A program made the position numbers and the translations under genes. Under the pieces are notes generated by a model that ran no database searches, had not been told where the DNA came from, and worked only from the letters and a program-made list of their open reading frames with translations. Below are positions 1-64,000 of a DNA stretch of 64,000 bases, in pieces; position 1 is the stretch's first letter, and each line of letters begins with the position of its first letter. Origin of the DNA: an uncultured Eggerthellaceae bacterium (GTDB taxonomy: Bacteria > Actinomycetota > Coriobacteriia > Coriobacteriales > Eggerthellaceae). Location of the stretch: the NCBI GenBank assembly GCA_944321455.1, contig CALULI010000006.1, forward strand, positions 434,001 through 498,000. Direction: 5' to 3'.

Positions 1-537
1 CACCAGACCATGGGTGACATGGTGGAGAGCATGGTTAAGATGACGCCTGAAGAAGCAACGAAGAAGATGGCAGATTTCGCTAACAAGATGAATGATGCCC
101 TTCGTTCTACCTTCCGCCCTGAATTCTTGAACCGTATTGATGACATCATTACGTTCAACGAACTGAGTATTGCCAACATGGAGCCTATTGTGGACTTGCA
201 GCTTAAAGATGTTCGCGAGCGTTTGCATGATCGCCGCATTGACCTTGAGGTAAGCCCTGCCGCGCTTGAACGTTTGGCTATTGACGGCTTTGATCCTGTC
301 TATGGCGCTCGTCCGCTGAAGCGCTTGATTCAGCGTGAAGTGGTTGACCGTGTGGCAACGGCAATCATCGAAGGCAAGGTTGCTGATGGTGCTCAGGTGG
401 TGCTTGATCTTGATAATGACGGCAACTATGACGTGGCCATCCACAACAAGGCAGGTGCCTTGGTTGGCAACAACGATGAAAATCGTTTGATTGATGAGGC
501 TAATGATTTGTTGGACGGCATTGATTTTGGCGAATAG
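1..537 (+). CDS. clpB: ClpB/ClpC-type AAA+ disaggregase, C-terminal part (5' end outside window)
   Basis: The reading frame is open from base 1 and stops at 535-537; the true start lies left of the window. The visible ~178 residues are the end of the second AAA+ module: the FRPEFLNRIDDIITF sensor segment followed by the D2-small domain with the GARPLKRLIQ sensor-2 motif. In the family this hexameric ATPase threads aggregated proteins, working with DnaK. The acidic C-terminal tail (DEANDLLDGIDFGE) suits an Actinobacterial ClpB. Because the ATPase cores and M-domain are not visible, ClpC cannot be strictly excluded. The stop codon is also the first base triplet of a short tandem repeat. Confidence 0.85.
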   Translation, partial: HQTMGDMVESMVKMTPEEATKKMADFANKMNDALRSTFRPEFLNRIDDIITFNELSIANMEPIVDLQLKDVRERLHDRRIDLEVSPAALERLAIDGFDPVYGARPLKRLIQREVVDRVATAIIEGKVADGAQVVLDLDNDGNYDVAIHNKAGALVGNNDENRLIDEANDLLDGIDFGE

Positions 538-646
538 TTCGGCAGCGTTGAGCACAATAGTTCGTGCCGCTGGACACAATAGTTCGGCGCCGTTGAACAC
601 AGCAGCCAGGACCGTTGAGCACAATAGTTCGCGCCGCTTAAAAGCG
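535..646. repeat. Degenerate 22-23 bp tandem repeat, about 4.5 copies
   Basis: Units begin at 535, 558, 580, 603 and 625 and follow the pattern TAGTTCG-x-GCCG-TTGA-CACAA. Copies at 535, 558, 580 and 625 start with TAGTTCG; the 603 copy is diverged at its start. The array begins with the clpB stop codon (TAG) and ends just before a strong terminator. No coding function is supported. Confidence 0.75.
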
Positions 647-655
647 CACTAAGAC

Positions 656-700
656 CGCGCAGCATTATGATGTACACATCGTGATGCTGCGCGTTTTGTT
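656..700 (+). terminator. Intrinsic terminator of clpB
   Basis: CGCGCAGCAT-TATGATG (656-672), loop TACA, then CATCGTG-ATGCTGCGCG (677-693) form a 17-bp stem with two G-U pairs, followed by TTTTGTTATTT. Confidence 0.85.
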
Positions 701-739
701 ATTTCACCGAAAGGCGAACAATATACTAGAATAGCCTCT

Positions 740-883
740 ATGAAAAAAACCGATAACATAAAAGACCGCATCCTGGTTCCTGTTTCAGGCATTGGTGTTG
801 TACTAACCAGCATCTTGGCGGGTCTTCTTGTGTTGTATCTGGTTACGATTGTGGTCCGCTTTTTGTTTTCGTTAGGCTCGTAA
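740..883 (+). CDS. Small single-pass membrane protein (47 aa)
   Basis: ATG 740 to TAA 881 encodes 47 residues: a charged start (MKKTDNIKDR) and then one long hydrophobic stretch (about residues 12-43), so one membrane span is expected. A TATACT hexamer at 722-727 would place transcription start only a few bases before the ATG, so the mRNA may be nearly leaderless. It lies 41 bp before the TrkH-like gene on the same strand and may be co-transcribed with it; by analogy with small subunits of transporters such as KdpF it could be an accessory peptide, but that is inference. No family is recognised. Confidence 0.55.
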   Translation: MKKTDNIKDRILVPVSGIGVVLTSILAGLLVLYLVTIVVRFLFSLGS

Positions 884-924
884 TATGGCAACGATTGCAG
901 ATAGGTCAATAAGGAGTTGCGCTC

Positions 925-2448
925 ATGCTGCCGCGCTTTACATGGTATGACCTTCGCGTTGTTGGCCACTATTTGGGCGTTCTGATTTCGTTCTTTTCGC
1001 TTGCCTTGCTGCTGCCCCTGTTAACGGCGGTGTGCATGCAGGAATGGGAAGCGGCTTCGCGCTATTTGTTGGGCGCAGGTCTCACGCTTTCTTTAGGCTC
1101 GCTCATGCGTATGCTTCGCATTGAACCTGGCAAATTGACGCAATCTCAAGCGCTTGCCATTACCGGTTTCGCCTGGATTATTTTGGCGGTGGTGGCTGCG
1201 GTGCCCCTGTGGCTTTCGGGCCATTACGGTTCATTTTTGGATGCGCTTTTTGAAAGTGTGTCAGCGCTGACCACCACCGGTGCCACGCTTGTTGTTGATA
1301 TTGAGCACATGGCGTATGCCGACAATATGTGGCGTTTCACCATGCACTTCATTGGCGGCTTGGGCTTAATTGTTGTGGCGCTTTCGCTTGGCCTTTTGGG
1401 CAGAGGCGCATGGGGTATGTATCTTTCCGAAGGTCGCAGCGACCACGTATTGCCTAACGTGGTAAGCACCGCGCGCCTTATCAGCCGCATTGCTTTTCTT
1501 ACCATTGCAATAGCGGTTGTAATTTTGACGCTCTGCTGTTTGATTGCGGGCATGGAACCGGTGCGCGCCTTTTTCCACGCGCTGTGGGTTGCCGTTTCGG
1601 GCTACATGACCGCAGGCTTTGTGCCTACAAGCCAATCCATCATGTACTACCATTCGTTCCCGCTTGAAGTGGTTTGCATTGTGCTTATGGTATTAGGCGC
1701 TATTAACTTCGCTTTGCTGCTTGAAGTGTGGAAGGGTAAAACCACTGCCTTCTTTAAGGATCTTGAAATTCGTACCGCTGCGATATGGCTTTTGGTCATG
1801 TGCATTGTGTTGGTGTCATCTATGAGCGCAGCAGGTCTCTATTCTGATTTGCCTACCTTGTTGCGCCGCGGCGTGTTCATGCTTATTTCGGCATCTACCA
1901 CAACGGGCTTTCAGGTGGTTACGAACAACCAGCTGGTCACCGTGTTCTCTTCAGGCGCCATTTTGATTTTGGCTGTTGTGATGGCGGTCGGTGGTTCTTC
2001 GGGAAGCACGTCAGGTGGTATTAAGTTTCTGCGCATTGGTCTGACCACCAAAGCGGTTGTTTCGTCGGTTAAGGAAACGCTATTGCCAGAATCGGCACGC
2101 GCATCAGTAATCTATAACCACTTAGGCAAACACGTGCTTACTGCCGACAACATCAAAATTGCCACGACGGTTTCGGCACTGTTTATTATCACGTATCTGA
2201 TTGGCGCCCTCATCGGTATTGCCCATGGCTATGATGCGGTATCCGCTATTTTCGAATCGGTTGCTATGGCATCAAACGGTGGTTTGAGTTCAGGCATTGT
2301 TTCACGTGGTATGCCTATTACCCTTGAAGTGTTCTACATCATAGAAATGTGGGCAGGCCGTCTTGAATTCATTGCGCTTTTGGCGTTGTTCGTCAAAATT
2401 GTGACATCCTGCATTCCCCGCAAAAAGGCAGGACGTGATAGGAAATGA
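925..2448 (+). CDS. trkH: TrkH-type potassium uptake membrane protein
   Basis: 507 aa, SD AAGGAG at 911-916 and ATG at 925. The protein is hydrophobic throughout. It shows four selectivity-filter loops typical of the TrkH/KtrB superfamily: TTTGATL, MTAGFVP, STTTGFQV and SNGGLSSG, each with the key glycine, and the GGSSGSTSGGIK segment. In the family TrkH forms a dimeric K+ channel gated by a cytoplasmic NAD/ATP-binding TrkA ring. No trkA is adjacent here, so the gating partner must be elsewhere. The stop overlaps the start of the next gene (ATGA), which indicates translational coupling. Confidence 0.92.
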   Translation: MLPRFTWYDLRVVGHYLGVLISFFSLALLLPLLTAVCMQEWEAASRYLLGAGLTLSLGSLMRMLRIEPGKLTQSQALAITGFAWIILAVVAAVPLWLSGHYGSFLDALFESVSALTTTGATLVVDIEHMAYADNMWRFTMHFIGGLGLIVVALSLGLLGRGAWGMYLSEGRSDHVLPNVVSTARLISRIAFLTIAIAVVILTLCCLIAGMEPVRAFFHALWVAVSGYMTAGFVPTSQSIMYYHSFPLEVVCIVLMVLGAINFALLLEVWKGKTTAFFKDLEIRTAAIWLLVMCIVLVSSMSAAGLYSDLPTLLRRGVFMLISASTTTGFQVVTNNQLVTVFSSGAILILAVVMAVGGSSGSTSGGIKFLRIGLTTKAVVSSVKETLLPESARASVIYNHLGKHVLTADNIKIATTVSALFIITYLIGALIGIAHGYDAVSAIFESVAMASNGGLSSGIVSRGMPITLEVFYIIEMWAGRLEFIALLALFVKIVTSCIPRKKAGRDRK

Positions 2449-3113
2449 GACGCGCTGCCATCATAGCTTCCATTGCGTTTGCGGCCTTAGTCGTGGTGTC
2501 GGCCTGCGTTATGGTGTTCGGAAAATTTGACTCTGCAACGTTTACTCAGCAACTTTTGAATCCTGTTTCTGATACGGCGGTAAGTCCATCGCCCCAAGAC
2601 GGAACACCTGCCGAAGAAGAGACGCCCAACACCATTAATACCAACCAGCTGCCCGACAGCTCATTTCTCTATGACACGGATATGGCAGAGCTGAACGAAG
2701 CTGACAGCTACCATGATGGTCAGACCGTTCAGATCCAAGGCGAAGTGGTGGGTGACTGCATCAATGATGAAGCAGACCCGTCGGTATGCTGGATTACCTT
2801 GCAAGACAACGACGATTTGAATCCCGTTGTGTGTTCAGTGATTCTTTCGCGCGAAAATGCGGCGTTGATTGACACGTATGGTGACTACGACAGCGTGGGC
2901 ACGCAGCTGCAGGTACGCGGCACCTACCATCTGTCATGCACGGAACATCAGGGCATGAGTGACATTCACGCAACGGTGGTTAACGTGATTGACCAGGGCT
3001 ATCATTCTGAACACGAAGTCAATGCCGTTGTCTTTTTGGCAGCGCTGATTATTTCTGTTATTGGTATTGGTCTGTTCCTCTACTATTCGTTCAAGAGCGA
3101 AAGGAGCCGCTAG
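2445..3113 (+). CDS. Membrane-anchored protein with an OB-fold-like extracytoplasmic domain
   Basis: 222 aa, translationally coupled to trkH (ATG overlaps the TGA). An N-terminal membrane segment (about 4-26) is followed by a Pro/Thr-rich linker (45-70). A beta-rich domain then carries GQTVQIQGEVVGD and VRGTYHLSCTE, and a C-terminal membrane span (about 193-216) ends in SFKSERSR. The 'vqiqGEVVGD' pattern resembles OB-fold modules of the tRNA-anticodon/CcmE-like type, but the family is not secure. Its coupling to trkH and the SD for rsgA inside its end suggest one operon trkH - this gene - rsgA. Function unknown. Confidence 0.7.
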   Translation: MRRAAIIASIAFAALVVVSACVMVFGKFDSATFTQQLLNPVSDTAVSPSPQDGTPAEEETPNTINTNQLPDSSFLYDTDMAELNEADSYHDGQTVQIQGEVVGDCINDEADPSVCWITLQDNDDLNPVVCSVILSRENAALIDTYGDYDSVGTQLQVRGTYHLSCTEHQGMSDIHATVVNVIDQGYHSEHEVNAVVFLAALIISVIGIGLFLYYSFKSERSR

Positions 3114-3114
3114 T

Positions 3115-4086
3115 ATGCGTGCAACCATCGTGAAGCTTGATCGTGGATTTCCTCTGGTACGTTTGGAAGACGGATCAACGCTGCGGTGTGAACACGCAAC
3201 ATCGCTGGTTAAAACGGCTGATCAGCGTGCGGTGATAGGGGACGTGGTTGAGGTTGATCTGCCCGAAGGCCATGACTTTGGCGTGATTGAATCCATCTAT
3301 CCACGCACCACGCAGTTTGTGCGCAAAGACCCCACCGAACGCGCCCAGCCTCAAACCTTAGCTGCCAACTTTGATTTGGTGTTGGTGGCACAACCCATTG
3401 AAGAAATTAACACGCGCCGTTTGGAGCGTGAATTAGTGTTGGCCCACGAAACGGGAGCCGCGGTTGCGGTGGTTCTGACCAAGGCCGATTTAATGGAAAG
3501 CGAAGAAGAGCTTGAAAAGGTCAAGCAAGCCATTAGCTCCTTTGTGGGAAATGACCCCGTATTTGTGGTGACCGAAAAAGACCCCGCTACGGTGCGCGCC
3601 TTGCAAGACAGGCTTGCTAAAGACAACGCCACCGCTGTGCTTATTGGCCGAAGCGGCGTGGGCAAATCAAGCTTGGTTAATTTGTTGGTAGGGCGCGAAC
3701 TTCAAGAAACAACTCCCGTGCGAGAACGTGATGGCAAGGGACGCCACACTACGGTGAGCCGCGAAATTATTCCGCTGCCTCACGGCGGCTTTATGGTTGA
3801 TATGCCCGGCGTTCGTGGTCTTGGTTTGTGGGATGCCGAACAAGGCATCGAAAACGCGTTTAGTGATATTGAAGAGCTGGCAGAGCGCTGTCGCTTTCGT
3901 GATTGTTCTCACACCAACGAACCAGGATGTGCTGTTCAGGCGGTCGTGGAGTCAGGGGATCTTTCGCCTGAGCGTCTGGAATCCTACATTCGCTTAAAGC
4001 AAGAAAGTGATCAGATTAAGCAGCGTCGCGAAGAAGCACAGCGCATTCGCACCCGTCGTGGTCATCCGCGCCGCCGCAAAGGATAA
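3115..4086 (+). CDS. rsgA: Small-subunit ribosome biogenesis GTPase RsgA
   Basis: 323 aa. The chosen start is ATG 3115, one base after the upstream stop, with SD AAAGGAG at 3100-3106; an in-frame upstream codon at 3061 would lie inside the previous gene. The permuted GTPase order is visible: LTKADL (G4), then GRSGVGKSSL (G1), then DMPGVRGLGL (G3). A C-terminal zinc site follows (C-x4-C-x-H-x5-C in CRFRDCSHTNEPGC). An N-terminal OB-fold precedes the GTPase. In the family this GTPase acts late in 30S maturation. Confidence 0.95.
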   Translation: MRATIVKLDRGFPLVRLEDGSTLRCEHATSLVKTADQRAVIGDVVEVDLPEGHDFGVIESIYPRTTQFVRKDPTERAQPQTLAANFDLVLVAQPIEEINTRRLERELVLAHETGAAVAVVLTKADLMESEEELEKVKQAISSFVGNDPVFVVTEKDPATVRALQDRLAKDNATAVLIGRSGVGKSSLVNLLVGRELQETTPVRERDGKGRHTTVSREIIPLPHGGFMVDMPGVRGLGLWDAEQGIENAFSDIEELAERCRFRDCSHTNEPGCAVQAVVESGDLSPERLESYIRLKQESDQIKQRREEAQRIRTRRGHPRRRKG

Positions 4087-4091
4087 TCTGC

Positions 4092-4184
4092 TATACTCGT
4101 GCAGTTCGTGCATCGTTGGGCCCTGTGCGAATGGTTCTATTAGTTGCCCATAGCCCGCGACAATAGTCGTTGTGGAAAGAAGGA
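4092..4184 (+). promoter_or_regulatory. queT promoter and structured leader, possible preQ1-type riboswitch
   Basis: A TATACT box lies at 4092-4097. The leader folds as TTCGTGCA (4105-4112) with TGTGCGAA (4124-4131), an 8-bp stem with two G-U pairs. Its 11-nt loop contains TGGGC (4117-4121), which can pair with GCCCA (4146-4150), an H-type pseudoknot. A further small hairpin CGAC-AATA-GTCG lies at 4158-4169, just before the SD GAAGGAG (4178-4184). preQ1 riboswitches of all classes use H-type pseudoknots and sit before queT, so a preQ1 sensor is a reasonable guess, but no class consensus was recognised. Confidence 0.4.
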
Positions 4185-4192
4185 GTTTCACT

Positions 4193-4777
4193 ATGAAACA
4201 CACGTCCTCTGTGGCGCAGGCTGGCATGACTGCCGCCCTCTATGCTGCCGCAACCGTCATCGCTCTCCTCTTCTTGCAAGGTTTAGCCTGGGGTCCTGTT
4301 CAGTTCAGGATTTCTGAGGCACTAACGGTACTTGCCGTGCTCTATGCGCCTGCTGTGCCTGGTCTGGCCATTGGCTGCTGCATTGCCAATCTGATTGCTA
4401 TGGTTATCAATGGCACGGGTGCGCTTGGCTTGCTTGATGTGGTCTTTGGATCGCTCGCAACGCTGCTGGGTGCTCTGTGGTGTTGGAAGTTCCGCAGCCG
4501 TGAAAAGCTGGCGCTGCTTGGTCCCGTGCTGGCAAACGCGCTGATTGTGCCCGCGTATCTGCCCATTATTTTGCAGGGCATGGGTTTCTACACCATTCCC
4601 TTTACGGATATCAACCTTGATGGCATGTATATCTGGATGTATCTTTTCGGTGTGGTATCCACGGGCATTGGCGAAGCGCTGGTTATGTATGTGTTGGGGC
4701 TGCCCTTGCTTAAGGCGCTGAAGCGCTATCAGCTTTCGCGCACCACACAGACTAAACAACATGTGCAAGCGCACTAA
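4193..4777 (+). CDS. queT: QueT-family queuosine-precursor ECF transporter S component
   Basis: 194 aa, ATG 4193 with SD GAAGGAG at 4178-4184; a GTG at 4172 is in frame but overlaps the SD. The protein is hydrophobic with about five to six membrane segments and shows the QueT hallmarks GPVQFRISEALTVLAVLY and the GTGALGLLDVVFGSLATLLGA stretch. In the family it captures preQ1/queuine precursors for an energy-coupling-factor transporter; the ECF ATPases and EcfT are not in this window. The C-terminal tail overlaps the start of a tandem repeat. Confidence 0.88.
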   Translation: MKHTSSVAQAGMTAALYAAATVIALLFLQGLAWGPVQFRISEALTVLAVLYAPAVPGLAIGCCIANLIAMVINGTGALGLLDVVFGSLATLLGALWCWKFRSREKLALLGPVLANALIVPAYLPIILQGMGFYTIPFTDINLDGMYIWMYLFGVVSTGIGEALVMYVLGLPLLKALKRYQLSRTTQTKQHVQAH

Positions 4778-4936
4778 TTTGCGTAGCGTGTAGAGAAAAT
4801 AACGCGTGCTCGCATAAATTCGCACCGCACACAAACAAAGCAACGCGTACGCGCACAAATTCACGTGTCGCATGTACAAGCAACACGTGAAAACGCACTA
4901 ATTTGTGTCTCACGTGTACGAAATTTACGAGAATGC
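4771..4936. repeat. Degenerate 41-42 bp tandem repeat, four copies
   Basis: Units start at 4771, 4812, 4853 and 4895. Each opens with GCA(C/T)-A-AATT(T/C) and contains variants of CACGTGTACG / ACGCGT. The first copy includes the end of queT. It fills most of the queT-terminator gap. The copies are too alike in spacing and start to be chance and too diverged to be recent. Confidence 0.65.
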
Positions 4937-4947
4937 AACGGAGAGTG

Positions 4948-4973
4948 GCCCTCGCATCATGCGAGGGCTTTTT
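4948..4973 (+). terminator. Intrinsic terminator after queT
   Basis: GCCCTCGC (4948-4955), loop ATCAT, GCGAGGGC (4961-4968), then TTTTT. Perfect 8-bp stem. Confidence 0.9.
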
Positions 4974-4980
4974 ATCGCGC

Positions 4981-5137
4981 TATAATAGCGAAAGCTCTTA
5001 GGTGAAACGGGCTTGCAAATACTGAATCGTGATCCAGCAGAGATCAAACAACAATCTCGCAGCGATCCAACAATGACCGACTAGTGACCAAACCGTGTGA
5101 TCTTGAAGGTCTGTGCTACATACATGGAGGAACACCT
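4981..5137 (+). promoter_or_regulatory. Promoter -10 box and ~145-nt leader of the glycosyltransferase gene
   Basis: TATAAT at 4981-4986 with no clear -35 box. The transcribed leader (about 4993-5130) repeats the element GATCCA/GATCAA and TGACC several times, but no strong hairpin or known riboswitch is seen. SD GGAGG at 5127-5131 serves ATG 5138. Confidence 0.5.
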
Positions 5138-6436
5138 ATGAACCCGGCCGTTATCATACCGACCTTTCATACCAAAGCAATGCGCTCACGCCGTGATGGC
5201 TCAGACAGCATGTACGATCATCCCACACCCATCAACCAGCCAGGAGACCTTTCGCGTTGCCTAGAGTCCTTGCAAAAGGTTGAAGGTTTGGGCCAGGTCA
5301 TTATCTTGGTGGCAAGCGAATACGGCGTCGGCGATGAAGCGGCAGCAAAAGTGCGCGAAATTACCACGGCATTTCCTCAGATGCACACACTAATTATTGC
5401 TGATGCGGAAGCACAGCTTGTTCAGCAGCGCTTAGAGCAGCTGGGCTTTGGCGATATGTCGTTTGAAATTGGCCTTGAAGGTTATTCGGCAGTGCGCAAC
5501 TTAGGTCTTGTGGTAGCGCAGGTGCTGGGCTTTGATTCGGTTGTCTTTATTGATGATGACGAAGTTGTTGAAGACTCCGAATTCTTGGCAAAGGCTATGT
5601 ACGGTTTGGGCAAGCTGACCAAGAAGGGCATTCCTATTCTTGCGAAGTCAGGCTTTTACTTTAATAGTGAAGGCACCTACTATTCGCTCAGCCAGTCCAA
5701 GTGGTACAACCACTTCTGGCAGAAGGGCCGTGCGTTTAACAACTGGATTTCGAAAGCTATGCAGGGCCCACGTCTGTCCCGTTCTAATCATGTGTGCGGC
5801 GGTTGCCTTGCTCTGCACCGCGAAGCGTTTCGTCGTTTGAGCTTTGATCCGTGGATTGTTCGCGGTGAGGATTTGGACTATCTGCTGAATTTGCGCATGT
5901 ACGGCTCTGACATCTGGTTTGACAATCAGTGGTCACTGTTACATTTGCCTCCAAAAGAGCGCCACGAAGGTCATCGTTTCCGCCGCGATATTTATCGCTG
6001 GTTGTATGAATATCACAAGATTGAATTTAGCCATGCACAGATTGACTTGCTGCAAATCAAGCCTTCTTCGCTGATGCCCTACCCTGGTCCATTCTTGGAA
6101 CCTGGTCTTGAAAAGCGCATTAAGCGCACGGCATTTTTGCGTTCGCTGGTGCGCCCTGACAAGCGTGCTTATCGTGCGGCTGCAAAAGAAGCATCGGGCG
6201 AAGCGCTTATCTATGCACAAGATAACTGCACCAAGTATTTCTCCTTCCAGTTTACGTGGGTTGAAATTATGCAGCGTATGGAAAGTGACCGCGGTCTTCA
6301 GCAGGCACTGGTTAAGGCAGCTATTGCGCGTCAGGCAGGCGAAGAGGTGGTTGTGGAAGAAGCAACGTCAACCTCTACCTATTTTGATCCTGGTTTGACG
6401 GGCGAAATTCAGCTGAACATTGCCGACAACGAATAA
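5138..6436 (+). CDS. GT2-like glycosyltransferase family protein
   Basis: 432 aa from ATG 5138, which has an SD at 5127-5131; an upstream in-frame ATG at 5084 lacks one. The N-terminus (NPAVIIPTFHT) is a typical GT-A nucleotide-sugar fold entry, followed by a FIDDDEVVED acidic metal site (about residues 138-147). GGCLALHREAF and RGEDLDYLLNLRMYG follow, the latter resembling the ED acceptor-base motif of GT2 enzymes. There are no membrane segments, so it is cytosolic. Sugar and acceptor are not predictable. It stands alone between its own promoter and a TSUP permease. Confidence 0.75.
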   Translation: MNPAVIIPTFHTKAMRSRRDGSDSMYDHPTPINQPGDLSRCLESLQKVEGLGQVIILVASEYGVGDEAAAKVREITTAFPQMHTLIIADAEAQLVQQRLEQLGFGDMSFEIGLEGYSAVRNLGLVVAQVLGFDSVVFIDDDEVVEDSEFLAKAMYGLGKLTKKGIPILAKSGFYFNSEGTYYSLSQSKWYNHFWQKGRAFNNWISKAMQGPRLSRSNHVCGGCLALHREAFRRLSFDPWIVRGEDLDYLLNLRMYGSDIWFDNQWSLLHLPPKERHEGHRFRRDIYRWLYEYHKIEFSHAQIDLLQIKPSSLMPYPGPFLEPGLEKRIKRTAFLRSLVRPDKRAYRAAAKEASGEALIYAQDNCTKYFSFQFTWVEIMQRMESDRGLQQALVKAAIARQAGEEVVVEEATSTSTYFDPGLTGEIQLNIADNE

Positions 6437-6478
6437 GTAGCGCGACTGAAGCACCACAGGAACAGATAAGGCTCAGCA

Positions 6479-7372
6479 GTGGAAGTATTCATCATAGCGG
6501 CTATCGTTGGATTCTTTATTGGAATCTTTTCGGGCCTGTTAGGCATCGGCGGCGGTACCATTATGATTCCTATTTTCCGTCTTGGCTTTGGGATGGAAGC
6601 TATTGCGTCCACGGCAACGTCTATGTTCACCATTATCCCTACCTCTATTGGTGGGTTCATCACACACATCAAGAACAAAACGTGCATTCCTAAATTAGGT
6701 CTTGCCGCGGGCTTGGCGGGTGCGTGCACATCGCCCGTTGGTGTGTACCTGGCAAGCATTTCGCCATCGTGGGCCATCATGTTTGCGGCTGCGTGCATCA
6801 TTGGTTATTCCGCCATTTCGATGTTTGTCAAAGCGGTGCGTATGCCAAAAGTTGATAAAACGGCCAAGAAGTTGGCGCGCCGCAAGGCGGCGGTTAGCGC
6901 TGCTCAGGCAACAGCTGTTTCGGGAACGGCGGCTGCTCAGGCAACGGCTGATGCGGCGCCTGCTGAACCAAAACCTGAGATTCCTCATTTAACGGGCAAA
7001 CAACTGGCACAAGGCGGACTTATTGGTCTGGTTGCTGGCTTGGCGTCAGGCTATGTTGGTGTTGGCGGGGGCTTTCTGATGGTGCCGCTGTTTGTTTCAG
7101 TTTTGGGTGTCATGATGAAGCAGGCTTCAGGAACATCGCTTGTTGCTGTCACGCTTCTGGCAATTCCTGGCGCTATAGAACAAGCGTTGCTGGGCAATAT
7201 TCACTTTACGGCAGGCATCGCTATTGCCATTGGTTCCATTCCTGGCGCTGTGGTGGGCGCGTCTCTTATTCGCTACGTTCCTGAACGAGCACTGCGCATG
7301 CTCTTCGGCGTATTCTTGTTCTTCTCTGCTGTTATTCTTGCCGTCAACGAATTTGCTCCCTTTTTCGGTTAA
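6479..7372 (+). CDS. TSUP (TauE/SafE) family permease
   Basis: 297 aa, GTG start at 6479. Two homologous membrane halves carry the family glycine motifs GIFSGLLGIGGGTIMIPI (about 15-32) and SGYVGVGGGFLMVP (about 194-207). An Ala/Thr-rich, poorly conserved cytoplasmic linker (about 125-165) joins them. The family moves sulfite, sulfonates or other small organic anions; the substrate here cannot be told. Confidence 0.85.
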   Translation: MEVFIIAAIVGFFIGIFSGLLGIGGGTIMIPIFRLGFGMEAIASTATSMFTIIPTSIGGFITHIKNKTCIPKLGLAAGLAGACTSPVGVYLASISPSWAIMFAAACIIGYSAISMFVKAVRMPKVDKTAKKLARRKAAVSAAQATAVSGTAAAQATADAAPAEPKPEIPHLTGKQLAQGGLIGLVAGLASGYVGVGGGFLMVPLFVSVLGVMMKQASGTSLVAVTLLAIPGAIEQALLGNIHFTAGIAIAIGSIPGAVVGASLIRYVPERALRMLFGVFLFFSAVILAVNEFAPFFG

Positions 7373-7438
7373 TGGCGCGAACGAGCAATCTCGCGTACAA
7401 TAAAACGTTGACGGAAAAAGGAAACGGAAGAACTATTC

Positions 7439-8743
7439 ATGATATTCACGCGACATACTATCTATCCCGTTCTTGAGATTGTTTTTTTGTGCCTGGCGCT
7501 TATTTGTGGCTGCGGTCTTGGCTGGGCCATGTTTTCACCAAGGCAAGACATGCTGTTGATTGTCATTTTTGGTGGTCTGTTCACGCTGTTCTTGCTCATT
7601 ACCATTGCTCTTATGCTTGATCCTGACCGCGTTCGTGCACGCCAGTCGGATTCGGTGTTAAGCGTTGCGGCAACTACTTTGTCTGCTATGCAGGATGGCT
7701 TTGGCCAGGAAAGCGCAACGACCATTTGCAAGGCGCTCTACGAAGCATCGGCCGCATCGGCTGTTGCCATTACTGATACCGAAGTGGTGCTGGGCTACTA
7801 CGGTGCAGGTTATGAGCAGCTGGGTCATTTGGGGGGCGACATTCGCACGGCGGCTACCAAGCGCACGCTGGCTGACGGCAAAACGCGCGTGTTGTCCACG
7901 CAGGAAGAAGTGGGCTTGCCCGCACCAGTGCGCTCCATCAAGGCGGCTATCATTGTTCCGCTGAAGGTCAGCGGCGTTGTTCGCGGCACGCTGAAGTTCT
8001 ATTTCGCCCGCGCATCGCGCATCAACGAAACGCAGGTTTCCGTTGCTGAAGGTTTCGGCTTGCTGCTGTCCACCCAGATTGCTTCCACGGAGCTGGAAGA
8101 ACAAAAGAAGCTGGCAACCAGCATGGAGCTTAAAGCGCTGCAAAGCCAGATTAATCCTCACTTCTTGTTCAACATCATCAACACCATTGCTTCTCTGGTT
8201 CGCACGGATCCTCAGAAGGCACGCGAAATGCTCAGAGAGTTCGCCGTGTTCTACCGTCAGACGCTGGAAAACAGCTCCGACCTTATTACGCTTGCCCGCG
8301 AAGTAGAGCAGACACGCCGCTATTTACTGCTTGAGCAAGCGCGCTTTGGCGAAGAGCGCTTGGCGGTTGAGACAGCCATTGATGATGACGTGCTAAGCAT
8401 GAGTGTTCCAGCGTTTATGATTCAGCCTTTGGTTGAAAATTCTGTTAAGCACGCTATGCCTGCCGAAGGAAAGCTGACTATTAGCATCACCGCTGAAACT
8501 AAAGGTGATGATGTCTACATCTACGTTTCTGATGACGGCATTGGCATGTCGGAAGAAGCGCTTCATTCCATCATGCATCCGCAGTCACAGACGGGCTTAG
8601 GTATTGCCGTTAAAAATGTCAACGACCGTCTGCGCGGCTACTATGGTGATGAATCCACCATGAAAATCTGGAGCAAGCTGGGCGAAGGAACCAAGGTAAC
8701 GCTGTTCTTAAAGGGATGCGCTACGCTTTCACAAGAAGGCTAA
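7439..8743 (+). CDS. LytS-type sensor histidine kinase with GAF domain
   Basis: 434 aa. Two N-terminal membrane spans (about 9-30 and 37-61) are followed by a GAF-like sensor region (about 75-215) and the HisKA_5/LytS phospho-acceptor motif LQSQINPHFLFNIINT, with His241 as the expected phosphorylated residue. The HATPase domain shows PLVENSVKHA (N box), DDGIGM (G1) and GLGIAVKNVNDRL (G2). The matching LytTR response regulator follows 227 bp downstream under its own promoters. Such pairs sense membrane state, peptides or metabolites; this one's signal is unknown. Confidence 0.9.
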   Translation: MIFTRHTIYPVLEIVFLCLALICGCGLGWAMFSPRQDMLLIVIFGGLFTLFLLITIALMLDPDRVRARQSDSVLSVAATTLSAMQDGFGQESATTICKALYEASAASAVAITDTEVVLGYYGAGYEQLGHLGGDIRTAATKRTLADGKTRVLSTQEEVGLPAPVRSIKAAIIVPLKVSGVVRGTLKFYFARASRINETQVSVAEGFGLLLSTQIASTELEEQKKLATSMELKALQSQINPHFLFNIINTIASLVRTDPQKAREMLREFAVFYRQTLENSSDLITLAREVEQTRRYLLLEQARFGEERLAVETAIDDDVLSMSVPAFMIQPLVENSVKHAMPAEGKLTISITAETKGDDVYIYVSDDGIGMSEEALHSIMHPQSQTGLGIAVKNVNDRLRGYYGDESTMKIWSKLGEGTKVTLFLKGCATLSQEG

Positions 8744-8793
8744 GCGTAAAATAAGCATCGCGTAAAGAAAAACAAAACACAGATGATAGACAA

Positions 8794-8823
8794 ACCCGTA
8801 TGTATAAACAATTACATATGGGT
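8794..8823. promoter_or_regulatory. Inverted repeat between the kinase and regulator genes
   Basis: ACCCGTATGTA (8794-8804) and TACATATGGGT (8813-8823) pair over 11 bp with one G-U, loop of 8. It is followed by A, not T, on the plus strand, so it is unlikely to terminate the kinase transcript. It directly overlaps the candidate -35 region of the TATAAT at 8833, so it could be an operator. Confidence 0.45.
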
Positions 8824-8832
8824 AAAAAATGG

Positions 8833-8932
8833 TATAATCCCAGTCACAATAGCGCGGGAGTATCGAGACTTGTTATAGGGTACTCAGCCTATTGACAAAA
8901 ATAAAAGTAACCCATCAAAAGTGGGTTATAAT
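8833..8932 (+). promoter_or_regulatory. Tandem promoters of the LytTR regulator gene
   Basis: Two perfect TATAAT boxes lie at 8833-8838 and 8927-8932. A perfect TTGACA lies at 8892-8897 but is 29 bp from the second box, too far for a normal sigma-A promoter. The interval contains the inverted repeat TAACCCA (8908-8914) / TGGGTTA (8922-8928), which overlaps the -10 box. Transcription from the second box would give a leader of about 32 nt. Confidence 0.55.
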
Positions 8933-8970
8933 CAACCTAAATGTGCCGAAACTAAGACGAGGAGGCAGTG

Positions 8971-9684
8971 TTGCTTAAAGCTATTATTGTTGACGATGAA
9001 GCTCCAGCACGCTCCGAGCTCCGCTTTTTGTTAAGCGAACTGAATCAAACTGAAGTTGTCGCTGAGGCCGCAAGCGTTCGTGAGGCAATTGAAAAGTTGA
9101 AGGAATATCCGTGCGATGTGATGTTCCTTGATATCAACATGCCTGAAGCAACGGGTTTGCAGTTAGCTGAAGCGCTTCAACATCTTAAATATCCACCAGC
9201 TGTTGTGTTCGTAACGGCGTATAGCGAATTTGCTCTTGATGCTTTTAAGGTCAACGCTATTGACTACTTGGTCAAGCCCGTTGAAACTGAGCGTCTTGCT
9301 CAGGCTTTGGCCCGCGTCCATGAGCACGTTCTGCTTCATGCGAAAGCTCAGCGCGCTGAGCGTATTCCTGTTGAAAAGGGTGGCAAGAAAATCCTTATCA
9401 ACATTGACCAGATTCGTTATGTCATGGCGCGTGATGATTACGCCTATCTGCAAACAGCAACAGATCGCTTCTTTTCTACGGTAAGCTTGGCTCAGCTGGA
9501 AAAGACCTTGGACGGTCACGGTTTCTTCCGCGTACATCGCGGTTATCTGGTTAACCTGCAGTTGGTTCGCGAAGTTGAATCGCAGTCAGGTGGTACGCTG
9601 CTTTTGACCCTTGATGGCGTGGAGGAAAAAATCCCTGTTTCGCGTCGTCGCGTTTCTTCCCTGAAGAAAGCATTGGGCCTGTAA
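8971..9684 (+). CDS. LytTR-family response regulator
   Basis: 237 aa. TTG 8971 is preferred over GTG 8968 because the GGAGG at 8961-8965 is only 2 nt from the GTG but 5 nt from the TTG. The receiver domain (1-120) has the acidic pair DD8-9, phospho-acceptor Asp54 in MFLDINMP, Thr in FVTAYSE and Lys in YLVKPVE. The LytTR DNA-binding domain (about 131-237) has the FFRVHRGYLVNL motif. It is the partner of the upstream LytS-type kinase. Confidence 0.92.
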   Translation: MLKAIIVDDEAPARSELRFLLSELNQTEVVAEAASVREAIEKLKEYPCDVMFLDINMPEATGLQLAEALQHLKYPPAVVFVTAYSEFALDAFKVNAIDYLVKPVETERLAQALARVHEHVLLHAKAQRAERIPVEKGGKKILINIDQIRYVMARDDYAYLQTATDRFFSTVSLAQLEKTLDGHGFFRVHRGYLVNLQLVREVESQSGGTLLLTLDGVEEKIPVSRRRVSSLKKALGL

Positions 9685-9707
9685 GCCACACGAAATACAC
9701 TAAGATC

Positions 9708-9740
9708 AAAGGTGCACAGTTTGTGCGCCTTTGTTGTTTT
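9708..9740 (+). terminator. Terminator of the regulator gene
   Basis: AAAGGTGCACA (9708-9718), loop GTT, TGTGCGCCTTT (9722-9732), then TGTTGTTTT. The stem is 11 bp with one G-U pair. Confidence 0.8.
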
Positions 9741-9755
9741 GAGAGGACCTCTACC

Positions 9756-10409
9756 ATGAAGCCAACCGCAATTCTGTTCGACCTTGATGGCACGGTGCTT
9801 GATACCTACGATGCCATTGCTGTGAGCATGCGCCATGCCTCTGAAGCGGTGTTGGGAAAGACGCTGCCTGATTCGGTCTTGCTTGCTCAGGTGGGCCAGC
9901 CGTTGGTAACGCAGGTGGAAGCATTTTCGGATGATCCCAAGGTGCGCGAAGACTTCCTGGCGTTTTACCGCAAAGAAAATGAAGCGGGCTTATGCGATAA
10001 AAGCAAACCGTTTGTAGGCATGAAGGACTTGATTGTGTCTTTGAAGAACAGTGGCTACCAAGTTGGGGTGGTTACGTCAAAGCGCCATCAGCTGGCAGAA
10101 GACAGCTTGCGCTACTACGGCATTTACAAGCATCTTGATTGCTTGATTGCGCTGGAGGAAAGCGTCAACCACAAGCCTCATCCTGAACCGCTGATTGTGG
10201 CAACTAAGACACTAGGCGTAATGCTTGAGAGTTGCGTCTATGTGGGTGACAGTCCCTTCGACATGCAGGCAGCCCATGCGGCAGGCATACGCGGCATAGG
10301 AGTTACCTGGGGTAAATTCTTTGGGCGAGAGATTCTTGAAGGCGAATCACCTCTTGAAATTGTGGATACGCCTGCAGAACTGGAAGAGGCGCTTGCCCGC
10401 TTGGGCTAA
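9756..10409 (+). CDS. HAD-superfamily hydrolase, phosphoglycolate-phosphatase-like
   Basis: 217 aa from ATG 9756 with a GAGAGG SD; the in-frame codon at 9723 lies inside the upstream terminator. Motif I is FDLDGTVLDT (nucleophile Asp), motif II is VVTSKRH, motif III is the Lys of NHKPHPEP, and motif IV is YVGDSPFDMQAA. A helical cap lies between motifs I and II, as in Gph/PpaX enzymes. The likely role is dephosphorylation of a small phosphometabolite; the exact substrate is not determined. Confidence 0.85.
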   Translation: MKPTAILFDLDGTVLDTYDAIAVSMRHASEAVLGKTLPDSVLLAQVGQPLVTQVEAFSDDPKVREDFLAFYRKENEAGLCDKSKPFVGMKDLIVSLKNSGYQVGVVTSKRHQLAEDSLRYYGIYKHLDCLIALEESVNHKPHPEPLIVATKTLGVMLESCVYVGDSPFDMQAAHAAGIRGIGVTWGKFFGREILEGESPLEIVDTPAELEEALARLG

Positions 10410-10466
10410 AGAGCGGTACTCGAGCGATGATACAATACGGATCACACTATAGATAAGGAGACATAG

Positions 10467-10937
10467 ATGGAAACAGCGGAAGCAAAGCCTTTAGTCGGCA
10501 TTATTATGGGTTCCGAATCAGACATGCCAACCATGGAAGCATGCATGAAGCAGCTTGAAGAATTTGGTATTGGCTACGAGGTAAAAATTGCAAGCGCTCA
10601 TCGCAAGCCTGCAGAAGTTCACGAATGGGCAAGCACGGCGGTTGACCGTGGCCTTCGTGTGATTATTGCAGCAGCGGGCAAGGCAGCTCACCTTGGTGGC
10701 GTTGTTGCAGCGTATACTCCTTTGCCAGTTGTTACGGTTCCTATGAAGACCAGCGATTTGGGTGGTCTTGATTCGCTTCTGTCTATGGTTCAGATGCCAA
10801 GCGGCGTGCCTGTTGCGTGCGTTGCTATTAATGGCGCTAAGAATGCAGCAATTTTGGCGTTGCAAATTTTAGGAACGGGTAACGAAGAGTTCCGCAACAA
10901 GATGGCTGCTTATAAAGAAGAAATGGCTAATGCCTAA
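10467..10937 (+). CDS. purE: N5-carboxyaminoimidazole ribonucleotide mutase
   Basis: 156 aa, the usual size for bacterial PurE. The N-terminus IIMGSESDMPTM is the phosphate/substrate loop, and SAHRKP carries the catalytic His. The C-terminal half has GGLDSLLSMVQMPSGVPVA. It isomerises N5-CAIR to CAIR in purine synthesis. purK, its usual partner, is not adjacent. TACAAT at 10431-10436 is the likely -10 box and ATAAGGAG just before the ATG is a strong SD. Confidence 0.96.
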   Translation: METAEAKPLVGIIMGSESDMPTMEACMKQLEEFGIGYEVKIASAHRKPAEVHEWASTAVDRGLRVIIAAAGKAAHLGGVVAAYTPLPVVTVPMKTSDLGGLDSLLSMVQMPSGVPVACVAINGAKNAAILALQILGTGNEEFRNKMAAYKEEMANA

Positions 10938-11077
10938 CGCCTGGTGCCTAACGCAGAGCGCTGTGCCGCGCGGGTTCTAGGCGCTTTGCTTCGCTAGTTT
11001 TAGAAGCTGTGCGGCGTTCTCCTTTGACACAGTGCCGCGCTGGTCTTACAACCTTTCCTCGAGAAAAGGGGGACTCC

Positions 11078-13072
11078 GTGTCCAAAACATTTTTGATGGG
11101 CAATGAAGCCTTTGCTCATGCTGCGCTCGAAGCGGGCGTGAAGGTGTGTGCGGGATATCCTGGTACGCCTTCATCCGAAGTGTTAGAGACTATTGCTAAA
11201 GCCCATGCCCAAGGCAAGGCAGAAGGCGTTCATGTTGAGTGGTCCACCAACGAAAAGGCTGCTCTTGAAATGCTGGCGGGCGCCGCATATTCGGGTGCGC
11301 GCACGCTGTTTACCTGCAAGCAGGTGGGCTTAAACGTAGCAAGTGACGCGCTCATGTCACTAAACTACGTTGGTGTTGAAGGAGGCACGGTGCTGTTTGT
11401 GGCCGATGATCCTGGTCCTATTTCATCTCAGACCGAACAGGACACGCGACGCTTTGCTTCGTTTGCGAAGGTTCCCGTGTTTGATCCTGCAACGCCTGAA
11501 CAGGGATGCGCCATGATCAAGACGGCCTATGACGTGTCGGAGCGCTACCATACGCCCGTGATTGTGCGCCCCACCACCCGCGTGTGCCACGCATCCACCT
11601 TTATTGATATTGAAGACACCACGCAGGCAAAGCCTGCAAAGGGGTTTGAAAAAGATAGCAAGTGGGTCATTTTCCCTAAGCGCTCCTTTGAGGCTCATGG
11701 CGAAATTAACGATCGCTTGCCAAAGATTGCCGCTGATTTTTCGGCCTGCGAGTTTAATCCGATTGAGGTTGTTTCGTTCGGTCAGGATGCCGAAGCTGAC
11801 AGCACTGCGTCGCGCGATGTGCCTGTGCAAGTGTCTGCCCAAGAACCTGCATCTGACCAAGTACCAACAATTGGTGTTGTTGCAGGCGGCATTTCGTATG
11901 CGTATGTGCGCGAAGCATTGCGCATCATTGAGCAGCTGGCACGTGAGGCTCACGTTGCGCTGTCTGCCGTTAAACTGATGCAGGTTGGAACGCCCTATCC
12001 GTTCCCCGCACAGCGCGCTGAAGAATTCGTTCAGGGTCTCGAAGCCATTATGGTGTTTGAGGAACTTGATCATGTTTTGGAAGATGAATTCCTCAAGCTG
12101 GCAGGTCAAATTCACGCCCCCTATACCGTGCATGGTAAATTGACGGGCGAGACCACCGCTCGTGGCGAAAATACCACTGATGATATTGCAGCGCAGCTGA
12201 TTGCGTTTATGCAGCTGCCGCTTTCGCTTGAAGGACGCGGCATGGTGGCGCAAACGCCTATTCCTGCGCGACCTCCCGTGTTATGTGCGGGCTGTCCTCA
12301 TCGCGGATCGTTTATTGCGGTCAAGAATGCCCTGGCCGCAATGGGCAAGAAGCACGAAGGCGTGTACTGCGGCGATATTGGTTGCTACACGCTGGGCAAT
12401 GCCAAGCCGCTCTCAACCGTTGATACGTGCTTGTGCATGGGCGCGGGCATCACGATTGCCCAAGGGATCACTGCAGTTGATCCGAATCGCAAAGCCGTGG
12501 CGTTTGTGGGCGATTCCACCTTTTTCGCCAGCGGCATGACGGGTGTTGCTAATGCGGTATACAACGGCCATGACATTACCTTGGTGGTGCTGGACAACGC
12601 CACCACTGCCATGACGGGTTCGCAACCCCATCCTGGTACGGGCGTCACGTTGGTGGGGGAGCATCGCAAGCCTCTTTCGATTGATGCTGTTCTGCAGGCG
12701 CTGGGGGTAGAAAAAATCATTCACGCCAACCCGCTTAAAGCACACGATGCCATTGAAGCGGCACGCGAAGCGATTGGATTCGAAGGACCTTCGGCGGTCA
12801 TTTACGAATCTCCGTGCACCGCGCTGATTGCGCCCCAAGCACCTGTTGAATTCGACGAAGACGCGTGTACGCACTGCACGAAATGCGTCAGCAGATTAGG
12901 TTGTCCTGCTCTTTCGTGGGATCGCGAAAACAGGCACCCTCTCATTGATACATCTCTGTGCACAGGCTGTGGTTTGTGCGCCGAATTATGCAGCGACGGC
13001 GCACTTGCTTGTCCAACACAGGCCGACTCAACAGATCAGTCCTGTCCATCATCTAACGCTCAGGAGGCATAA
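11078..13072 (+). CDS. iorA: Indolepyruvate ferredoxin oxidoreductase, alpha subunit
   Basis: 664 aa from GTG 11078, with a purine-rich SD (AAAGGGGGA) just upstream. The N-terminal pyrimidine domain reads AGYPGTPSSEV. The central TPP-binding core has CAGCPHRGSF, GDIGCYTLG and GDSTFFASGMTG. The C-terminus carries a 2x[4Fe-4S] ferredoxin domain, whose second cluster motif CTGCGLCAELC is complete. With IorB it converts aryl pyruvates from Trp, Phe and Tyr to arylacetyl-CoA, reducing ferredoxin. It starts the iorA-iorB-paaK operon (gaps of 3 and 14 bp). Confidence 0.95.
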   Translation: MSKTFLMGNEAFAHAALEAGVKVCAGYPGTPSSEVLETIAKAHAQGKAEGVHVEWSTNEKAALEMLAGAAYSGARTLFTCKQVGLNVASDALMSLNYVGVEGGTVLFVADDPGPISSQTEQDTRRFASFAKVPVFDPATPEQGCAMIKTAYDVSERYHTPVIVRPTTRVCHASTFIDIEDTTQAKPAKGFEKDSKWVIFPKRSFEAHGEINDRLPKIAADFSACEFNPIEVVSFGQDAEADSTASRDVPVQVSAQEPASDQVPTIGVVAGGISYAYVREALRIIEQLAREAHVALSAVKLMQVGTPYPFPAQRAEEFVQGLEAIMVFEELDHVLEDEFLKLAGQIHAPYTVHGKLTGETTARGENTTDDIAAQLIAFMQLPLSLEGRGMVAQTPIPARPPVLCAGCPHRGSFIAVKNALAAMGKKHEGVYCGDIGCYTLGNAKPLSTVDTCLCMGAGITIAQGITAVDPNRKAVAFVGDSTFFASGMTGVANAVYNGHDITLVVLDNATTAMTGSQPHPGTGVTLVGEHRKPLSIDAVLQALGVEKIIHANPLKAHDAIEAAREAIGFEGPSAVIYESPCTALIAPQAPVEFDEDACTHCTKCVSRLGCPALSWDRENRHPLIDTSLCTGCGLCAELCSDGALACPTQADSTDQSCPSSNAQEA

Positions 13073-13075
13073 ATC

Positions 13076-13711
13076 ATGATTAGTGTTTCAATAGCGGGTA
13101 TTGGTGGCCAGGGAAACGTTTTGGCCGCCAAGATTTTGGCACAGGCAGCAAAGACGAAGGGCTGGCAGGTGCGCACGGCAGAAACCATTGGCATGGCGCA
13201 ACGCGGGGGCGATGTTATTTCGCATGTTCGCATGGGAAACAATCACGAAGAAGTGTATGCACCCCTTCCTGCTAAGGGTTCGGTCGATGTGGTTATTGCG
13301 CTTGAGCCAGGCGAAGGTGCGCGTGCGCTTCCCTACCTTAAGGAAAACGGCTTGTTGGTGGTGCCGCAGTCAGGCATTGCCCCAAGCACCGCTGATCTGA
13401 AAGCAGACCCTTATAATCCCGCAGCCGTCATTGATGCGCTTGCCGCACAAGGGGTGGCCGTGTCGGTTGTGGATGACCAGGCACTCTGTGATGCATTGGG
13501 TACTCGCAAGGCGCTCAACATCATGATGCTTGCGCATGCCATCAACGTGGTGAATGCCGACCCTCGTTTTGAGCACAATGAATTGCGCAACGCCATTAGC
13601 ATGGATGAGCTACGCGAGGCTATTGTGGCATGTGTAAAAGAAAAGTTTGTAACAATGAATTTAACGGCGGTTGATTTAGTGCTACAGAGTGCTAAAGTGT
13701 ACAAAATCTAG
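13076..13711 (+). CDS. iorB: Indolepyruvate ferredoxin oxidoreductase, beta subunit
   Basis: 211 aa, starting 3 bp after iorA with SD CAGGAGG in the iorA end. It shows the gamma-domain signature IAGIGGQGNVLAAKILAQAA and ETIGMAQRGGDVISHVR, which bind CoA and contact the alpha subunit. It completes the arylpyruvate oxidoreductase. Confidence 0.95.
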   Translation: MISVSIAGIGGQGNVLAAKILAQAAKTKGWQVRTAETIGMAQRGGDVISHVRMGNNHEEVYAPLPAKGSVDVVIALEPGEGARALPYLKENGLLVVPQSGIAPSTADLKADPYNPAAVIDALAAQGVAVSVVDDQALCDALGTRKALNIMMLAHAINVVNADPRFEHNELRNAISMDELREAIVACVKEKFVTMNLTAVDLVLQSAKVYKI

Positions 13712-13725
13712 GTAAGGACTACACC

Positions 13726-14961
13726 GTGGAAATGAAGTCAGAACAGCTTGAGCTCATTAAAGAGCAATTCAAAACCTTGAAGGATCGCTCGCCGTTTTAT
13801 GCCAAGAAATTCGATGGCATTGATTTAAGCGATGTTCAATCGCAGGCAGATTTCGAAAAGCTGCCCTTTTCCGAAAAGGCTGACTTGCGTGAGGTTTACC
13901 CCTTAGGTATCCAAGCTGTTCCCGATGAAGAGGTTGTTCGCATTCATTCCTCTTCAGGTACCACGGGCACGCCCGTTATTATTCCGTATACCCAAAAAGA
14001 CGTTGAGGACTGGGCCATTCAGTTCGCACGCTGCTATGAGGTCGCGGGTATCACCAATACCGACCGCATCCAGATTACCCCTGGCTATGGTCTGTGGACA
14101 GCAGGCATTGGTTTTCAGCTGGGCGCAGAACGCTTAGGCGCTATGGCTATTCCTATGGGTCCTGGCAATACCGAAAAGCAGTTGCGTTTCATGCATGACA
14201 TTAAATCGACGGTCCTGTGCGCAACCAGCTCCTATGCTCTTCTTCTGGCAGAAGAAATTAGCAAGCGCGGCATTCGCGATGAACTCTATCTGCGCAAGGG
14301 TGTTATTGGTTCTGAGCGTTGGGGCGAAAAGATGCGTCATCGCATTGAACATGAGCTGGGCATTGAGATTTTTGACATTTATGGCCTGACCGAAGTGTAC
14401 GGTCCTGGCATTGGTATTTCGTGCCACGAACATGCAGGCATGCACATTTGGGACGACTATGTCTACATTGAAGTGGTTAACCCCAAGACGGGCGAAATTC
14501 TTCCCGATGGTGAAATTGGCGAGCTGGTTTTGACCACGTTGCGCAAGGAAGGCGCACCGCTGATTCGTTATCGTACCCATGACTTGACGCGCATTATTCC
14601 TGGCGAATGTGCCTGCGGCTTGCATCATCCACGCATTGATACGCTGGTTGGTCGCACGGATGATATGTTCAAGGTCAAGGGTGTTAACATGTTCCCTGCT
14701 CAGGTTGAAGAAGTTATTGCCATCACGTCAGGTACGTCAAGCGAATATCAGGTCATGATCGAACACATCATGGGCAAGGACGTTTTGACCGTGCTCTTTG
14801 AAACTGATCTGACAGGTGAAGCGCGCGAACATGCCGAACGCGAACTGGAAATGATCTTCAAGGCTAAGATTGGCTGCACGCCTGAGGCTAAGGCCGTGCC
14901 TATTGGAGAGCTTCCTCGTTCAGAAAAGAAGACGCAGCGCATTTTCGACAGCCGCTACTAG
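13726..14961 (+). CDS. paaK: Phenylacetate-CoA ligase-like enzyme
   Basis: 411 aa, GTG 13726 (an in-frame ATG lies two codons later). The adenylate-forming motifs are RIHSSSGTTGTPVI (P-loop), DIYGLTEVYGPGI, RYRTHDLTRI and VGRTDDMFKVKGVN. Next to iorAB the enzyme probably runs backwards: arylacetyl-CoA made by IorAB is cleaved to the aryl acid with ATP formation, the final step of aromatic amino acid fermentation. That direction is inference from context. Confidence 0.9.
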   Translation: MEMKSEQLELIKEQFKTLKDRSPFYAKKFDGIDLSDVQSQADFEKLPFSEKADLREVYPLGIQAVPDEEVVRIHSSSGTTGTPVIIPYTQKDVEDWAIQFARCYEVAGITNTDRIQITPGYGLWTAGIGFQLGAERLGAMAIPMGPGNTEKQLRFMHDIKSTVLCATSSYALLLAEEISKRGIRDELYLRKGVIGSERWGEKMRHRIEHELGIEIFDIYGLTEVYGPGIGISCHEHAGMHIWDDYVYIEVVNPKTGEILPDGEIGELVLTTLRKEGAPLIRYRTHDLTRIIPGECACGLHHPRIDTLVGRTDDMFKVKGVNMFPAQVEEVIAITSGTSSEYQVMIEHIMGKDVLTVLFETDLTGEAREHAERELEMIFKAKIGCTPEAKAVPIGELPRSEKKTQRIFDSRY

Positions 14962-15046
14962 ACGATAAAAACGCTGGGCCTGCTTGGCCGCTTCGCTCAG
15001 CCGATCGGGCGAGCAGACCGCTTGTGCAAACAGGCGGGTGAATGGC

Positions 15047-15070
15047 TGGTTTGGCCGCTTGGCCAAACCA
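15047..15070. promoter_or_regulatory. Perfect 10-bp inverted repeat between paaK and the leader-peptide promoter
   Basis: TGGTTTGGCC (15047-15056), loop GCTT, GGCCAAACCA (15061-15070). No T-run follows, so an operator or a Rho-type 3' end is more likely than an intrinsic terminator. It lies 15 bp upstream of the -35 box at 15086. The 100 bp before it are rich in related GGCCGCTT/GGGCGAGCAG pieces. Confidence 0.55.
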
Positions 15071-15085
15071 ATGTCTCGATTGGCT

Positions 15086-15113
15086 TTGACCGAGCGTTTT
15101 ATTCTGGTAAAGT
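15086..15113 (+). promoter_or_regulatory. Promoter of the tyrosine leader transcript
   Basis: TTGACC (15086-15091), 16-bp spacer, TAAAGT (15108-15113). The predicted start point falls at about 15120, directly at the ATG 15121, so the leader peptide would be translated from a leaderless mRNA. Confidence 0.6.
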
Positions 15114-15120
15114 ATCACGC

Positions 15121-15321
15121 ATGCAAAACGAAACGCAACATACCACTATGGTTTTACGTGCTACCCGCGCGGTAGCATCGTGTGCGGCACATGCCTTTAG
15201 GCACGTGCGCGTTTCGTGCGATTCTTGCGCTCTTATGACGCAGCACCTGGCACAGGGCTGTATGACACAGGTCACTAGCGCGTCTTCGATTCCACAACAG
15301 TATTATTATCGATATCTTTAG
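15121..15321 (+). CDS. Candidate leader peptide ending in a tyrosine run (66 aa)
   Basis: ATG 15121 to TAG 15319. The peptide ends in QQYYYRYL: three Tyr codons in a row (TAT at 15301, 15304 and 15307), then Arg, another Tyr (15313) and Leu. The stop codon overlaps the 5' arm of a terminator hairpin. There is no SD. The gene has no other recognisable features. Its position between a promoter and a terminator in front of a sodium:solute symporter gene is the layout of an amino-acid attenuator. If ribosomes pause at the Tyr codons, they would cover the terminator's 5' arm and let transcription continue. The shorter in-frame ATG at 15235 is another possible start. Confidence 0.5.
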   Translation: MQNETQHTTMVLRATRAVASCAAHAFRHVRVSCDSCALMTQHLAQGCMTQVTSASSIPQQYYYRYL

Positions 15322-15349
15322 CACACGGGTTTTTGCTCGGTGCTTTTTT
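15320..15349 (+). terminator. Attenuator-type terminator before the symporter gene
   Basis: AGCAC-a-CGGG (15320-15329), loop TTTTTG, CTCG-GTGCT (15336-15344), then TTTTT. The stem is 9 bp with a bulged A and one G-U pair. It lies 84 bp before the symporter start and begins 5 bases after the last Tyr codon of the leader peptide. Confidence 0.65.
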
Positions 15350-15432
15350 ATTGCCCCGAGGCAACTGGTCGTGTGCGCCTCCATAGTTTTTTCTCTTGAT
15401 TTCTGTTTGATAGCGATAGCAAGGAACATCTC

Positions 15433-16971
15433 ATGGTCACGAAGATCCTTATCATTTTAATTTTTGTTGGCGTAACCGTTGGCGTTGGCGTTTACGCACG
15501 CCGCCATGCACATACGGTTGACGGATTTATTTTGGGTGGCAGATCGGTCGGCCCGTGGCTTTCCGCCTTTGCCTTCGGCACCAGTTACTTTTCGGCTGTT
15601 ATTTTTGTTGGCTACGCGGGACAGTTTGGCTGGAAGTATGGTCTGGCAGCCTTTTGGATTGGCGTGGGCAACGCCATTTTGGGATCGCTTCTAGCGTGGT
15701 GGGTTTTAGGTCCCCGCACGCGCGAAATGACGCAGCGCCTCAAGGCATCAACCATGCCTGACTTCTTTGGCAAGCGCTACAACAGCAAGGCGCTTCGTAT
15801 TGCTTCGGCGCTTATTATCTTTGTGTTCTTAATTCCCTACACCGCATCGGTCTACAATGGCTTGTCGCGTCTGTTTGGCATGGCTTTTGGCTTGCCCTAC
15901 GAAGCCTGTGTTATTGGCATGGCCATTGTGACCTGCGTCTATGTGGTGCTGGGTGGCTACATGGCAGCTGTTTTGAATGACTTTATCCAGGGTCTGATTA
16001 TGCTGGTGGGCATTATTGCGGTTATTGCTGCGGTGCTGGCAGGCCAGGGCGGATTTTCCGAAGCCATTATTTCGCTTTCACAAATTCCTGCCGAAGGAAC
16101 TGAACTGCAAGGGCCCTTCGTATCCCTGTTCGGACCCGATCTGTTTAATCTGCTGGGCGTTGTTATCCTGACATCGCTTGGTACGTGGGCGCTGCCCCAG
16201 ATGGTGCAAAAGTTTTATGCCATCAAGGCAGGCCCTGCCATTAAACAAGGCGCTATTATCTCGACGGTGTTTGCGCTTATTGTTGCAGGCGGCAGCTACT
16301 TCTTGGGTGGTTTCGGCCGCTTGTTTGGCGAACAAATTGACTACGCAGCAAACGGAACACCAATCTATGACTCCATCATGCCCACGATGCTGTCAGGTCT
16401 TCCCGATATCCTGTTAGGCATTGTGGTGGTATTGGTGCTGTCTGCTTCCATGTCTACCTTGTCATCGCTGGTGCTTACCTCTTCTTCCACGTTGACGCTT
16501 GACCTGCTAAAAGACAACGTGATTAAAAACATGAGCGAAAAGAAGCAGATTGTATGGATGCGCGGCCTTATTGTTATCTTCATCATTATTTCTGCAGCAT
16601 TGGCACTGTTCCAATACAACTCTTCTGTCACCTTTATCGCACAGCTGATGAGTATTTCGTGGGGTGCGCTGGCGGGCGCTTTCCTGGGGCCGTTTTTCTG
16701 GGGTCTTTTCAGCGGCCACATTTCGAAGGCAGCCGTATGGGCAAGCTTTATTGTGGGTGTGGGCTTAACCGTATCCAATATGTTTCTTGGCTTTATTGAT
16801 TCGCCCATCAACTGTGGTGCGTTGGCCATGCTTTTGTCGTTGGCCATTGTACCTGCGGTCAGCCTGTTTACACCATCAGTTCCGTTCCAGGTCAAGCCGC
16901 CTGCGCAAGAAGGCGCAATCGACCGCGAATACCTGCGCATGATGGAGCGTCGCTCACGCGAAAAGGACTAG
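15433..16971 (+). CDS. Sodium:solute symporter (SSS family)
   Basis: 512 aa with about 13 membrane segments. SSS features are the unwound TM1 region FILGGRSVGPWLSAFAFGTSYFSA (core GGRSVGPWLSAF) and SMSTLSSLVLTSSSTLTLDL near the Na+ site in TM8. SD AAGGAAC precedes ATG 15433. The substrate is not readable from sequence. Because the mRNA leader is controlled by a Tyr-rich peptide and the upstream operon degrades aromatic amino acids, tyrosine or an aromatic product is the best guess. Confidence 0.88.
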   Translation: MVTKILIILIFVGVTVGVGVYARRHAHTVDGFILGGRSVGPWLSAFAFGTSYFSAVIFVGYAGQFGWKYGLAAFWIGVGNAILGSLLAWWVLGPRTREMTQRLKASTMPDFFGKRYNSKALRIASALIIFVFLIPYTASVYNGLSRLFGMAFGLPYEACVIGMAIVTCVYVVLGGYMAAVLNDFIQGLIMLVGIIAVIAAVLAGQGGFSEAIISLSQIPAEGTELQGPFVSLFGPDLFNLLGVVILTSLGTWALPQMVQKFYAIKAGPAIKQGAIISTVFALIVAGGSYFLGGFGRLFGEQIDYAANGTPIYDSIMPTMLSGLPDILLGIVVVLVLSASMSTLSSLVLTSSSTLTLDLLKDNVIKNMSEKKQIVWMRGLIVIFIIISAALALFQYNSSVTFIAQLMSISWGALAGAFLGPFFWGLFSGHISKAAVWASFIVGVGLTVSNMFLGFIDSPINCGALAMLLSLAIVPAVSLFTPSVPFQVKPPAQEGAIDREYLRMMERRSREKD

Positions 16972-17091
16972 AACTACCACGAACCCGTCTTTTTGGACAA
17001 ATTGCCTGCTTAGGGGGAGCGCGTGACCATTCGCAAGAAGCGAAAAGAGTATAATTCGTGAAGTTATAACCGATCGAGAAAGAAGTGCGAT

Positions 17092-18711
17092 ATGGAGGGT
17101 TTCGAGCTCATAAGTACCGGAGCTTGGTCCATTGTGCCACCGCTTTTGGCCCTGGTGCTTGCACTGGTGACTAAAGAAGTATACTCATCGCTTCTTGCGG
17201 GTGTGTTTTCAGGCCTGATCATTTATGAATTTGTTCTTGAAGGACCAGGTGTCAGTCAGTTCGTTACTGCGTTTACGCTTCTGCCGTCGCTGATGGCAGA
17301 GCAAATCATGAGTAACGGCGCGCTGATTTTGTTCTTGGCGCTCTTAGGTGCGTTGGTTGTGGTCATCGCTGTTGCGGGCGGTTCGCGTGCCTATGCTGAA
17401 TTTGCGGCACGCCACATCAAGAGCGCTCGCATGGCTTCCATCATGACTGCGGTATTGGGCATCATCATCTTTGTTGATGACTACTTCAACTGTCTGACGG
17501 TTGGTGCGGTTATGCGTCCTATCACGGACCGCTTCCGCATTAGTCATGAAAAGCTGGCGTGGATCATTGACTCGACGGCAGCGCCTGTCTGCATTATTGC
17601 CCCTGTTTCGTCTTGGGCCGTTGCTGTTGGCGGTTATTTAGGAGAAGACGGCTTCAATACCTTCATTGCTTCTATTCCTTATAATCTCTATGCACTGTTG
17701 GCAATTCTGATGGTCTTCGCTGTTTGCTTAATGAATGTTGATTTCGGTCCTATGCTCAAGGCGCAAAAGGAACACGAAGCTCAGCTTGAAAAGAAGGCCG
17801 AAAAGGATGCAGCTAAAAACATCCATGGTGATCTTCCTTTGGATGCAGGTGTTGAAACGGTTGTTGCTGAAACGGACGACCTGGTTAGCGCCTCTAAAAC
17901 CATGGAGCAGTTCAAGGGCATGCCTGTATCCCCTAAGGGCAAAGTCTATGACCTGGTAGTGCCTATCTTAATTTTGATCATCTTTTCCATCATTGGTATG
18001 GCATACGTGGGCGGCTTCTTCGAAGGTGTCGACTTTGCAACTGCTGTTGGTGAAGATCCTATTACCGGTTTGTGCATTGGTGCGCTGATTGCGCTTACCT
18101 GCGCAGCGTGTATTTTCTTGCCCCGAAAGCTGACCACGTTGTCGGTCTTTGTTGAGGCTGTTTCTGAAGGCGTTCGCTCCATGGTAAGCGCCATCATGAT
18201 TCTGGTTTTGGCATGGTGTTTGGGTGGTGCATGCCGCTACATGCTGGGTACGGGCGAATTTGTTGCCAACTTCTTGACCAGCGTTGGCTTTGAGCTTGCC
18301 TTGCTTCCTGTGGTTATTTTTATTACGTCAGCCTTCATTGGTTTTGCAATGGGTACGTCGTGGGGCACCATCGCGTTGGTTCTGCCCATTGTTTTGGGTA
18401 TTTTCCCCGAAGGAGATCCGCTCTTCTTGGTAACCATTGGTGCTACCTTGGCAGGTGCGGTATATGGCGACCACACATCGCCCATTTCGGACACCACCAT
18501 CTTGTCTTCGGCAGGTGCCGAATGTAATCACTTGCGTCACGTTTCTACACAGTTGCCTTATGCAACGGTGGTCGCTGCAATCTGTGTTGTGGGTTATCTG
18601 ATCGCAGGTCTTACGGGCACGCCATGGATCTCACTTATTGGTGGCGCCATTGTTTTGTTGGCAATACTGGTGTTCTTCCGCATCAAGAATAAAGCAGCTA
18701 TAACGCAATAA
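17092..18711 (+). CDS. NhaC-family Na+/H+ antiporter-like protein
   Basis: 539 aa, about 12 membrane segments. Family hallmarks include WSIVPPLLALVLALVTKEVY at the N-terminus, FVDDYFNCLTVGAVMRPITD and GTSWGTIALVLPI, and GDHTSPISDTTILSS. A charged cytoplasmic loop (about 220-285) splits the two halves. TATAAT at 17050-17055 gives it its own promoter. It may supply sodium exchange for the upstream symporter, which is inference. Its 3' end overlaps fthC tail to tail by 14 bp. Confidence 0.9.
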   Translation: MEGFELISTGAWSIVPPLLALVLALVTKEVYSSLLAGVFSGLIIYEFVLEGPGVSQFVTAFTLLPSLMAEQIMSNGALILFLALLGALVVVIAVAGGSRAYAEFAARHIKSARMASIMTAVLGIIIFVDDYFNCLTVGAVMRPITDRFRISHEKLAWIIDSTAAPVCIIAPVSSWAVAVGGYLGEDGFNTFIASIPYNLYALLAILMVFAVCLMNVDFGPMLKAQKEHEAQLEKKAEKDAAKNIHGDLPLDAGVETVVAETDDLVSASKTMEQFKGMPVSPKGKVYDLVVPILILIIFSIIGMAYVGGFFEGVDFATAVGEDPITGLCIGALIALTCAACIFLPRKLTTLSVFVEAVSEGVRSMVSAIMILVLAWCLGGACRYMLGTGEFVANFLTSVGFELALLPVVIFITSAFIGFAMGTSWGTIALVLPIVLGIFPEGDPLFLVTIGATLAGAVYGDHTSPISDTTILSSAGAECNHLRHVSTQLPYATVVAAICVVGYLIAGLTGTPWISLIGGAIVLLAILVFFRIKNKAAITQ

Positions 18712-19432
18712 TTGGCAGGGCGATGTCGTGGTCTTCCGTAGGAATACTCGGCACGCCCTGTTCTTCAAATGCCACCCCAACAATGCGGCAGGAAAGAACG
18801 CTTGCTGCGTTGTAAACTGATTTGCTGCCCGCACCCTGGCTTTGGGCGGCATACGCTTCGCCATTCGTGGTGGCGCTCATGTGATCAATGTATTGAGACA
18901 AGTAACGGTCGTAGTTGCCCCCGCCATAACCAAGACGGTTATGGTTTCTATCAAACGCCACAATGGGAACCACTAACATATCCAGTTCATAGGCGCTGAC
19001 GTACGGATAGGCGGCCAGATCGGCGCTATCATGCGTGTAGGTTTTCAGCGGGTTCTGCAAAAAGGGCGCGTTCTTGCTGCGATAATCTTCCGCATTCACT
19101 TCGCGCATTTCCATGGTCTGATCGCAGCCTTTTTTAGCAACACTCCAGGCATCGGATACCATGCAGGGAAAGGCAATGCGCGCCCCACGGGCAAAAACAC
19201 CTTGGATAAAATCATCAAGCTGAACTTCTTCAGGAAAAGCGGAGTAGACACCAACAACGCAATCAGCGGCAGGTTTTCCCGTAATGCCCAAGGTCAAGTC
19301 AAGCGACTGCAGCAAACGCTGACAGATAAGCGCACTTTTTTGGAGCCGATAAGGCTGTGGCATTAAACGGCGCTGCTCCAGGGCGTCTTTGCGAAGGTTA
19401 TTTCGTTGCGTTTGTGTGGCCTCTTGATTCAT
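18698..19432 (-). CDS. fthC: 5-formyltetrahydrofolate cyclo-ligase family protein
   Basis: 244 aa. The N-terminal basic helix (RNNLRKDALEQRRLM) and the nucleotide/folate loop GYGGGNYDRYL (about 167-177) define the family, with VVPIVAFDRNHNRLGYGGG and the C-terminal EDHDIALP. It makes 5,10-methenyl-THF from 5-formyl-THF using ATP. Its ATG directly abuts the stop of the upstream transporter gene, so it is the last gene of a three-gene minus-strand operon. Confidence 0.9.
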   Translation of the reverse strand: MNQEATQTQRNNLRKDALEQRRLMPQPYRLQKSALICQRLLQSLDLTLGITGKPAADCVVGVYSAFPEEVQLDDFIQGVFARGARIAFPCMVSDAWSVAKKGCDQTMEMREVNAEDYRSKNAPFLQNPLKTYTHDSADLAAYPYVSAYELDMLVVPIVAFDRNHNRLGYGGGNYDRYLSQYIDHMSATTNGEAYAAQSQGAGSKSVYNAASVLSCRIVGVAFEEQGVPSIPTEDHDIALPIIAL

Positions 19433-20731
19433 TTATCCCAGTCCTAACACCTGCATCACCAGGCACATGATTGATAACAATCCTACTACGCCAATGGTGA
19501 TGTAGAGCAAAATGCGAGACATAAGGGGCACGGTGTAGCGTTTCATGATGAATTTGTCGGTAGCGATGATAGCCATGAACACCAGCAAAATAGGCAAAAT
19601 AACGCCGTTTACAAACTGAGCCGTCAACATGATGCCCATCAAATCAAGACCTGGTATAAGCACCACAACAGCAGAAAGAGCAATTACGAAGGTGAAGATA
19701 CCTTTGAACAGCGGCGCTTCTTTCCAGGTAAAGGAAACGCCTGCTTCCCAACCGAACGCTTCGCAAATAACAAACGATGTTGTCAGCGGCAAAACACACG
19801 CAGCCAGTAGGCTGGCTGCTGTCAAGCCAAGCGCAAAAAGTGCTTGCGCATAGGGACCCGCGAAGGGAGCAAGCGCACTTGCGGCATCAGCAGCGCTTTC
19901 AATTTCGATACCTTGGGGGAACAGCACGGTTGCGGTGGTCACAATAATGAACCAGGCAACAACGCAGCCCATGATAGATCCCGATACGGCATCAATGCGC
20001 TGATAGACCAAATCCTTAACGCGCACGCCCTTTTCCACCACGTTGCTTTGGGTGAAAAACATCATCCACGGGGCAATGGTGGTACCGACCATGGCTATGG
20101 TCAGCGAAAGAAAGCTGACATCGGTGCTGGCTTGAGGTACCACGGTGTGAATTAACGTGTCGTTCCAGTTAGGTTGCGCCAATACCGCGGCAATAATGTA
20201 GGATACAAACACAAACGATATAGCCAAGAAGATATTTTGGACGCGCTTATAGCTGCCGCCCACAATAAGGCCCCATACCGCAATGGCGGCAATGGGGACT
20301 GATACCCAGCGGGGTACGCCAAACATTTCCATGCCCGATGCCACGCCGGCAAATTCGGAAAAAGTGGTGGCGGTATTGCCAATTAACAGCGCCAACATAG
20401 CAAGAGCAGTCAGGCGAATACCAAAGCGCTCACGAATGAGCGCCGCAAACCCTTTGCCCGTTACGGCTCCCATGCGCGTGGCGGTCGTTTGAACCACAAT
20501 CAGCAAAACGCACATAACAGGGATAACCCACAGCGTCATATAGCCAAACTTGGCGCCAACCGTGGAATAGGTAGAAATACCGCCCGCATCGTTGCCTGCC
20601 ATGGCCGTGACAATGCCTGGCCCTAGTGCGGCAAGAATCAAAAACGCTTTGGTTCCCTTGATTCCCTTAGGCTTTTCGTCCTGGGTATCGCGGGTGTCAA
20701 GAGCGTCGGTCTGTGAGTCTCGCATCATCAT
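19433..20731 (-). CDS. NRAMP-related magnesium transporter (NRMT type)
   Basis: 432 aa, 11 membrane segments predicted. In classical NRAMP proteins the metal site is DPGN in TM1 and a Met-Pro-His in TM6. Here TM1 reads AGNDAGGIST (Asp kept, Asn replaced by Gly) and TM6 reads GTTIAPWMMFF (the Met replaced by Ala). These are the changes described for NRMTs, SLC11 relatives that carry Mg2+, with the founding structure from Eggerthella lenta. Three ATGs in a row mark the start. The neighbour upstream is an MgtE-N/CBS protein, which supports Mg2+ rather than Mn2+ as the ion. Confidence 0.82.
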   Translation of the reverse strand: MMMRDSQTDALDTRDTQDEKPKGIKGTKAFLILAALGPGIVTAMAGNDAGGISTYSTVGAKFGYMTLWVIPVMCVLLIVVQTTATRMGAVTGKGFAALIRERFGIRLTALAMLALLIGNTATTFSEFAGVASGMEMFGVPRWVSVPIAAIAVWGLIVGGSYKRVQNIFLAISFVFVSYIIAAVLAQPNWNDTLIHTVVPQASTDVSFLSLTIAMVGTTIAPWMMFFTQSNVVEKGVRVKDLVYQRIDAVSGSIMGCVVAWFIIVTTATVLFPQGIEIESAADAASALAPFAGPYAQALFALGLTAASLLAACVLPLTTSFVICEAFGWEAGVSFTWKEAPLFKGIFTFVIALSAVVVLIPGLDLMGIMLTAQFVNGVILPILLVFMAIIATDKFIMKRYTVPLMSRILLYITIGVVGLLSIMCLVMQVLGLG

Positions 20732-20743
20732 GGGCAGTCACCT

Positions 20744-22087
20744 TTAGTGTTTCGCAAGAATCATAACCAGCGACGTATAGGGAATTAAGAAGGCAACAAA
20801 AACGCAGCAGGTTGCAATAAGCTGCACCCACGACAGGCGCCATTTGCCCTCTTCGGCATCATCTTCGATAACATCCATAGCGTCATCAACGGTAACAATG
20901 CCAAGCATGCGGCCCGCTTCATCAACAACGGGCATAGCCAGCAGGTCGTACTTAGAAATATCAGCGGCAACTTCTTCTTCGGGGTCTTCAGGAAGCGACG
21001 TAATGATGTCATCAAACATGATGTCTTTGAGCAGCGCGTCGTTGTTGGTCAGTACCAGCGTGCGCAATGAAAGCACGCCAACGAGCTTTTCGTAGTCATC
21101 CAGCACGTACACATAGCTGACGGTAGGATGGTCTTCGTCAAGGGCGCGCAGCGCTTCAATGGTTTCGCCAACCGTATCAGTGGTATGCATGGCCACGTAC
21201 TGCGTGGTCATCAAGCCACCCGCGGTATCTTCCTTATACCCCAAAAGATGGCGAATCTCGGCGGCATTTTCCACGCCCATCAAGCGCAGGAGCGTTTCGG
21301 CCTTTTCGTAGGGAAGATCGCCCACAATGTCAGCCGCGTCGTCAGGATCCATGTCGCGCAACAGACGCGATGCGCGGGCATCATCTAAGCCATCAATAAC
21401 ATCGGCCTGGAATTCTTCTTCCATTTCCGAAATTGCTTCGCCTGCTTGGGCGTCATCCAAGTGCTGAAAAACATTGGCGCGCTGTTTGGGATCCAGCTGC
21501 TCCAAAATGTCTGCCACGTCTGCGGGGTGCAGTTCCTCTAGGCGGGTGTGGGTGACCGAAAGCTGCACCTTAGAAAGGTCGCGATCAAGCAGGTCAATGT
21601 AGTTCCAGGCAATAATCTTTTCATCAAGCGGCTTGTGGAACAGTTTCGCAACGCGCACCACCGCCTTTTCAACCCAAGGCGCAAGCCCGCGCAAAATACC
21701 GCGCATGCCCACTTCGGCACCAAGAAGACGCAGCTGGGATCCAGAAATGGAAAGCTTCAGGTCATTTACGCGAACAACTTTCATGCCCTGCGTGTCAACA
21801 ATCTGGCGGTTGAGCAAGTCACGCGCCAGCAAAACTTCATCAGGTTGGAGGTAACTGAAGCGAATTGCGGTGCGGTCAACCTTGAGCTTGATGCCTTCTT
21901 CGCTAAAGGTATCAACGTATTTGCGCCATGAAATCATGAAGGGCACTTTACCAGGGCCCAAAAAAGCCAAGCTGGTAATGCGTGGAAACATTTCGCCTGT
22001 TTGAATGGCAAGATCTGAAATGGAGCCAATCTTTTCGCCATTGATGTCAACGACTGGCTCACCAAGCATCTGTGATAAATAAAGCAT
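20744..22087 (-). CDS. MgtE N-domain / CBS-domain protein with PRC-barrel region, partner of the NRMT
   Basis: 447 aa. ATG 22087 is chosen because MLYLSQMLGEPVVD is the natural start and a GGGGGAAG lies just before it; upstream in-frame extension has no family-like sequence. PRC-barrel-like segments (about 1-165) are followed by an MgtE N-terminal helical domain (LHPADVADILEQLD, DPDDAADIVGDLP) at about 195-300. Two CBS domains (about 305-425) and a single C-terminal membrane span (VQLIATCCVFVAFLIPYTSL) complete it. MgtE's own channel domain is absent. In MgtE these domains sense cytosolic Mg2+, so this is probably a Mg2+-sensing regulatory subunit for the adjacent transporter. Confidence 0.85.
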   Translation of the reverse strand: MLYLSQMLGEPVVDINGEKIGSISDLAIQTGEMFPRITSLAFLGPGKVPFMISWRKYVDTFSEEGIKLKVDRTAIRFSYLQPDEVLLARDLLNRQIVDTQGMKVVRVNDLKLSISGSQLRLLGAEVGMRGILRGLAPWVEKAVVRVAKLFHKPLDEKIIAWNYIDLLDRDLSKVQLSVTHTRLEELHPADVADILEQLDPKQRANVFQHLDDAQAGEAISEMEEEFQADVIDGLDDARASRLLRDMDPDDAADIVGDLPYEKAETLLRLMGVENAAEIRHLLGYKEDTAGGLMTTQYVAMHTTDTVGETIEALRALDEDHPTVSYVYVLDDYEKLVGVLSLRTLVLTNNDALLKDIMFDDIITSLPEDPEEEVAADISKYDLLAMPVVDEAGRMLGIVTVDDAMDVIEDDAEEGKWRLSWVQLIATCCVFVAFLIPYTSLVMILAKH

Positions 22088-22404
22088 TCTTCCCCCAACT
22101 AGTGGATGGCACTCCTTGTTTGTAGTCAGGTGCTTGTAGTCAGACACGTGTAGCCAGACACACACCGTCTGCCACAGTGTGGCTTTGGACACGCAAGCGG
22201 CATAGACGCACAATGCTGCGATGCGCATGCGCGCGTTACCCGCTTAAGGCTCAAAGCCTTTTGGGCCGTTGCCTGTTGCCAGGCGCATAACTACAAAACA
22301 GGGAGGATCCCGTTTACGCTGCAGTCCGTCTTCCGACTGCCTCGCATGGGGGAAGTCGGAAGGCTAATTACTGTGAGGTTTCGGTTTTCGAACCTTCACG
22401 TAAT
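22088..22404 (-). promoter_or_regulatory. Long structured leader of the Mg-transporter operon, candidate riboswitch
   Basis: On the minus strand, 5' to 3': a hairpin at 22404-22367 (ATTAC-GTGA-a-GGTT paired with AACC-TCAC-a-GTAAT); a perfect 9-bp stem CTTCCGACT / AGTCGGAAG (22362-22354 with 22338-22330). Then come a small stem in GGGATCCTCCC (about 22301-22311) and GGCCCAAAAGGCTTTGAGCC with hairpin AAGGCT-TTG-AGCCTT (22260-22246). The last part, CCC-AAAA-hairpin-GGGT-AAC, recalls the core of the M-box Mg2+ riboswitch, but the rest does not match a consensus I know. The long leader, structure and Mg-related genes make a metal sensor plausible. Confidence 0.4.
22121..22162. repeat. Three copies of a 14-bp repeat in the leader
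   Basis: TGTAGTCAG at 22121-22129 and 22135-22143, TGTAGCCAG at 22149-22157; exact 14-bp period. It lies inside the leader of the Mg-transporter operon, 34-75 nt before the start codon. Confidence 0.6.
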
Positions 22405-22758
22405 GTCCTTTCACTAAAGTTACAAAATGTATATTTGGTTTATCAGACAGGCCAGACAAGGTCAATATATTTGCTCAGTTTTCACGTGATTAAGAAAAAT
22501 TTAGTATGTGCTGGTACAAGAGCAAGGCGGGTACTTTTTTAACAAAAAATGAGTAGTGTCAAAATAAGCACCCCTGCCTTTGTTAATTCCTTGTTTCGAG
22601 ACACCAATAGTGTGCCGTCCATCTGGTGATTGTGCCCAAACAAGCTGCTCTGCCTTGGTTTTGTTTTTACAATCGTTTTACAATTTTGTGCACTTGAACA
22701 GGCATGCTCCATCACAGTAGAGAAAAGATTGTCTTTTTTGATTAGGAAGGGTTCGTTA

Positions 22759-23289
22759 GTGGCAGACAGCGATACAAGCAAAGACTTATTGGATCGCATT
22801 CTTGCTGCGCACGAATCGTATTACGACATCAGACGAGACTATCTTTATGAAGGGCGCCGCTTTCCTGCTTTTGCCGAATTCCATACGTATGGCGAACAGT
22901 ATGTTTTGACCAAACGGGCAAAGCTGTGGGAAGTAAACACGCATGACTTCATGTTCTTTGAGCTGGTCGATGAATTAGATGAAGCAATCCTTGATGATCT
23001 GGTGGACTTTATAACCATCAAGGGTCTTCGCAAGGTGAATGCAGCAACTAATCACATGTCTTCTGCTTTGACGTTGGTTGTCATTGCCAAGCAATGCAGC
23101 GACGAAGCGTTCAAGCGCGTTAAGTCAATCCGTTTTCGCAAAAACTATCTGTTTGGTTTGCATGGGTGGTCTGATCTGCGGCTTGCTGTTGTGGACCTTT
23201 CGCGCACGACCAGCGAAGCGATTGCCGTAAACGCAGCTGGCAAGAAACTCAAGGAAGCTCTTGCAAGCAATTTGGCATTAATTCAGTAA
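22759..23289 (+). CDS. Conserved-looking hypothetical protein upstream of cstA
   Basis: 176 aa from GTG 22759 with SD AGGAAGG (22744-22750); the longer in-frame extension upstream has no RBS. The product is soluble and charged, with no signal peptide and no family I recognise. A hydrophobic/acidic core (FMFFELVDELDEAILDDLVDF) and a basic patch (FKRVKSIRFRKNYLF) are visible, mostly helical. It lies 28 bp upstream of cstA on the same strand and is probably co-transcribed with it, so a role connected with CstA expression or function is possible but unproven. Confidence 0.65.
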   Translation: MADSDTSKDLLDRILAAHESYYDIRRDYLYEGRRFPAFAEFHTYGEQYVLTKRAKLWEVNTHDFMFFELVDELDEAILDDLVDFITIKGLRKVNAATNHMSSALTLVVIAKQCSDEAFKRVKSIRFRKNYLFGLHGWSDLRLAVVDLSRTTSEAIAVNAAGKKLKEALASNLALIQ

Positions 23290-23317
23290 GACATTCGACA
23301 AGAAAGGCGTGTAAAAC

Positions 23318-25108
23318 ATGAATGCAATGATTGTTTTACTTGGCGGTCTCATTGTTTTGATTGCTGGCTACATTTTGTATGGCGGCTGGCTTGCAAAGCA
23401 GTGGGGAGTTGACCCCAAGCGGCCTACGCCTGCGCACGAGCTGGAGGACGGCGTTGACTACGTGCCTTCCAAGCCCTACGTTTTGTTAGGTCATCACTTT
23501 TCTTCGATTGCAGGCGCAGGTCCTATCAATGGTCCTATCCAGGCGGCTGTATTCGGTTGGGTGCCCGTACTTTTGTGGGTTCTCATTGGCGGTATTTTCT
23601 TTGGTGCTGTTCATGATTTTGGTGCACTGTTTGCTTCCATTCGTCATAAGGGTCAAAGTATTGCTGCTGTTATTGCAGAAAACATTGACGATACAGCAAA
23701 GCGCATCTTCTGTATCTTTGCGTATCTGACACTTCTTTTGGTTGTAGCAGCATTTGCTTCCATTGTTGCTAATACCTTTGCTGTTGGCTTGGCTAATTCG
23801 ACCGATGCTTCCAATTTGGCTAACCAGCGCACAGCTATGATTTCGATGCTGTTTATTGTTGCAGCGGTTATTTATGGCATTGCAACGCGTGGTCGCAATA
23901 TGCCTGCTGCTGCTAATATTGGCATTGCTATTTTGATCATTGTGGTGTTGGTTGTTGTTGGTTATAACTTCCCACTGATCTCTCTTGATTACACCACGTG
24001 GATGATTTTGCTGGGCATCTATATTATGGTTGCTGCGGTTGCTCCTGTTTGGATTTTGCTGCAGCCTCGTGACTACTTAAGCTCATTTTTGCTCTATGGC
24101 ATGATTCTGCTTTCCATCATTGGCATTGTTGGCGCAAGTTTGACGGGCAATGCTTCTAATTTGGACATTCCTGCCTTCACGGGCTTCTTTGCAAGCAATG
24201 CTGCTGTAGATGCAGCAGGCAATCCTATCATTAACCCAGAAACGGGTGCAGCGGTAACCAATCTTTCTGCTGCTTCTGGTTTCTTGTTCCCTGCTTTGTT
24301 TATCACCATTGCGTGCGGTGCAATTTCTGGCTTCCATAGCTTGGTAGCTTCAGGCACCACCTCTAAGCAGCTGGAAAAAGAAGCAGACGCACAGCCTATT
24401 GCTTATGGCGGCATGCTTATTGAATGCTTGCTGGCAATCATTTCTTTGTGTGCTGTTGGTTTTGTATGGCAGGCATACTGCGCAGGCGACTATGCTTCCC
24501 CTACGGCAGTATTCGCAGGCGGCCTTTCTCAGATGCTTGCTTGCATTCCTGGTTTGGAAAGCGTTGAAGGCATTGCATACACCTTGCTTATCTTGGCAGT
24601 ATCGGCATTCTGCTTGACCTCTCTTGACACGGCAACGCGTCTTGCTCGTTACATGTTCCAAGAGCTGTGGATTCCTGTTGGCGAAACGCTTGAAACCGTA
24701 CAGGGTGTTCGCAAGGCTCTGACGAACCCTTACGTTGCAACCATTATTACGGTTGTTATTGGTATTGCTCTTGGTATGACCGGCTACACCATCATTTGGC
24801 CTTTGTTTGGCGCTGCTAACCAGCTGCTTGCTGCTTTGGCTTTGCTGGCAGTTTGCGCATGGCTTGGCAATGCTGGCAAGAACAACAAGATGTTCTACAT
24901 CCCAATGGTGTTCATGCTTATTGTTACCCTGACTTCGTTGGCTATGACGCTTCAGGCTCAGACCCTCAAGATCATGGCGGGCGGCGACATCTTTGCTCCA
25001 GTAGTTCAGGTAGTTTTGGCAGCTCTGCTGTTTGTTTTGGCTATCGTTCTTGCGGTTAAAGGCGCTAAGACCATCTTTGGTAAGAAGAAGGTTGAAGAAG
25101 AGGCGTAA
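23318..25108 (+). CDS. cstA: CstA-family carbon starvation protein
   Basis: 596 aa, many membrane segments. The family N-terminus GYILYGGWLAKQWGVDP and the signature LLGHHFSSIAGAGPINGP plus GAVHDFGALF and SGFHSLVASGTTSKQL are present. SD AAGAAAGG precedes ATG 23318. CstA proteins import peptides or pyruvate, depending on the member. In an amino-acid fermenter, peptide uptake is plausible, but the sequence does not decide between the two. It is followed by a strong terminator. Confidence 0.95.
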   Translation: MNAMIVLLGGLIVLIAGYILYGGWLAKQWGVDPKRPTPAHELEDGVDYVPSKPYVLLGHHFSSIAGAGPINGPIQAAVFGWVPVLLWVLIGGIFFGAVHDFGALFASIRHKGQSIAAVIAENIDDTAKRIFCIFAYLTLLLVVAAFASIVANTFAVGLANSTDASNLANQRTAMISMLFIVAAVIYGIATRGRNMPAAANIGIAILIIVVLVVVGYNFPLISLDYTTWMILLGIYIMVAAVAPVWILLQPRDYLSSFLLYGMILLSIIGIVGASLTGNASNLDIPAFTGFFASNAAVDAAGNPIINPETGAAVTNLSAASGFLFPALFITIACGAISGFHSLVASGTTSKQLEKEADAQPIAYGGMLIECLLAIISLCAVGFVWQAYCAGDYASPTAVFAGGLSQMLACIPGLESVEGIAYTLLILAVSAFCLTSLDTATRLARYMFQELWIPVGETLETVQGVRKALTNPYVATIITVVIGIALGMTGYTIIWPLFGAANQLLAALALLAVCAWLGNAGKNNKMFYIPMVFMLIVTLTSLAMTLQAQTLKIMAGGDIFAPVVQVVLAALLFVLAIVLAVKGAKTIFGKKKVEEEA

Positions 25109-25231
25109 GCGACACGCTTAAGAGATAAGCGTACATAGCGTACACAAGGGCGAAGCGTTTGGCTGGGAATTAAGAGCCCAGCGTACGCTCAAAGCCGCAC
25201 CATAGCGAGCAAACCATTATGCTCTCTCACA

Positions 25232-25265
25232 AAGAACAAGCGCGGATTCGCGCTTGTTCTTTTTT
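25232..25265 (+). terminator. Terminator of cstA
   Basis: AAGAACAAGCGCG (25232-25244), loop GATT, CGCGCTTGTTCTT (25249-25261), then TTTT. Perfect 13-bp stem. Confidence 0.95.
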
Positions 25266-25279
25266 GTGTGCTGGTTGTT

Positions 25280-26704
25280 TTATGGGCGTGTTATTGAAGG
25301 GGGCGTGCCATCAACAGCTGAAAGCAATGAGTGGGCATGAGAGTCTGTGCTGCGTTTTGTTACCTGATTAGCTATACAAAACGTCATATAAAGCGGCAGA
25401 TAGTAAATAGGTTTGCTGCCTTTTTGCGTAGCTGAGATATTCGCTTCGGAAAGTACCAACGCTTCTTGAATATCGAACGATTCTTCCCTTAAAAGATTAG
25501 TAAGGGCAACATGACGCTTGTAATCCTTACCTGATTTAACTTCAAGTGGCACTACCGCGCCTTCGTCGGTTTCCACTATAAAATCAACTTCGCCTCTTCG
25601 ATTGTTGTGATAGTAGCGAAGCGGGACGTTTTTACAGGCAAGTTCTTGAGCAACAGCGTTTTCGTAGATGGCACCAAAATTAACTGAGCGAGAACCCTCT
25701 AATAAGTTCAACGAAACTCCAACAGGATATTGTGCCAAGAGCAAGCCCGTATCAGAAGAATAGAGCTTAAACTTTCGCCTGTCTTCTGTTCTTTGGAGAG
25801 GAAAGACGGGCTCGTTTACGCAGTTGCACTTATACGCAACGCCAGCGCCCACTAACCAAGCAAAATCATTTGCATAGCGATCAAATACCGCCTTTTGTTT
25901 AAGGGCTTTTAGTTGAAAGCGCTTATTTTCCTTGGCCAGTTCGGCAGGAAGAGCATCAAAAATGCTTCGGATTTGAAGACTTCTTTCTTCAGAATACTTG
26001 GAAGCATCAAAACGATACTGTTCGACAATAGATTCCTGAAGGGCTCGAACAGCTCCAAGATCGTATTTGGTATCAAGGTATTTTTGAACCACTTCGGGCA
26101 TACCTCCAACAATTTGATACAGCCGATAGAGACGGACAAACTGATCATGAAGGTTGTCAGGGAGCGGCGTTTTGTTACGGTATGCTTCCCGCACAACATC
26201 AAGAAGATCTTCCGTTACACCTTGCGACCAACAGAATTCTTCAAAATCTAAGGGATACATATGCTCAATTTGAGCATAACCAACAGGAAACGACGCAATA
26301 TGTTTTATTTGCACACCTAAAAGAGAGCCAGAAAGAATAAGGTCAAAGCGCCCATCTTCCACCAAGAATTTAACATGCGTAATAAGTTGGGGAGCTTCTT
26401 GGATTTCATCGAAAAACACAAGCGTGTTTCTAGGCTGAATTTCGTGTCCAACAAGAAGTGAAAGAACAGCAATTATTTCTTGCGCAGACTTGCACTGTTC
26501 TATAAGAGCAGCAGCGTCACTTTGCTCAAAAAAATTGATCTCAACAACATCGTGATAGCGATCTTGGGCAAAGCAGCGAATCAAATAGGTTTTGCCCGTT
26601 TGTCGTGCGCCATCAATAATGAGTGCTTTGTGCGTAGTATCGCGGTTGAACAGTTGGTTGTTATGCCATGATTCCAATGTTTGAGTCATTTTTCTTTTGA
26701 GCAT
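25280..26704 (-). CDS. AAA+ ATPase with DUF4143 domain
   Basis: 474 aa, ATG 26704. The N-terminal half has Walker A in IIDGARQTGKTYLI and Walker B in LVFFDEIQEAPQLI. The C-terminal half has the DUF4143 nuclease-like fold with EVDFIVETDEGAVVPLEVKSGKDY, where D, E and K are in PD-(D/E)XK-like order. These ATPases are common orphan genes in anaerobes, and their role is not established. The gene is preceded by a regular array of three palindromes (26763-26839) that may control it. Confidence 0.85.
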   Translation of the reverse strand: MLKRKMTQTLESWHNNQLFNRDTTHKALIIDGARQTGKTYLIRCFAQDRYHDVVEINFFEQSDAAALIEQCKSAQEIIAVLSLLVGHEIQPRNTLVFFDEIQEAPQLITHVKFLVEDGRFDLILSGSLLGVQIKHIASFPVGYAQIEHMYPLDFEEFCWSQGVTEDLLDVVREAYRNKTPLPDNLHDQFVRLYRLYQIVGGMPEVVQKYLDTKYDLGAVRALQESIVEQYRFDASKYSEERSLQIRSIFDALPAELAKENKRFQLKALKQKAVFDRYANDFAWLVGAGVAYKCNCVNEPVFPLQRTEDRRKFKLYSSDTGLLLAQYPVGVSLNLLEGSRSVNFGAIYENAVAQELACKNVPLRYYHNNRRGEVDFIVETDEGAVVPLEVKSGKDYKRHVALTNLLREESFDIQEALVLSEANISATQKGSKPIYYLPLYMTFCIANQVTKRSTDSHAHSLLSAVDGTPPSITRP

Positions 26705-26762
26705 GCTTCGTCCTTGCTCGTGATAAGACTGTCTTACAGTGATGGGGAGGGGTACCTTATAA

Positions 26763-26839
26763 TGTGTCTAACACAGAAAATATTTTAGCAAATATGTGTC
26801 TAAAACAGAAAAAATAAAGCTGAAAATGTGTCTAACACA
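26763..26839. repeat. Three palindromic repeats with exact 32-bp spacing
   Basis: TGTGTCTAACACA at 26763-26775 and 26827-26839, and TGTGTCTAAAACA at 26795-26807. Each is followed by GAAAA and sits in an AT-rich background. The start-to-start distance is 32 bp twice, about three DNA turns, so proteins bound at all three would lie on one face. They lie 58-135 bp upstream of the DUF4143 ATPase start, consistent with an operator array. Confidence 0.8.
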
Positions 26840-26944
26840 GAAAAATGAGGCATAAAGGACAAAAATGCAAGAAACACGATGCTTCGACTTGTTTTAATTG
26901 ATGTGGCGCGATTGTCACATTGGGCAATTTTAGAAGATTAAGAA

Positions 26945-26978
26945 ACAAAAAAAGCCACCGAGAAATACTCGGTGGCTT
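26945..26978 (-). terminator. Terminator of the tRNA-Arg transcript
   Basis: AAGCCACCGAG (26952-26962) pairs with CTCGGTGGCTT (26968-26978), loop of 5. On the minus strand the stem is followed by a T-run (the A-tract at 26945-26953). Confidence 0.9.
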
Positions 26979-26988
26979 GGTATTTAAA

Positions 26989-27065
26989 TGGTGCGCCGTG
27001 AGGGATTCGAACCCCCGACGTACTGATTCGTAGTCAGTCCCTCTATCCAGCTGAGGTAACGGCGC
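26989..27065 (-). tRNA. tRNA-Arg(ACG)
   Basis: On the minus strand the acceptor GCGCCGT pairs with ACGGCGC, the D-arm is CCTC...GAGG, and the anticodon stem ACTGA/TCAGT encloses the loop CTACGAA, giving anticodon ACG (27029-27031). The T-loop is TTCGAAT. CCA is encoded (26989-26991). Confidence 0.97.
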
Positions 27066-27275
27066 ATTTATGCAGCAACAGGTATTCTTGCAGGAATTAG
27101 GCGCGCTGTCAAATACTTTTTGTAAGTTCGCACTAAATTCGCCCAAATTCGCAATTCATTCACATTTAGCATCAGCCATGTCCGGTAACACCATCTTTAT
27201 GAGCGGTTACCTAACCAAAACATTTCGCCTTCGCGCAGATGCTAGAATTAAGATTCACCGCTGAAAGGAAGTATT

Positions 27276-28616
27276 ATGAGCGAAACTAAGCGAGTCTCTC
27301 TTTACGAAGAATTCGTCAAAGTCAATTCAGTCGATGCCTCATTGTATGAGCAGTACCCTATCAAGCGCGGTTTGCGCAACAGTGACGGCTCGGGCGTTAT
27401 TGCAGGCATCACCAATATCTCTAACGTTCACGGTTACATGATGAGCGAAGGCGACAAGATCCCTGACGAAGGCTCGCTGACGTTGCGCGGTTACGATATT
27501 TACGATCTGCTTGGTGGGGACACCACGAAGCGCTTCGGCTACGAAGAAATTGCGTATCTGCTTTTGATGGGCCACTTGCCAAAGCAAGACCAGCTGGAAA
27601 CCTTTGTTGCTGCGCTTGATGCTGAGCGCAACTTGCCTGACGGCTTTACGGCAAGCAAGATTATGTCCACCGCATCCCCCGACATTATGAATGTGTTGGC
27701 ACGTTCTATCTTGATGCTGTACGCGGATGACCCTAAGGCTGAAGACCGCTCCTATGAGCATGAAATTTCTACGGCTATTTCGCTTATTTCCCGCCTGCCA
27801 CGCATTATGGTTTTGGCACACTATGCAAAACGTGCATCATTCTTTAACGAATCCATGATCATGCACCGTTTCATCCCTGGTCAGTCAACCAGCGAAACCA
27901 TTTTGTCCATGCTGCGTCCTGACCGTCAGTTCACGCCTGAAGAAGCACGCATGTTAGACATCATGTTGTGCTTGCATGCAGAACACGGCGGCGGCAACAA
28001 CTCCACCTTCACGTGCCGCGTTTTGACCTCTGCCGATACGGATCCTTATTCTGCCTACGCGGGCGCTATTGGATCGCTCAAGGGCAGCAAGCACGGTGGT
28101 GCAAACCATCAGGTTCTGGCTATGCAGAAAGATATCAAAGAGCACGTCAAGAACTGGGAAAACGAAGACGAAGTGGCAGCCTACATTGCCAAGATCGTAA
28201 ACAAGGAAGCCTACGACAAGACGGGTCTTATCTACGGTATGGGTCATGCGGTCTATACTTTGTCTGACCCACGTGCGATAATCTGCAAGCAGTTTGCTAC
28301 CAAGCTTGCTGAAGGCACCGAATTTGAAGCAGAGCTTAACTTGCTCAAGACCATTGAGCGCTTGGCCCCCGAAGTTATTCTGCGTGAAAAGGGCACTAAG
28401 AAAGAAATGTGCGCCAACGTGGATATGTATTCAGGCTTTGTTTACACCATGATGGGCATTCCTCAAGATCTGATCACGCCACTGTTTGCCTGCGCGCGCA
28501 TGGCAGGCTGGGCGGCTCATCGCTTCGAGGAACTTGTTTCGGGCAAGCGCATTATTCGTCCTGCGTATAAGACAAACGTGAAACCTCAGGAATATAAGCC
28601 TATCGAAGAGCGCTAA
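27276..28616 (+). CDS. gltA: Citrate synthase family protein
   Basis: 446 aa. Substrate and catalytic motifs are RGYDIYDLLG, LCLHAEHGGGNNSTF (first His), GSLKGSKHGGANHQV (second His) and YGMGHAVYTLSDPRA (third His and Arg). It condenses oxaloacetate with acetyl-CoA, probably for biosynthesis of glutamate in an anaerobe. A methylcitrate synthase activity cannot be excluded. TAGAAT at 27243-27248 is the likely -10 box. An imperfect inverted repeat, GGTAAC/GTTACC, lies at 27184-27211. Confidence 0.9.
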   Translation: MSETKRVSLYEEFVKVNSVDASLYEQYPIKRGLRNSDGSGVIAGITNISNVHGYMMSEGDKIPDEGSLTLRGYDIYDLLGGDTTKRFGYEEIAYLLLMGHLPKQDQLETFVAALDAERNLPDGFTASKIMSTASPDIMNVLARSILMLYADDPKAEDRSYEHEISTAISLISRLPRIMVLAHYAKRASFFNESMIMHRFIPGQSTSETILSMLRPDRQFTPEEARMLDIMLCLHAEHGGGNNSTFTCRVLTSADTDPYSAYAGAIGSLKGSKHGGANHQVLAMQKDIKEHVKNWENEDEVAAYIAKIVNKEAYDKTGLIYGMGHAVYTLSDPRAIICKQFATKLAEGTEFEAELNLLKTIERLAPEVILREKGTKKEMCANVDMYSGFVYTMMGIPQDLITPLFACARMAGWAAHRFEELVSGKRIIRPAYKTNVKPQEYKPIEER

Positions 28617-28638
28617 AGCGTTATCATATAAATATACG

Positions 28639-28746
28639 TGCAGGGGTACTTGCTGGTGCATTCGCACTAACGAACATGCCAGCGGGTTGAGAGGGCATAC
28701 CGCCCAACCCTTTGAACCTGTCAGTTAACACTGGTGTAGGGAGCAT
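28639..28746 (+). promoter_or_regulatory. TPP riboswitch (THI element)
   Basis: The conserved core is present: CAGGGGTACTT (28641), GCGGGTTGAGAGG (28682-28694), CAACCCTTTGAACCTG (28705-28720), CAGTTAACACTGG and GTAGGGA (28735-28742). The pairs GGGTTGAGA/AACCCTTTGAACCTG and the GTTAACACTGGTGTAGGGA segment are the usual TPP-binding helices. A terminator follows directly, so binding of thiamine pyrophosphate should stop transcription before thiM. Confidence 0.95.
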
Positions 28747-28759
28747 TCTTGCAATTGCA

Positions 28760-28789
28760 GGGCGCTGCCGCACGGTAGCGCCCTTTTTT
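28760..28789 (+). terminator. Riboswitch expression-platform terminator
   Basis: GGGCGCTGCCG (28760-28770) with CGGTAGCGCCC (28773-28783), one G-U, then TTTTTT. It lies between the TPP aptamer and thiM. Confidence 0.9.
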
Positions 28790-28813
28790 GTTTTGCTCCG
28801 GGAAGGATCAACT

Positions 28814-29653
28814 ATGATCAGCAAACAAGAACTGCAGCAACAAATTGCCGAAGCGGCCCGCGAAGTGCGTGCGACTAATCCCATGGCGGGGTCCATCACC
28901 AATACGGTGACCATCAACTTTGTGGCCAATGCCCAAATTGCTGTTGGTGGGTCGGCCGCTATGGTTTACTTGCCTGACGAAGGCGAATTTTTAGCCAACG
29001 CAGGCAACGCCACCTATATCAATGTGGGCACGCTCTTGCCGATTTATGAAAAGACGTTGCCACGCACGGCGAAGGCGTTGCATGATGCGGGCAAGCGTTG
29101 GGTGTTAGACCCGGTAGCTATTGGCATTGGGGACATGCGCACGAAGCTGCTGGCTCAGTTTAAAGACTACAAGCCTACTATTATTCGCGGCAATGCGTCT
29201 GAAATTATTGCGCTCGCAAATTTATGGGGCGTTGCGGGCGATGGCGGCGCATCGCAGGTGCGCGGCGTGGATTCGACGCAAGCCGTTGATGAAGCACGCA
29301 CGGCAGCGGTGGCGCTTGCGCGCTATACGCAGGGCGCTGTGGCGGTATCAGGCGAAGTTGATTTGGTAACGGATGGCGAAGCAGTCGCGTATTCCAAGGG
29401 CGGTTCTCACTTCATGACCAAGATCACAGGGTCAGGATGCAGTTTGGGTGGTGTGTGTGCTGTGTATGCAACAACAGCGCAGACACCCTTTGCGTGTGCT
29501 ATGGCGGGCGTGCAGGTGTACAACCTGGCAGGTGCGCGCGCTGAAGCGCAGGTGGATGCGCCAGGAAGTTTCCAGGTGGCGTTCTTGGACCAGCTGTACA
29601 AAGCAACGCCTGAAGATATTGCAGCAAACCCCTTCGACTATGAGGAGGCATAA
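28814..29653 (+). CDS. thiM: Hydroxyethylthiazole kinase
   Basis: 279 aa, ATG 28814 with GGAAGGA SD. NPMAGSITNTVTINFVAN at the N-terminus binds thiazole. ATP-site motifs are IIRGNASEI and ITGSGCSLGG, where the Cys before the glycine is the usual catalytic region. It phosphorylates the thiazole alcohol for salvage. First gene of thiM - thiamine-binding protein - thiE, controlled by the TPP riboswitch. Confidence 0.95.
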   Translation: MISKQELQQQIAEAAREVRATNPMAGSITNTVTINFVANAQIAVGGSAAMVYLPDEGEFLANAGNATYINVGTLLPIYEKTLPRTAKALHDAGKRWVLDPVAIGIGDMRTKLLAQFKDYKPTIIRGNASEIIALANLWGVAGDGGASQVRGVDSTQAVDEARTAAVALARYTQGAVAVSGEVDLVTDGEAVAYSKGGSHFMTKITGSGCSLGGVCAVYATTAQTPFACAMAGVQVYNLAGARAEAQVDAPGSFQVAFLDQLYKATPEDIAANPFDYEEA

Positions 29654-29656
29654 ACA

Positions 29657-29980
29657 ATGAACACGCTGGTAGCGGTGGCCATTGCGCCGTTTGGCGAAGG
29701 CGACGAATTGTCTGAATACGTGGCAGACGTTGTGCGGGTGATTCGCCAATCGGGATTGCCTAATCATACGTATTCCATGTTTACCGAAATTGAAGGCGAA
29801 TGGGACGACGTCATGAAGGTGGTCAAAGAAGCCACGTTCGTATTGGCGGAAAAAGGAATTCGCACCGAAGTTATTTTGAAAGCCGATGTGCGTCCAGGGT
29901 ATACGGATATGATGGATCGCAAGGTGGAAGTGGTCGATGAGCTGTTAGCAGGCGATGCGAAGGAAGGCGATGCACAATGA
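29657..29980 (+). CDS. MTH1187-family (DUF77) thiamine-binding protein
   Basis: 107 aa. The family start VAVAIAPFGEGDELSEYV and central EIEGEWDDVMKVVKEA are typical of the MTH1187/YkoF-like thiamine-binding fold. The gene starts 3 bp after thiM and its last codons overlap the thiE start (ATGA). In this operon it probably binds thiamine or HMP for salvage. Its exact molecular role is unproven in the family. Confidence 0.85.
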   Translation: MNTLVAVAIAPFGEGDELSEYVADVVRVIRQSGLPNHTYSMFTEIEGEWDDVMKVVKEATFVLAEKGIRTEVILKADVRPGYTDMMDRKVEVVDELLAGDAKEGDAQ

Positions 29981-30678
29981 GCATGCGTGACAATCTTGAT
30001 ATTTCAGCCTATTTGGTGCTGGGCCCTGAAAACACCTTGGGAAGGCCCGTGGGAGACGTGGTCCGTCAAGCGCTTGAGGCAGGTTTTACCTGCGTGCAAA
30101 TTCGCTCGAAGGTTGTGGATGCTCGTGATCTGATTGAGTGCGCTCGTGCGGCAGCGGATGAAATTGCACGCGCTGGCAAGCAGGAGAGCGTGGCGCTTTT
30201 GATTGATGATCGTTTAGATGTGGCGCTTGCGGCACGCGATGCAGGTATCAAAGTCGATGGCATTCATGTTGGACAGAGCGACATTCCTGTAGAGGTTTGC
30301 AGAAAGTATCTGGGCGAAGATGCCGTTGTGGGTCTTTCTGCAAGGGCGCACGAAATGCGTGACTATATTCAGACGGCGGACATGAGTCAGGTTGATTATC
30401 TTGGTGTGGGTCCGCTGCATGAGACTGACACGAAGCCTGATTGTGGCAAGGATATTGATGGCAGCATCATTACGCGCAGTTTGGAAGAGCTGGCAGATCT
30501 GGCAGCAATTAGCCCTAAGCCCATTGTGGTTGGCGGCGGCGTGAAAATACTTGATATCCCTGCACTGGCAAAAACAGGGGTTGACGGGTTCTTTGTGGTG
30601 TCTGCCGTGTGTGGTGCGCAGGATCCGCACAAGGCTGCTAAAGATTTGGTGGACACGTGGGAGAAAGCCCGCAATTAA
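29977..30678 (+). CDS. thiE: Thiamine-phosphate synthase
   Basis: 233 aa, ATG overlapping the previous stop. TIM-barrel motifs are CVQIRSK, LLIDDRLDVALAA, GIHVGQSDIP, VGLSARAHEM, YLGVGPLHETDTK and VVGGGVK, covering the pyrophosphate and thiazole sites. It joins HMP-PP with thiazole phosphate. thiD, which would provide HMP-PP, is not in the operon. Confidence 0.95.
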   Translation: MSMRDNLDISAYLVLGPENTLGRPVGDVVRQALEAGFTCVQIRSKVVDARDLIECARAAADEIARAGKQESVALLIDDRLDVALAARDAGIKVDGIHVGQSDIPVEVCRKYLGEDAVVGLSARAHEMRDYIQTADMSQVDYLGVGPLHETDTKPDCGKDIDGSIITRSLEELADLAAISPKPIVVGGGVKILDIPALAKTGVDGFFVVSAVCGAQDPHKAAKDLVDTWEKARN

Positions 30679-30681
30679 ACA

Positions 30682-30710
30682 TTGCGAAAACCGCGTAACT
30701 TGTATATAAT
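30682..30710 (+). promoter_or_regulatory. tRNA-Thr promoter
   Basis: TTGCGA (30682-30687), 17-bp spacer, TATAAT (30705-30710), 40 bp before the tRNA. Confidence 0.75.
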
Positions 30711-30750
30711 TTTCAGGCACTTTGGGTGATATAGTTATTCAAGGTAGCAT

Positions 30751-30826
30751 GCCAACGTGGCTCAGTTGGTAGAGCAACGCACTCGTAATGCGTAGGTCGC
30801 CGGTTCGAGTCCGGCCGTTGGCTCCA
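30751..30826 (+). tRNA. tRNA-Thr(CGT), integration target
   Basis: Acceptor GCCAACG/CGTTGGC, anticodon stem ACGCA/TGCGT with loop CTCGTAA (anticodon CGT at 30784-30786), T-loop TTCGAGT, discriminator T and encoded CCA. From 30782 (the anticodon loop) onward the sequence is repeated at 47,323, so the tRNA is intact after integration with a 3' part supplied by the element. Confidence 0.97.
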
Positions 30827-30830
30827 CGAA
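30782..30830. repeat. attL: 49-bp direct repeat in tRNA-Thr
   Basis: Identical over 49 bp to 47,323-47,371, starting in the anticodon loop and running 4 bases past the encoded CCA. Typical of tyrosine-integrase insertion into a tRNA. Confidence 0.95.
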
Positions 30831-30835
30831 TTCGC

Positions 30836-30866
30836 AGGTCAGTCGCTTGTCGGCTGGCCTTTTTTG
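30836..30866 (+). terminator. Element-borne terminator after tRNA-Thr
   Basis: AGGTCAGTCG (30836-30845), loop CTTGT, CGGCTGGCCT (30851-30860) with two G-U pairs, then TTTTT. It replaces the chromosomal terminator now at 47,377-47,410. Confidence 0.85.
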
Positions 30867-30870
30867 CGTT

Positions 30871-30911
30871 TTGGGACAGCTGATTTCTCAGCTGGGACAG
30901 ATTTGGGACAA
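30871..30911. repeat. Left-end arm-type repeats (three)
   Basis: TTGGGACAG at 30871-30879, CTGGGACAG at 30892-30900 and TTGGGACAA at 30903-30911, between attL and the integrase gene. Matching copies occur at the right end, so these are candidate integrase arm-binding sites. Confidence 0.75.
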
Positions 30912-30943
30912 TACATTTCATCGCGCTTTCATAGAATCAAAGA

Positions 30944-32140
30944 CTAGGCGGCTGGGTAGTGGAACAAATCGCCTATACGATTTGCGGCTTCTTGATCCTT
31001 TCCAGGTAACACATGACCATAAATATCTTGTGTAGTGGAAGGTTTTGCGTGGCCTAACCGATGCGCAACCGTTAAGACGTCAATACCGTTTTGGAGCAGT
31101 ATCGATGCATGGGTGTGTCGCAAATCATGAAGCCTTACGTCAAAATTATGTTGTTGCTTGAAGGCTTCAAAATCCTTAGTGAAGTGATCAGGTATATACC
31201 AACTTCCTAAGTTGTCACACAGAACCGGAGTCAAAGGGGTTTGATCGGTATCAAAATACCTTAGCAGGTAATATTGATCCTCTTTGTATCGCTTTAACTG
31301 CTTCACTAGAGAATCGTCAATAGAGATATGTCTATCAGAGGATTCCGTTTTAGGATCTTTTAGCGATAAGCGTTTACCTGATCTGCCATCTTCTTGTGCA
31401 GCTTCAATAAGACTATGTGCAACATGGATTTCTTTACTGTCGAGATCGACATCTTTCCATCGTAGACCACAAATCTCACCACGACGCATTCCGGTGCTTA
31501 AAGCTAGTGTGGTAGCCATAGCGAACCGTTTGTTTGGGTGGCCTCGCAAAAGAAGCAGCATGCGGTTGGTCTCTTCAAGAGAGAGACTTTCTGTTTTAGG
31601 CTTCTTGACAGAAGGGCCATCAACCAAGTCGCAGGGATTGTGCGGGATTAGAGCCAGACGTACTGCACGTTTTAAAGCGGCTTTCAAAATACTGTGAGCC
31701 TTTCTTACGCTTGCTCCAGAAATAGGCCTACCGTTGGCTCCTCCTTCGCGACGTAAATATGAATAGTGCTCTTCAATCAAATGGGGCTGAAGGTCGCATA
31801 GCTTTGTTTTTCCAAACTCGCCATCAAAGCGAGTGCGAATTACATCGCGGTACCCACGGATCGTGGAAGGAGAAAGTTCCTTTTCATCCCTGCAATACAA
31901 TAAATAGTTTTGCAAGTATTCATTGAGCGTCATGTCGCTTCTGAATGCTTTGTCGCTATCTGCTAAAAGCTCTAATCTCCAAGCATCGAGTGCCTTGTTC
32001 GCTTCTGACTTAGTGCGACAGCGAACAGTTTTATCTAAGCGTTTCTTGTTTCCATTGCTATATGTAATGGAAACACGCAATCGATAGGTATTCTTGCCAC
32101 GTTTTTCCACAGTGCCTTGTCCTAGATCCATTGTTTTCAC
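30944..32140 (-). CDS. int: Tyrosine-type integrase of the element
   Basis: 398 aa. An N-terminal AP2-like arm-binding region (YRLRVSITYSNGNKKRLDKT), a SAM-like core-binding domain (about 70-160) and a catalytic domain are visible. Catalytic residues are Arg in STGMRRGEICGLRW, the HxxR box in LHDLRHTHAS, His in RLGHAKPSTT and the nucleophile Tyr in DIYGHV. It points away from attL's tRNA, 114 bp inside the left end, the usual layout for tRNA-targeted elements. Confidence 0.95.
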   Translation of the reverse strand: MKTMDLGQGTVEKRGKNTYRLRVSITYSNGNKKRLDKTVRCRTKSEANKALDAWRLELLADSDKAFRSDMTLNEYLQNYLLYCRDEKELSPSTIRGYRDVIRTRFDGEFGKTKLCDLQPHLIEEHYSYLRREGGANGRPISGASVRKAHSILKAALKRAVRLALIPHNPCDLVDGPSVKKPKTESLSLEETNRMLLLLRGHPNKRFAMATTLALSTGMRRGEICGLRWKDVDLDSKEIHVAHSLIEAAQEDGRSGKRLSLKDPKTESSDRHISIDDSLVKQLKRYKEDQYYLLRYFDTDQTPLTPVLCDNLGSWYIPDHFTKDFEAFKQQHNFDVRLHDLRHTHASILLQNGIDVLTVAHRLGHAKPSTTQDIYGHVLPGKDQEAANRIGDLFHYPAA

Positions 32141-32195
32141 CTCCTTTCAAAATACGTAGTTGCTCGTTGTATGGTTAACCCTAAAAGGGGTGAAC

Positions 32196-33323
32196 CTATG
32201 ATTGGCTATTGGCGTCCATCACGCGACAGGATTGCTTACAATACTCTGCCTGACGGAAGCGTTTAGATGGGTCATACTCTTTATGGAATTTGAATACTCG
32301 TCCGCAACCCTTATACTTGCAACGATGCCAATCATGCTTAGAAGCACGTACGGCGTCAAAATTTTCTAGAACCGCTTCTAATAGTGATCCTTCGGTGATT
32401 GGTTCGAATTTACTATTTGTGAAATGATTAGCCCATGGGGCGTTTAGAGATAGGGGTATACCATCATTTTGCAAAGAAAGTGCGGTTTTCGCTTTACGGA
32501 TAAAAGCACTAAGGGCTGTGTATAGCTCATCAAACTGCATATTGAGATAGACCCGATGATGTTTAGCAAGAGATTCGTCGCTAAGCTCGCTGGATTGACT
32601 TTCGACAACTACCTCTGACGAAGTCATAGGGATATCATCGAAAACCATACTATAGAACATATCTTGGGTAAGATTTTGAGGAAGACTATGCTGAAGCGCT
32701 GGGGACCTGAACAGGTATTCAACCATTTCGTCGTCTTTAAGACCCGCTTCATATGCAGCTATTAATGATGTTGATGTTTGTAACTGACGAATTGTGTACG
32801 CTAACTCACTAATACTAACGATCGCCCCATATTTTGGATTCTTTCGAAAAGTGTCGTTTGCATAAATGGTGGGAGCAAAATAATAACTATTTGCTTTACC
32901 TGTCGAACGATAATCAGCTATAGATTTGTTTCCGCCAAGAGGGTTTTCGAAGTTTGCAATGTTCATATCTATGACGACCCGTGGATCGTCTTTGCCAGTA
33001 GCGTCTGGAATAAAATGAGCAAGGTCTTCTTCCCAAGTAGTCTCATTCTTTTTCTTGTCTCGAGAGCGGAGTGCCAGCACCTTAGATGGGTAAAGTGGAG
33101 AGAACATAAAGCCAAACTGTTCACTAAATGCCTTAATGCTGTATGAATTGCTGGTATCTACTTTTTGGAGCTCTTGATTGAAAAACTCCAACGAAATGGT
33201 GTTAATAGACCGATAGCCGGAGTCTGTGAGCTCGGCTAGTACGGGATACGTGTGGCCTGCGTCGGACATTGTAAGAAGTTCTAAATTGTTGGCGACAGAC
33301 CATGCGGCGTATTGGTTAATCAT
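32196..33323 (-). CDS. Accessory protein with C-terminal zinc-binding CGxV...C-x3-C module
   Basis: 375 aa, ATG 33323 with a GAGGA SD. Most of the protein is not recognised. The last 45 residues read CKYKGCGRVFKFHKEY...YCKQSCRV, a C-x4-C...C-x3-C zinc module related in pattern to CGNR-type zinc fingers. Likely cytoplasmic, as no signal or membrane span is seen. It lies between the integrase and the Xis-like gene on the minus strand, a common place for element regulators. Function unknown. Confidence 0.65.
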   Translation of the reverse strand: MINQYAAWSVANNLELLTMSDAGHTYPVLAELTDSGYRSINTISLEFFNQELQKVDTSNSYSIKAFSEQFGFMFSPLYPSKVLALRSRDKKKNETTWEEDLAHFIPDATGKDDPRVVIDMNIANFENPLGGNKSIADYRSTGKANSYYFAPTIYANDTFRKNPKYGAIVSISELAYTIRQLQTSTSLIAAYEAGLKDDEMVEYLFRSPALQHSLPQNLTQDMFYSMVFDDIPMTSSEVVVESQSSELSDESLAKHHRVYLNMQFDELYTALSAFIRKAKTALSLQNDGIPLSLNAPWANHFTNSKFEPITEGSLLEAVLENFDAVRASKHDWHRCKYKGCGRVFKFHKEYDPSKRFRQAEYCKQSCRVMDANSQS

Positions 33324-33429
33324 ATTAATATCCTCTAGTAATATAAATCCGTATTAAGCAAATACTGTTTAAAGCAATTATATCGTAAAAATATGAAATA
33401 TGAGTAAAGAACTTACGTCTTAAATAGAC

Positions 33430-33458
33430 TTGACAGTAAAAAGCTTGAATGATATTTT
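33430..33458 (+). promoter_or_regulatory. Promoter of the xis-replication operon
   Basis: TTGACA (33430-33435), 17-bp spacer, TATTTT (33453-33458). It faces right, towards the HTH gene at 33509, and diverges from the zinc-protein gene. Confidence 0.6.
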
Positions 33459-33508
33459 GCTCTTAGATTACTTTTTATCGATGCTTAAACGTAACCTAGG
33501 AGTAATTA

Positions 33509-33727
33509 ATGCATCCAATTAGTCGATATACCCCTTTTGAAAAGCTTCCTGACATTATGGTACCGAGTGAAGTCGCAGCGTATCTGGGTCTCGACGTAGA
33601 TACGGTACGTGACTATATTCGCCGCGGGCTTATTCGCGCATCTCGACAAGGTAAATACTATCGGGTCCGCAAGGAATGGGTGCTTGATTATTTGGAAGAC
33701 TCAACCGAGTTTGATTTGCAGCGCTAG
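33509..33727 (+). CDS. Small HTH protein, excisionase-like
   Basis: 72 aa. The MVPSEVAAYLGLDVDTVRDYIRRGLIRASRQGKYYRV stretch is a MerR/excisionase-type winged HTH (HTH_17) with a beta hairpin, as in small Xis proteins. SD AGGAG precedes ATG 33509. It is the first gene of the xis - rep - dnaC-like operon, so it may be a recombination directionality factor or a regulator of replication. Confidence 0.8.
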   Translation: MHPISRYTPFEKLPDIMVPSEVAAYLGLDVDTVRDYIRRGLIRASRQGKYYRVRKEWVLDYLEDSTEFDLQR

Positions 33728-33743
33728 GGGGATCTGATCAACC

Positions 33744-34280
33744 ATGAAATCAGCGACACTCTCAATCGCCAAGACTAAAATAGTTATTGATCCTGCAATT
33801 GCTCTAGCTTTGGGAATTACTGAAGCTATTATTCTTCAGCAATTGCATTTCTATTTAACGCTTGTGGCAAATAAAAAGAGCCATCAATTTGGTGGTAAAA
33901 CTTGGATTTGGAATACGTATAAAGAATGGCAAGACAGTTTACCTTTTTTTACGGAAAGAAAAATTAGTGATACGTTCCGTAGGCTTGAAAATAGCGGAAT
34001 CGTTATTTCCTGTAGAAAAGGGTATAACCCAACCAAGTATTACTCCCTCAACTATAAGGTCCTTGTTGAAGCAATAAGGAACAGCGAAAAAGCAATCCAA
34101 TATTTGGAGGCAGCTGGGTGCAGTATTAGTGACCAGTTGTCTTCATTCTTTGATGTATCTGAGCACGAAAAAACAACTAGCACATCCGATAATTGCACGG
34201 AGGATCATTCAAAAACAGAAGTTGCATTTCAGAGACAAGAATCACAGATAATCACTGAATTTCCCGAGGGAGTGATTTGA
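33744..34280 (+). CDS. Winged-helix replication-initiation-like protein
   Basis: 178 aa. The N-terminal half ALALGITEAIILQQLHFYL and TWIWNTYKEWQDSLPFFTERKISDTFRRLE resembles replication proteins of phages and elements with a winged-helix origin-binding domain. The acidic tail is poorly conserved. The next gene, directly abutting (TGA then ATG), is a DnaC-like loader, which supports a replication-initiator role. The name Rep is not assigned because the match is by pattern only. Confidence 0.7.
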   Translation: MKSATLSIAKTKIVIDPAIALALGITEAIILQQLHFYLTLVANKKSHQFGGKTWIWNTYKEWQDSLPFFTERKISDTFRRLENSGIVISCRKGYNPTKYYSLNYKVLVEAIRNSEKAIQYLEAAGCSISDQLSSFFDVSEHEKTTSTSDNCTEDHSKTEVAFQRQESQIITEFPEGVI

Positions 34281-35096
34281 ATGTTTGGATCTAAGGATGT
34301 ATCTCTGAGTGGAAAGGCTGCACACTTCTGTATCAAATGTGGTAAAGCAAGTCATATTTTTAGGGTTGTTGAAACTCCTTCAGGTCCAGTAGCTTTTCCC
34401 TGCTATGTTGGTTGTGAGTGTGATCGGCAATATGAACGGCGGCAACATGCCATGAATGTTCGCGTTATGTTGGATAGAGCGTTCAAGTTGTCATCTATGC
34501 CAGCTAATATCGGCGAATACGTGTTTGATGAAAAAGAAGCCCCGCTGGATAAAATTAAAAATTTTGTCAAGGGGTACTGTGTGAATTTTGCTAGCAATAT
34601 TAATGACGGAATTGGGTTTATTATAGGTGGCGACACTAGCATAGGTAAAACGCATGCTTTGTATTGTCTTGTTAATCAAGCATCAAAAAACGGATATCAA
34701 CCGTTGTACTTTACGCACACTGAGATGCTTGAAAGCTATCAGGCGACGTTTGATAGGTCCAACGCAGATTCGCCTCAGGCAATAGATAGAATCATACGAA
34801 CAGCTCAATTAGTTATCCTTGATGAGCTAGGTATGTTTAATCCGAGCGAGTGGGATTTGAGGAAGACATTTGAGGTGGTAAATGATCTTTACAGGCGTCA
34901 AGTACCTATCATTGCTGCGACTAATTTGACAAAAATCGAACTCGCTTATTTTTTTCGAGAAGCGGCTTCGAAGATAGATCGGGTTACACCACGCTTGCTT
35001 GAACGCTCGCCTTATTTTTGGTGCGAAAAGGAAAAGGACTATCGAATCGAAAAAGCACAGAAGATTATTCAACAGATTGTAGTAAAACATAAGTAG
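34281..35096 (+). CDS. DnaC-like helicase-loader ATPase
   Basis: 271 aa. An N-terminal zinc motif (CIKCGKASHIF...CYVGCECDRQY) precedes an AAA+ domain with Walker A GGDTSIGKTHAL and Walker B LVILDELGMF, then IIAATNL and RLLERSPYFW. IstB/DnaC relatives load the replicative helicase. ATG 34281 begins right after the previous stop, so the pair is translationally coupled. With the winged-helix gene it would give the excised element autonomous replication. Confidence 0.85.
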   Translation: MFGSKDVSLSGKAAHFCIKCGKASHIFRVVETPSGPVAFPCYVGCECDRQYERRQHAMNVRVMLDRAFKLSSMPANIGEYVFDEKEAPLDKIKNFVKGYCVNFASNINDGIGFIIGGDTSIGKTHALYCLVNQASKNGYQPLYFTHTEMLESYQATFDRSNADSPQAIDRIIRTAQLVILDELGMFNPSEWDLRKTFEVVNDLYRRQVPIIAATNLTKIELAYFFREAASKIDRVTPRLLERSPYFWCEKEKDYRIEKAQKIIQQIVVKHK

Positions 35097-35118
35097 ATAC
35101 TAAAGGTTCGTTGGGCAT

Positions 35119-35368
35119 AAATGCTGTTGGCATAGACGATGAGGCTGTAAAGTTTTGCGACTCGCGCCAGTGATAACGGTCTCCCGGAGGAGGGCCCCGC
35201 ACGGCGCTCTCTCGAGGTCGCAGCGGCCGAGTGGCGGGTCGGCCATGAGAAGGACGTCCCGCCAGACGTGCAGGTCTGCTTCGACAGCATCGCCCCGCCC
35301 TATGATTTTGTCCGGCACAAGAGCCTTCGTAAGGCTCCATACCAACGTTCTGGGGCTGTCTGACGCCT
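35119..35368 (+). pseudogene. High-GC remnant of a YraN-like gene
   Basis: Reading pieces in different frames gives GIDDEAVKF, then TRASDNGLPEEGP, RRSLEVAAAEWRVGHEKDV and PPDVQVCFDSIAPP, then AFVRLHTNVLG. These match, in order, the intact protein at 37,970-38,329 (GFPKDNLQRNTLE, LPADIRVRFDSIA, AFLRFHINVLG). At least two frameshifts and a missing start make it non-functional. The patch is about two-thirds GC, far above its AT-rich surroundings, as if a copy came from a high-GC Coriobacterium. Confidence 0.7.
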
Positions 35369-35427
35369 CCTTGCCAGCAGCCCTTCAGTGTAGCAAAGGC
35401 AGAGCAGTCTTCCGGCGGCTCTACTGC

Positions 35428-36438
35428 TTATTTTGTAGCTCCACAGCCAGAGCATTTATAACCTGTTACAACAGTTTCAGTCCATGCGTCCTTTACAAGT
35501 ACCTGCTCGTCATAAGCAGCTTCAACGACAATTGTCTTAACACTTGTCGTATGCTTGTTGCTAACAACATGATCTCTTCCTGGATTTTGAAGGCCACATT
35601 CACACATCACCACTTCTTCTGTTACTGCATCATGGTGAACGGTCTTATATTCAGCCGGATGATTTACTGTTTTTGTTTGCTCAACCCAAGAGTGAGTATG
35701 AGAAGACCCGCTGTTACCACCTGAGTTACCACTATTTCCACTGTTTCCACTATTGCCAGAATTGCCGCTATTGTTTCCGCTACTGGAAGAGTTACCGCCA
35801 GAAGGCTTGGACTGAGCAGTGGACTGACCTTGGCTAATAGAGCCGCCCTGAGCGTTAGATGCCTGAGAACGGGTGTTATTGGTAGCATTAGTTACTTTAT
35901 TGGTATCTGCCCCAACAGCTGTCGCGGCTGCAGTTGCAGCTGCGATATCAGCTTCGGTTACCTCGGAAGCGTCCTTTTTGGTAAGTTCAAACTTCACGAT
36001 CTGTCCGTTTTCGCCGTCGTACTCAACTACCTGGGGATCGGGTACGTTAAAGATAGTTCCATCTTCAAGAACGGGAGATCCCACGATAGAGAGGGTGTAA
36101 GTGCCGGCATCTACGATGTCCTCAAGTTTGGTATCTTCACCGGCATTAAGAGAAATCTCATTGATGGGAGTAGGCGCTTCAACATTCTCATCAGTTGAAA
36201 GAAGAGTGTCTTTTACATCCCCTTCGTAGATGGCAAGAGCGATAGGCGTAGAAGTCTCAGCATTCCAACCTTCGCAGGCAACGTTAACGGAAATGCCGAT
36301 TTGATCTGTTTTCTCTACGTGAGTTGTGTTTTCTTGTAAGGTCCAGAATATATATGCTCCAATGGCGATTATGAGCACAATCAGAATGCTCAAAGCGATA
36401 ATAATCTTCTTTTTATTCTGTGTGAAAAAGTTTTCCAT
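35428..36438 (-). CDS. Membrane-anchored extracytoplasmic protein with Asn-Gly-Ser linker and Cys-rich end
   Basis: 336 aa. One N-terminal membrane span (about 12-33) anchors an extracytoplasmic beta-rich domain (about 45-160). A low-complexity Ser/Gly/Asn linker with five GNS triplets follows, then a C-terminal module with HTHSWVEQTKTV and the cysteines in VMCECGLQNPG and YKCSGCGATK, which could bind zinc. The linker is encoded by 9-bp tandem repeats (about 35,725-35,775), so its length may vary by slippage. No family is recognised. It lies divergent to an XRE regulator. Confidence 0.7.
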   Translation of the reverse strand: MENFFTQNKKKIIIALSILIVLIIAIGAYIFWTLQENTTHVEKTDQIGISVNVACEGWNAETSTPIALAIYEGDVKDTLLSTDENVEAPTPINEISLNAGEDTKLEDIVDAGTYTLSIVGSPVLEDGTIFNVPDPQVVEYDGENGQIVKFELTKKDASEVTEADIAAATAAATAVGADTNKVTNATNNTRSQASNAQGGSISQGQSTAQSKPSGGNSSSSGNNSGNSGNSGNSGNSGNSGGNSGSSHTHSWVEQTKTVNHPAEYKTVHHDAVTEEVVMCECGLQNPGRDHVVSNKHTTSVKTIVVEAAYDEQVLVKDAWTETVVTGYKCSGCGATK

Positions 36439-36533
36439 TGGATGCTCGCTTTCTTTTTCACTCGATCTTTTAGTGATTAAATTGCCTGGTCAAATTTATA
36501 GAATACTAGGTGTTCTTCTGGGCTGCAAGAAAA

Positions 36534-36568
36534 TTGTTGTATATAGTCCGTTGTTACAAATACAACAA
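36534..36568. promoter_or_regulatory. Perfect inverted repeat before the XRE gene, candidate operator
   Basis: TTGTTGTAT (36534-36542) and ATACAACAA (36560-36568), 9 bp each with 17 bp between, just upstream of the XRE start at 36586. Autoregulation by the XRE protein is the likely use. Confidence 0.6.
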
Positions 36569-36585
36569 TAGCCGATTTTTTAGCC

Positions 36586-36804
36586 ATGGAAAATAGGCTA
36601 CAAATACAGTTTGGACTTCGCTGCAAAGATCTCAGATTGAAAGCAGGCTATAGTCAAGAACGGTTTGCGAATCTAATTAACATGGATCGTTCCTACTATG
36701 CATCCATTGAAGTTGGTCGTCGAAATGTAACCCTCTCAAGCATGAAGAAAATTGCTGAAGGACTAGGAATTGAGTTATCTGAACTATTGGAAAATGTGGG
36801 CTAG
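36586..36804 (+). CDS. XRE-family transcriptional regulator
   Basis: 72 aa; almost entirely a helix-turn-helix domain: GLRCKDLRLKAGYSQERFANL, DRSYYASIEVGRRNVT and LSSMKKIAEGLGIELSELL. Small Cro-like regulators of this size control element genes. It is divergent from the membrane-anchored protein gene, with a perfect inverted repeat between them. Confidence 0.92.
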   Translation: MENRLQIQFGLRCKDLRLKAGYSQERFANLINMDRSYYASIEVGRRNVTLSSMKKIAEGLGIELSELLENVG

Positions 36805-36828
36805 AAATAAGAGCCTATGAGTTCTTTC

Positions 36829-37122
36829 TCATGCTTCTGGGTCCCACTCTAAATTCGGTGGCCACTGCCCAGTGTTTTCACGACTTTTGTTAGGTACCTC
36901 AATAAACCATCCGTTTTGGTCTTTATAGAGGTGCCTTTTTTCTCGTCCAAATGCGACATAGTAGTCTTGAGCATATTCGCCTATATGCTCAGTGGGTTTC
37001 ATGCGTCTATTCTCAATTAGGATCATATTAAAGATACGTCCATCATCCCAAATAAGGCTAACCGGGATAACTTGCCCATCGGGTTCACAAAGAGACATTA
37101 CGGCGACTCGCTTTTCTCCCAA
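36829..37122 (-). CDS. Small protein of the type found with SOS polymerase genes (WDDGR...WFIEV)
   Basis: 97 aa, TTG 37122 with a GGCGGA SD. Recognisable pattern: a PVSLIWDDGRIF strand pair, then YVAFGREKRHLYKDQNGWFIEV. Small proteins with this layout are often encoded beside umuC-like DNA polymerase genes in anaerobes, from memory and not searched here. A perfect LexA-type box (GAAC-ATAT-GTTC, 37172-37183) lies 50 bp upstream, which fits SOS control. No polymerase gene is present in the window, so it is an orphan here. Confidence 0.6.
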   Translation of the reverse strand: MGEKRVAVMSLCEPDGQVIPVSLIWDDGRIFNMILIENRRMKPTEHIGEYAQDYYVAFGREKRHLYKDQNGWFIEVPNKSRENTGQWPPNLEWDPEA

Positions 37123-37171
37123 CGTTTTCCGCCGTAAACCATTACGCTACCCATTTCTTAATAAAAACATA

Positions 37172-37183
37172 GAACATATGTTC
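37172..37183. promoter_or_regulatory. LexA (SOS) box
   Basis: GAACATATGTTC is a perfect 12-bp palindrome and matches the Gram-positive LexA consensus GAAC-N4-GTTC. It lies upstream of the minus-strand 97-aa gene. Confidence 0.6.
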
Positions 37184-37377
37184 GATTCTAAAGAGTAAAG
37201 CTTCCTAATTCAAGACACGTACTAAGCAAATCCAGATTATGCAGTATGTAAATCAGGGCAAATTAAATCTAATTCACGGTCTGATCTGCGTCTTTTGGTC
37301 TATAAAAGGAAGCTTATTCTATTCGTAGCAGGTAATGTATTGTTTATCCCGTAGTGTTTTCGCTAGGTGATATTAGG

Positions 37378-37474
37378 GAAGCATGGCATACTACAGAGCT
37401 GCCAGATTTGGCTTAAGTTTCTGCCAGTACAAAAGCGCTTTGTATGGGGAGTATTACAAAGCGCACCATGCTTC
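37378..37474. ncRNA. Candidate structured RNA or replication origin, three nested/tandem stems
   Basis: An outer stem GAAGCATGG (37378-37386) / CCATGCTTC (37466-37474), perfect over 9 bp, encloses a small hairpin GCCA-GATT-TGGC (about 37401-37412) and a perfect 10-bp stem GCGCTTTGTA (37435-37444) / TACAAAGCGC (37455-37464). It sits in an 847-bp gene-free stretch of the element. A non-coding RNA, an origin of replication or a transfer site are all possible; the strand is unknown. Confidence 0.5.
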
Positions 37475-37842
37475 TCTGACCTTTTGCGATTAACTTCATT
37501 ACTTGTATCAATTGTCTTTTAAACAGCCTTAGAGCAACTTCTTGTTGTGACTATGAGTTGAAAAGATTCTTAATCATCAATCTCTGCTTTTAAGATCAAA
37601 AGTATCGAGATATTCCATTCTTATCGCTATTGGTAGACGAATTAAAACTAGCTGCTTTGTATCCGCGTGCTAGGAAAGGTGAGGGTTTGTTTTTTGTTGC
37701 AGCTCCTTGGCGATTAGTGAGAGAAGTTGTCTTTTTGTCTGCTATGCCTCTGATGTCTCACATCCTTGCATAAATCTAGGTATTAGCAAGGCAAGAAAAA
37801 ACTTATAAAACTTTAGGCAAGCAAAACTTTCATAACTTCGAG
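37475..37842. other. Gene-free stretch
   Basis: No open frame with a start and SD is found on either strand. The DNA is AT-rich with stop codons in all frames. Together with the segment 37,184-37,377 it flanks the structured element at 37,378-37,474, so it may belong to a replication or regulatory region. Confidence 0.4.
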
Positions 37843-37880
37843 CGCCAGTCACAAATTATGTGTCTGGCGTTTTCTTTTTA
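37843..37880 (+). terminator. Hairpin before the YraN-like gene
   Basis: CGCCAG-t-CACA (37843-37853) pairs with TGTG-t-CTGGCG (37859-37869), then TTTTCTTTTT. This would end a plus-strand transcript crossing the gene-free stretch. Confidence 0.75.
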
Positions 37881-37969
37881 TCCTTGCCCATACCTATCTC
37901 TATGCAGCCTCTGAGCCACAGGGCAGCAAACAAAAGAACAGCTGCTCAAACAGATCTAAGGAGGCAAAA

Positions 37970-38329
37970 ATGAAAACCTACACTAATCTTCAAGCACGCG
38001 GAATCGAAGCAGCAAAGAAATTCCTTGATCGTAGAGGCTATGAGATCCTCGATGAAAATCCTCGATACGAAGCAATTGATCTAGTAGCGCGTTTTGATGA
38101 CACGATCAGTATCGTCTCGGTAGCTACAAGAAGCGGCGAAGAAACTGGCTTTCCAAAAGACAATCTCCAGCGCAATACGCTAGAAAATTCAACCGCTTTG
38201 TGGCTGAAGGATCATGGCTCTAAACTTCCTGCCGATATTCGCGTTCGATTCGATAGCATAGCCATTTTGCTCTTGTCTGACTCGAAAGCATTCCTACGAT
38301 TTCACATTAACGTCCTAGGGGCTGAATGA
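37970..38329 (+). CDS. Divergent YraN-like (UPF0102) protein without the E-x-K motif
   Basis: 119 aa, ATG 37970 with SD AAGGAGG (37959-37965). The order of motifs follows YraN: GIEAAKKFLDRRGYEIL at the N-terminus, then EAIDLVARFDD, TRSGEETGFPKDN and IRVRFDSIAILLL with HINVLG at the end. YraN members normally have a restriction-like FVEVKTR; here it is SIVSVATR, so the E and K of the E-x-K motif are both gone and catalysis is unlikely. Its pseudogene cousin lies at 35,119-35,368. Role unknown. Confidence 0.7.
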   Translation: MKTYTNLQARGIEAAKKFLDRRGYEILDENPRYEAIDLVARFDDTISIVSVATRSGEETGFPKDNLQRNTLENSTALWLKDHGSKLPADIRVRFDSIAILLLSDSKAFLRFHINVLGAE

Positions 38330-38386
38330 GCCTCCTTTATAGCTCCTAAGGGCTTATCAGGGCTCGCAAGTAATGCGGGCCCTGAA

Positions 38387-39352
38387 TTATTTCAGGTTGA
38401 TATACCCTTTAGAATCGGCTGGCTTTAATCCAATCATTACTGCTTGGCAGATTGCTACGATCCAAGGAATGCCCGTCCAGCAGAATAGAACGCTCAAAAT
38501 ACCCAAAGTGTGCGTAGAAGTCATGTGCTCCAATCCAACCTAAGAAAACAGCTAAAAGTACGTAAGCACGTTTTTTGACGATCGGTGTATTTGCATTTCC
38601 AGATTCTAAGTCAGAGTTTTTTGTATTTTCGAGGTGAGACGTGGTTCCCGGTTTTGATGCATTGATGCTTTGTTTTTGAATGTTGCTAGAGTTCGAATTA
38701 CGCGACTTTGGCAGAAACTTAGCGTGCGCGTTGACCAGCGCAAGGTACCCTTTAGGAGGGTCGTCACTGATCATGCGGTTAAAGCAATATAAGGTCGCGC
38801 GGGTATCTTCTAGTGCATCGTGGGCTTTAAATTGATATCCATAATGCTCTGCACATTCGCTTAACTTTACCCATGTATAGTCTTGATGTCGGTTATTCCA
38901 TTTTCCGCCAAGAGGGGCGAATTCTTTCATTACATCGAAATGGGGGCATATAGGAATAGTGATTCCAGCTTTGGCCAGGAATTTAGTATCAAAATCGATA
39001 TTGTAAGCAACTAGTACCTGGGCGTTATCAAAAAATGAATTGATGACAGGTTTCAGTTCTTCCAGGGTTTGTTTATCTTTGACCATTTTGGCGTAATTCC
39101 GTGAACTTCTTGAGATTTTGCCCACGTTTTTCTAAAAGCTGGCTTCACATAGTCAGAAAAAAGTACATCTCCATTCCCATTCAAAAGACTAATTTGAAGG
39201 ATTTCATCTCGCTCTGTTGAGAATCCAGTTGTTTCGATATCGAAACACAAAATTCGTTCTTTGGGAGTAGAGGTGATTTTGGAGATATCTCCGTTTTCAT
39301 ACCAAGGCATAAGCAGTCCTTCTATTTGGGAGTTTTCCATGATAGCAGTCAA
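38387..39352 (-). pseudogene. Broken DEDDh exonuclease - TM2 fusion gene
   Basis: Three frames are needed. Frame 1 (39352 to about 39085) encodes ILCFDIETTGFSTERDEILQ, the DExE entry of an epsilon-type exonuclease. Frame 2 (to about 38500) continues with QVLVAYNIDFDTKF and KAHDALEDTRAT, the exonuclease His/Asp box, then a linker and the start of a TM2 domain (LLAVFLGWIGAHDFYA). Frame 3 ends the TM2 domain with GILSVLFCWTGIPWIV and stops at 38387. The first break lies in the run CCAAAATGG and looks like one missing A. The second lies near the DFYAH codons. Sequencing error is possible but would have to hit twice. Confidence 0.7.
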
Positions 39353-39437
39353 GAAAGAATATCTCCTTAGCTATCAGCTAAGTTTTTCTGTATGCCCGAT
39401 TGCTATGATGGAATTACTCTAGAAGGGAGTGTGAGTA

Positions 39438-39815
39438 ATGGGCAATTTGGGCGGGTACGAAACTGTTACCAAATTTATAAAGAAAATCGGTGGTCCGAAA
39501 GTGTTTGTTGGTTTATTAGCGACAGGAGCAGCTGTATCCTTCGGTTTTGGGGCTGCCTTACGGCCAAAGATTGAAAAAGTTAAAGGGAAGATTCTAAAGA
39601 AAAAGGCCTCCGAGAAGGGCTTTAATAAAGAGGAGCCTTATAGATTTACTTGTGATTATGAGTTATTAAAAGGTCCAAACGTTAGCGAGGGCGACGGTTT
39701 TGTTGTTTTGGAAGTCCTAGATGATGTAGCTATTATTGCTTGCGAGAATGATTTAGATACTCCGTTTGTAATAGGGATAGATGAATTAAAGTCTATTTCG
39801 AATTTTGGCAAATAG
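39438..39815 (+). CDS. Small membrane-associated protein upstream of the zinc-ribbon nuclease
   Basis: 125 aa, ATG 39438. One hydrophobic stretch (about 21-41: VFVGLLATGAAVSFGFGAAL) is followed by a very basic segment (KVKGKILKKKASEK) and a small beta-rich C-terminal domain (about 62-125). It could be a single-pass protein with a cytoplasmic domain, or a soluble protein with a membrane-binding helix. It lies 71 bp before the large zinc-ribbon protein and probably shares its transcript. No family is recognised. Confidence 0.6.
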   Translation: MGNLGGYETVTKFIKKIGGPKVFVGLLATGAAVSFGFGAALRPKIEKVKGKILKKKASEKGFNKEEPYRFTCDYELLKGPNVSEGDGFVVLEVLDDVAIIACENDLDTPFVIGIDELKSISNFGK

Positions 39816-39886
39816 ATTAGAAGGCAATATTGGATAAAGGAGAATTTTGCCTTACTAGAGAATCGAGATGCTAGGGATGATTGACA

Positions 39887-42265
39887 ATGGCTGATTCTGA
39901 AAAAGAAATAGACCCTTCATTGTCTAGGCCTACTTTGTCTCGGAATAATATGACGTTAAAAGAAGCGAATCCTTCTCTGGCGGCTCAGTGGCACCCAACC
40001 AAAAATGGGAATATGAAACCAGAGGATTTTTCACCTAATTCAAATAAAAAAGCCTGGTGGCTTGGAAGATGCGGCCATGAATGGTGTGCAGTGATTGCTT
40101 CTCGTTTTAAAGGTGCTGGCTGTCCTGTTTGCAGCGGTCTCATTCCAGAAGTTGGCGTAAATGATCTCGCAACAACTCATCCTGAGCTTGTAAAGAAATG
40201 GGACTATGAGCGTAATGAAAAATTGAAGCCTGAGGATTTAAAAGCAGGTTCTCATAAAAAAGTCTGGTGGAAATGCGATCAGGGGCATCATTTTCAGGCC
40301 CCACCTAGCAGGATTGTTCAGGCAGGAAAAATGACTTGTCCTATTTGTTCTGGGAGAGTACCTGAAGTTGGCGTAAATGATCTTGCCACAGCTAATCCCA
40401 TGCTAACTTCTGAGTGGCATCCAATAAGGAATGGAAATAAAAAGCCGCAAGATTTTTTACCAAAATCAAACCAGAAAGTATGGTGGAGGCATTGGTGCGA
40501 AGATGCCCACATGTGGCACGAATGGGATGAGACTATCAGCAATAGAAGTGCAGGTTGTGGGTGCCCATATTGCTCAAATCATAGGCTGTTGACTGGTTAT
40601 AACGATCTAGAGACAAAATATCCTGATATCGCTTCCGAGTGGCATCCTAATAAGAACAACGATCTCCAACCAAATTCAATTGTTTATTCAAGTAGAAAAA
40701 AGGTGTGGTGGAGATGCGAATATGGCCATGAATGGCAAGTTTCTCCTGCTAATAGAATAGGAAAGGACAAAATTACAGGATGTCCCATATGCAACGGGGC
40801 GCATGGTACAAGCTTTCCTGAGCAGGCAATATATTATTACTTTCGACAGGTATTAGGGGATTCGGTTGGATCTCGTGTTTTGATTAGCGATGGATCCAAA
40901 GAAAAAGAAGCTGATATTTATATTCCTGATAGAAATGTTGTAATTGAATATAATGGCGCTTATTGGCATAAAGGGAGCGAAAAAAGAGACAAAACAAAAG
41001 AAACCTTTTTTCATAAGCTGGGTCTGAAACTATTTAAAGTAGCAGAATCCACCCACAAAAAAATTGAGGACAATACAATATTTTATGAACCGAAATCGAG
41101 GGGCTTAAGTGATCTCGATTGGGTGATTGAGTCGCTATTCGATTTTCTTGAAGTTAAGAAACCAGATATTAATACGCGGCGAGATCAATCTTTGATTTAT
41201 AAAAACTATAAGCAGGATCAAAAACAGAAGGGACTAGAAAAGCTATATCCCGATCTTGCTGCGGAATGGGTTGAAGAAAAGAATTGTGGCTTAAGCCCAA
41301 ACCAGTTCACGCCTGGATCTGTTTATGAGGCGGTTTGGTTATGTCCAAACTGCAAAAGTGAATATAGGATGTCTATTCAAAATCGCGTGAAAGGATATGC
41401 GTGTCCTTATTGCGCGAAGAAGAGAACGATCGTCGGAAAGACAGATTTATTCTCTACTAATCCCGAGTTATCCGAGTGGTGGGATTATGAGCTAAATGAC
41501 GCGGAAGATCCGGTAAATGTTTTTGCAGGTAGCTCAAAAACATATTGGTGGAAAAGCCCAGAGGGTGGAAAGCCTTTTAGAAGCACGCCCGAAAGTATGT
41601 CGAAAGGGTCTAGGCCAAACCCTATCATCGGCTTAAATGATTTCAAAACTCTTTTTCCGGAAATAGCAGAAGAATGGCACCCTGATAAAAATGAAGATAT
41701 GACTCCCGAAACTATTACGGCAGGCAATTGCAGAAAAAAATGGTGGAAATGCAGCAAATGTGGCTATGAATGGCAAACTACACCGTATCAACGCTCAAAA
41801 GGGCAAGGGAAATGCCCTCGATGTAATAGCGTTGCGTTTTTGTATCCCGATTTAATGAAGGAATGGGATTATGAGCGTAATCAGGGTATTGATCCAGAGA
41901 CGCTATCGGTTCATTCAAAGAAAAAGGTTTATTGGAAACATTGGTGTGAAGATGCTCAAATGTGGCATAGCTGGAAAGCCGCGATTAAAGACAGGACGCA
42001 AGGCACAGGATGCCCGTATTGTGCTAATAAGAAAGTTCTAGTAGGTTTTAATGACCTTGCTACTACTCATCCTTGGCTGGCTGAAGAGTGGCATTCTGGA
42101 AAAAACAACGAGATGACACCGAAAATGTTTACTGCTGGATCTAATAAAAAAGTTTGGTGGCTGGGGAAATGTGGTCATGAGTGGGAAGCTGCTATTTATA
42201 GTAGATCAGCAGGGACAGGCTGCCCGATTTGCTATAAAAGTAGACATAAAACCAATAAGGATTAG
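39887..42265 (+). CDS. Nine-repeat zinc-ribbon protein with an embedded PD-(D/E)XK/VSR-like nuclease domain
   Basis: 792 aa, ATG 39887 with SD AGGGA (39873-39877). Nine DUF4379-type units run through the protein; each begins with a W in EWHP/KWDY, then a PEDF-like step, KKVWW and a zinc pair such as CGHEW...GCPVC. Four precede and five follow a nuclease-like domain (about 308-425) with Glu312 in SFPEQA, Asp343 in EADIYIP and Glu354 in VVIEYNGAYWH, the catalytic order of VSR-type endonucleases. Unit 6 lacks its cysteines. Such proteins often sit in mobile-element cargo, with a DNA-targeting or defence role suspected. The target is unknown. Confidence 0.8.
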   Translation: MADSEKEIDPSLSRPTLSRNNMTLKEANPSLAAQWHPTKNGNMKPEDFSPNSNKKAWWLGRCGHEWCAVIASRFKGAGCPVCSGLIPEVGVNDLATTHPELVKKWDYERNEKLKPEDLKAGSHKKVWWKCDQGHHFQAPPSRIVQAGKMTCPICSGRVPEVGVNDLATANPMLTSEWHPIRNGNKKPQDFLPKSNQKVWWRHWCEDAHMWHEWDETISNRSAGCGCPYCSNHRLLTGYNDLETKYPDIASEWHPNKNNDLQPNSIVYSSRKKVWWRCEYGHEWQVSPANRIGKDKITGCPICNGAHGTSFPEQAIYYYFRQVLGDSVGSRVLISDGSKEKEADIYIPDRNVVIEYNGAYWHKGSEKRDKTKETFFHKLGLKLFKVAESTHKKIEDNTIFYEPKSRGLSDLDWVIESLFDFLEVKKPDINTRRDQSLIYKNYKQDQKQKGLEKLYPDLAAEWVEEKNCGLSPNQFTPGSVYEAVWLCPNCKSEYRMSIQNRVKGYACPYCAKKRTIVGKTDLFSTNPELSEWWDYELNDAEDPVNVFAGSSKTYWWKSPEGGKPFRSTPESMSKGSRPNPIIGLNDFKTLFPEIAEEWHPDKNEDMTPETITAGNCRKKWWKCSKCGYEWQTTPYQRSKGQGKCPRCNSVAFLYPDLMKEWDYERNQGIDPETLSVHSKKKVYWKHWCEDAQMWHSWKAAIKDRTQGTGCPYCANKKVLVGFNDLATTHPWLAEEWHSGKNNEMTPKMFTAGSNKKVWWLGKCGHEWEAAIYSRSAGTGCPICYKSRHKTNKD

Positions 42266-42320
42266 CGAATCTTGAGACGATCTTTATTGCTAGATGTATT
42301 ACTTTTTGATGTTGCTTTAT

Positions 42321-42365
42321 AGCCTCCCCTCCGAAAATCTCTTTAAGCTTTTCGGAGGGGAGGCT
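42321..42365. terminator. Strong hairpin between convergent genes
   Basis: AGCCTCCCCTCCGAAAA (42321-42337) and TTTTCGGAGGGGAGGCT (42349-42365) form a perfect 17-bp stem. It separates the zinc-ribbon nuclease from the convergent secreted protein. T-runs are weak, but location suggests it ends both transcripts. Confidence 0.75.
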
Positions 42366-42372
42366 TGTTTGC

Positions 42373-43311
42373 TTATAGCTGAGATTTGAATCTATATGCA
42401 ATTACTGCTGCTAGAGACAAAACAAAAGGTGTAAGCAGAATGGGCAGAAGCCCTTTTATGGGGTCACTCGTTGCTGGTAGATATTCGGGCTTATCCTGAG
42501 CATTCTCGTTGCTATCTGACTCGGGGCTTGAACTAGAGGTGCTATCGGATGCCGTAGATACGATTTCTTGGTAGCCGCATACGCTGCATGCGCCGTTTTC
42601 TATCAAGTGCTCAGCCTTCTCAATAGTTATTCCGCAGGACTCGCAATCTTTCCAGTGATGGGTGATGTTGCTTTGCCAGCTATCTGATGGAGTATGTCCC
42701 GTTGCGGGAATGGTGTTTGTTGTTGAGTATTTGCAACGTGTGCATGTCGAAGTAGAGCTGCCTTCAGTTAAGCAAGAAGGTGGATTAGTGATTTCAGAAT
42801 CAAAAACATGTGGTTTGCGCTCAAACTCTAAGCTGCAATATGGACAAGAAATCCAGCACTCGTTTTCGTTGTGCTGAATTTTTCCTAGCCAATAGGGATG
42901 GGTTAACTCGCCTGTTGTTTTGGTAAGGCTTCCGCTATACATAGAAGACGTTACTTCAACTTTTAAATATTTATGATCCCAGATTGTTGAGATTTGGATG
43001 GTGCTGTCATTGCCATTGATGATACTCTGAACGTTTTGAGTAAAGGCAGCATCATCAGCTAAAAACCATTGGTATCTTAGAGAGGCATCGGAACAAGAAG
43101 GGTCAAGAGTAACTTTTGCGGTTAATGTATCGCCGGGATGATAGCGACCTTCAAATTCTACTGTTCCTACAAGTTGGGAGTTAGTGGTTTCGTTAGAAGC
43201 AAATGCTTCTTGGTGGGGCATGAAAAGCAGAATTACAAACACAAGAGCCATTAAGGCAAACGAATTTGCTCGAATATGAAAAGACTCTCTCATGGTTCTC
43301 CTATTTTTCAC
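42373..43311 (-). CDS. Secreted protein with sortase-like LPATS tail
   Basis: 312 aa. A signal peptide (about 15-38, ending EAFASNE) leads to an Ig-like segment with TLTAKVTLDPSC and RYQWFLADD, which is typical of surface repeats. Then comes a Cys-rich section with four zinc-ribbon-like pairs (CWISCPYC, CTRCKYST, CESCGIT, CSVCGYQ). The C-terminus is a Ser-rich linker, LPATSD, a hydrophobic span and a short basic tail (FKSQL), the layout of sortase anchors, but with Ser in place of the Gly of LPXTG. Extracellular, function unknown. Confidence 0.75.
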   Translation of the reverse strand: MKNRRTMRESFHIRANSFALMALVFVILLFMPHQEAFASNETTNSQLVGTVEFEGRYHPGDTLTAKVTLDPSCSDASLRYQWFLADDAAFTQNVQSIINGNDSTIQISTIWDHKYLKVEVTSSMYSGSLTKTTGELTHPYWLGKIQHNENECWISCPYCSLEFERKPHVFDSEITNPPSCLTEGSSTSTCTRCKYSTTNTIPATGHTPSDSWQSNITHHWKDCESCGITIEKAEHLIENGACSVCGYQEIVSTASDSTSSSSPESDSNENAQDKPEYLPATSDPIKGLLPILLTPFVLSLAAVIAYRFKSQL

Positions 43312-43629
43312 TCATTTAAGGACGCTATTATCAGTCGGCAGATGCTTGTTACTAGATAAGCGTTCGCTATGATACCAGATAGTTTGGTTAGTTTATTCCT
43401 AACTGCTGTTTTCTTGTCTACTTATAGTGTCATTGGCTTACTGTTTTTTGTTGCACAACATTGGTTTCGGGTGCGATGCGGAAAGACATTTTGAGTACCG
43501 TTCGAGATGTGACGACAAATTGTAAATCTCACGCAGAGCGAAATTTTGTTTTTGTCATTATGTCGCCACGTGAAAGCGAAACAGCTCCTGTATTGCTCCG
43601 CTTTCGCTTCGCTCTCGCTCATGCTCTTC

Positions 43630-44014
43630 GAAGACCCCCCAAGGTCGTCTTCATAAGCATTTGCTCGGTGCCGCAAGTTTTTCGTGCGACGGCTCGGGTG
43701 ACCTCGCCGTCCACCAAAAACCTACTCTCGCGCTCGACTAAATTGATGAAGCGATGAGTCCTTGATGACGCGGACATCGTCGCTTCTTTCGAGCGCTCAC
43801 AATACCTACCGCCCTTGCCTTAACCAGTGGCAGCGGCAGGGGGTATGTCTTGCAAGATGTGGGAATGTACCAACATTCCAATCTTGGTTTTGTTTGGGAG
43901 CCTGAAATCCCAAATAAAACAAAACAAAAGGAAGACATTCGGGTCCCTGCACCCAAATGCCTTCCTTAAGTTATATGGAGCGCTAGGGGCCCTAAAAGCC
44001 CTAGCGCTCCATAT
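43630..44014. other. Cluster of inverted repeats next to the relaxase gene, candidate transfer origin
   Basis: At least seven stems occur in 385 bp: GAAGAC/GTCTTC (43630-43652), GACGGC/GCCGTC (43688-43711), GAAGCGATGAGTCC with GGAC-a-TCGTCGCTTC (43748-43786), and GGAATGT/ACATTCC (43862-43879). The others are a 13-bp stem at 43887-43920, a 15-bp stem at 43930-43965 that ends a minus-strand transcript with T-runs, and a perfect 16-bp stem at 43973-44014 that includes the relaxase stop codon. A transfer origin is expected beside mob genes; no nic site is identified. Confidence 0.45.
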
Positions 44015-44879
44015 CCTGCTCAACGGCTTGCATCATCGAGCGAGCTGTACTCATACCTAATCCCTTAGTCATGCCTGCGATAGAAAAGCCACGTCCCAAT
44101 TTATTGCCGTTAACGCGATAGTTCCCGCTTCTGAATTGGATTTGAGTACCTGACTTATTCATGGTCATATGAATATCATTTGACTCAAGACGATGCGCGA
44201 GCTCGCGCATGCGGTTTGTCTGAGGTGCTTCGCGAGCGATAGAAGAGACGTGGCGCTTAACTGCTTGGCGAATGTACTCTTTCTCGCTTATTACGCCGCG
44301 TGATTTCATCTCACGCTCAGCTCGGGTGGGTTGGCGTGCATGAACGCCGCTATTTCGCTCATTGGCGCGGACTTGGGAGAGCTGCCACTTTTTGTCCATG
44401 TACCGCATGGCGTTGGCTCGCTCTATCTTTGCGTACTTGCTACGCCCTTCATCCAGTCGTTTTCCCGTCTCAAGGTTTGTGCGGTTGATGCCGATGTGTA
44501 CCGCATAGCGATCAGTGCCATCTTTTGCACAATGTTCTTTATGAAGTACCCAGATAGCTTCCTGTGATGGGTAGCGCCTCTCTACCCACTCTTTCGCAAA
44601 TACCATGCACTTATCTGAGGTCATCTTTCCGCCATTGCAGTCGCACTCATCGGGGTTGAAACTGATCACTTGGTGATACATGTAGGTATTGGCAGCACCC
44701 GCGCGGGCAGGGCTATTATGCCCGTACGCCTCACGGGTTGCATTCATTTCCCTATCCCAATGATCCTCATTGATAAGGTGCTGGCTATCGCGTGCGAGCG
44801 CACGCTCATCGTTCAAATACTTTCCGAGGTTGGAGAGGTGAGTAGGGCTTGTGATAGAAATCTGCTTGATGATAGTCAT
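44001..44879 (-). CDS. Relaxase (MobP-like)
   Basis: 292 aa. The N-terminal relaxase fold has MTIIKQISITSPTHLSNLGKYL and two histidine motifs, YMYHQVISFNPDE and DRYAVHIGINRTN. Many relaxases have a longer C-terminus; this one is short. The middle is rich in Arg/Lys and binds DNA. The gene ends in GTTGAGCAGGATATGGAGCG, a tail shared with the coupling protein. It starts just 3 bp after the virD4-like gene ends, in the order mobC - virD4 - relaxase. Confidence 0.85.
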   Translation of the reverse strand: MTIIKQISITSPTHLSNLGKYLNDERALARDSQHLINEDHWDREMNATREAYGHNSPARAGAANTYMYHQVISFNPDECDCNGGKMTSDKCMVFAKEWVERRYPSQEAIWVLHKEHCAKDGTDRYAVHIGINRTNLETGKRLDEGRSKYAKIERANAMRYMDKKWQLSQVRANERNSGVHARQPTRAEREMKSRGVISEKEYIRQAVKRHVSSIAREAPQTNRMRELAHRLESNDIHMTMNKSGTQIQFRSGNYRVNGNKLGRGFSIAGMTKGLGMSTARSMMQAVEQDMER

Positions 44880-44882
44880 GGC

Positions 44883-46805
44883 TTAGCGCTCCATATCCCA
44901 GGCAGAAAACTCGTCTTCTTCAATAGCTTCTTTGGTACGCTCTTCGCCCATAAAGGAGTCGAAGTCGATATGCCAAACATCAACATCATTGATGTCTTCT
45001 TTAGAGGCTTTCTCTTTGAGTATCGCCTGATAAGCTATGCGCTTTTCTTTTTCGTGCTCGCGGCTTCCAAGATCGAAGTATTGTTTGGCGGGTGTTTTGG
45101 TTGCATCTACCAGCGGCATACGGAATACGCCGTTGCGGTTTTTAACTCCCGTTTCCTTTGATTTGACGACAATGGCGCCATCAATATCAGGAGAGAAGTT
45201 AAGCCACTCCCAAGGGTGGATCAGGTCATCGGCTCGCTCGGAGGCAGAGGTAGTGGAAGAGGAGTTACTGGCGCTTTTCTGAGACGAGGTGCTGCGCGTC
45301 ATAACGCCGCGTTTGCCAACAAGTTCGGTGAAATAGTCGCGATCGGCTTTCTCAGACAAGGAGAGCGCCACTTTTACTCCAACGTTTGCCAAGATCTCCT
45401 TGGCTCCAGCACCGCCATCACCAGGGCGGTTGTAAAGAGCTAATTGTGTAGTACTCTGCAGGTACCCATACCAGGATACGCCATAGCTGCGTCCAAGATT
45501 AACAATGGAAGCGAGAGGAATCTTGGGAAATGAGCCGAATTCATCCAGAATCAGATTGGTTTTAATAGGAATTGCTCCACCATTAGCGTTACCGATTTCC
45601 TGTACACGTTGCCACCACTGTGAAAAGAAACAACCTAAGAGGCAATTTGCAGGATGCTCTCTGCTTAAGACATGTATATAGAGCGTTGTACGCTTGTTGA
45701 TCAGGTCATCAAGCGTAGGGTTGCTTTTTGCGGTCATCCAACGGATGCTCGGTGAGGTGAAGGGACGCAGGGCAACTTTGGCGGTCGAGAGCACGTTCTT
45801 TCCAGCCGTTGTCTCTCCCCCAGAGAGGAACTCCGAAACAGAGGAAAAGGCGGGATGATCGGGACCTAGATTGCGAAAGAAATCCTTAAAGGCAGCAGAG
45901 GGATCTTTGCCCTCACCAGTGGTACCCTCGTCGATCATTGCACAAACGCTTGCCATGTTCTTCTTGGAACGCTCGATATCAGCAGTTGCCACTGCGATGA
46001 AGCAGGCAGCGAGAAGCCCGCGTGCCGCATTACTGAAAAACGGGTTCTTATCCTCAGTTGGCACTAGATTAGCAGCGAGCTTATCGGCTGCCAGCTGCAT
46101 ATTAGCAATATCACGTGCTTCGGCATAGTCAGCCACTAAATCAAGTGGGTTGTAGCGGTTACCGTTTAATGGGCTCTCGAGGTCGAAGAGCACGACGTTG
46201 CTGATTTCAGCAGCACGCTCGCCAGTGAGCTCGATGATCTCGTTTTTAAGGTCAGAGATAACGAGGTTGCAATCCGCTTCAAGCCCAAGATGGACTGTTT
46301 CGAGCATAGAATAGCGGCTTTTGCCACCTCCTGTGCGCGCCACCACCATTTGGTGAGGGGTTTTGGAGTCATAGAGGTAATGGCCGTTTTCGAACCCGTA
46401 AACAAGCCCAGCAGATGAAGGCTTTCCTTTGCCGTCCCAAGCGTCGTTCATTTTTGAGCGCAACCGAGGTAATTCAATGATTTGGGAATTTCCCAAGACG
46501 CTGTTTTCGGCGATTGGCTTTTCTTTTTTGCTATCGAACCACAGCAGCATAAGTAAAACGCAAAGACCGGCGAAGGCAACGACCAGAACGAAGGCAAGCG
46601 TATCCTCTTCGCCCGTTGACAATCCAACGTAGTACTTGCTTAGAGCATCTAAGTAGTCATCGTTAGGGATAAGAGTAAAACTCTCTGGTGATATCCAGCG
46701 TGATGATGGAGCCATAAACAGCTCGATGATGTGGACGATCAGCGGAGCGCCCAAGACTGACAGGAGCAAAGTCAGAATAAGCCAAGTGATGGTATTCGTT
46801 TTCAT
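44883..46805 (-). CDS. VirD4/TraG-family type IV coupling ATPase
   Basis: 640 aa. Two N-terminal membrane segments (about 7-30 and 68-90) are followed by a RecA-like ATPase with Walker A VVARTGGGKSRYS (about 161-173) and Walker B NLILDEFGSFP (about 412-422). In the family it hands the relaxase-DNA complex to a type IV secretion channel. This element encodes no channel, so a helper must provide it. Confidence 0.92.
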   Translation of the reverse strand: MKTNTITWLILTLLLSVLGAPLIVHIIELFMAPSSRWISPESFTLIPNDDYLDALSKYYVGLSTGEEDTLAFVLVVAFAGLCVLLMLLWFDSKKEKPIAENSVLGNSQIIELPRLRSKMNDAWDGKGKPSSAGLVYGFENGHYLYDSKTPHQMVVARTGGGKSRYSMLETVHLGLEADCNLVISDLKNEIIELTGERAAEISNVVLFDLESPLNGNRYNPLDLVADYAEARDIANMQLAADKLAANLVPTEDKNPFFSNAARGLLAACFIAVATADIERSKKNMASVCAMIDEGTTGEGKDPSAAFKDFFRNLGPDHPAFSSVSEFLSGGETTAGKNVLSTAKVALRPFTSPSIRWMTAKSNPTLDDLINKRTTLYIHVLSREHPANCLLGCFFSQWWQRVQEIGNANGGAIPIKTNLILDEFGSFPKIPLASIVNLGRSYGVSWYGYLQSTTQLALYNRPGDGGAGAKEILANVGVKVALSLSEKADRDYFTELVGKRGVMTRSTSSQKSASNSSSTTSASERADDLIHPWEWLNFSPDIDGAIVVKSKETGVKNRNGVFRMPLVDATKTPAKQYFDLGSREHEKEKRIAYQAILKEKASKEDINDVDVWHIDFDSFMGEERTKEAIEEDEFSAWDMER

Positions 46806-46815
46806 TGTTTATCTC

Positions 46816-47160
46816 CTAAAGTTGGTTTCGTGAATCGATAAGGAAGCGGGATACGTCTTCGGCGGTTTTGGAAACCGCTTGAAGCGAGTTGTTCAGTGAT
46901 TGAGCTGTTTTAGTATCAATGCTCCGAGAGTGAACATAGCGTGTCAGCTGGTTGAGGTTGTTGCCTTCGCGCTTGAGAGCAACAAGCAGGTCTGACAGTA
47001 ATTGCCTATCAACAATGATGTTTGGCCCTGTCGAATCGGACGAGCATTTTCGACGCACGTATTCACTAACGCTCAAATTCGCGTTACGTGCCTTTTCTTT
47101 AATGTGATTCAAATCAGATTGGCTCAGTCGGATAGTGAGCCAGGAGTTTTTCGATTTCAT
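46816..47160 (-). CDS. MobC-like relaxosome accessory protein
   Basis: 114 aa from ATG 47160, which has SD GAAAGGG; the upstream extension crosses the right-end repeats and is not used. The N-terminus has the ribbon-helix-helix style LTIRLSQSDLNHIKEKARNANLSVSEYVR, and the C-terminus the LVALKREGNNLNQLTR helix of MobC proteins. It would bind the transfer origin with the relaxase. Confidence 0.85.
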   Translation of the reverse strand: MKSKNSWLTIRLSQSDLNHIKEKARNANLSVSEYVRRKCSSDSTGPNIIVDRQLLSDLLVALKREGNNLNQLTRYVHSRSIDTKTAQSLNNSLQAVSKTAEDVSRFLIDSRNQL

Positions 47161-47174
47161 AGCAACCCTTTCGT

Positions 47175-47207
47175 TTGGGACAGAGGGTTGGGACAGATTT
47201 GGGACAG
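47175..47207. repeat. Right-end arm-type repeats (three)
   Basis: TTGGGACAG at 47175-47183, 47188-47196 and 47199-47207, three exact copies. They match the left-end set at 30,871-30,911. Confidence 0.8.
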
Positions 47208-47322
47208 GAGAAGTCCGATCAACTGTCCTCAACCCTCTTTGGGTTGCCTAGTCTTTGAAATATCCCCACGTCAAACCGTGTAGAGTCGGATTAAACAGTA
47301 TGGGAAATGCTATTGAAAGCGC

Positions 47323-47371
47323 CTCGTAATGCGTAGGTCGCCGGTTCGAGTCCGGCCGTTGGCTCCACGAA
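47323..47371. repeat. attR: 49-bp direct repeat of the tRNA-Thr end
   Basis: Identical to 30,782-30,830. It marks the right junction of the element. Confidence 0.95.
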
Positions 47372-47376
47372 AATTG

Positions 47377-47410
47377 CAGGCCAGACAAGCTTTCTTGTCT
47401 GGCCTGTTTT
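47377..47410 (+). terminator. Chromosomal tRNA-Thr terminator left behind at attR
   Basis: CAGGCCAGACAAG (47377-47389), loop CTTT, CTTGTCTGGCCTG (47394-47406), then TTTTCGTTTT. Perfect 13-bp stem. Confidence 0.9.
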
Positions 47411-47483
47411 CGTTTTAAAAGGATCAAAATGTAATCTGGTCAATTTTTAGCTAAATTTAAATCAAAATTAGGAAGGCTTGTTA

Positions 47484-47903
47484 CTAGAACTTAAAAACGT
47501 TAAGTCCAATTTCTTCGTTAAATACACGGTCAACGTTGCCAGGAATAAGTTGTAAAACAATTTCTGCTGTTGCACTAATTACCGCAGACGTAAGATGACC
47601 GCCAAGCATTTTGCCTTCCATATCGCCTACGCTCATATGCACATGAAGGTATGGTTTGCCGTCCATTTGGGAAAGCGTTCCTAACAAAGAGACAATTTCA
47701 AAGGTGCCTTCGAACTTGTTTGCATGATACGTTTTTGTGGTGGTATCAAACACTCCAATATTAATTTTGTTTACAGCGCCGATTCCGCTGATAGATGCTA
47801 GAGCAATATTTTCTTGGGTAGCAATGGCAAGCAGGCTTTCGCAAATCTCATCGCCTGGATCTAGACGCACAACGTAGGCGTTTTCAAATTTCTTGTATTC
47901 CAT
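47484..47903 (-). CDS. DUF296/PPC-domain protein
   Basis: 139 aa. The PPC (plants and prokaryotes conserved) fold is complete: VVRLDPGDEICESLLAIA, ASISGIGAVNK, LHVHMSVGD and KMLGGHLTSAVIS. Bacterial members are small trimers of unknown function, some with metal-binding histidines, here in HVHM and GGH. It is transcribed away from hsdR and may be unrelated to it. Confidence 0.9.
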   Translation of the reverse strand: MEYKKFENAYVVRLDPGDEICESLLAIATQENIALASISGIGAVNKINIGVFDTTTKTYHANKFEGTFEIVSLLGTLSQMDGKPYLHVHMSVGDMEGKMLGGHLTSAVISATAEIVLQLIPGNVDRVFNEEIGLNVFKF

Positions 47904-48164
47904 ACAGAGTAACCCCCTTTGTTATAGGAAGAATTATTCCATAGTAAACAAGAAAGAAATTCGAATCTGAGTAAATGGACCATAATGAAGAGTAGACGTA
48001 AGGTCGACAAATCCCCTAGTCAAATAGGGCTTTACTAACTGCCAGCTAATTTCAAATCTTATAAATTATGTACAATGTATTCGTAAGATTCCACAATGAA
48101 AATTTAGCATGAGGAATTGAAACGCATTTATAGGTGCTTCAACCTTCTAAAGCGGGTGGGTGCA

Positions 48165-51100
48165 ATGTCTGATTCATATAGCTACGAATACACGCATATT
48201 AATGAAAGCTTTTACGAAGATACAATAGTAGAGTACCTAACAGATAATTTAAATTACATACATTTATATGGTCCAGACGTTGTACGTACTTCTGACGATT
48301 ATAGGGACGTGTTTCTTCCTGATGTTCTACCAGAAGCGTTACGTCGAATTAATAAGAATCTTCCACGTGCCGCAATTCAAGAAGCCATTTTGAAAATTAA
48401 CAATATTGAGGGAGGATCGCTAGAACAAAGGAACGAAGTTTTCAGCGATTATTTACAGTCAGGTGTAGAGGTACATTTTTTTGATGGCGAGGAAGACAGA
48501 GACGATATCGTCAAGCTTCTTGATTACGACCGCCCAGAAAACAATGAATTCCATGTTGTAAACCAATGGACATACGTTGAATATTCTGAAAAGCGACCAG
48601 ATGTAGTCATCTTTGTAAATGGAATCCCTCTTGTGATCTTTGAGTTGAAATCACCTTCAAGAGAAGAGACAGACTCTTCTGAAGCTTATTTGCAATTAAG
48701 AAACTACATGAAGCATATTCCAAGCATGTTTGTTCCAAACGCTTTTTGTGTAATGAGCGACATGTCGGATACTCGTGTGGGGACTATTACGGCTTCTGAA
48801 GACCGTTTTGTTGAATGGAAGTCGATTGATGGCAATTACTCCAATACGCAAAATGCGAATTGGAAGACCATGCTAGAAGGGATGTTTCGTAAAGATAGAC
48901 TTGTTGATTTAGCAAAAAACTTTATCTGCTTTAATGACAGTTCTGATAAGGTAGTAAAAATTCTTGCGGCATACCATCAATATTTTGCGGTTCATAAAGC
49001 TGCCGACCGTGCTGTTGAGGCAGTTCAAGGTGACGGAAAAATTGGTGTTTTTTGGCATACCCAAGGCTCAGGAAAATCTCTTTCAATGGTTTTCTTAGCA
49101 CATATGTTGCAAGAAAAATTAGAAAGCCCAACTATTGTTGTTATTACTGACAGGAATGATCTCGACGATCAGTTATTTGCTCAATTCAGTCGGTGCTCAT
49201 CCTTTTTGCGGCAATTTCCCGAACGGGCAACTACGCGTAAAAACCTTCAGTCTCTTTTAAGAGGTCGTGAAGCTAACGGGATTATTTTTACAACAATGCA
49301 GAAATTTATGGAGGATGAAGAGCCTCTGTGCGATAGAAGCAATGTTGTTGTGATGGTTGATGAAGCTCATCGTGGTCAATATGGCCTAACGGAAAAAATA
49401 GATGCTTCAGGAAAAATTTCTATTGGGGCTGCTAGGTTAGTACGCAAAGCCCTCCCAAACGCTTCGTATATTGGGTTTACAGGGACACCGATCTCTACAG
49501 AGGATAGAAATACTCGTGAGATATTTGGTGACTACATTGATGTTTACGACATGACGCAGGCAGTAGAAGACGAAGCAACTAGACCCGTGTACTATGAAAG
49601 TAGAGTAGTAGCTCTCGGTTTAGATGAAGATACACTTGAGCTTCTAGATCATGAGTATTCTGCCTTTGCTGAGTATGCTAATGAATACAGTGTTGAAAAA
49701 AGCAAGCATAAACTTGGTGGATTAGATGCAATTTTCGCTACACCTCAAGTTATAGATGCTTTATGTAACGACATCGTAAACCATTACGAAAACAATCGAA
49801 GTGATGTGCTAACAGGTAAAGCGCTTATTGTGGCTTATTCACGAGAAGTAGCCGTAAAGATATATAAGAGGATTCTTGAAATACGACCTTCTTGGAGCGA
49901 AAAACTTGGCGTAGTTATGACTATGAGCAATAAAGATCCAGAAGATTGGTTTGAAATTTGCGGTGGCAAAAACCACAAAAAAGAAATGGAGCGAAAGTTT
50001 AAAGACGATAATGATCCATTAAAGATTGCCATTGTTGTGGACATGTGGTTAACGGGTTTTGATGTGCCGTCCCTTGCAACAATGTATGTATTTAAACCTA
50101 TGAAGGGGCACAACTTAATGCAAGCAATTGCGCGCGTCAATCGTGTTTATCGCGGAAAAGAAGGCGGCTTAGTGGTTGACTATATTGGCATAGCCAACGC
50201 CTTAAAACGCGCGATGAAGGATTACACAAATCGAGATCAGCATAATTATGGGAATATGGATATTGCTGAAACCGCATATCCTAAATTCCAGGAAAAGCTT
50301 GAAGTCTGTAGAGATCTGCTTCACGGATTTGACTATCGCAATCGGATATTTACTGATAAGAAACTTGATCTTGCCGAGGCTATTACTGAAGGTACAAACT
50401 GGTTGCTCGAGCCATCTCGTAATAACGATATGGAAGATTATCTGAAACAATGCCAGCTCATGAATCAAGCATTAAGTTTGTGTAAGAGTATGGTTTCTGA
50501 AAAAGAGCAGCATGAAGCAGCATTCTTATCAGTGCTTAGAGTTCAAGTACTAAGAATAACTGGCAGAACTGGTACTGGCGGAATTGGCATGACATATGCA
50601 GAATTTAATAAGAGAATAGCGTCAATTATGGAGCAGGCCGTAACCACTCAAGGCACTATTAATTTGTTTGAAAAAGAAAATGTAGAAATATCAATCTTTG
50701 ATGAATCATTCTTGGAGGAACTCTCAAGAATGAAAGAAAAGAACATTGCTCTAGAAACGCTAAAAAGATTGGTCAAAGAGCAAGTTAGGTTGTATCAGCG
50801 TACAAGTGTAGTAAAAGCAAAAAAGTTTTCTGAGCTTCTCCAAAAGTCAGTGAATGGATATTTGAATGGCATGCTGACTAATGCCGAAGTAATTGAAGAG
50901 TTACTTAATATGGCAAAAGAAATGATGCAAGATAGAGATGAAGCAGAAAAGCTCGGGTTGTCGACAGAAGAGCTAGCTTTCTATGATGCACTTACTAAAC
51001 CACGGGCTATAAAAGATTTCTATACTAATGATCAATTAGTTGCAATTACGCGTGAGCTGACAGCGGCAATGAGGAAGAGTTCTACTATAGACTGGCAAAA

Positions 51101-51245
51101 GAAAGAAAGTGCTCGCGCAGGAATGCGAAGAGCGATTAAACGTTTGCTAAAAGATTATGATTATCCTCCTGAAGGTATGGAGGATGCTATGGAAACGGTT
51201 ATGGCTCAATGTGAGCTTTGGGCAGATGTTCAGGTATACGAATAG
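48165..51245 (+). CDS. hsdR: Type I restriction enzyme, motor/endonuclease subunit
   Basis: 1026 aa from ATG 48165. An upstream in-frame TTG at 48117 has an AG-rich stretch only 2 nt away and is less likely. The N-terminal nuclease domain has PDVVIFVNGIPLVIFELKSP, with the D-x-n-E-x-K signature. The SF2 motor has Walker A in WHTQGSGKSLSMVF, DEAH in VMVDEAHRGQYG and motif III in IGFTGTPI. TACAAT at 48071-48076 is a likely -10 box. First gene of hsdR-hsdM-hsdS, gaps 10 bp and an overlap. Confidence 0.95.
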   Translation: MSDSYSYEYTHINESFYEDTIVEYLTDNLNYIHLYGPDVVRTSDDYRDVFLPDVLPEALRRINKNLPRAAIQEAILKINNIEGGSLEQRNEVFSDYLQSGVEVHFFDGEEDRDDIVKLLDYDRPENNEFHVVNQWTYVEYSEKRPDVVIFVNGIPLVIFELKSPSREETDSSEAYLQLRNYMKHIPSMFVPNAFCVMSDMSDTRVGTITASEDRFVEWKSIDGNYSNTQNANWKTMLEGMFRKDRLVDLAKNFICFNDSSDKVVKILAAYHQYFAVHKAADRAVEAVQGDGKIGVFWHTQGSGKSLSMVFLAHMLQEKLESPTIVVITDRNDLDDQLFAQFSRCSSFLRQFPERATTRKNLQSLLRGREANGIIFTTMQKFMEDEEPLCDRSNVVVMVDEAHRGQYGLTEKIDASGKISIGAARLVRKALPNASYIGFTGTPISTEDRNTREIFGDYIDVYDMTQAVEDEATRPVYYESRVVALGLDEDTLELLDHEYSAFAEYANEYSVEKSKHKLGGLDAIFATPQVIDALCNDIVNHYENNRSDVLTGKALIVAYSREVAVKIYKRILEIRPSWSEKLGVVMTMSNKDPEDWFEICGGKNHKKEMERKFKDDNDPLKIAIVVDMWLTGFDVPSLATMYVFKPMKGHNLMQAIARVNRVYRGKEGGLVVDYIGIANALKRAMKDYTNRDQHNYGNMDIAETAYPKFQEKLEVCRDLLHGFDYRNRIFTDKKLDLAEAITEGTNWLLEPSRNNDMEDYLKQCQLMNQALSLCKSMVSEKEQHEAAFLSVLRVQVLRITGRTGTGGIGMTYAEFNKRIASIMEQAVTTQGTINLFEKENVEISIFDESFLEELSRMKEKNIALETLKRLVKEQVRLYQRTSVVKAKKFSELLQKSVNGYLNGMLTNAEVIEELLNMAKEMMQDRDEAEKLGLSTEELAFYDALTKPRAIKDFYTNDQLVAITRELTAAMRKSSTIDWQKKESARAGMRRAIKRLLKDYDYPPEGMEDAMETVMAQCELWADVQVYE

Positions 51246-51255
51246 GGATTAATAA

Positions 51256-52764
51256 ATGGCAAAGAAAAAAGAGAACACCGCAGAGATTGGTTTTGAGGAG
51301 CAGATTTGGAAAGCCGCTGATAAACTTCGCGGCAATTTAGATGCTTCAGAGTATAAAAGTGTAGTTCTGGGTTTAATCTTCTTGAAGTATATTTCGGACA
51401 AGTTCGAAGAGCGATATCAAGAGCTTATTGATGAAGGTAAGGGCTTTGAGGAAGATCGTGACGAGTATACCTTCGAGAATATTTTCTGGGTCCCTAAAGA
51501 TGCTCGTTGGGGAGTAATTGCCGCTGCAGCACATACTCCTGAAATTGGTAAAGTAATCGATAATGCAATGCGTCAGATCGAAGCAGAAAACGATACTTTA
51601 AAGGGCGTTCTTCCAAAAAACTTTGCACGACAGGAGCTTGATAAGCGTCGCTTAGGTGATGTTGTCGATTTATTCACCAATGTAAAAATGGCAGACAAAG
51701 GTGACTCACGAGATATCCTTGGTCGAACCTATGAGTATTGCCTATCCAAATTTGCAGAAGCTGAAGGTAAGAATGCGGGAGAATTTTATACTCCGGCTTG
51801 CATAGTTAAGACTATTGTTGAGGTTATAAAGCCTTTACATGGGCGTGTGTATGATCCATGCTGCGGCTCGGGCGGTATGTTCGTTCAGAGCGCAAAGTTT
51901 ATTGAACGGCACCAGGGAAATATCAACGATATTTCTATCTATGGGCAGGAAAGCAATCCTACTACGTGGAAAATGGCGACCATGAATCTTGCCATTCGTG
52001 GTATTTCTGCGAATTTAGGAAAATTCAATGCGGATACGTTCTTTAATGATTGCCATAAAAATGAACGCTTCGATTTTATTATGGCGAATCCGCCATTCAA
52101 CATGAAAGATTGGGGTGGCGACAAACTTAAAGATGACCCTCGCTGGGATTATGGTATTCCACCTGAGGGGAATGCAAACTTTGCTTGGTTAGAACATATG
52201 ATTCACCATCTTTCAGCAAAAGGGCGTATTGGCATGGTATTAGCCAACGGTTCTTTGTCTTCCCAGACATCAGGTGAAGGAGACATTCGTCGTAATATCA
52301 TTGAGGCAGATCTTGTTGAAGGCATTATTGCAATGCCAAGCCAGTTATTCTATAGCACAGGCATTCCTGTTTCGATATGGATCCTAAATAAAGCAAAGGA
52401 TCGTCCTGGAAGGACGTTATTTATTGATGCTCGCGAAATGGGTACGATGGTCACCCGTAAGCTGCGAGAATTTACTGATGAAGATATAACTAAGGTGGCA
52501 CAAGCTTTTGATGATTTTAGAGCAGACAAGTTTGAACCAGAAAAGGGATTTTCTGCCGAGGTTTCAACTGAAGATATTGCTAAACAAGACTACATCCTGA
52601 CACCAGGACGTTATGTAGGAATAAAAGAAGAAGAGGATGACGGTGAGCCATTTGAGGATAAAATGAAGCGCCTTACGGGTGAACTGTCAAAATCCTTTGA
52701 GGAGTCAAATCGCCTACAAGAGCAAATCAAGAAGAATTTGGAGGCGATTGGGTATGAAGTGTAA
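51256..52764 (+). CDS. hsdM: Type I modification subunit, N6-adenine methyltransferase
   Basis: 502 aa. The HsdM N-terminal helical domain has LRGNLDASEYKSVVLGLIFL. The methyltransferase shows GEFYTPACIV, VYDPCCGSGGM (AdoMet site) and the catalytic NPPFNMKDWGG. It is complete and follows hsdR by 10 bp. Confidence 0.97.
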   Translation: MAKKKENTAEIGFEEQIWKAADKLRGNLDASEYKSVVLGLIFLKYISDKFEERYQELIDEGKGFEEDRDEYTFENIFWVPKDARWGVIAAAAHTPEIGKVIDNAMRQIEAENDTLKGVLPKNFARQELDKRRLGDVVDLFTNVKMADKGDSRDILGRTYEYCLSKFAEAEGKNAGEFYTPACIVKTIVEVIKPLHGRVYDPCCGSGGMFVQSAKFIERHQGNINDISIYGQESNPTTWKMATMNLAIRGISANLGKFNADTFFNDCHKNERFDFIMANPPFNMKDWGGDKLKDDPRWDYGIPPEGNANFAWLEHMIHHLSAKGRIGMVLANGSLSSQTSGEGDIRRNIIEADLVEGIIAMPSQLFYSTGIPVSIWILNKAKDRPGRTLFIDAREMGTMVTRKLREFTDEDITKVAQAFDDFRADKFEPEKGFSAEVSTEDIAKQDYILTPGRYVGIKEEEDDGEPFEDKMKRLTGELSKSFEESNRLQEQIKKNLEAIGYEV

Positions 52765-53974
52765 TTATGTAGCTATAGGTGAGATTGCTAGCATTAACTC
52801 ATCGCTGTATTCGTTTAAAGATAATTGGGAGAGTGTCATATATCTCGATACTGGCAGCGTAGTGCGTAATTCCATATCTGAATTGAAGCGTTTTAGGCCA
52901 AAATTTGATAAGGTTCCAAGTAGGGCTCGCAGAAAAGTTCGGAACAACAGTATAGTTATCTCGATGGTTCGACCTAATCAGGAGCATTTTGCTTTACTGA
53001 AAAATCCGCCTCATAACATGCTTGTTTCTACAGGGTTTAGTGTTATTGATGCAGACATGGAAAAGGTGTCTCCAGGATTTCTTTATTATGCTTTGACAAC
53101 AAAAGCGGCAACAAATTATTTTCAATCATTAGCAGAACAAAGCGTCTCAACGTATCCTACTTTAAGTGTATCTGATTTAAGTGCTTATATAATTCAACTT
53201 CCTGCAATTATAACTCAGCGAAAAATAGAAAAGATTCTTGTTGATTTAGATTCAAAGATCTCAGTCAATAATCAGATAAATGATTATTTAGGAGAATTAG
53301 CTCAATCGATCTTTAACAACTGGTTTGTTGATTTCGGACCTTGGGGAGGAGAGATTCCAGGTGATTGGGAATCTGGCGTTTTGGGTGACTATGTCTCCGT
53401 GAAACGCGGTGGTTCTCCTCGTCCTATTCAGGAGTTTCTTTCTGATGATGGTTTGAGATGGCTTAAAATTGCTGATGTGTCAGGAGTGACGAGCCCGTTT
53501 ATCATGACCATTAAAGAGCACATTAAAAAAGAGGGGCTTCGAAAAACGGTTCATCTTGATGCAGGATCCTTGGTCCTCTCTAATAGTGCGACTCCTGGCA
53601 TTCCGAAAATCATCAGCATTGATACCTGCATTCACGACGGTTGGCTATATTTTCCGGAATCGGACTTTAGCAACGAATGGCTGTATTGTTACTTCCAAAA
53701 TGTTCGGAAGCAGCTTGCTCGAATGGCGAACGGCAGTGTATTTCAGAATCTGAAGACGGATATCGTTAAGAATTTTGAAATTATTCGGCCTACAAATAAA
53801 GCGCTCGATGATTTTCAAGAAGTCATCGGTCCATTGTTTAAATTTATGGAAGCCAACCAGAAAGAAATTTTGCATTTAGGAGAGCTTCGCAATGCTCTAT
53901 TGCCTAAGCTAATGGCGGGCGAGATTGACGTCTCAAATGTTAATCCCGCTCAGCAAAATAATCATTTATCTTAG
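52754..53974 (+). CDS. hsdS: Type I specificity subunit in its present arrangement
   Basis: 406 aa, ATG 52754 overlapping the hsdM end. The first target-recognition half runs to about 170, followed by a central helix LDSKISVNNQINDYLGELAQ. A second recognition half begins at GDWESGVLGDYVSVKR (about 203), and a second conserved helix ends the protein (about 365-395). The recombination site at 53,274-53,290 encodes INDYL in the central helix, so everything beyond residue ~179 can be exchanged for other halves. Confidence 0.92.
   Translation: MKCNYVAIGEIASINSSLYSFKDNWESVIYLDTGSVVRNSISELKRFRPKFDKVPSRARRKVRNNSIVISMVRPNQEHFALLKNPPHNMLVSTGFSVIDADMEKVSPGFLYYALTTKAATNYFQSLAEQSVSTYPTLSVSDLSAYIIQLPAIITQRKIEKILVDLDSKISVNNQINDYLGELAQSIFNNWFVDFGPWGGEIPGDWESGVLGDYVSVKRGGSPRPIQEFLSDDGLRWLKIADVSGVTSPFIMTIKEHIKKEGLRKTVHLDAGSLVLSNSATPGIPKIISIDTCIHDGWLYFPESDFSNEWLYCYFQNVRKQLARMANGSVFQNLKTDIVKNFEIIRPTNKALDDFQEVIGPLFKFMEANQKEILHLGELRNALLPKLMAGEIDVSNVNPAQQNNHLS
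53274..53290 (+). repeat. Shufflon site A (in hsdS)
   Basis: AGATAAATGATTATTTA; core TAAATGATTATTTA. Reading frame INDYL. Same strand as hsdS. Confidence 0.85.
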
Positions 53975-54470
53975 CATTGGTATCGATAAGATCATCTAGA
54001 GTGCTTAGCAAGTAGGCAATTATGTGTTGGCGTTGTAGATTTGGCAAATCTATCTGTATTTGACGAATAAGTTTTATGCTGAGATTTTGCTGCGCTCCTC
54101 CATTAGCGAGACTGGCGATATGGTTATAATTATTCTTAAACCAGTAATAGACATAACGATAATCAGCTGCAGATTCGTCTATATCTAAGTTGCAGCAAGC
54201 CTGATTAGTTGTTAAAGGGATTTCCGCTAGTGCTGCTTTTCCAGCTGTAGCGCCGTACATCGCGACAATGACCGAATGCGGTCTAACCCATTTTGCAGAT
54301 GAGTTAGAAAACCCTTCCTCTGTTATGAGTGTTTCAGTTTTATGAATGCGGTTAAAATTCACTTCTTTAGTGTTCAACCAAGGTATATTGCCATTTTTGT
54401 AATACTCTGTTTTGCTGCTTTTTGGTGTGCCTCCCGAATAAATTCGGTTGCATATCTCGCCAACGTTCAT
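53940..54470 (-). CDS. Silent hsdS N-terminal half (176 aa)
   Basis: MNVGEICNRIYSGGTPKSS is a type I recognition-domain start, and the end, STLDDLIDTNAKINDYF, is the central helix up to site B, after which only a short AERD tail and stop follow. It is therefore an N-terminal specificity half without its C-half. Its start overlaps the recombinase stop (ATGA), so the two form an operon. It has no promoter of its own and no adjacent hsdM. Its last bases overlap the hsdS end by 35 bp. Confidence 0.85.
   Translation of the reverse strand: MNVGEICNRIYSGGTPKSSKTEYYKNGNIPWLNTKEVNFNRIHKTETLITEEGFSNSSAKWVRPHSVIVAMYGATAGKAALAEIPLTTNQACCNLDIDESAADYRYVYYWFKNNYNHIASLANGGAQQNLSIKLIRQIQIDLPNLQRQHIIAYLLSTLDDLIDTNAKINDYFAERD
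53955..53971 (-). repeat. Shufflon site B (inverted)
   Basis: On the minus strand AGATAAATGATTATTTT; 13 of 14 core bases match. It lies at the end of the minus-strand hsdS half, reading KINDYF. Confidence 0.85.
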
Positions 54471-55438
54471 TCTAAATACCTTCTATGTGAAGCTTTAACA
54501 TTGCTCTGATTCACTAATGCATAGTGCATTGTGGTATCAATTTTCGCATGACCGAGAAGTTTTTGCACCTGTTCAATAGGCATGCCTTTGTCTATGGCAT
54601 TTGTAGCAAGCGTTCGTCGAAATTTATGCGGATGAGTTCTGCTAATATTGAGCCTTCTGCCAAGCTCTCTTAAGCGCAGTTCGATACCACCTTTATTGAG
54701 TCGTTTATGGGGCGAGCGTAACGTTACGAATAAAGCAGAGTTGCTGTCGTTCCTTGAATGGAGATAGTCGAGCAAATGGAGCTTAGCACGTGCATCAAAA
54801 TAAGCTTTTCTTTGTTTATTTCCCTTACCAATAACGATACATTCGCGTTCAGTAAAATCGACATCAGTTCTGTCTAGCTTTACTAGTTCACCTATGCGCA
54901 TTCCTGTTGATGCAAGAAGGTCAACGATGGCCAAATCTCTTTCATTGTCACATTTGTCGCGCATAATTTCGAGCTCTTCATCGGTAAAAGTTTCTTTGAC
55001 TTTTAGAAATGTCTTTACTCTATGTATGCGTCGTGCAGGGCTTTTTACTATATAGTCTTCGTCTTCGAGCCATGAAAAGAAGCTTGACATTATTCTTCTA
55101 ATGTTGTCGATAGTAACTTTGCTTGAATTGTGATCCTGCTCATAGTTGTCTAGATAATCACGAAGATCATCTGTTTCTATTTGAGTAAATGGTTTACTTA
55201 TTGAGCGATCTATTTTTTGAAGAGTGCTTTTGTAGTATGTGAGTGTATTTTCGGAGCAGCCTTCTACTTTCTTTGCCTTCAAAAAGTGTTCTAAAAGAGT
55301 AGTGTTGTCGCAACTGTTTTGACCGAAAATATCAATTGCTGATTCTAGGATCATTGCTTCTTTTAATAACTTTAACTGTACGGAATTCAGAACACTTTGC
55401 ATTCGCGTGAGTACCGCATCGATTTGCGCATTGGTCAT
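54467..55438 (-). CDS. Tyrosine recombinase of the specificity shufflon
   Basis: 323 aa, XerC-like. A core-binding domain (about 45-145) is followed by catalytic motifs: LLASTGMRIGELVKL with the first Arg, the HxxR box in HPHKFRRTLA, LLGHAKIDTT with His, and TMHYALV with the nucleophile Tyr. It is flanked by hsdS halves and by four copies of the 14-bp site. Its sequence differs clearly from the element integrase at 30,944. It is the natural candidate for inverting the hsdS segments. Confidence 0.9.
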   Translation of the reverse strand: MTNAQIDAVLTRMQSVLNSVQLKLLKEAMILESAIDIFGQNSCDNTTLLEHFLKAKKVEGCSENTLTYYKSTLQKIDRSISKPFTQIETDDLRDYLDNYEQDHNSSKVTIDNIRRIMSSFFSWLEDEDYIVKSPARRIHRVKTFLKVKETFTDEELEIMRDKCDNERDLAIVDLLASTGMRIGELVKLDRTDVDFTERECIVIGKGNKQRKAYFDARAKLHLLDYLHSRNDSNSALFVTLRSPHKRLNKGGIELRLRELGRRLNISRTHPHKFRRTLATNAIDKGMPIEQVQKLLGHAKIDTTMHYALVNQSNVKASHRRYLE

Positions 55439-55520
55439 TTTTGCTCCTAAGTAGAAATAAGTAAACGAAGCAAAAATATACCTATTATTTCTTAGGTAGA
55501 CTTGTGATAGATATATTCGC

Positions 55521-55537
55521 AGCTAAATGATTATTTA
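55521..55537 (+). repeat. Shufflon site C
   Basis: AGCTAAATGATTATTTA with the complete 14-bp core, same orientation as site A, at the start of the second C-terminal hsdS half. Confidence 0.85.
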
Positions 55538-56146
55538 ACTGATTTGGCTACTGCTCTATTCGAGAAGGCTCTCAACGAAGAGACTTGCTTGATCCCGTTT
55601 GGTGAGCTAGCTGAACTTGAAGACTCAAAACGTATTCCGTTGAACAAGCAAGATCGCGAAAATCGCAAAGGTCCGTATCCATATTACGGAGCAACATCAA
55701 TTATGGATTTTGTCGACGATTACTTGTTCGACGGCATTCGGGTGTTGCTAGGAGAAGATGGTAGCGTCATGACTGATGAGGGTTATCCGTTCTTGCAGTA
55801 TGTTTGGGGCAAGTACTGGGTCAATAATCATGCGCACATCATAAAGGCGAAATCCGATTATTCGCTTGAAGCCTTATATCTCGCACTGCGTCGCACCGTG
55901 ATAAGCCACATTGTTACAGGTGCTGTCCAAATGAAAATCAGCCAGAAGAATCTTAATAGTCTGGAACTTCAGATGCCAAATCCAACCACGATTCCCGATT
56001 TTGGACCAATTTTTGCAATGTACAGGCACAACGCAGATGAGGCCAAACTACTGGCAGAACTGCGTGATATTCTTCTTCCTAAGATGATGTCAGACGATAT
56101 CGATGTGTCGAAGATTTCGACCCATTGGGAAGAGGACTTCGAATGA
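55526..56146 (+). CDS. Silent hsdS C-terminal half
   Basis: Open from the site: NDYLTDLATALFEKALNEE is the same central-helix position as NDYLGELAQSIF in hsdS, followed by a second target-recognition domain (FGELAELEDSKRIPLN, YPYYGATSIMDFVDDY) and a conserved C-terminal helix (ELRDILLPKMMSDDIDVSK). The first possible start is a TTG at 55,544 and no SD precedes it, so it is an expressionless cassette unless joined to an N-half at site C. Confidence 0.85.
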   Translation, partial: NDYLTDLATALFEKALNEETCLIPFGELAELEDSKRIPLNKQDRENRKGPYPYYGATSIMDFVDDYLFDGIRVLLGEDGSVMTDEGYPFLQYVWGKYWVNNHAHIIKAKSDYSLEALYLALRRTVISHIVTGAVQMKISQKNLNSLELQMPNPTTIPDFGPIFAMYRHNADEAKLLAELRDILLPKMMSDDIDVSKISTHWEEDFE

Positions 56147-56610
56147 ATGTTGCCGAATATTGCAGGAGATACCGAAAGGATAAACGCGTCGTTGAAAAGG
56201 CTCTGAAAAAGAATCGAGTAAGAGGTGTTGTCTATACAAATGGCATCGCGGATATCCCAGAAGATGCCAAAATTGATTACTACATTCCAAAACGTAAGAC
56301 AAATATCACCGTTCAAGATGCTCGGGTATACCTTCTAAAAGCTCTTGCAAGTTTTCATTATATTGACGCTTTTGTTTTGGGCTTGAGCGAAAGGGATTTT
56401 CAAGATGTAGTAAATACGATGGTAGCTCTTGGGCTTGTTGAAAGAATAGGTGAACCCGATGGCGTAACTACAACAGGCCTGAGAGCAACCCTTTCTGGTG
56501 AACGCTATGCAGAGATGAGTAATCGGGAGCTAGCAAAGTTTTTAGTTGAAAGCATTAGCTCCGGGATAACGCAAGGGGCATTAAGCTTCCTCATGATGCC
56601 AGCGTCATAA
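56143..56610 (+). CDS. Hypothetical protein at the end of the shufflon
   Basis: 155 aa, ATG 56143 overlapping the preceding stop. A basic start (RRYRKDKRVVEKALKKNR) may bind nucleic acid, followed by a winged-helix-like second half (RVYLLKALASFHY, VVNTMVALGLVERI). No family is recognised. It lies inside the segment between sites C and D, so it would move with the C-half. Confidence 0.55.
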   Translation: MNVAEYCRRYRKDKRVVEKALKKNRVRGVVYTNGIADIPEDAKIDYYIPKRKTNITVQDARVYLLKALASFHYIDAFVLGLSERDFQDVVNTMVALGLVERIGEPDGVTTTGLRATLSGERYAEMSNRELAKFLVESISSGITQGALSFLMMPAS

Positions 56611-56615
56611 TCACC

Positions 56616-56630
56616 TAAATAATCATTTAG
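56616..56630 (-). repeat. Shufflon site D (inverted)
   Basis: On the minus strand CTAAATGATTATTTA, full 14-bp core, just after the hypothetical gene. With site C it brackets an invertible segment. Confidence 0.75.
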
Positions 56631-56716
56631 ACTACTCAGTTTTCGAAGTAGATATTAAAATCAATCCGCTTTTAGGTAGGATGTGCTATTTGCTATCTGA
56701 ATATAAGATCGCAATG

Positions 56717-56751
56717 AAACTCTTCGAGTCATGAAGGCCCGAAGAGTTTTT
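56717..56751 (+). terminator. Terminator after the type I locus
   Basis: AAACTCTTCG (56717-56726) with CGAAGAGTTT (56740-56749), 10-bp perfect stem and TTTTT. The 215 bp to the next gene hold nothing recognisable. Confidence 0.75.
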
Positions 56752-56967
56752 GTATGGCAGAAAAGCACAATTAAAGTTACCAATTCGCGGATTCTATGGT
56801 GTTGTGCTTATGGAATCAACTCTCTTGCCAAATGGGACCACCTTGTCTTCGTTACTCTTGTATAAATCGAAAAAGCGTTAGGAAAAAGCAGCAATTTCTT
56901 GTTGTCGGTGTAGCCACTGTTTTCGGTTGGCCATAGAGGTTGACGAAGATTACTTTTTCATAGTTTT

Positions 56968-58872
56968 CTAAATGGCGTCTGTTACGTACACAAATTGTAC
57001 GCGCGAAATATTGTTAACCGACTCGTTTGCAAAATCCATCATTTGAAATTTTGGATTAAGGAACGATTCAAGCTTATTCTGAATTTCTTTTATCATGTCT
57101 TGATCAAGATTGGCTGTCTGATCGGTTAGTTGCTGTGTTCCGTTCGCAAGGGTTTCACTTCCATCTGCTAACTCACCTGCACCTTGAGAAGCGGAGTCGG
57201 CACCATTTGAATATGCACGTATGCCTTCTTGCAATTCTGCGGATCCATTGCTGGCAGCTTGAGTTCCTTGGCGCAGTTGCTGTGCGCTTTCTATAAGGTT
57301 ATATATGCTTGATTCGCTGTTGGTATCTACCATGCTTTGAAGACCATCATTAATGTCGTTATAACTATCAAGGGCGCTTGCAAGCGCATCGGCAGCAGAT
57401 TGATTTCCTTGCTTTTCTGCATGAGCTTGAGTCATGCTCGTTATTGCGTTCATTAATGTTGCTTGAGCAGAAGAAAGATTCGACTGATTGGTTGCAGCGG
57501 TTGTTGCATCTTTTGCAGCAAGGGACTGTGCATTGGCGGAATCATAGCCATTTTGTATGTAAGAAGCATATGCAGAAGCAAACGTTTCTGAATAGATGCT
57601 CGTGTAGGTCTGCACAGCTTGATTATATGAAGCTAAAGCTTGTTTGTAAGAAGCGTCTACGGCATCGGTGTCAATGGATGCTGCGACATTGGAATATTGG
57701 TTGCTGTTTTGAGAGAGTGCCTGAGCGTAGTCGGATGAACCCGATGCGATCTTTTCGATTCCTGTAACGACAGAATTACTAAGGGCATCCGAAAAAGAAC
57801 GAGTGCTTTGCTCTATTGCTTTGAGAGCGGAATACATTTGGGTGCTTCCGTTAATCAGGGAGTTGTTCTGTGTGGCAAGCTCTTTTAAGCCAGAATCTAG
57901 TGATTCGGATGCATCGGCAATGCGATTGGCTCCATCATTGACGCTTGCAATGGCGTTGCTTAGATTGGCAAGTTCTGACGAAGCATCAGAAAAATCATTC
58001 GAGTCTATATCAAGTGCGATTGACAGAGGAACACCTGCAATTTGCCATCCAGAAAAAGAGAAATTAGTCACATCGGCATCAACAGTGAACTGTGCCGATT
58101 TGCCGGGGAACACCATGTAGGATAACTGAGTATCGTCGCCCGATTGGGCAATGGTGGCAGATTCAGCTGATAGATTATGGGTTGTAGCAGTATCAAGAGA
58201 TCCTGTAATTTGAAGAAGATAGTTGTCTGCATACGGTCCAGAGCATGATTCGTTAGGAGTGACGTTCAAAGTCATTTCCACATTGCCAGATGCTCCTGAA
58301 AGATTTTCTGGTGTGATGTCCTTTCCGTCGAGGCGATAGCTTACTTGAATATTCCAAGGTGTGGCTGATTCGGCATCCATAGTGCCTCGATAAACAAAGT
58401 CATTTTCTGCAGGCACCGTAAATGAAGACCCGTTCGATGCAAGCTCTTGGCTATCAGTGAGGTTCTCTACGGATGTATAGCGACCAGTGTCACGAATCTG
58501 AACTTCACGGTCGGCCTTAAAGGTGTTTACGACATAGACGCCTTTTTGGCTGCCATAAGCATCGTCGCTTACATATACAACTTGTGTCTTTTCAACAGGT
58601 TTATTGTTGGTAAGCGTTGAGCTTGAACTGTTATCATGTTCGGCTTCGTTGATGCCTTCTCCGTTTGAAGCATAAGAGTTGTTGCTCTCAGTTTGTCCAG
58701 AGGAGGCAAATGCAAGTGACTCTTGCGATGAAAAAGCTGCTGCGGGTACTAAAAGGCAGACGGACAAAGCAGCAATGAGAATATGGGGTGTCCTTTTTGC
58801 ATGTTCATTATTCTTGGTACTGGCTTGATGATGCATGTGATTGCGTTCAAAAGTGCTTCGAAGATTTTTCAT
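56968..58872 (-). CDS. Secreted heptad-repeat protein of the MMPL/YhgE accessory type
   Basis: 634 aa. A signal peptide (about 28-56) leads to a beta-rich domain with cysteine-poor sequence (about 95-290) and long helical repeats with Gly/Ala and Leu spacing (for example LADGSETLANGTQQLTDQ). Such xxxLxxG heptads are known from YhgE/Pip-type proteins next to MMPL transporters. It is 2 bp after the MMPL gene on the same strand. It is secreted or periplasm-facing and probably helps the transporter. Confidence 0.8.
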   Translation of the reverse strand: MKNLRSTFERNHMHHQASTKNNEHAKRTPHILIAALSVCLLVPAAAFSSQESLAFASSGQTESNNSYASNGEGINEAEHDNSSSSTLTNNKPVEKTQVVYVSDDAYGSQKGVYVVNTFKADREVQIRDTGRYTSVENLTDSQELASNGSSFTVPAENDFVYRGTMDAESATPWNIQVSYRLDGKDITPENLSGASGNVEMTLNVTPNESCSGPYADNYLLQITGSLDTATTHNLSAESATIAQSGDDTQLSYMVFPGKSAQFTVDADVTNFSFSGWQIAGVPLSIALDIDSNDFSDASSELANLSNAIASVNDGANRIADASESLDSGLKELATQNNSLINGSTQMYSALKAIEQSTRSFSDALSNSVVTGIEKIASGSSDYAQALSQNSNQYSNVAASIDTDAVDASYKQALASYNQAVQTYTSIYSETFASAYASYIQNGYDSANAQSLAAKDATTAATNQSNLSSAQATLMNAITSMTQAHAEKQGNQSAADALASALDSYNDINDGLQSMVDTNSESSIYNLIESAQQLRQGTQAASNGSAELQEGIRAYSNGADSASQGAGELADGSETLANGTQQLTDQTANLDQDMIKEIQNKLESFLNPKFQMMDFANESVNNISRVQFVYVTDAI

Positions 58873-58874
58873 AA

Positions 58875-61043
58875 TTACCTCGTTTCTGATTTTTGAGATG
58901 AGAGAGGAAGCGATTTCAGGACTTTGTTGGTGGTCTTGCCGATGGGTGTATTGAGCGTGTGCTTTTTAGTTGCTTTGTCGTTTCGCAGAAAATGTTCATG
59001 CCAAGTAAGGCGATCGATAAGACCGTCAAATAGATAGAGGAATCCGGGCAGGACGAACAGGATAGAAATAAGAGACATAGAAACGCCTACGCCCAAGAAA
59101 TGTCCCAGCTGCGCCAAAACGCCATGGGTTGATATGGCACCAAGAAGAAATCCTACTACGACCATTACAATGCCAGACGTACATATAGGAATGGTTACCG
59201 CTTCTACCGTTGCGCGAATTGCGCGTTTTTTCGGCATGGTGCGACGGCTTTCGCGGTATCGTTCGGAAAACAAAATGGCGTAGTCTACCGTAACGCCTAG
59301 CTGAATGGTACTCACGATAAGGTATGACAGAAAGAAAATGCTTGATCCATCAAAGTATGGTACTGCGAAATTACACCAGATAGATGTCTCTATAACAAAC
59401 ACCAAAATAAAAGGCAGAATAAGCGATCGTGTAGCAAAGAAGAGCACGCCAAGTACCGCTACAACAGCGATTATGTCCACTAAATCTTTATCGTGGGTAA
59501 TTGTGCTCATCAAGTCGGTTGTACTAACGCCTGCACCAGCGAGAAGCCACGTGTCTGGATAATACTGCTGTGCAATATTGCGGATTTGTTCCACTAACGT
59601 AAAGGTTTCTTCCCCTTCATATGCAGCATCAACCGAGAGAACTAATCGACGATAATGCTCTGACTCAACTTGGGAGAGAGTGTCTTTGTCGGCTAATTCC
59701 GACGGAGTGGAAACGCCTGCTATATCTACATAAGAGATAATGCTAGTTACTTCAGGTATTTGTTTAAGTTCATTAGAAAGCGCTGCTTCTTGTGCAGTTT
59801 CTCCTTTTGGCACAAGCAAAACGTAAGTATCGCTTTTTCCAAAGGTGTTTTCAATCTTTTGAGTGTCGTCGCCGTATTGGGTTCCAGTCCCGAATATCTC
59901 TGACGATCCGTAATAGTAATTAATTGAGTCAGAGGTGGAAGCAAGGAAAGCTGGTATGGGAAGCAAAATGAAGACACAAGCAAGTGGAACGCATATGCGT
60001 TGAACAAGCGTTCCGAGTTTTGATAGGCTGGGGATAAAAGAGCGGTGGCGTGTTTTAAGGAGCCATTTGTCGCACAAAACAAAGAGTCCAGGGGTAAACA
60101 TAAAAACGGTAATAAGACTGATGACGATACCCTTTGCTAGCGCATAGCCCAGATCGGGACCAATCCTAAATTGCATGACGCAGAGTGCCAAAAACCCAAT
60201 TATGACGGTGCATCCGCTAGCCATAATAGTGGTGGACATTTTGCACAACGATGCCACCATAGCTTCAGCAGCGCTGGGGTAAACGTTTCGGTATTCTCCG
60301 TACCGTCGAATAAGAAACACGGAGAAGTCAAGCGCAATAGCAATTTGCAATATGGCACCAGCAGCGTTGGTGACAAATGATATTTCTCCGAAGATAAGGT
60401 TAGTGCCTCGATTGATGGCTATGGCAACACCAAGGCCAACAAGGATTAGGAGCGGCTCAATCCAGGAGGTACTGGTGAGTGCCAAAACGAGCAAGATAAA
60501 CAGTACGGCACATATTGTGATTATCGCAATTTCACTAATAGTTGATTCGGTGGCCACGGCTGTTGATACGATCGACCCAGTCATAGCATTGTTTTCGCCG
60601 ATGATTGAACGAATGTCATTTACGGCTTGTTGGGCGTGATCTTCTTCGATAGAGACCGAGAAAAGTGCGGAATTGTCCTTATAGTATGTTTCGACAGTTT
60701 TTTGATCTGCTAGTTCTAGGGGCGTGTCGAGAGAAATTACGTCGTCAAGCCAGGTAACTTCTGAAACGCCATCAACTGCTGCAATTTTATGTTTGTAGGC
60801 TAATGCTTCAGAAAGAGACACGTTTTCCACCATGACGCGTGCATTGGGGACGTTGCCATTAAATTCATCATCCATAACGTTAAGTGCAACTGTGGAATCT
60901 GTGTTGGCGGGAAGGTAATCATTCATGTCGTAGTTCACGCGAACCATTTGGCCAAGGACTAGGCCGATGAGAGCCAATATTGCAAAGATGGCAACAATCG
61001 GCTTTCGATGATTTACCACGAAGCGAAAAAATCGTTCTTTCAT
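58875..61043 (-). CDS. MMPL/RND-family exporter
   Basis: 722 aa from ATG 61043 with SD AAAGGAA; an upstream GTG at 61064 is also in frame. Two homologous halves, each with six membrane spans and a large extracytoplasmic loop, show the repeated DFSVFLIRRYGEYRN and DYAILFSERYRESRR motifs, the aspartates needed for proton coupling. Relatives export lipids, siderophores or drugs. The divergent TetR gene probably represses this operon. Confidence 0.9.
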   Translation of the reverse strand: MKERFFRFVVNHRKPIVAIFAILALIGLVLGQMVRVNYDMNDYLPANTDSTVALNVMDDEFNGNVPNARVMVENVSLSEALAYKHKIAAVDGVSEVTWLDDVISLDTPLELADQKTVETYYKDNSALFSVSIEEDHAQQAVNDIRSIIGENNAMTGSIVSTAVATESTISEIAIITICAVLFILLVLALTSTSWIEPLLILVGLGVAIAINRGTNLIFGEISFVTNAAGAILQIAIALDFSVFLIRRYGEYRNVYPSAAEAMVASLCKMSTTIMASGCTVIIGFLALCVMQFRIGPDLGYALAKGIVISLITVFMFTPGLFVLCDKWLLKTRHRSFIPSLSKLGTLVQRICVPLACVFILLPIPAFLASTSDSINYYYGSSEIFGTGTQYGDDTQKIENTFGKSDTYVLLVPKGETAQEAALSNELKQIPEVTSIISYVDIAGVSTPSELADKDTLSQVESEHYRRLVLSVDAAYEGEETFTLVEQIRNIAQQYYPDTWLLAGAGVSTTDLMSTITHDKDLVDIIAVVAVLGVLFFATRSLILPFILVFVIETSIWCNFAVPYFDGSSIFFLSYLIVSTIQLGVTVDYAILFSERYRESRRTMPKKRAIRATVEAVTIPICTSGIVMVVVGFLLGAISTHGVLAQLGHFLGVGVSMSLISILFVLPGFLYLFDGLIDRLTWHEHFLRNDKATKKHTLNTPIGKTTNKVLKSLPLSSQKSETR

Positions 61044-61082
61044 ATGTTTCCGTTCCTTTAGCACGCCGTTCTATACAGCAGT

Positions 61083-61164
61083 GTTAATTGTCATTAGTAA
61101 GATAATTAACAATTGTCTCTTTTGTGGGTATAGTAGAAGTCGAAGGTGGAAGTGACAACTGTCA
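61083..61164. promoter_or_regulatory. Candidate TetR operator region
   Basis: Two palindromes lie between the divergent TetR and MMPL genes: GTTAATT (61083-61089) / AATTAAC (61104-61110), and TGACA-AC-TGTCA (61153-61164), perfect over 12 bp. AATTGTC also occurs twice (61086-61092, 61111-61117). Confidence 0.5.
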
Positions 61165-61300
61165 AAACATTCCAAAATGTGATCTAAGAGGACAAAGAGA
61201 TAGGAACTGTAGCCAAACTAAGCCGAATGATGATGTGTTAGTGGACAAAATATGAAGAGAATAGATCTTGTGGGGGATCGTTTACAAAGAAGGGGATCCA

Positions 61301-61954
61301 ATGGACTTGCGAATTGAAAAAACATATCGATTGCTTACCGATGCCTTTACATCGTTGTTAGATGAAGAGCCTTATGAAAAAATTTCGGTTTCTAAGTTGT
61401 GTGATAGAGCCATGATACGTCGTACGACGTTTTACAAGCATTTTGCTGATAAAGATGAATTTTTTGCTTTCTATATTCGGACAATGCACGATATTTTTCT
61501 TAATCGTGTGACGCAGGAATGGGAAACAGGCGAATCAAGTCCGCAATGTGGGCAAGAACACCAGGGGGTTCCCGGTGAAACTGAGCCGGCAAAAGGTACG
61601 CCAGGAGTGAAAGTTCCACTGGAAGTTGGAATGCTTAATGAGTTCATTGGCTTTTTGGATTCGCACGAAAATTTAGTCAACAACGTCATAAATAGTAAAT
61701 CGGCATCACTTCTCTTAGAGGCGCTTCATAAAACGTTGGCGATTGATTTTCTTCATCGAGTTGAACTAGAAAACCCAAATCATGAAACGAATGATAGGTC
61801 GCTTGATTTAGTTGCATCTTTTTGTGTAGGCGGTGTAGTTCGTATGCTTCTTCAATGGTGGAAGAATGGGCGAAGTGCGGATGAACGTCGTACGATGGTT
61901 GAAATTGTTGAAAAAACTCACTATGCGCTTAATGATTTGCCACGGCTGGTTTAA
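61301..61954 (+). CDS. TetR-family transcriptional regulator
   Basis: 217 aa from ATG 61301 with SD GAAGGGG; a longer in-frame start lacks an SD. The N-terminus TYRLLTDAFTSLLDEEPYEKISVSKLCDRAMIRRTTFYKHFADKDEFF is the full TetR helix-turn-helix. The C-terminal ligand domain is not of a known subfamily. It is divergent from the exporter genes, the usual layout for a local repressor. The following 281 bp hold only a possible promoter for the surface protein. Confidence 0.9.
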   Translation: MDLRIEKTYRLLTDAFTSLLDEEPYEKISVSKLCDRAMIRRTTFYKHFADKDEFFAFYIRTMHDIFLNRVTQEWETGESSPQCGQEHQGVPGETEPAKGTPGVKVPLEVGMLNEFIGFLDSHENLVNNVINSKSASLLLEALHKTLAIDFLHRVELENPNHETNDRSLDLVASFCVGGVVRMLLQWWKNGRSADERRTMVEIVEKTHYALNDLPRLV

Positions 61955-62235
61955 ACGGAAGAACATCAATGCTTAGCCTAGATCCAACAAGGATTGAAGT
62001 GATGATGACAGTATTTTGAGGCCACCTGGTGTTTCTTAATGACTCGTTGTTTTGGATGGTTAGAGTGAGCAAATTTAAACAATAGTTTTCTTTCTGTTTT
62101 GGTAAAAAAAGACTAGATTAAAGTCAGGAAATATGGGTATAAAGCAACCCGTGCAAATGCGGCTCTTCTCTGTAAAAAAAGAGGGGGGGTACGTTTGCAG
62201 TGAAAAAAGACTTTGTAAATCTACAGAAGGTATGC

Positions 62236-64000
62236 ATGATGCAAGTAGTGAAAAATACTGTCAGTTTGTTGTTTTCAATCTGTCTGATTGTTGGTCTCAT
62301 GCCGACTCTTGCCTTTGCGGAAGACGAGGTAAGCAACGGATCCGCTGACTCGCAATGTGTTTGCGAAGTTCAGTGTGCCGATGGATCGGTTAATACTGAC
62401 TGCCCCGTATGCGGATCCGATGGTGCGGATTTGACTAAATGTTTAGGTTCAAACACCAAAGACGAAGTGCAAGATGTCCAGAACCAAATTGATGCATTGC
62501 CTTCTGTAGAAGAGCTTCAAGCTATGTCTCAAGATGAACAAAAGCAAATTTATACAAAACTTCAGGCAGCCAATGATGCTTACAATGCTCTTAGCGATGA
62601 TGAAAAAGCAAACATTACAGGATCTGAGGCTCTCAGTAATCTTTTCTCCTTTTTCAATAGCGGGAATGTAAGCACTTTGGGAACTACGACTGAGGTGACT
62701 TATCTCGATGAGAATGGTGATACAAAGACAGCTAATGCCACGGTTGTTGATGAAAACAGCACTAGTTGGTCTGAGGGTTGGTACGTGGTCGATGGCGATG
62801 TGACCATTAATGACCGTGTCAGCACAATGGGTAATGTAAATCTCATTCTGAAGGATGGCTGCAAGTTCACTGCTAAAAGAGGTATTGGCCTACAGCCTGA
62901 TAGCAACATCAGTATTTATGGACAGGGCGAGGGTTCTGGAGAGCTTTCTATTGACAGCTGTGCTTTTGGCAATGCTGGTATTGGAAGCAATAATGGAGGA
63001 AGTTGCGGTGATATAACCATTAATGGTGGCTGCGTTGATGTCCGTGGAGGCACAGATGCCGCCGGCATTGGAAGTGGGTATTCCCTTAGTACCTGCGGAC
63101 AAATAACCATTAATGGAGGCAATGTTTTCGCAACTGCTGGGGATGGCGGCTCCGGAATAGGAAGCGGTTATAACAGTAGTAGCTGTTTAGGGATCTCAAT
63201 TAATGGCGGCAGCGTTTTTGCAGCAGGTGGGACGAATGCTTCTGGCATTGGCGGCGGATATTGTAGCGGCTGTGGACCGATAGACATCAAAGGTGGTATC
63301 GTTACTGCAACTGGCGGTGGATATGGCTCTGCGGGTATTGGTGGTGGATATTTTTCCTCTAGCAGTTGTGGTGCAATAACCATTGAAGGTGGTACCGTTA
63401 CTGCTACTGGAGGAACTAATGCTTCTGGTATCGGATCGGGAAAGCTTAATACGGAAGATGTTAAGTTTTCCACCGGCGATAATGGTCACGCAGTCATCTT
63501 TGCTTCTTCTATTTCAGATCAAAGCAATAAAGATAATTGGAGTGGAGTAATCTTTATAGGCAATGATGGCTCTATTTACGGAACCACTGTAGCGCCTACT
63601 GAGAGTTTTACCATCCCAGAGGATAAAACGCTAACCATTGATTCAGGCAAAACGCTTCAAATTAATGAAGGAGTTGCTGTAACCAACAACGGCAAAATTA
63701 ATGTTGACGACGGCGGTACATATAGCGGAAGTCAGCCTGCTCCAAACCCGATAAGCTATCGAGTCTCTATTTTGAGCAACCAAGATGCCCTCACTGTTGA
63801 ATATGTAGATGGAAACAACGAAGGTTACGCTAGTCACGGCTCTGATCTTCAATTCAAAATAAACATTAATCAGTACTACTACAAAACAGAGTTGTTTGAG
63901 GTAAAAGCAAACGACCAAAAGCTCGATGCAAATGCTGAAGGTGTTTACACAGTACGAAATATTACGAGTCCTACAAGCATTACGATCGATGGAGTCGAGA
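62236..64000 (+). CDS. Large secreted Gly-rich repeat protein (3' end outside window)
   Basis: Open from ATG 62236 (SD AGAAGG at 62225-62230) to the window end, 588 codons so far. A signal peptide (MMQVVKNTVSLLFSICLIV...LAFA) is followed by a short Cys-rich module (CVCEVQC, CPVCG) and a helical segment. At least six repeats then follow of about 30 residues (INGGxVxATGG...GIGSGYxSSSCGxITI), the pattern of a right-handed beta-helix or similar. The last part looks like a beta-sandwich. Probably cell-surface, with adhesin or polysaccharide-binding functions possible; not determined. Confidence 0.7.
   Translation, partial: MMQVVKNTVSLLFSICLIVGLMPTLAFAEDEVSNGSADSQCVCEVQCADGSVNTDCPVCGSDGADLTKCLGSNTKDEVQDVQNQIDALPSVEELQAMSQDEQKQIYTKLQAANDAYNALSDDEKANITGSEALSNLFSFFNSGNVSTLGTTTEVTYLDENGDTKTANATVVDENSTSWSEGWYVVDGDVTINDRVSTMGNVNLILKDGCKFTAKRGIGLQPDSNISIYGQGEGSGELSIDSCAFGNAGIGSNNGGSCGDITINGGCVDVRGGTDAAGIGSGYSLSTCGQITINGGNVFATAGDGGSGIGSGYNSSSCLGISINGGSVFAAGGTNASGIGGGYCSGCGPIDIKGGIVTATGGGYGSAGIGGGYFSSSSCGAITIEGGTVTATGGTNASGIGSGKLNTEDVKFSTGDNGHAVIFASSISDQSNKDNWSGVIFIGNDGSIYGTTVAPTESFTIPEDKTLTIDSGKTLQINEGVAVTNNGKINVDDGGTYSGSQPAPNPISYRVSILSNQDALTVEYVDGNNEGYASHGSDLQFKININQYYYKTELFEVKANDQKLDANAEGVYTVRNITSPTSITIDGVE

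Follow-up and report, generated by a model that had tools for sequence, protein, structure and literature searches.

The nearest precedent for the leader device described here is AroR of Corynebacterium glutamicum, which contains Phe-Tyr-Phe, precedes aroF and responds to Phe, not to Tyr (excerpts of PMC11802643 and PMC4046766). According to these excerpts, AroR is likewise an actinobacterial leader peptide in which ribosome stalling at aromatic codons controls an aromatic gene, and one relative in the present set (genome G084) also has its leader before a DAHP synthase gene. AroR is reported to read Phe and precedes aroF, whereas the leaders found here have Tyr near their end and precede a symporter gene; a CGA-TAY register as seen here and a pairing of the leader with the Shine-Dalgarno (SD) region as predicted here do not feature in the excerpted AroR description. 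A leader peptide lacking a ribosome binding site is also described for ilvBNC of C. glutamicum (Morbach et al. 2000, cited in PMC4046766), but it has branched-chain codons and belongs to a biosynthetic operon.

With trpL and pheL of E. coli and trpL of C. glutamicum the present leaders share control codons that are read by the ribosome beside a terminator. Those systems use a classical upstream antiterminator pairing, whereas in the present leaders the terminator arm would be masked by the ribosome directly, and the alternative partner for pairing is located past the U-tract. In translational attenuators of the ermC type a stalled ribosome frees a sequestered SD sequence, the signal being a drug. 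A comparable release can be inferred for relatives whose leaders end in YSYRY, with the difference that in those leaders the control codons would themselves form the anti-SD sequence. TnaC and SpeFL resemble the present case in having conserved C-terminal residues near the stop codon and a ribosome position that controls termination; here, by contrast, the stop codon and the residue before it vary, the stop shifts by a codon and a synonymous codon is conserved. A Tyr T-box would read tRNA-Tyr charging, as this device would, but the window gave no T-box match.

In a survey from 2005, Actinobacteria showed no conserved RNA elements ahead of their tyrosine or phenylalanine operons (PMC1262725), and 'tyrosine attenuator' and like terms were not found in the literature searched, from which the content of subscription journals may differ. 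The device is apparently undescribed. A first-pass annotation of this DNA had considered tyrosine attenuators in Actinobacteria not established; AroR, which responds to Phe, is a close actinobacterial precedent (excerpts of PMC11802643).

The symporter locus and its leader ORF

The window, i.e. the whole stretch of 64,000 nucleotides analysed, belongs to an uncultured Eggerthellaceae bacterium with a genome of 1.55 Mb. Its features are collected in Table 1. The closest named relatives of the symporter in a sequence search include those of Adlercreutzia and Ellagibacter (Eggerthellaceae); among proteins of solved structure, sodium/glucose cotransporters are nearest to it in sequence. A base-by-base check placed the ATG of the leader at 15121, 7 nt past the −10 element TGGTAAAGT, and recovered the 66-aa frame ending in QQYYYRYL (15121–15321) that the annotation had proposed. 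The 3' end of this ORF reads CAA CAG TAT TAT TAT CGA TAT CTT TAG. The terminator hairpin begins at 15320, inside the TAG stop codon, and is followed by TTTTTT at 15344–15349; since the last Tyr codon ends at 15315, the arm starts on the fifth base after it, in agreement with the 5 bases originally claimed.

Table 1. Coordinates of features at the symporter locus (positions in the window)
Feature	Position	Strand	Basis
Upstream operon iorA, iorB, paaK	11009..14961	+	Pfam and NCBIfam matches
iorA	11009–13072	+	
iorB	13076–13711	+	
paaK, phenylacetate-CoA ligase-like AMP-forming ligase, C-terminus IFDSRY	13726–14961	+	
−35 element TTGACC, spacer 16	15086..15091	+	5/6 matches
Extended −10 element TGGTAAAGT	15105..15113	+	base-by-base check; kept in relatives
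Leaderless leader ORF, 66 codons, MQNETQHTTM...IPQQYYYRYL, stop TAG	15121..15321	+	frame under selection in relatives
Three Tyr codons TAT TAT TAT, too far 5' to mask the arm	15301..15309	+	footprint arithmetic
Slow Arg codon CGA	15310..15312	+	97/100 leaders
Last Tyr codon, fixed register TAY + 5 nt + GCAC	15313..15315	+	comparison of leaders
Intrinsic terminator, hairpin AGCACaCGGG / CTCGGTGCT, then TTTTTT	15320..15349	+	scan, folding, relatives
Arm A (GCACACG), partner of the terminator 3' arm or of arm C	15321..15327	+	
Inner part of the distal arm (CCGAGGCAA), pairs with 15333–15340 in the long alternative hairpin	15356..15364	+	
Arm C (CGTGTGC) of the long alternative hairpin A:C, kept in all types	15370..15376	+	
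Symporter Shine-Dalgarno AAGGAAC	15421..15427	+	complementarity to leader weak here, p = 0.17
Sodium:solute symporter, SSF family, 512 aa	15433..16971	+	PF00474, E 4e-56

In consensus scans the promoter match in the window was not above chance (6 found, 4.8 expected); for terminators 12 were found against 6.8 expected. The promoter being non-significant by this measure, comparison with relatives was used. Among 100 distinct leaders, a TGNTARAGT-like extended −10 element is present in 81, followed after 6–9 nt (6–7 nt in 78 of the 81) by a start codon, ATG in 80 cases and GTG in one, in frame with the Tyr end. This bears out the proposed promoter, whose predicted start point falls on the ATG, the window having the same layout. 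Most other examined leaders possess an SD-led start or consist of a paaK tail. The latter applies to three genomes from two genera (L085, L088, L092), in which the 3' end of paaK, encoding IFDNRY or IFDSRY and followed by the hairpin, replaces a separate leader.

Leader length varies among relatives from 27 to 117 codons. In pairs of the same length, 1101, 881 and 1788 substitutions fall on codon positions 1, 2 and 3, respectively, and codons with a single change are synonymous or non-synonymous at 903:700 in frame, as opposed to 311:1253 and 224:1203 in the shifted frames; the pairs are not independent, but the contrast between frames is nonetheless strong. By this pattern of substitution the leaderless ORF evolves as coding sequence, i.e. 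it is translated. A conserved upstream sensor segment was not found in the leaders across genera. Two sequence features within leaders were observed. A Gly-His (or Ala/Glu/Arg-His) pair is located near residues 6–8 in 69 of the 81 relatives' leaders, and a repeat of about 13 residues, (C/R)A(V/L)MS(E/Q)HxAQ(K/Q)(C/S), is present in 1–5 copies in several genera (e.g. L127, L089, L125), apparently spread by in-frame duplication; in the window it lies at about 15228–15260 (CALMTQHLAQGC).

Other observations concern the surroundings. Immediately 5' of the promoter, at 15048–15071, is a hairpin TGGTTTGGCC-gctt-GGCCAAACCA without a U-tract. In several relatives a dyad CTTTA-N6-TAAAG overlies the leader −10 element (about 15096–15113 in the window); its exact form was found in 4 of 16 genomes (G003, G015, G027, G057), once in each and always at the leader, and it could be an operator. 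Further upstream in the window (7439–9684) a histidine kinase and a BtsR-like LytTR response regulator form a pair, and the gene next after the symporter (17092–18711) belongs to a Na+/H+ antiporter family.

Conservation of the device and its control codons

An orthologous symporter occurs in 120 of 138 family genomes. Positions 15060–15360, run as a DNA query against these 138 genomes, matched 47, nearly all only from about 15301 on, that is from the Tyr codons through the terminator. The pattern TAYCGATAYNNNTAGCRC was present in 68 of the 138, once each save for two exceptions, with a nearly empty reversed control; outside the family, a few genomes from elsewhere in the order carry it too, some of them before the symporter. 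A search before orthologous symporters had been proposed in the annotation, and a covariance model of the Tyr end and hairpin, built from 28 terminator-type leaders, matched 104 of the 138 genomes, which represent 34 of 48 genera; three genomes have two copies and the others a single one, almost all directly 5' of the symporter gene. Such an occurrence at orthologous symporters across relatives is far beyond chance and settles what the promoter match alone could not. On the strength of these genome comparisons, the leader device is real, conserved, and precedes the sodium symporter in most gut Eggerthellaceae.

No Rfam family reached the gathering score in the window, where a T-box or other aptamer in the leader would have contradicted the initial view; two matches at E ≤ 10 were far below threshold and neither was a T-box. 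Twenty orthologous loci from other phyla were equally devoid of a T-box or other known RNA.

Tyr accounts for 42.7% of the last seven leader residues and for 1.1% elsewhere, an enrichment of about 40-fold, compared with only about 2.5-fold for Arg. Typical ends are YYYRYL, YYSYRYL, YYFRYC, QFEFRYQ and FDNRY, and 13 of the 81 leaders have one Tyr codon only in their last eight, Phe occupying the other Tyr places. In 97 of 100 leaders, CGA encodes the Arg that precedes the last Tyr, although the search admitted any CGN there; CGA makes up 4.7% of the Arg codons in 71 symporter genes. Because the search anchor demanded the last Tyr, a separate promoter-and-ORF search without a Tyr requirement was carried out, and the leaders it returned also end in RY(x), except in genus g14 (L008, L161, L167), which retains the leaderless ORF and terminator while the Tyr end is gone (...SQVISGA). 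The three paaK ends that replace a leader have CGA as their Arg codon, whereas other paaK ends have CGC, CGG, CGT or AGG with one exception (L155); a further CGA entry among the listed paaK ends, L097, is a separate leader ORF and no paaK end. The distance from the last Tyr codon to the arm GCAC is constant at 5 nt. The stop, which may be TAA, TAG or TGA, is the next codon or the one after, and the residue before it is variable (L, C, Q, W, F, I, V, H, R) or absent. In a his leader assay CGA proved slow, slowing ribosomes and causing de-attenuation there (PMC4046918).

Across the leaders compared, the invariant feature is hence the CGA-TAY pair, not the Tyr run. The run had been put forward as the control element; the Tyr end is indeed conserved, but some genera make do with a single Tyr codon (QFEFRYQ). 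A +1 or −1 frameshift at CGA, carrying the ribosome through the hairpin, was considered and rejected, both frames being about equally open (median 35 and 39 codons).

Terminator, alternative hairpin and predicted Shine-Dalgarno pairing

In isolation the window hairpin folds at about −13 kcal/mol (z = −3.3). The A:B terminator hairpin with a U-tract is found in 46 leaders, the window included, at a mean of −12.9 kcal/mol. A ribosome usually protects mRNA to about 12 nt past the first base of its A-site codon. By this arithmetic, once the last Tyr codon occupies the A site, the ribosome would cover TAGCACA, about 6 nt of the arm, and covering 6 nt in this way weakens the terminator in the 46 leaders from a mean of −12.9 to −4.9 kcal/mol. 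With the usual footprint, a ribosome at any of the first three Tyr codons of the window leaves the arm free. The idea that a ribosome on the Tyr codons masks the arm thus applies to the last Tyr (15313–15315) and fails for the first three. Since the last-Tyr position alone masks the arm, this codon, with CGA in the P site, would be the decisive one, in agreement with the invariant part of the leader.

Arm A has a second conserved partner, arm C, located 29–68 nt downstream and beyond the U-tract, so that A:C can form only after the U-tract has been made. All 8 positions of A:C pair in 95 of 99 leaders and in 3% of shuffles; this set had been pre-filtered for a 6-nt match, a filter that 70 of 76 unfiltered strict matches also pass; of the six that do not, at least three (L232/L243, L240, L241) lie elsewhere than at a symporter. 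Two-sided changes such as GCACATG/CATGTGC, GCGCACA/TGTGCGC and GCACGCG/CGCGTGC maintain the pairing.

Leaders ending in YSYRY occur in 40 genomes and lack a U-tract in 38. Their codons, TATTCCTATCGATA, come close to being the reverse complement of the symporter SD region (CGATAGGAATA). Predicted leader/SD pairing averages 7.7 bp in this type, as against 0.05 in 15 leaders of the FEF type, each with a U-tract. The duplex of YSY leaders with the SD region amounts to −11.8 kcal/mol, compared with −7.25 for windows of 470 other genes and −8.0 for synonymous leaders, and it reaches p ≤ 0.05 in 20 of 40 YSY leaders and in 0 of 15 FEF leaders; in the window genome leader-SD pairing is not significant (p = 0.17). 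The sequence CGATAGGAA was rejected as the usual SD sequence of these genomes: before ATG it is rare there, with 0–5 occurrences per genome and none in the 470 other-gene windows. Within the YSY type, covariation specific to single genomes was not seen (own pairs 20.5, swapped pairs 20.0). The case for leader/SD pairing therefore rests on type specificity and rarity, and shared ancestry is a partial alternative.

To judge from this complementarity, where the U-tract is absent the device seems in most relatives to control translation, by leader/SD pairing, and not transcription. The transcriptional output first proposed would apply to the 46 leaders with a terminator and, it seems, not to this majority. 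Tentatively, the CGA-Tyr pair may be a widespread two-codon sensor in fixed register with the hairpin that has swapped its outputs, either a terminator or the codons themselves as anti-SD, with the tail of paaK acting as leader in two genera; we consider this a serious possibility, if one falling somewhat short of an even chance.

Proposed signal and direction of control

Sequence comparison supplies the parts of the device: the leaderless ORF, its translated frame, the Tyr end, the CGA-TAY register and the terminator, together with leader/SD complementarity in a subset. Assembled, they probably constitute a ribosome-mediated attenuator that reads the supply of tyrosine, possibly of aromatic amino acids in general. 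Transcription would start at or next to the ATG, and a ribosome would initiate at once behind RNA polymerase. When tyrosine is plentiful, it would reach the stop codon and leave, and the freed arm 15320–15329 would form the terminator, keeping the symporter off. Under a shortage of charged tRNA-Tyr, the ribosome, which CGA would already have delayed, would stall at the last Tyr codon in its A site and cover the 5' arm; the terminator would fail and the symporter would be made. In the YSYRY relatives the same codons would pair with the symporter SD sequence, which the stalled ribosome would free. Which signal is read, the direction (starvation meaning ON) and the role of the A:C hairpin are what we infer.

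That low charged tRNA-Tyr switches the symporter ON is the preferred reading, plausible but unproven. G084 has a second leader copy (L336, G084:C236) before an AroFGH-type DAHP synthase, the first enzyme of aromatic synthesis, and this favours 'ON when starved', as a single case from an assembly with 5% estimated contamination. DAHP synthase genes of the other relatives examined lack such a leader, and a general leader before these genes was dismissed as only one genome has it.

The iorAB-paaK operon is upstream of the symporter, as claimed in the annotation, and could serve the fermentation of aromatic amino acids assumed there. It need not be fermentative: in Bacteroides, an IOR adjoining an AMP-forming arylacetate-CoA ligase may serve synthesis (PMC13285125). 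By analogy, the operon may run toward aromatic amino acid synthesis, which would suit induction by starvation better. Of 65 loci with enough flank, 21 have paaK 5' of the leader in the same orientation; IorA, present in 136 of 138 genomes, is uninformative as a marker.

Several points speak against attenuation. A stall at the first three Tyr codons leaves the arm free, and severe starvation might thus favour termination. The model assigns no clear role to the A:C hairpin, which is located past the U-tract, and the 13 leaders (out of 81) with a single Tyr codon in their last eight fit it poorly. The window genome has a TyrA-type gene, as have 112 of the 138 family genomes; it is no obvious Tyr auxotroph, and Tyr auxotrophy was discarded as the reason for the device.

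The main rival is an arrest peptide of the TnaC/SpeFL kind. A chain aromatic-x-aromatic-Arg-Tyr would arrest the ribosome at or near the last Tyr when free tyrosine or an aromatic metabolite is abundant; the arrested ribosome would cover the arm or free the SD sequence, and the symporter would be ON in excess. Aromatic and other residues do take turns ahead of the invariant Arg-Tyr, and where Tyr is missing it is mostly Phe that stands in. Tryptophan and ornithine are sensed through ribosome arrest by TnaC and SpeFL (PMC8429421), and an ior-paaK operon can be catabolic. We nevertheless regard arrest as unlikely: the free or absent residue before the stop and the use of TAG, TGA and TAA alike are unlike fixed-stop arrest, the upstream segment that would act as sensor is not conserved across genera, the conserved synonymous codon CGA is not predicted by a peptide model, and one leader copy precedes a biosynthetic gene.

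A further rival is kinetic coupling. With ample tyrosine the ribosome would stay near RNA polymerase and, pausing on CGA or the stop, cover the arm as the U-tract is made (symporter ON), while Tyr or Phe shortage would hold it upstream, where the terminator forms (OFF). The footprint reckoned for the first three Tyr codons of the window leader, the slow CGA located exactly at the arm (PMC4046918) and a leaderless start that keeps the ribosome near the polymerase all suit this scheme. Its sign is opposite to that in the SD-pairing relatives, where a ribosome anywhere on the Tyr codons would release the SD sequence, and opposite to that expected of the DAHP synthase copy, and FEF leaders retain just the one Tyr that masks; we judge it improbable.

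CGA varies about as little as the last Tyr, and the leader might accordingly report arginyl-tRNA supply or general translation speed instead of tyrosine. The far stronger enrichment of Tyr than of Arg in the last seven residues makes this quite improbable, as do the neighbours and the second regulated gene, which belong to aromatic metabolism. An ordinary terminator between two transcription units, the ORF being unused, can be dismissed almost entirely, for although the element follows paaK in several genomes, it has its own promoter and coding-type evolution and keeps Tyr end, register and CGA across genera.

If attenuation by tyrosine supply is true, this would be a tyrosine-reading attenuator in Actinobacteria, conserved in most human and animal gut Eggerthellaceae, with a leaderless leader peptide that has two interchangeable outputs. 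The invariant CGA would represent a natural slow codon fixed by selection for ribosome positioning. A family-wide uncharacterised symporter would be tied to aromatic amino acid supply, which would bear on how Eggerthellaceae handle tyrosine, phenylacetate and related compounds.

Follow-up and report, generated by a model that had tools for sequence, protein, structure and literature searches.

The Type I restriction-modification locus in the window (the whole 64-kb stretch of DNA analysed) belongs to the known four-site hsdS shufflon type, and very probably works as such a shufflon by the mechanism set out below, in which an in-locus tyrosine recombinase would invert segments between four short sites and thereby exchange halves of the specificity gene. 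The gene order is hsdR-hsdM-hsdS (N1-C1), then N2, the tyrosine recombinase, C2 and a gene for a 155-aa protein, and the features lie as follows:

48117..51245, +, hsdR, Type I restriction subunit, 1042 aa (TIGR00348, 2.7e-172; PADLOC REase_I, 4.7e-287)
51256..52764, +, hsdM, Type I methylase subunit, 502 aa (PF02384, 1.5e-109; PF12161, 4.3e-30)
52754..53276, +, N1, fixed N-half of hsdS, overlapping the end of hsdM (PF01420 on hsdS)
53277..53290, +, site A, TAAATGATTATTTA
53291..53974, +, C1, the C-half currently joined to N1
53955..53968, -, site B, TAAATGATTATTTT, a 13/14 match
53969..54470, -, N2, the second N-half (PF01420, 5.6e-24)
54467..55438, -, tyrosine recombinase, XerA/C-like, 323 aa (PF00589, 1.6e-34; NF040815, 6.1e-68; PDB 4a8e alignment)
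55439..55523, -, leader of 85 nt on the N-side of site C, moving with recombinase-N2 (assigned by position only)
55524..55537, +, site C, TAAATGATTATTTA
55538..56146, +, C2, the second C-half, in frame with site C (PF01420, 8.9e-10; PADLOC Specificity_I, 1.4e-52)
56143..56610, +, predicted DNA-binding protein, 155 aa (HTH_17 in a homologue; alignment to MarR), on the C-D segment
56616..56629, -, site D, TAAATGATTATTTA, outer edge of the shuffling region, its counterpart being used in relatives

Sequence, ORFs and profile matches bear out the coordinates and gene content of the original prediction, which had been made from the letters and ORFs of this DNA. HsdR, HsdM, the HsdS (Methylase_S) pieces and the Phage_integrase were identified by Pfam, NCBIfam and PADLOC, and the adjacency of HsdR, HsdM and an HsdS with two target-recognition halves makes this a Type I restriction-modification system. 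The present complete HsdS, N1-C1, has 406 aa (52754-53974, +; PDB 1yf2 S subunit match, 1.1e-27) and is interrupted by site A at the predicted position of ~179, the site being spanned by the codons of I-N-D-Y-L (residues ~175-179). N2 indeed ends at site B, where it is now truncated just past the site as a 176-aa ORF (54470->53940, -), and C2 starts at site C (55538, +), currently without any joined N-half. We ruled out that the locus is cargo of the adjacent integrative element, since the right end of that element precedes hsdR.

The presence of a tyrosine recombinase inside the locus, also predicted, was confirmed by the PF00589, NF040815 and PDB 4a8e alignments, with residues R181, H271, R274, H297 and Y306 in the expected motifs. 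No match to this recombinase was found in three genomes of the same genus, which are incomplete. The ATG of N2 overlaps the recombinase stop (ATGA), which couples N2 translationally to the recombinase; relatives mostly also have an ATG no more than ~30 nt from the stop codon of their recombinase. A putative promoter for recombinase-N2 is placed, by position, in the 85-nt leader, where no convincing promoter stood out.

The 14-bp core lies at A+, B-, C+ and D-, as in the original prediction for the orientations of B, C and D. When the core was searched for in the 64-kb window with up to two mismatches, every match was one of sites A-D, and their number was not reached in any of 100 dinucleotide shuffles. 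Three of the four sites can also be read on the opposite strand because the core is nearly palindromic. Allowing one mismatch, the 14-mer occurs five times in the 1.55-Mb genome, four of them at this locus. The inverted site pairs share 19-24 nt at 86-95 % identity, with exact runs of ~16 bp, and one short repeat family was the only one found at the locus.

Across 49 loci, core positions 2-13 are identical at all four sites in every locus (49/49), positions 1 and 14 vary slightly within loci, and similarity stops beyond the core; the search tolerated two mismatches anywhere, so this pattern is not imposed by the search, although site divergence is bounded by it. Between these loci, positions 2-4 and 11-13 are essentially invariant, while positions 5, 6, 8 and 9 are variable. 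Read in the light of how tyrosine recombinases generally work, the pattern fits invariant binding arms around a crossover region obliged to match between partners. The sole mismatch of site B falls at core position 14, one of only two positions that vary within loci in relatives, and is therefore not evidence for a dead site.

We propose that the XerA/C-like recombinase binds the near-palindromic AAA...TTT arms, with strand exchange probably taking place within the 6-bp centre TGATTA, the asymmetry of which would set the orientation of each site. Opposite-facing sites would then give inversion and like-facing sites deletion. The A-B and C-D segments (carrying the C-halves) and the central block (N2-recombinase-leader) could each flip or exchange, so that N1 (behind hsdM) and N2 (coupled to the recombinase) would each become joined to C1, to C2 or to a truncating tail. 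In the present block orientation, one A-B inversion would replace N1-C1 by N2-C1, and the altered HsdS would alter the bipartite methylation and restriction target.

The half-genes are compatible with this scheme. Joined in silico at the core, they give ORFs of 406 (N1C1), 381 (N1C2), 399 (N2C1) and 374 aa (N2C2), so that the four combinations envisaged from two N- and two C-halves are all open and in frame, each matching the full-length HsdS profile, and the remaining joins yield half-length proteins of 176-215 aa. Computer enumeration, taking opposite-facing sites as inversion partners, produced 16 arrangements from the four sites, with seven HsdS repertoires (N1C1; N1C2; N2C1; N2C2; N1C1+N2C2; N1C2+N2C1; none). 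With D omitted, the three sites give 4 arrangements and N1-C2 never forms, which upholds the claim that D is needed for this combination. The inversion routes originally suggested were right in part: A-B inversion does give N2-C1, but B-C inversion keeps N1-C1 and yields N1C1+N2C2 rather than a switch to N2-C2, which as the sole HsdS requires two inversions. With the central block oriented as in the window, a single complete HsdS is present in each of the eight arrangements, since N1 and N2 point at the two ends of the same C segment.

Recombinases ~60 % identical to that of the window were found in Bifidobacterium, Atopobium, Faecalibacterium, Gemmiger, Ruminococcus, Streptococcus, Listeria, Enterococcus, Bacteroides and others. 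The exact site order + - rec + - was present at 55 of 160 loci, by far the commonest order where sites are recognisable, and many of the remaining loci are cut off by a contig end or have a core that the search pattern does not cover. The four-site layout had been described as unusual, which did not hold: it is the modal layout of the recombinase family across Actinomycetota, Bacillota and Bacteroidota, and has already been characterised experimentally in SsuCC20p of S. suis (PMC10790761). Within the recombinase family as sampled, four sites are thus the norm, and the layout is common in gut bacteria.

Three sets of near-identical loci, all in relatives, lend support to the proposed shuffling mechanism, capturing what appear to be its products. 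Between the L. cremoris plasmids pJM2A and pUCCL627F, both C segments are swapped and each is inverted at 100 % identity, with the recombinase and flanks colinear, and in pJM1A the first segment is inverted in place, again at 100 % identity. Likewise, a C segment lies inverted in the other slot between the Bifidobacterium loci L030 and L032 (B. catenulatum subsp. kashiwanohense and Bifidobacterium sp. N4G05; 99.4 %) and between the gut Clostridia loci L048 and L052 (99.9 %), the flanks being colinear in both cases. The presence of a C segment in the other slot implies that the outermost site, D in the window, has been used in these relatives.

Classification drew on 55 loci, the window among them, that each have a distinct recombinase and in a few cases an additional site; 53 of them were classified. 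These loci are related and each assembly records only the commonest state, so the statistics given here are indicative. The block orientation of the window was shared by 15/53 loci (the window and 14 others), eight with N1 complete and seven with N2 complete. At the 38 loci with the opposite orientation, a complete copy was linked to hsdM only in 17, to the recombinase only in 18, and absent in three, and none had both. Two complete HsdS were thus found at 0/53 classified loci, nor were they seen by annotation in additional plasmid records, and the recombinase-linked slot held the sole complete HsdS at 25/53. If orientations were random (a quarter each), the probability of exactly one HsdS at 35/38 loci would be 3e-8 and that of no doubles 2e-5; a mirrored C orientation also differs between the two orientation classes (Fisher P = 0.003). 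Avoidance of doubles at the classified loci suggests that the recombinase-linked slot is expressed. The same single-HsdS rule applies to SsuCC20p within the one species S. suis, where the authors leave the mechanism unexplained (PMC10790761).

These observations bear on other readings of the locus. Were the slot behind the recombinase silent, the system would be an ON/OFF switch only, with N1-C1 and N1-C2 as ON and N2-C as OFF; the survey of Atack et al. found a second hsdS to be usually silent (PMC7394358), and the recombinase is without a clear promoter. We regard this as unlikely in view of the ATGA coupling of N2 to the recombinase, the closely placed ATG in most relatives, the transcribed and active copy behind xerD in SsuCC20p, and the counts of 25/53 and 0/53, which would be unexpected for a neutral slot. 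A formerly invertible locus that is now fixed, with N2 and C2 as decaying leftovers, would be consistent with the mismatch in B and with a C2 that presently has no joined start; it is considerably less probable still, given that all halves are open and in frame in four combinations, the recombinase motifs are intact, N2 retains its start coupling, and the B mismatch sits at a position that varies among the sites of relatives.

The sites could also be chance or codon-driven repeats of the conserved HsdS I-N-D-Y-L motif, with exchange by homologous recombination, as A, B and C do overlap the codons of that motif. D, however, lies outside hsdS behind an unrelated gene, the 12-bp identity at four sites holds in 49/49 loci with flanks that diverge at once, and the six genomic copies of the inner core (below) are all at hsdS cassettes, which makes this explanation highly improbable.

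Among characterised systems, SsuCC20p comes closest, with pneumococcal PsrA/SpnIII next. SsuCC20p has hsdM, hsdR and four half-genes, an xer recombinase within the locus, and four copies of a 14-bp repeat that occur in both orientations (TAAATCATCATTTA/TAAATGATGATTTA); switching depends on its xerD, the hsdS behind xerD is transcribed and active, and a complete hsdS lies either behind hsdM or behind the recombinase, never two (PMC10790761). The window shares the in-locus Xer-family tyrosine recombinase, two pairs of near-identical, opposed 14-bp sites (one pair per C-half) and two N-halves, behind hsdM and behind the recombinase. A relative of the window's recombinase in S. suis (L068) is 59 % identical, at a locus with the order + - rec + -. 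In contrast to the S. suis block, which is oriented as hsdM, the central recombinase block is reversed in the window; we treat block orientation as a variable state or sub-type and did not count it as defining. Two further differences from SsuCC20p are the 155-aa gene on the C-D segment and a satellite site pair at another locus of the genome. The L030/L032 loci resemble the window in site order, block orientation and core (AAATGATTATTT), with recombinases 64 % identical to that of the window, but their C segments are ~650 bp each and carry no extra gene.

In the Spn556II/SpnIII (cod) system of Streptococcus pneumoniae, there are three unlike repeat families (15, 85 and 298 bp); PsrA works on the 15-bp family alone, and the expressed copy is hsdSA (PMC4948785). 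Both systems have an in-locus tyrosine recombinase, PsrA using a 15-bp inverted repeat located inside hsdS genes, but the several repeat families and one fixed expressed hsdS of the pneumococcal system contrast with the single short family in the window. A REBASE survey of inverted-repeat hsdS loci required exact repeats of at least 20 bp (PMC7394358), and with exact runs of only ~16 bp the present locus would have been missed.

The 1.55-Mb genome contains exactly six copies of the 12-bp inner core, AAATGATTATTT, and none of a reversed control pattern. The two copies outside the window's locus form a satellite pair on contig 6, at 327210 (+) and 327861 (-), around the C-half of a single hsdS that belongs to a paralogous Type I system ~160 kb away (HsdM 78 % and HsdR 76 % identical). 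No recombinase was present in the 18 kb read around this hsdS. Eight other genomes contain AAATGATTATTT; all their copies belong to the four-site locus, except for a single additional one in two of these genomes. A like-facing deletion (A x C) would leave N, a C-half and D, and the satellite matches this form. The window's recombinase could plausibly act on the satellite sites, and since matching sites thus lie around part of a second restriction system, both systems may be under the control of a single recombinase. A wider two-locus network, in which the recombinase would flip the paralogue's C-half in trans, toggle the second Type I system and exchange C-halves between the two loci, with the 155-aa protein made only in C2 phases, is a tentative proposal to which we give somewhat less than even chances.

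The ATG of the 155-aa gene overlaps the C2 stop (ATGA), suggesting that the protein is probably translated mainly when C2 is read within an HsdS. Profile searches gave no significant family match for the protein itself; its homologues have a weak HTH_17-like start (1.5e-4 in one), and their alignment weakly matches MarR regulators (4b8x, 8e-4). Conserved-peptide searches of genome_contigs and viral_contigs gave no hit for it, nor did tblastn against plasmids and phages; homologues turned up only in whole-genome searches of the order and class. These sit behind a Type III res (two genomes), a DUF499/HEPN gene (one) and relE-like genes (two; a label based on our reading of the sequence). The single-sequence structure model had a mean pLDDT of 43 and was left out of the analysis. 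A role as an excisionase-type partner of the recombinase is disfavoured, as the nearest homologues lack such a recombinase in the stretches read, and the most fitting description of the protein is that of a predicted DNA-binding accessory of restriction operons. Other loci, too, have additional genes inside C segments, namely an HNH-type gene in L151, and an insertion-sequence-like pair with two unknown genes in L154.

The satellite and the coupling of the accessory gene to C2, neither of which featured in the original prediction, are new elements beyond the known layout. As the satellite hsdS has matching sites but no recombinase, it provides a direct test case, within one genome, for action in trans. 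The core profile, with its arms fixed and its centre free between loci yet fixed within them, predicts both the position at which the recombinase cuts and the loci able to cross-talk. For the family, the rule of one complete HsdS at a time follows from topology in the block orientation of the window, whereas doubles are also avoided where the block is reversed, an indication of selection or concerted recombination.

Base composition changes along the window, with G+C falling from ~51 % at 1–24 kb to ~40 % across the Type I restriction-modification (R-M) locus (the drop being noted for 32000–64000), suggesting that this locus was acquired by transfer. To its left lies an integrative mobilisable element with a 49-bp exact direct repeat (30782–30830 and 47323–47371), and the R-M locus starts ~750 bp beyond the element's right end.

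30782–47371, integrative mobilisable element in tRNA-Thr gene
30944–32140, integrase
44001–44879, relaxase
44883–46805, coupling protein
46816–47232, MobC-like gene

The element also encodes a 794-aa protein (39881–42265) with nine DUF4379 treble-clef zinc-finger repeats.

Two further Type I loci were found on contig 6 of the same genome.

L241:8198–14005 (contig ~327197–333004), paralogous system: hsdR, hsdM and a single hsdS
L242:6248–13987, third locus, of a different sub-family

In the paralogous system, the C-half of hsdS is bracketed by one plus and one minus copy of the same 12-bp core as in the window's shufflon, and no recombinase was found nearby; it is possibly a satellite of the window's recombinase. 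In the third locus, a tyrosine recombinase of 267 aa separates a tail-to-tail pair of hsdS genes, one encoding 478 aa and the other 530 aa, and there are long inverted repeats that match exactly over 66 bp. This is probably a second specificity locus that undergoes inversion, independent of the one in the window.

The four-site census, which surveyed recombinase-family loci for the site order + − recombinase + −, leaves out other layouts such as the tandem duplication at L090:3418–6781, where a 1.7-kb unit holding a recombinase relative is repeated at 99.9 % identity. A 55 % identical recombinase is encoded by the archaeal Methanosphaera plasmid pNP174 (L211:6001–6999), with no hsdS annotated near it. 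The recombinase family may serve invertible loci of other kinds too.
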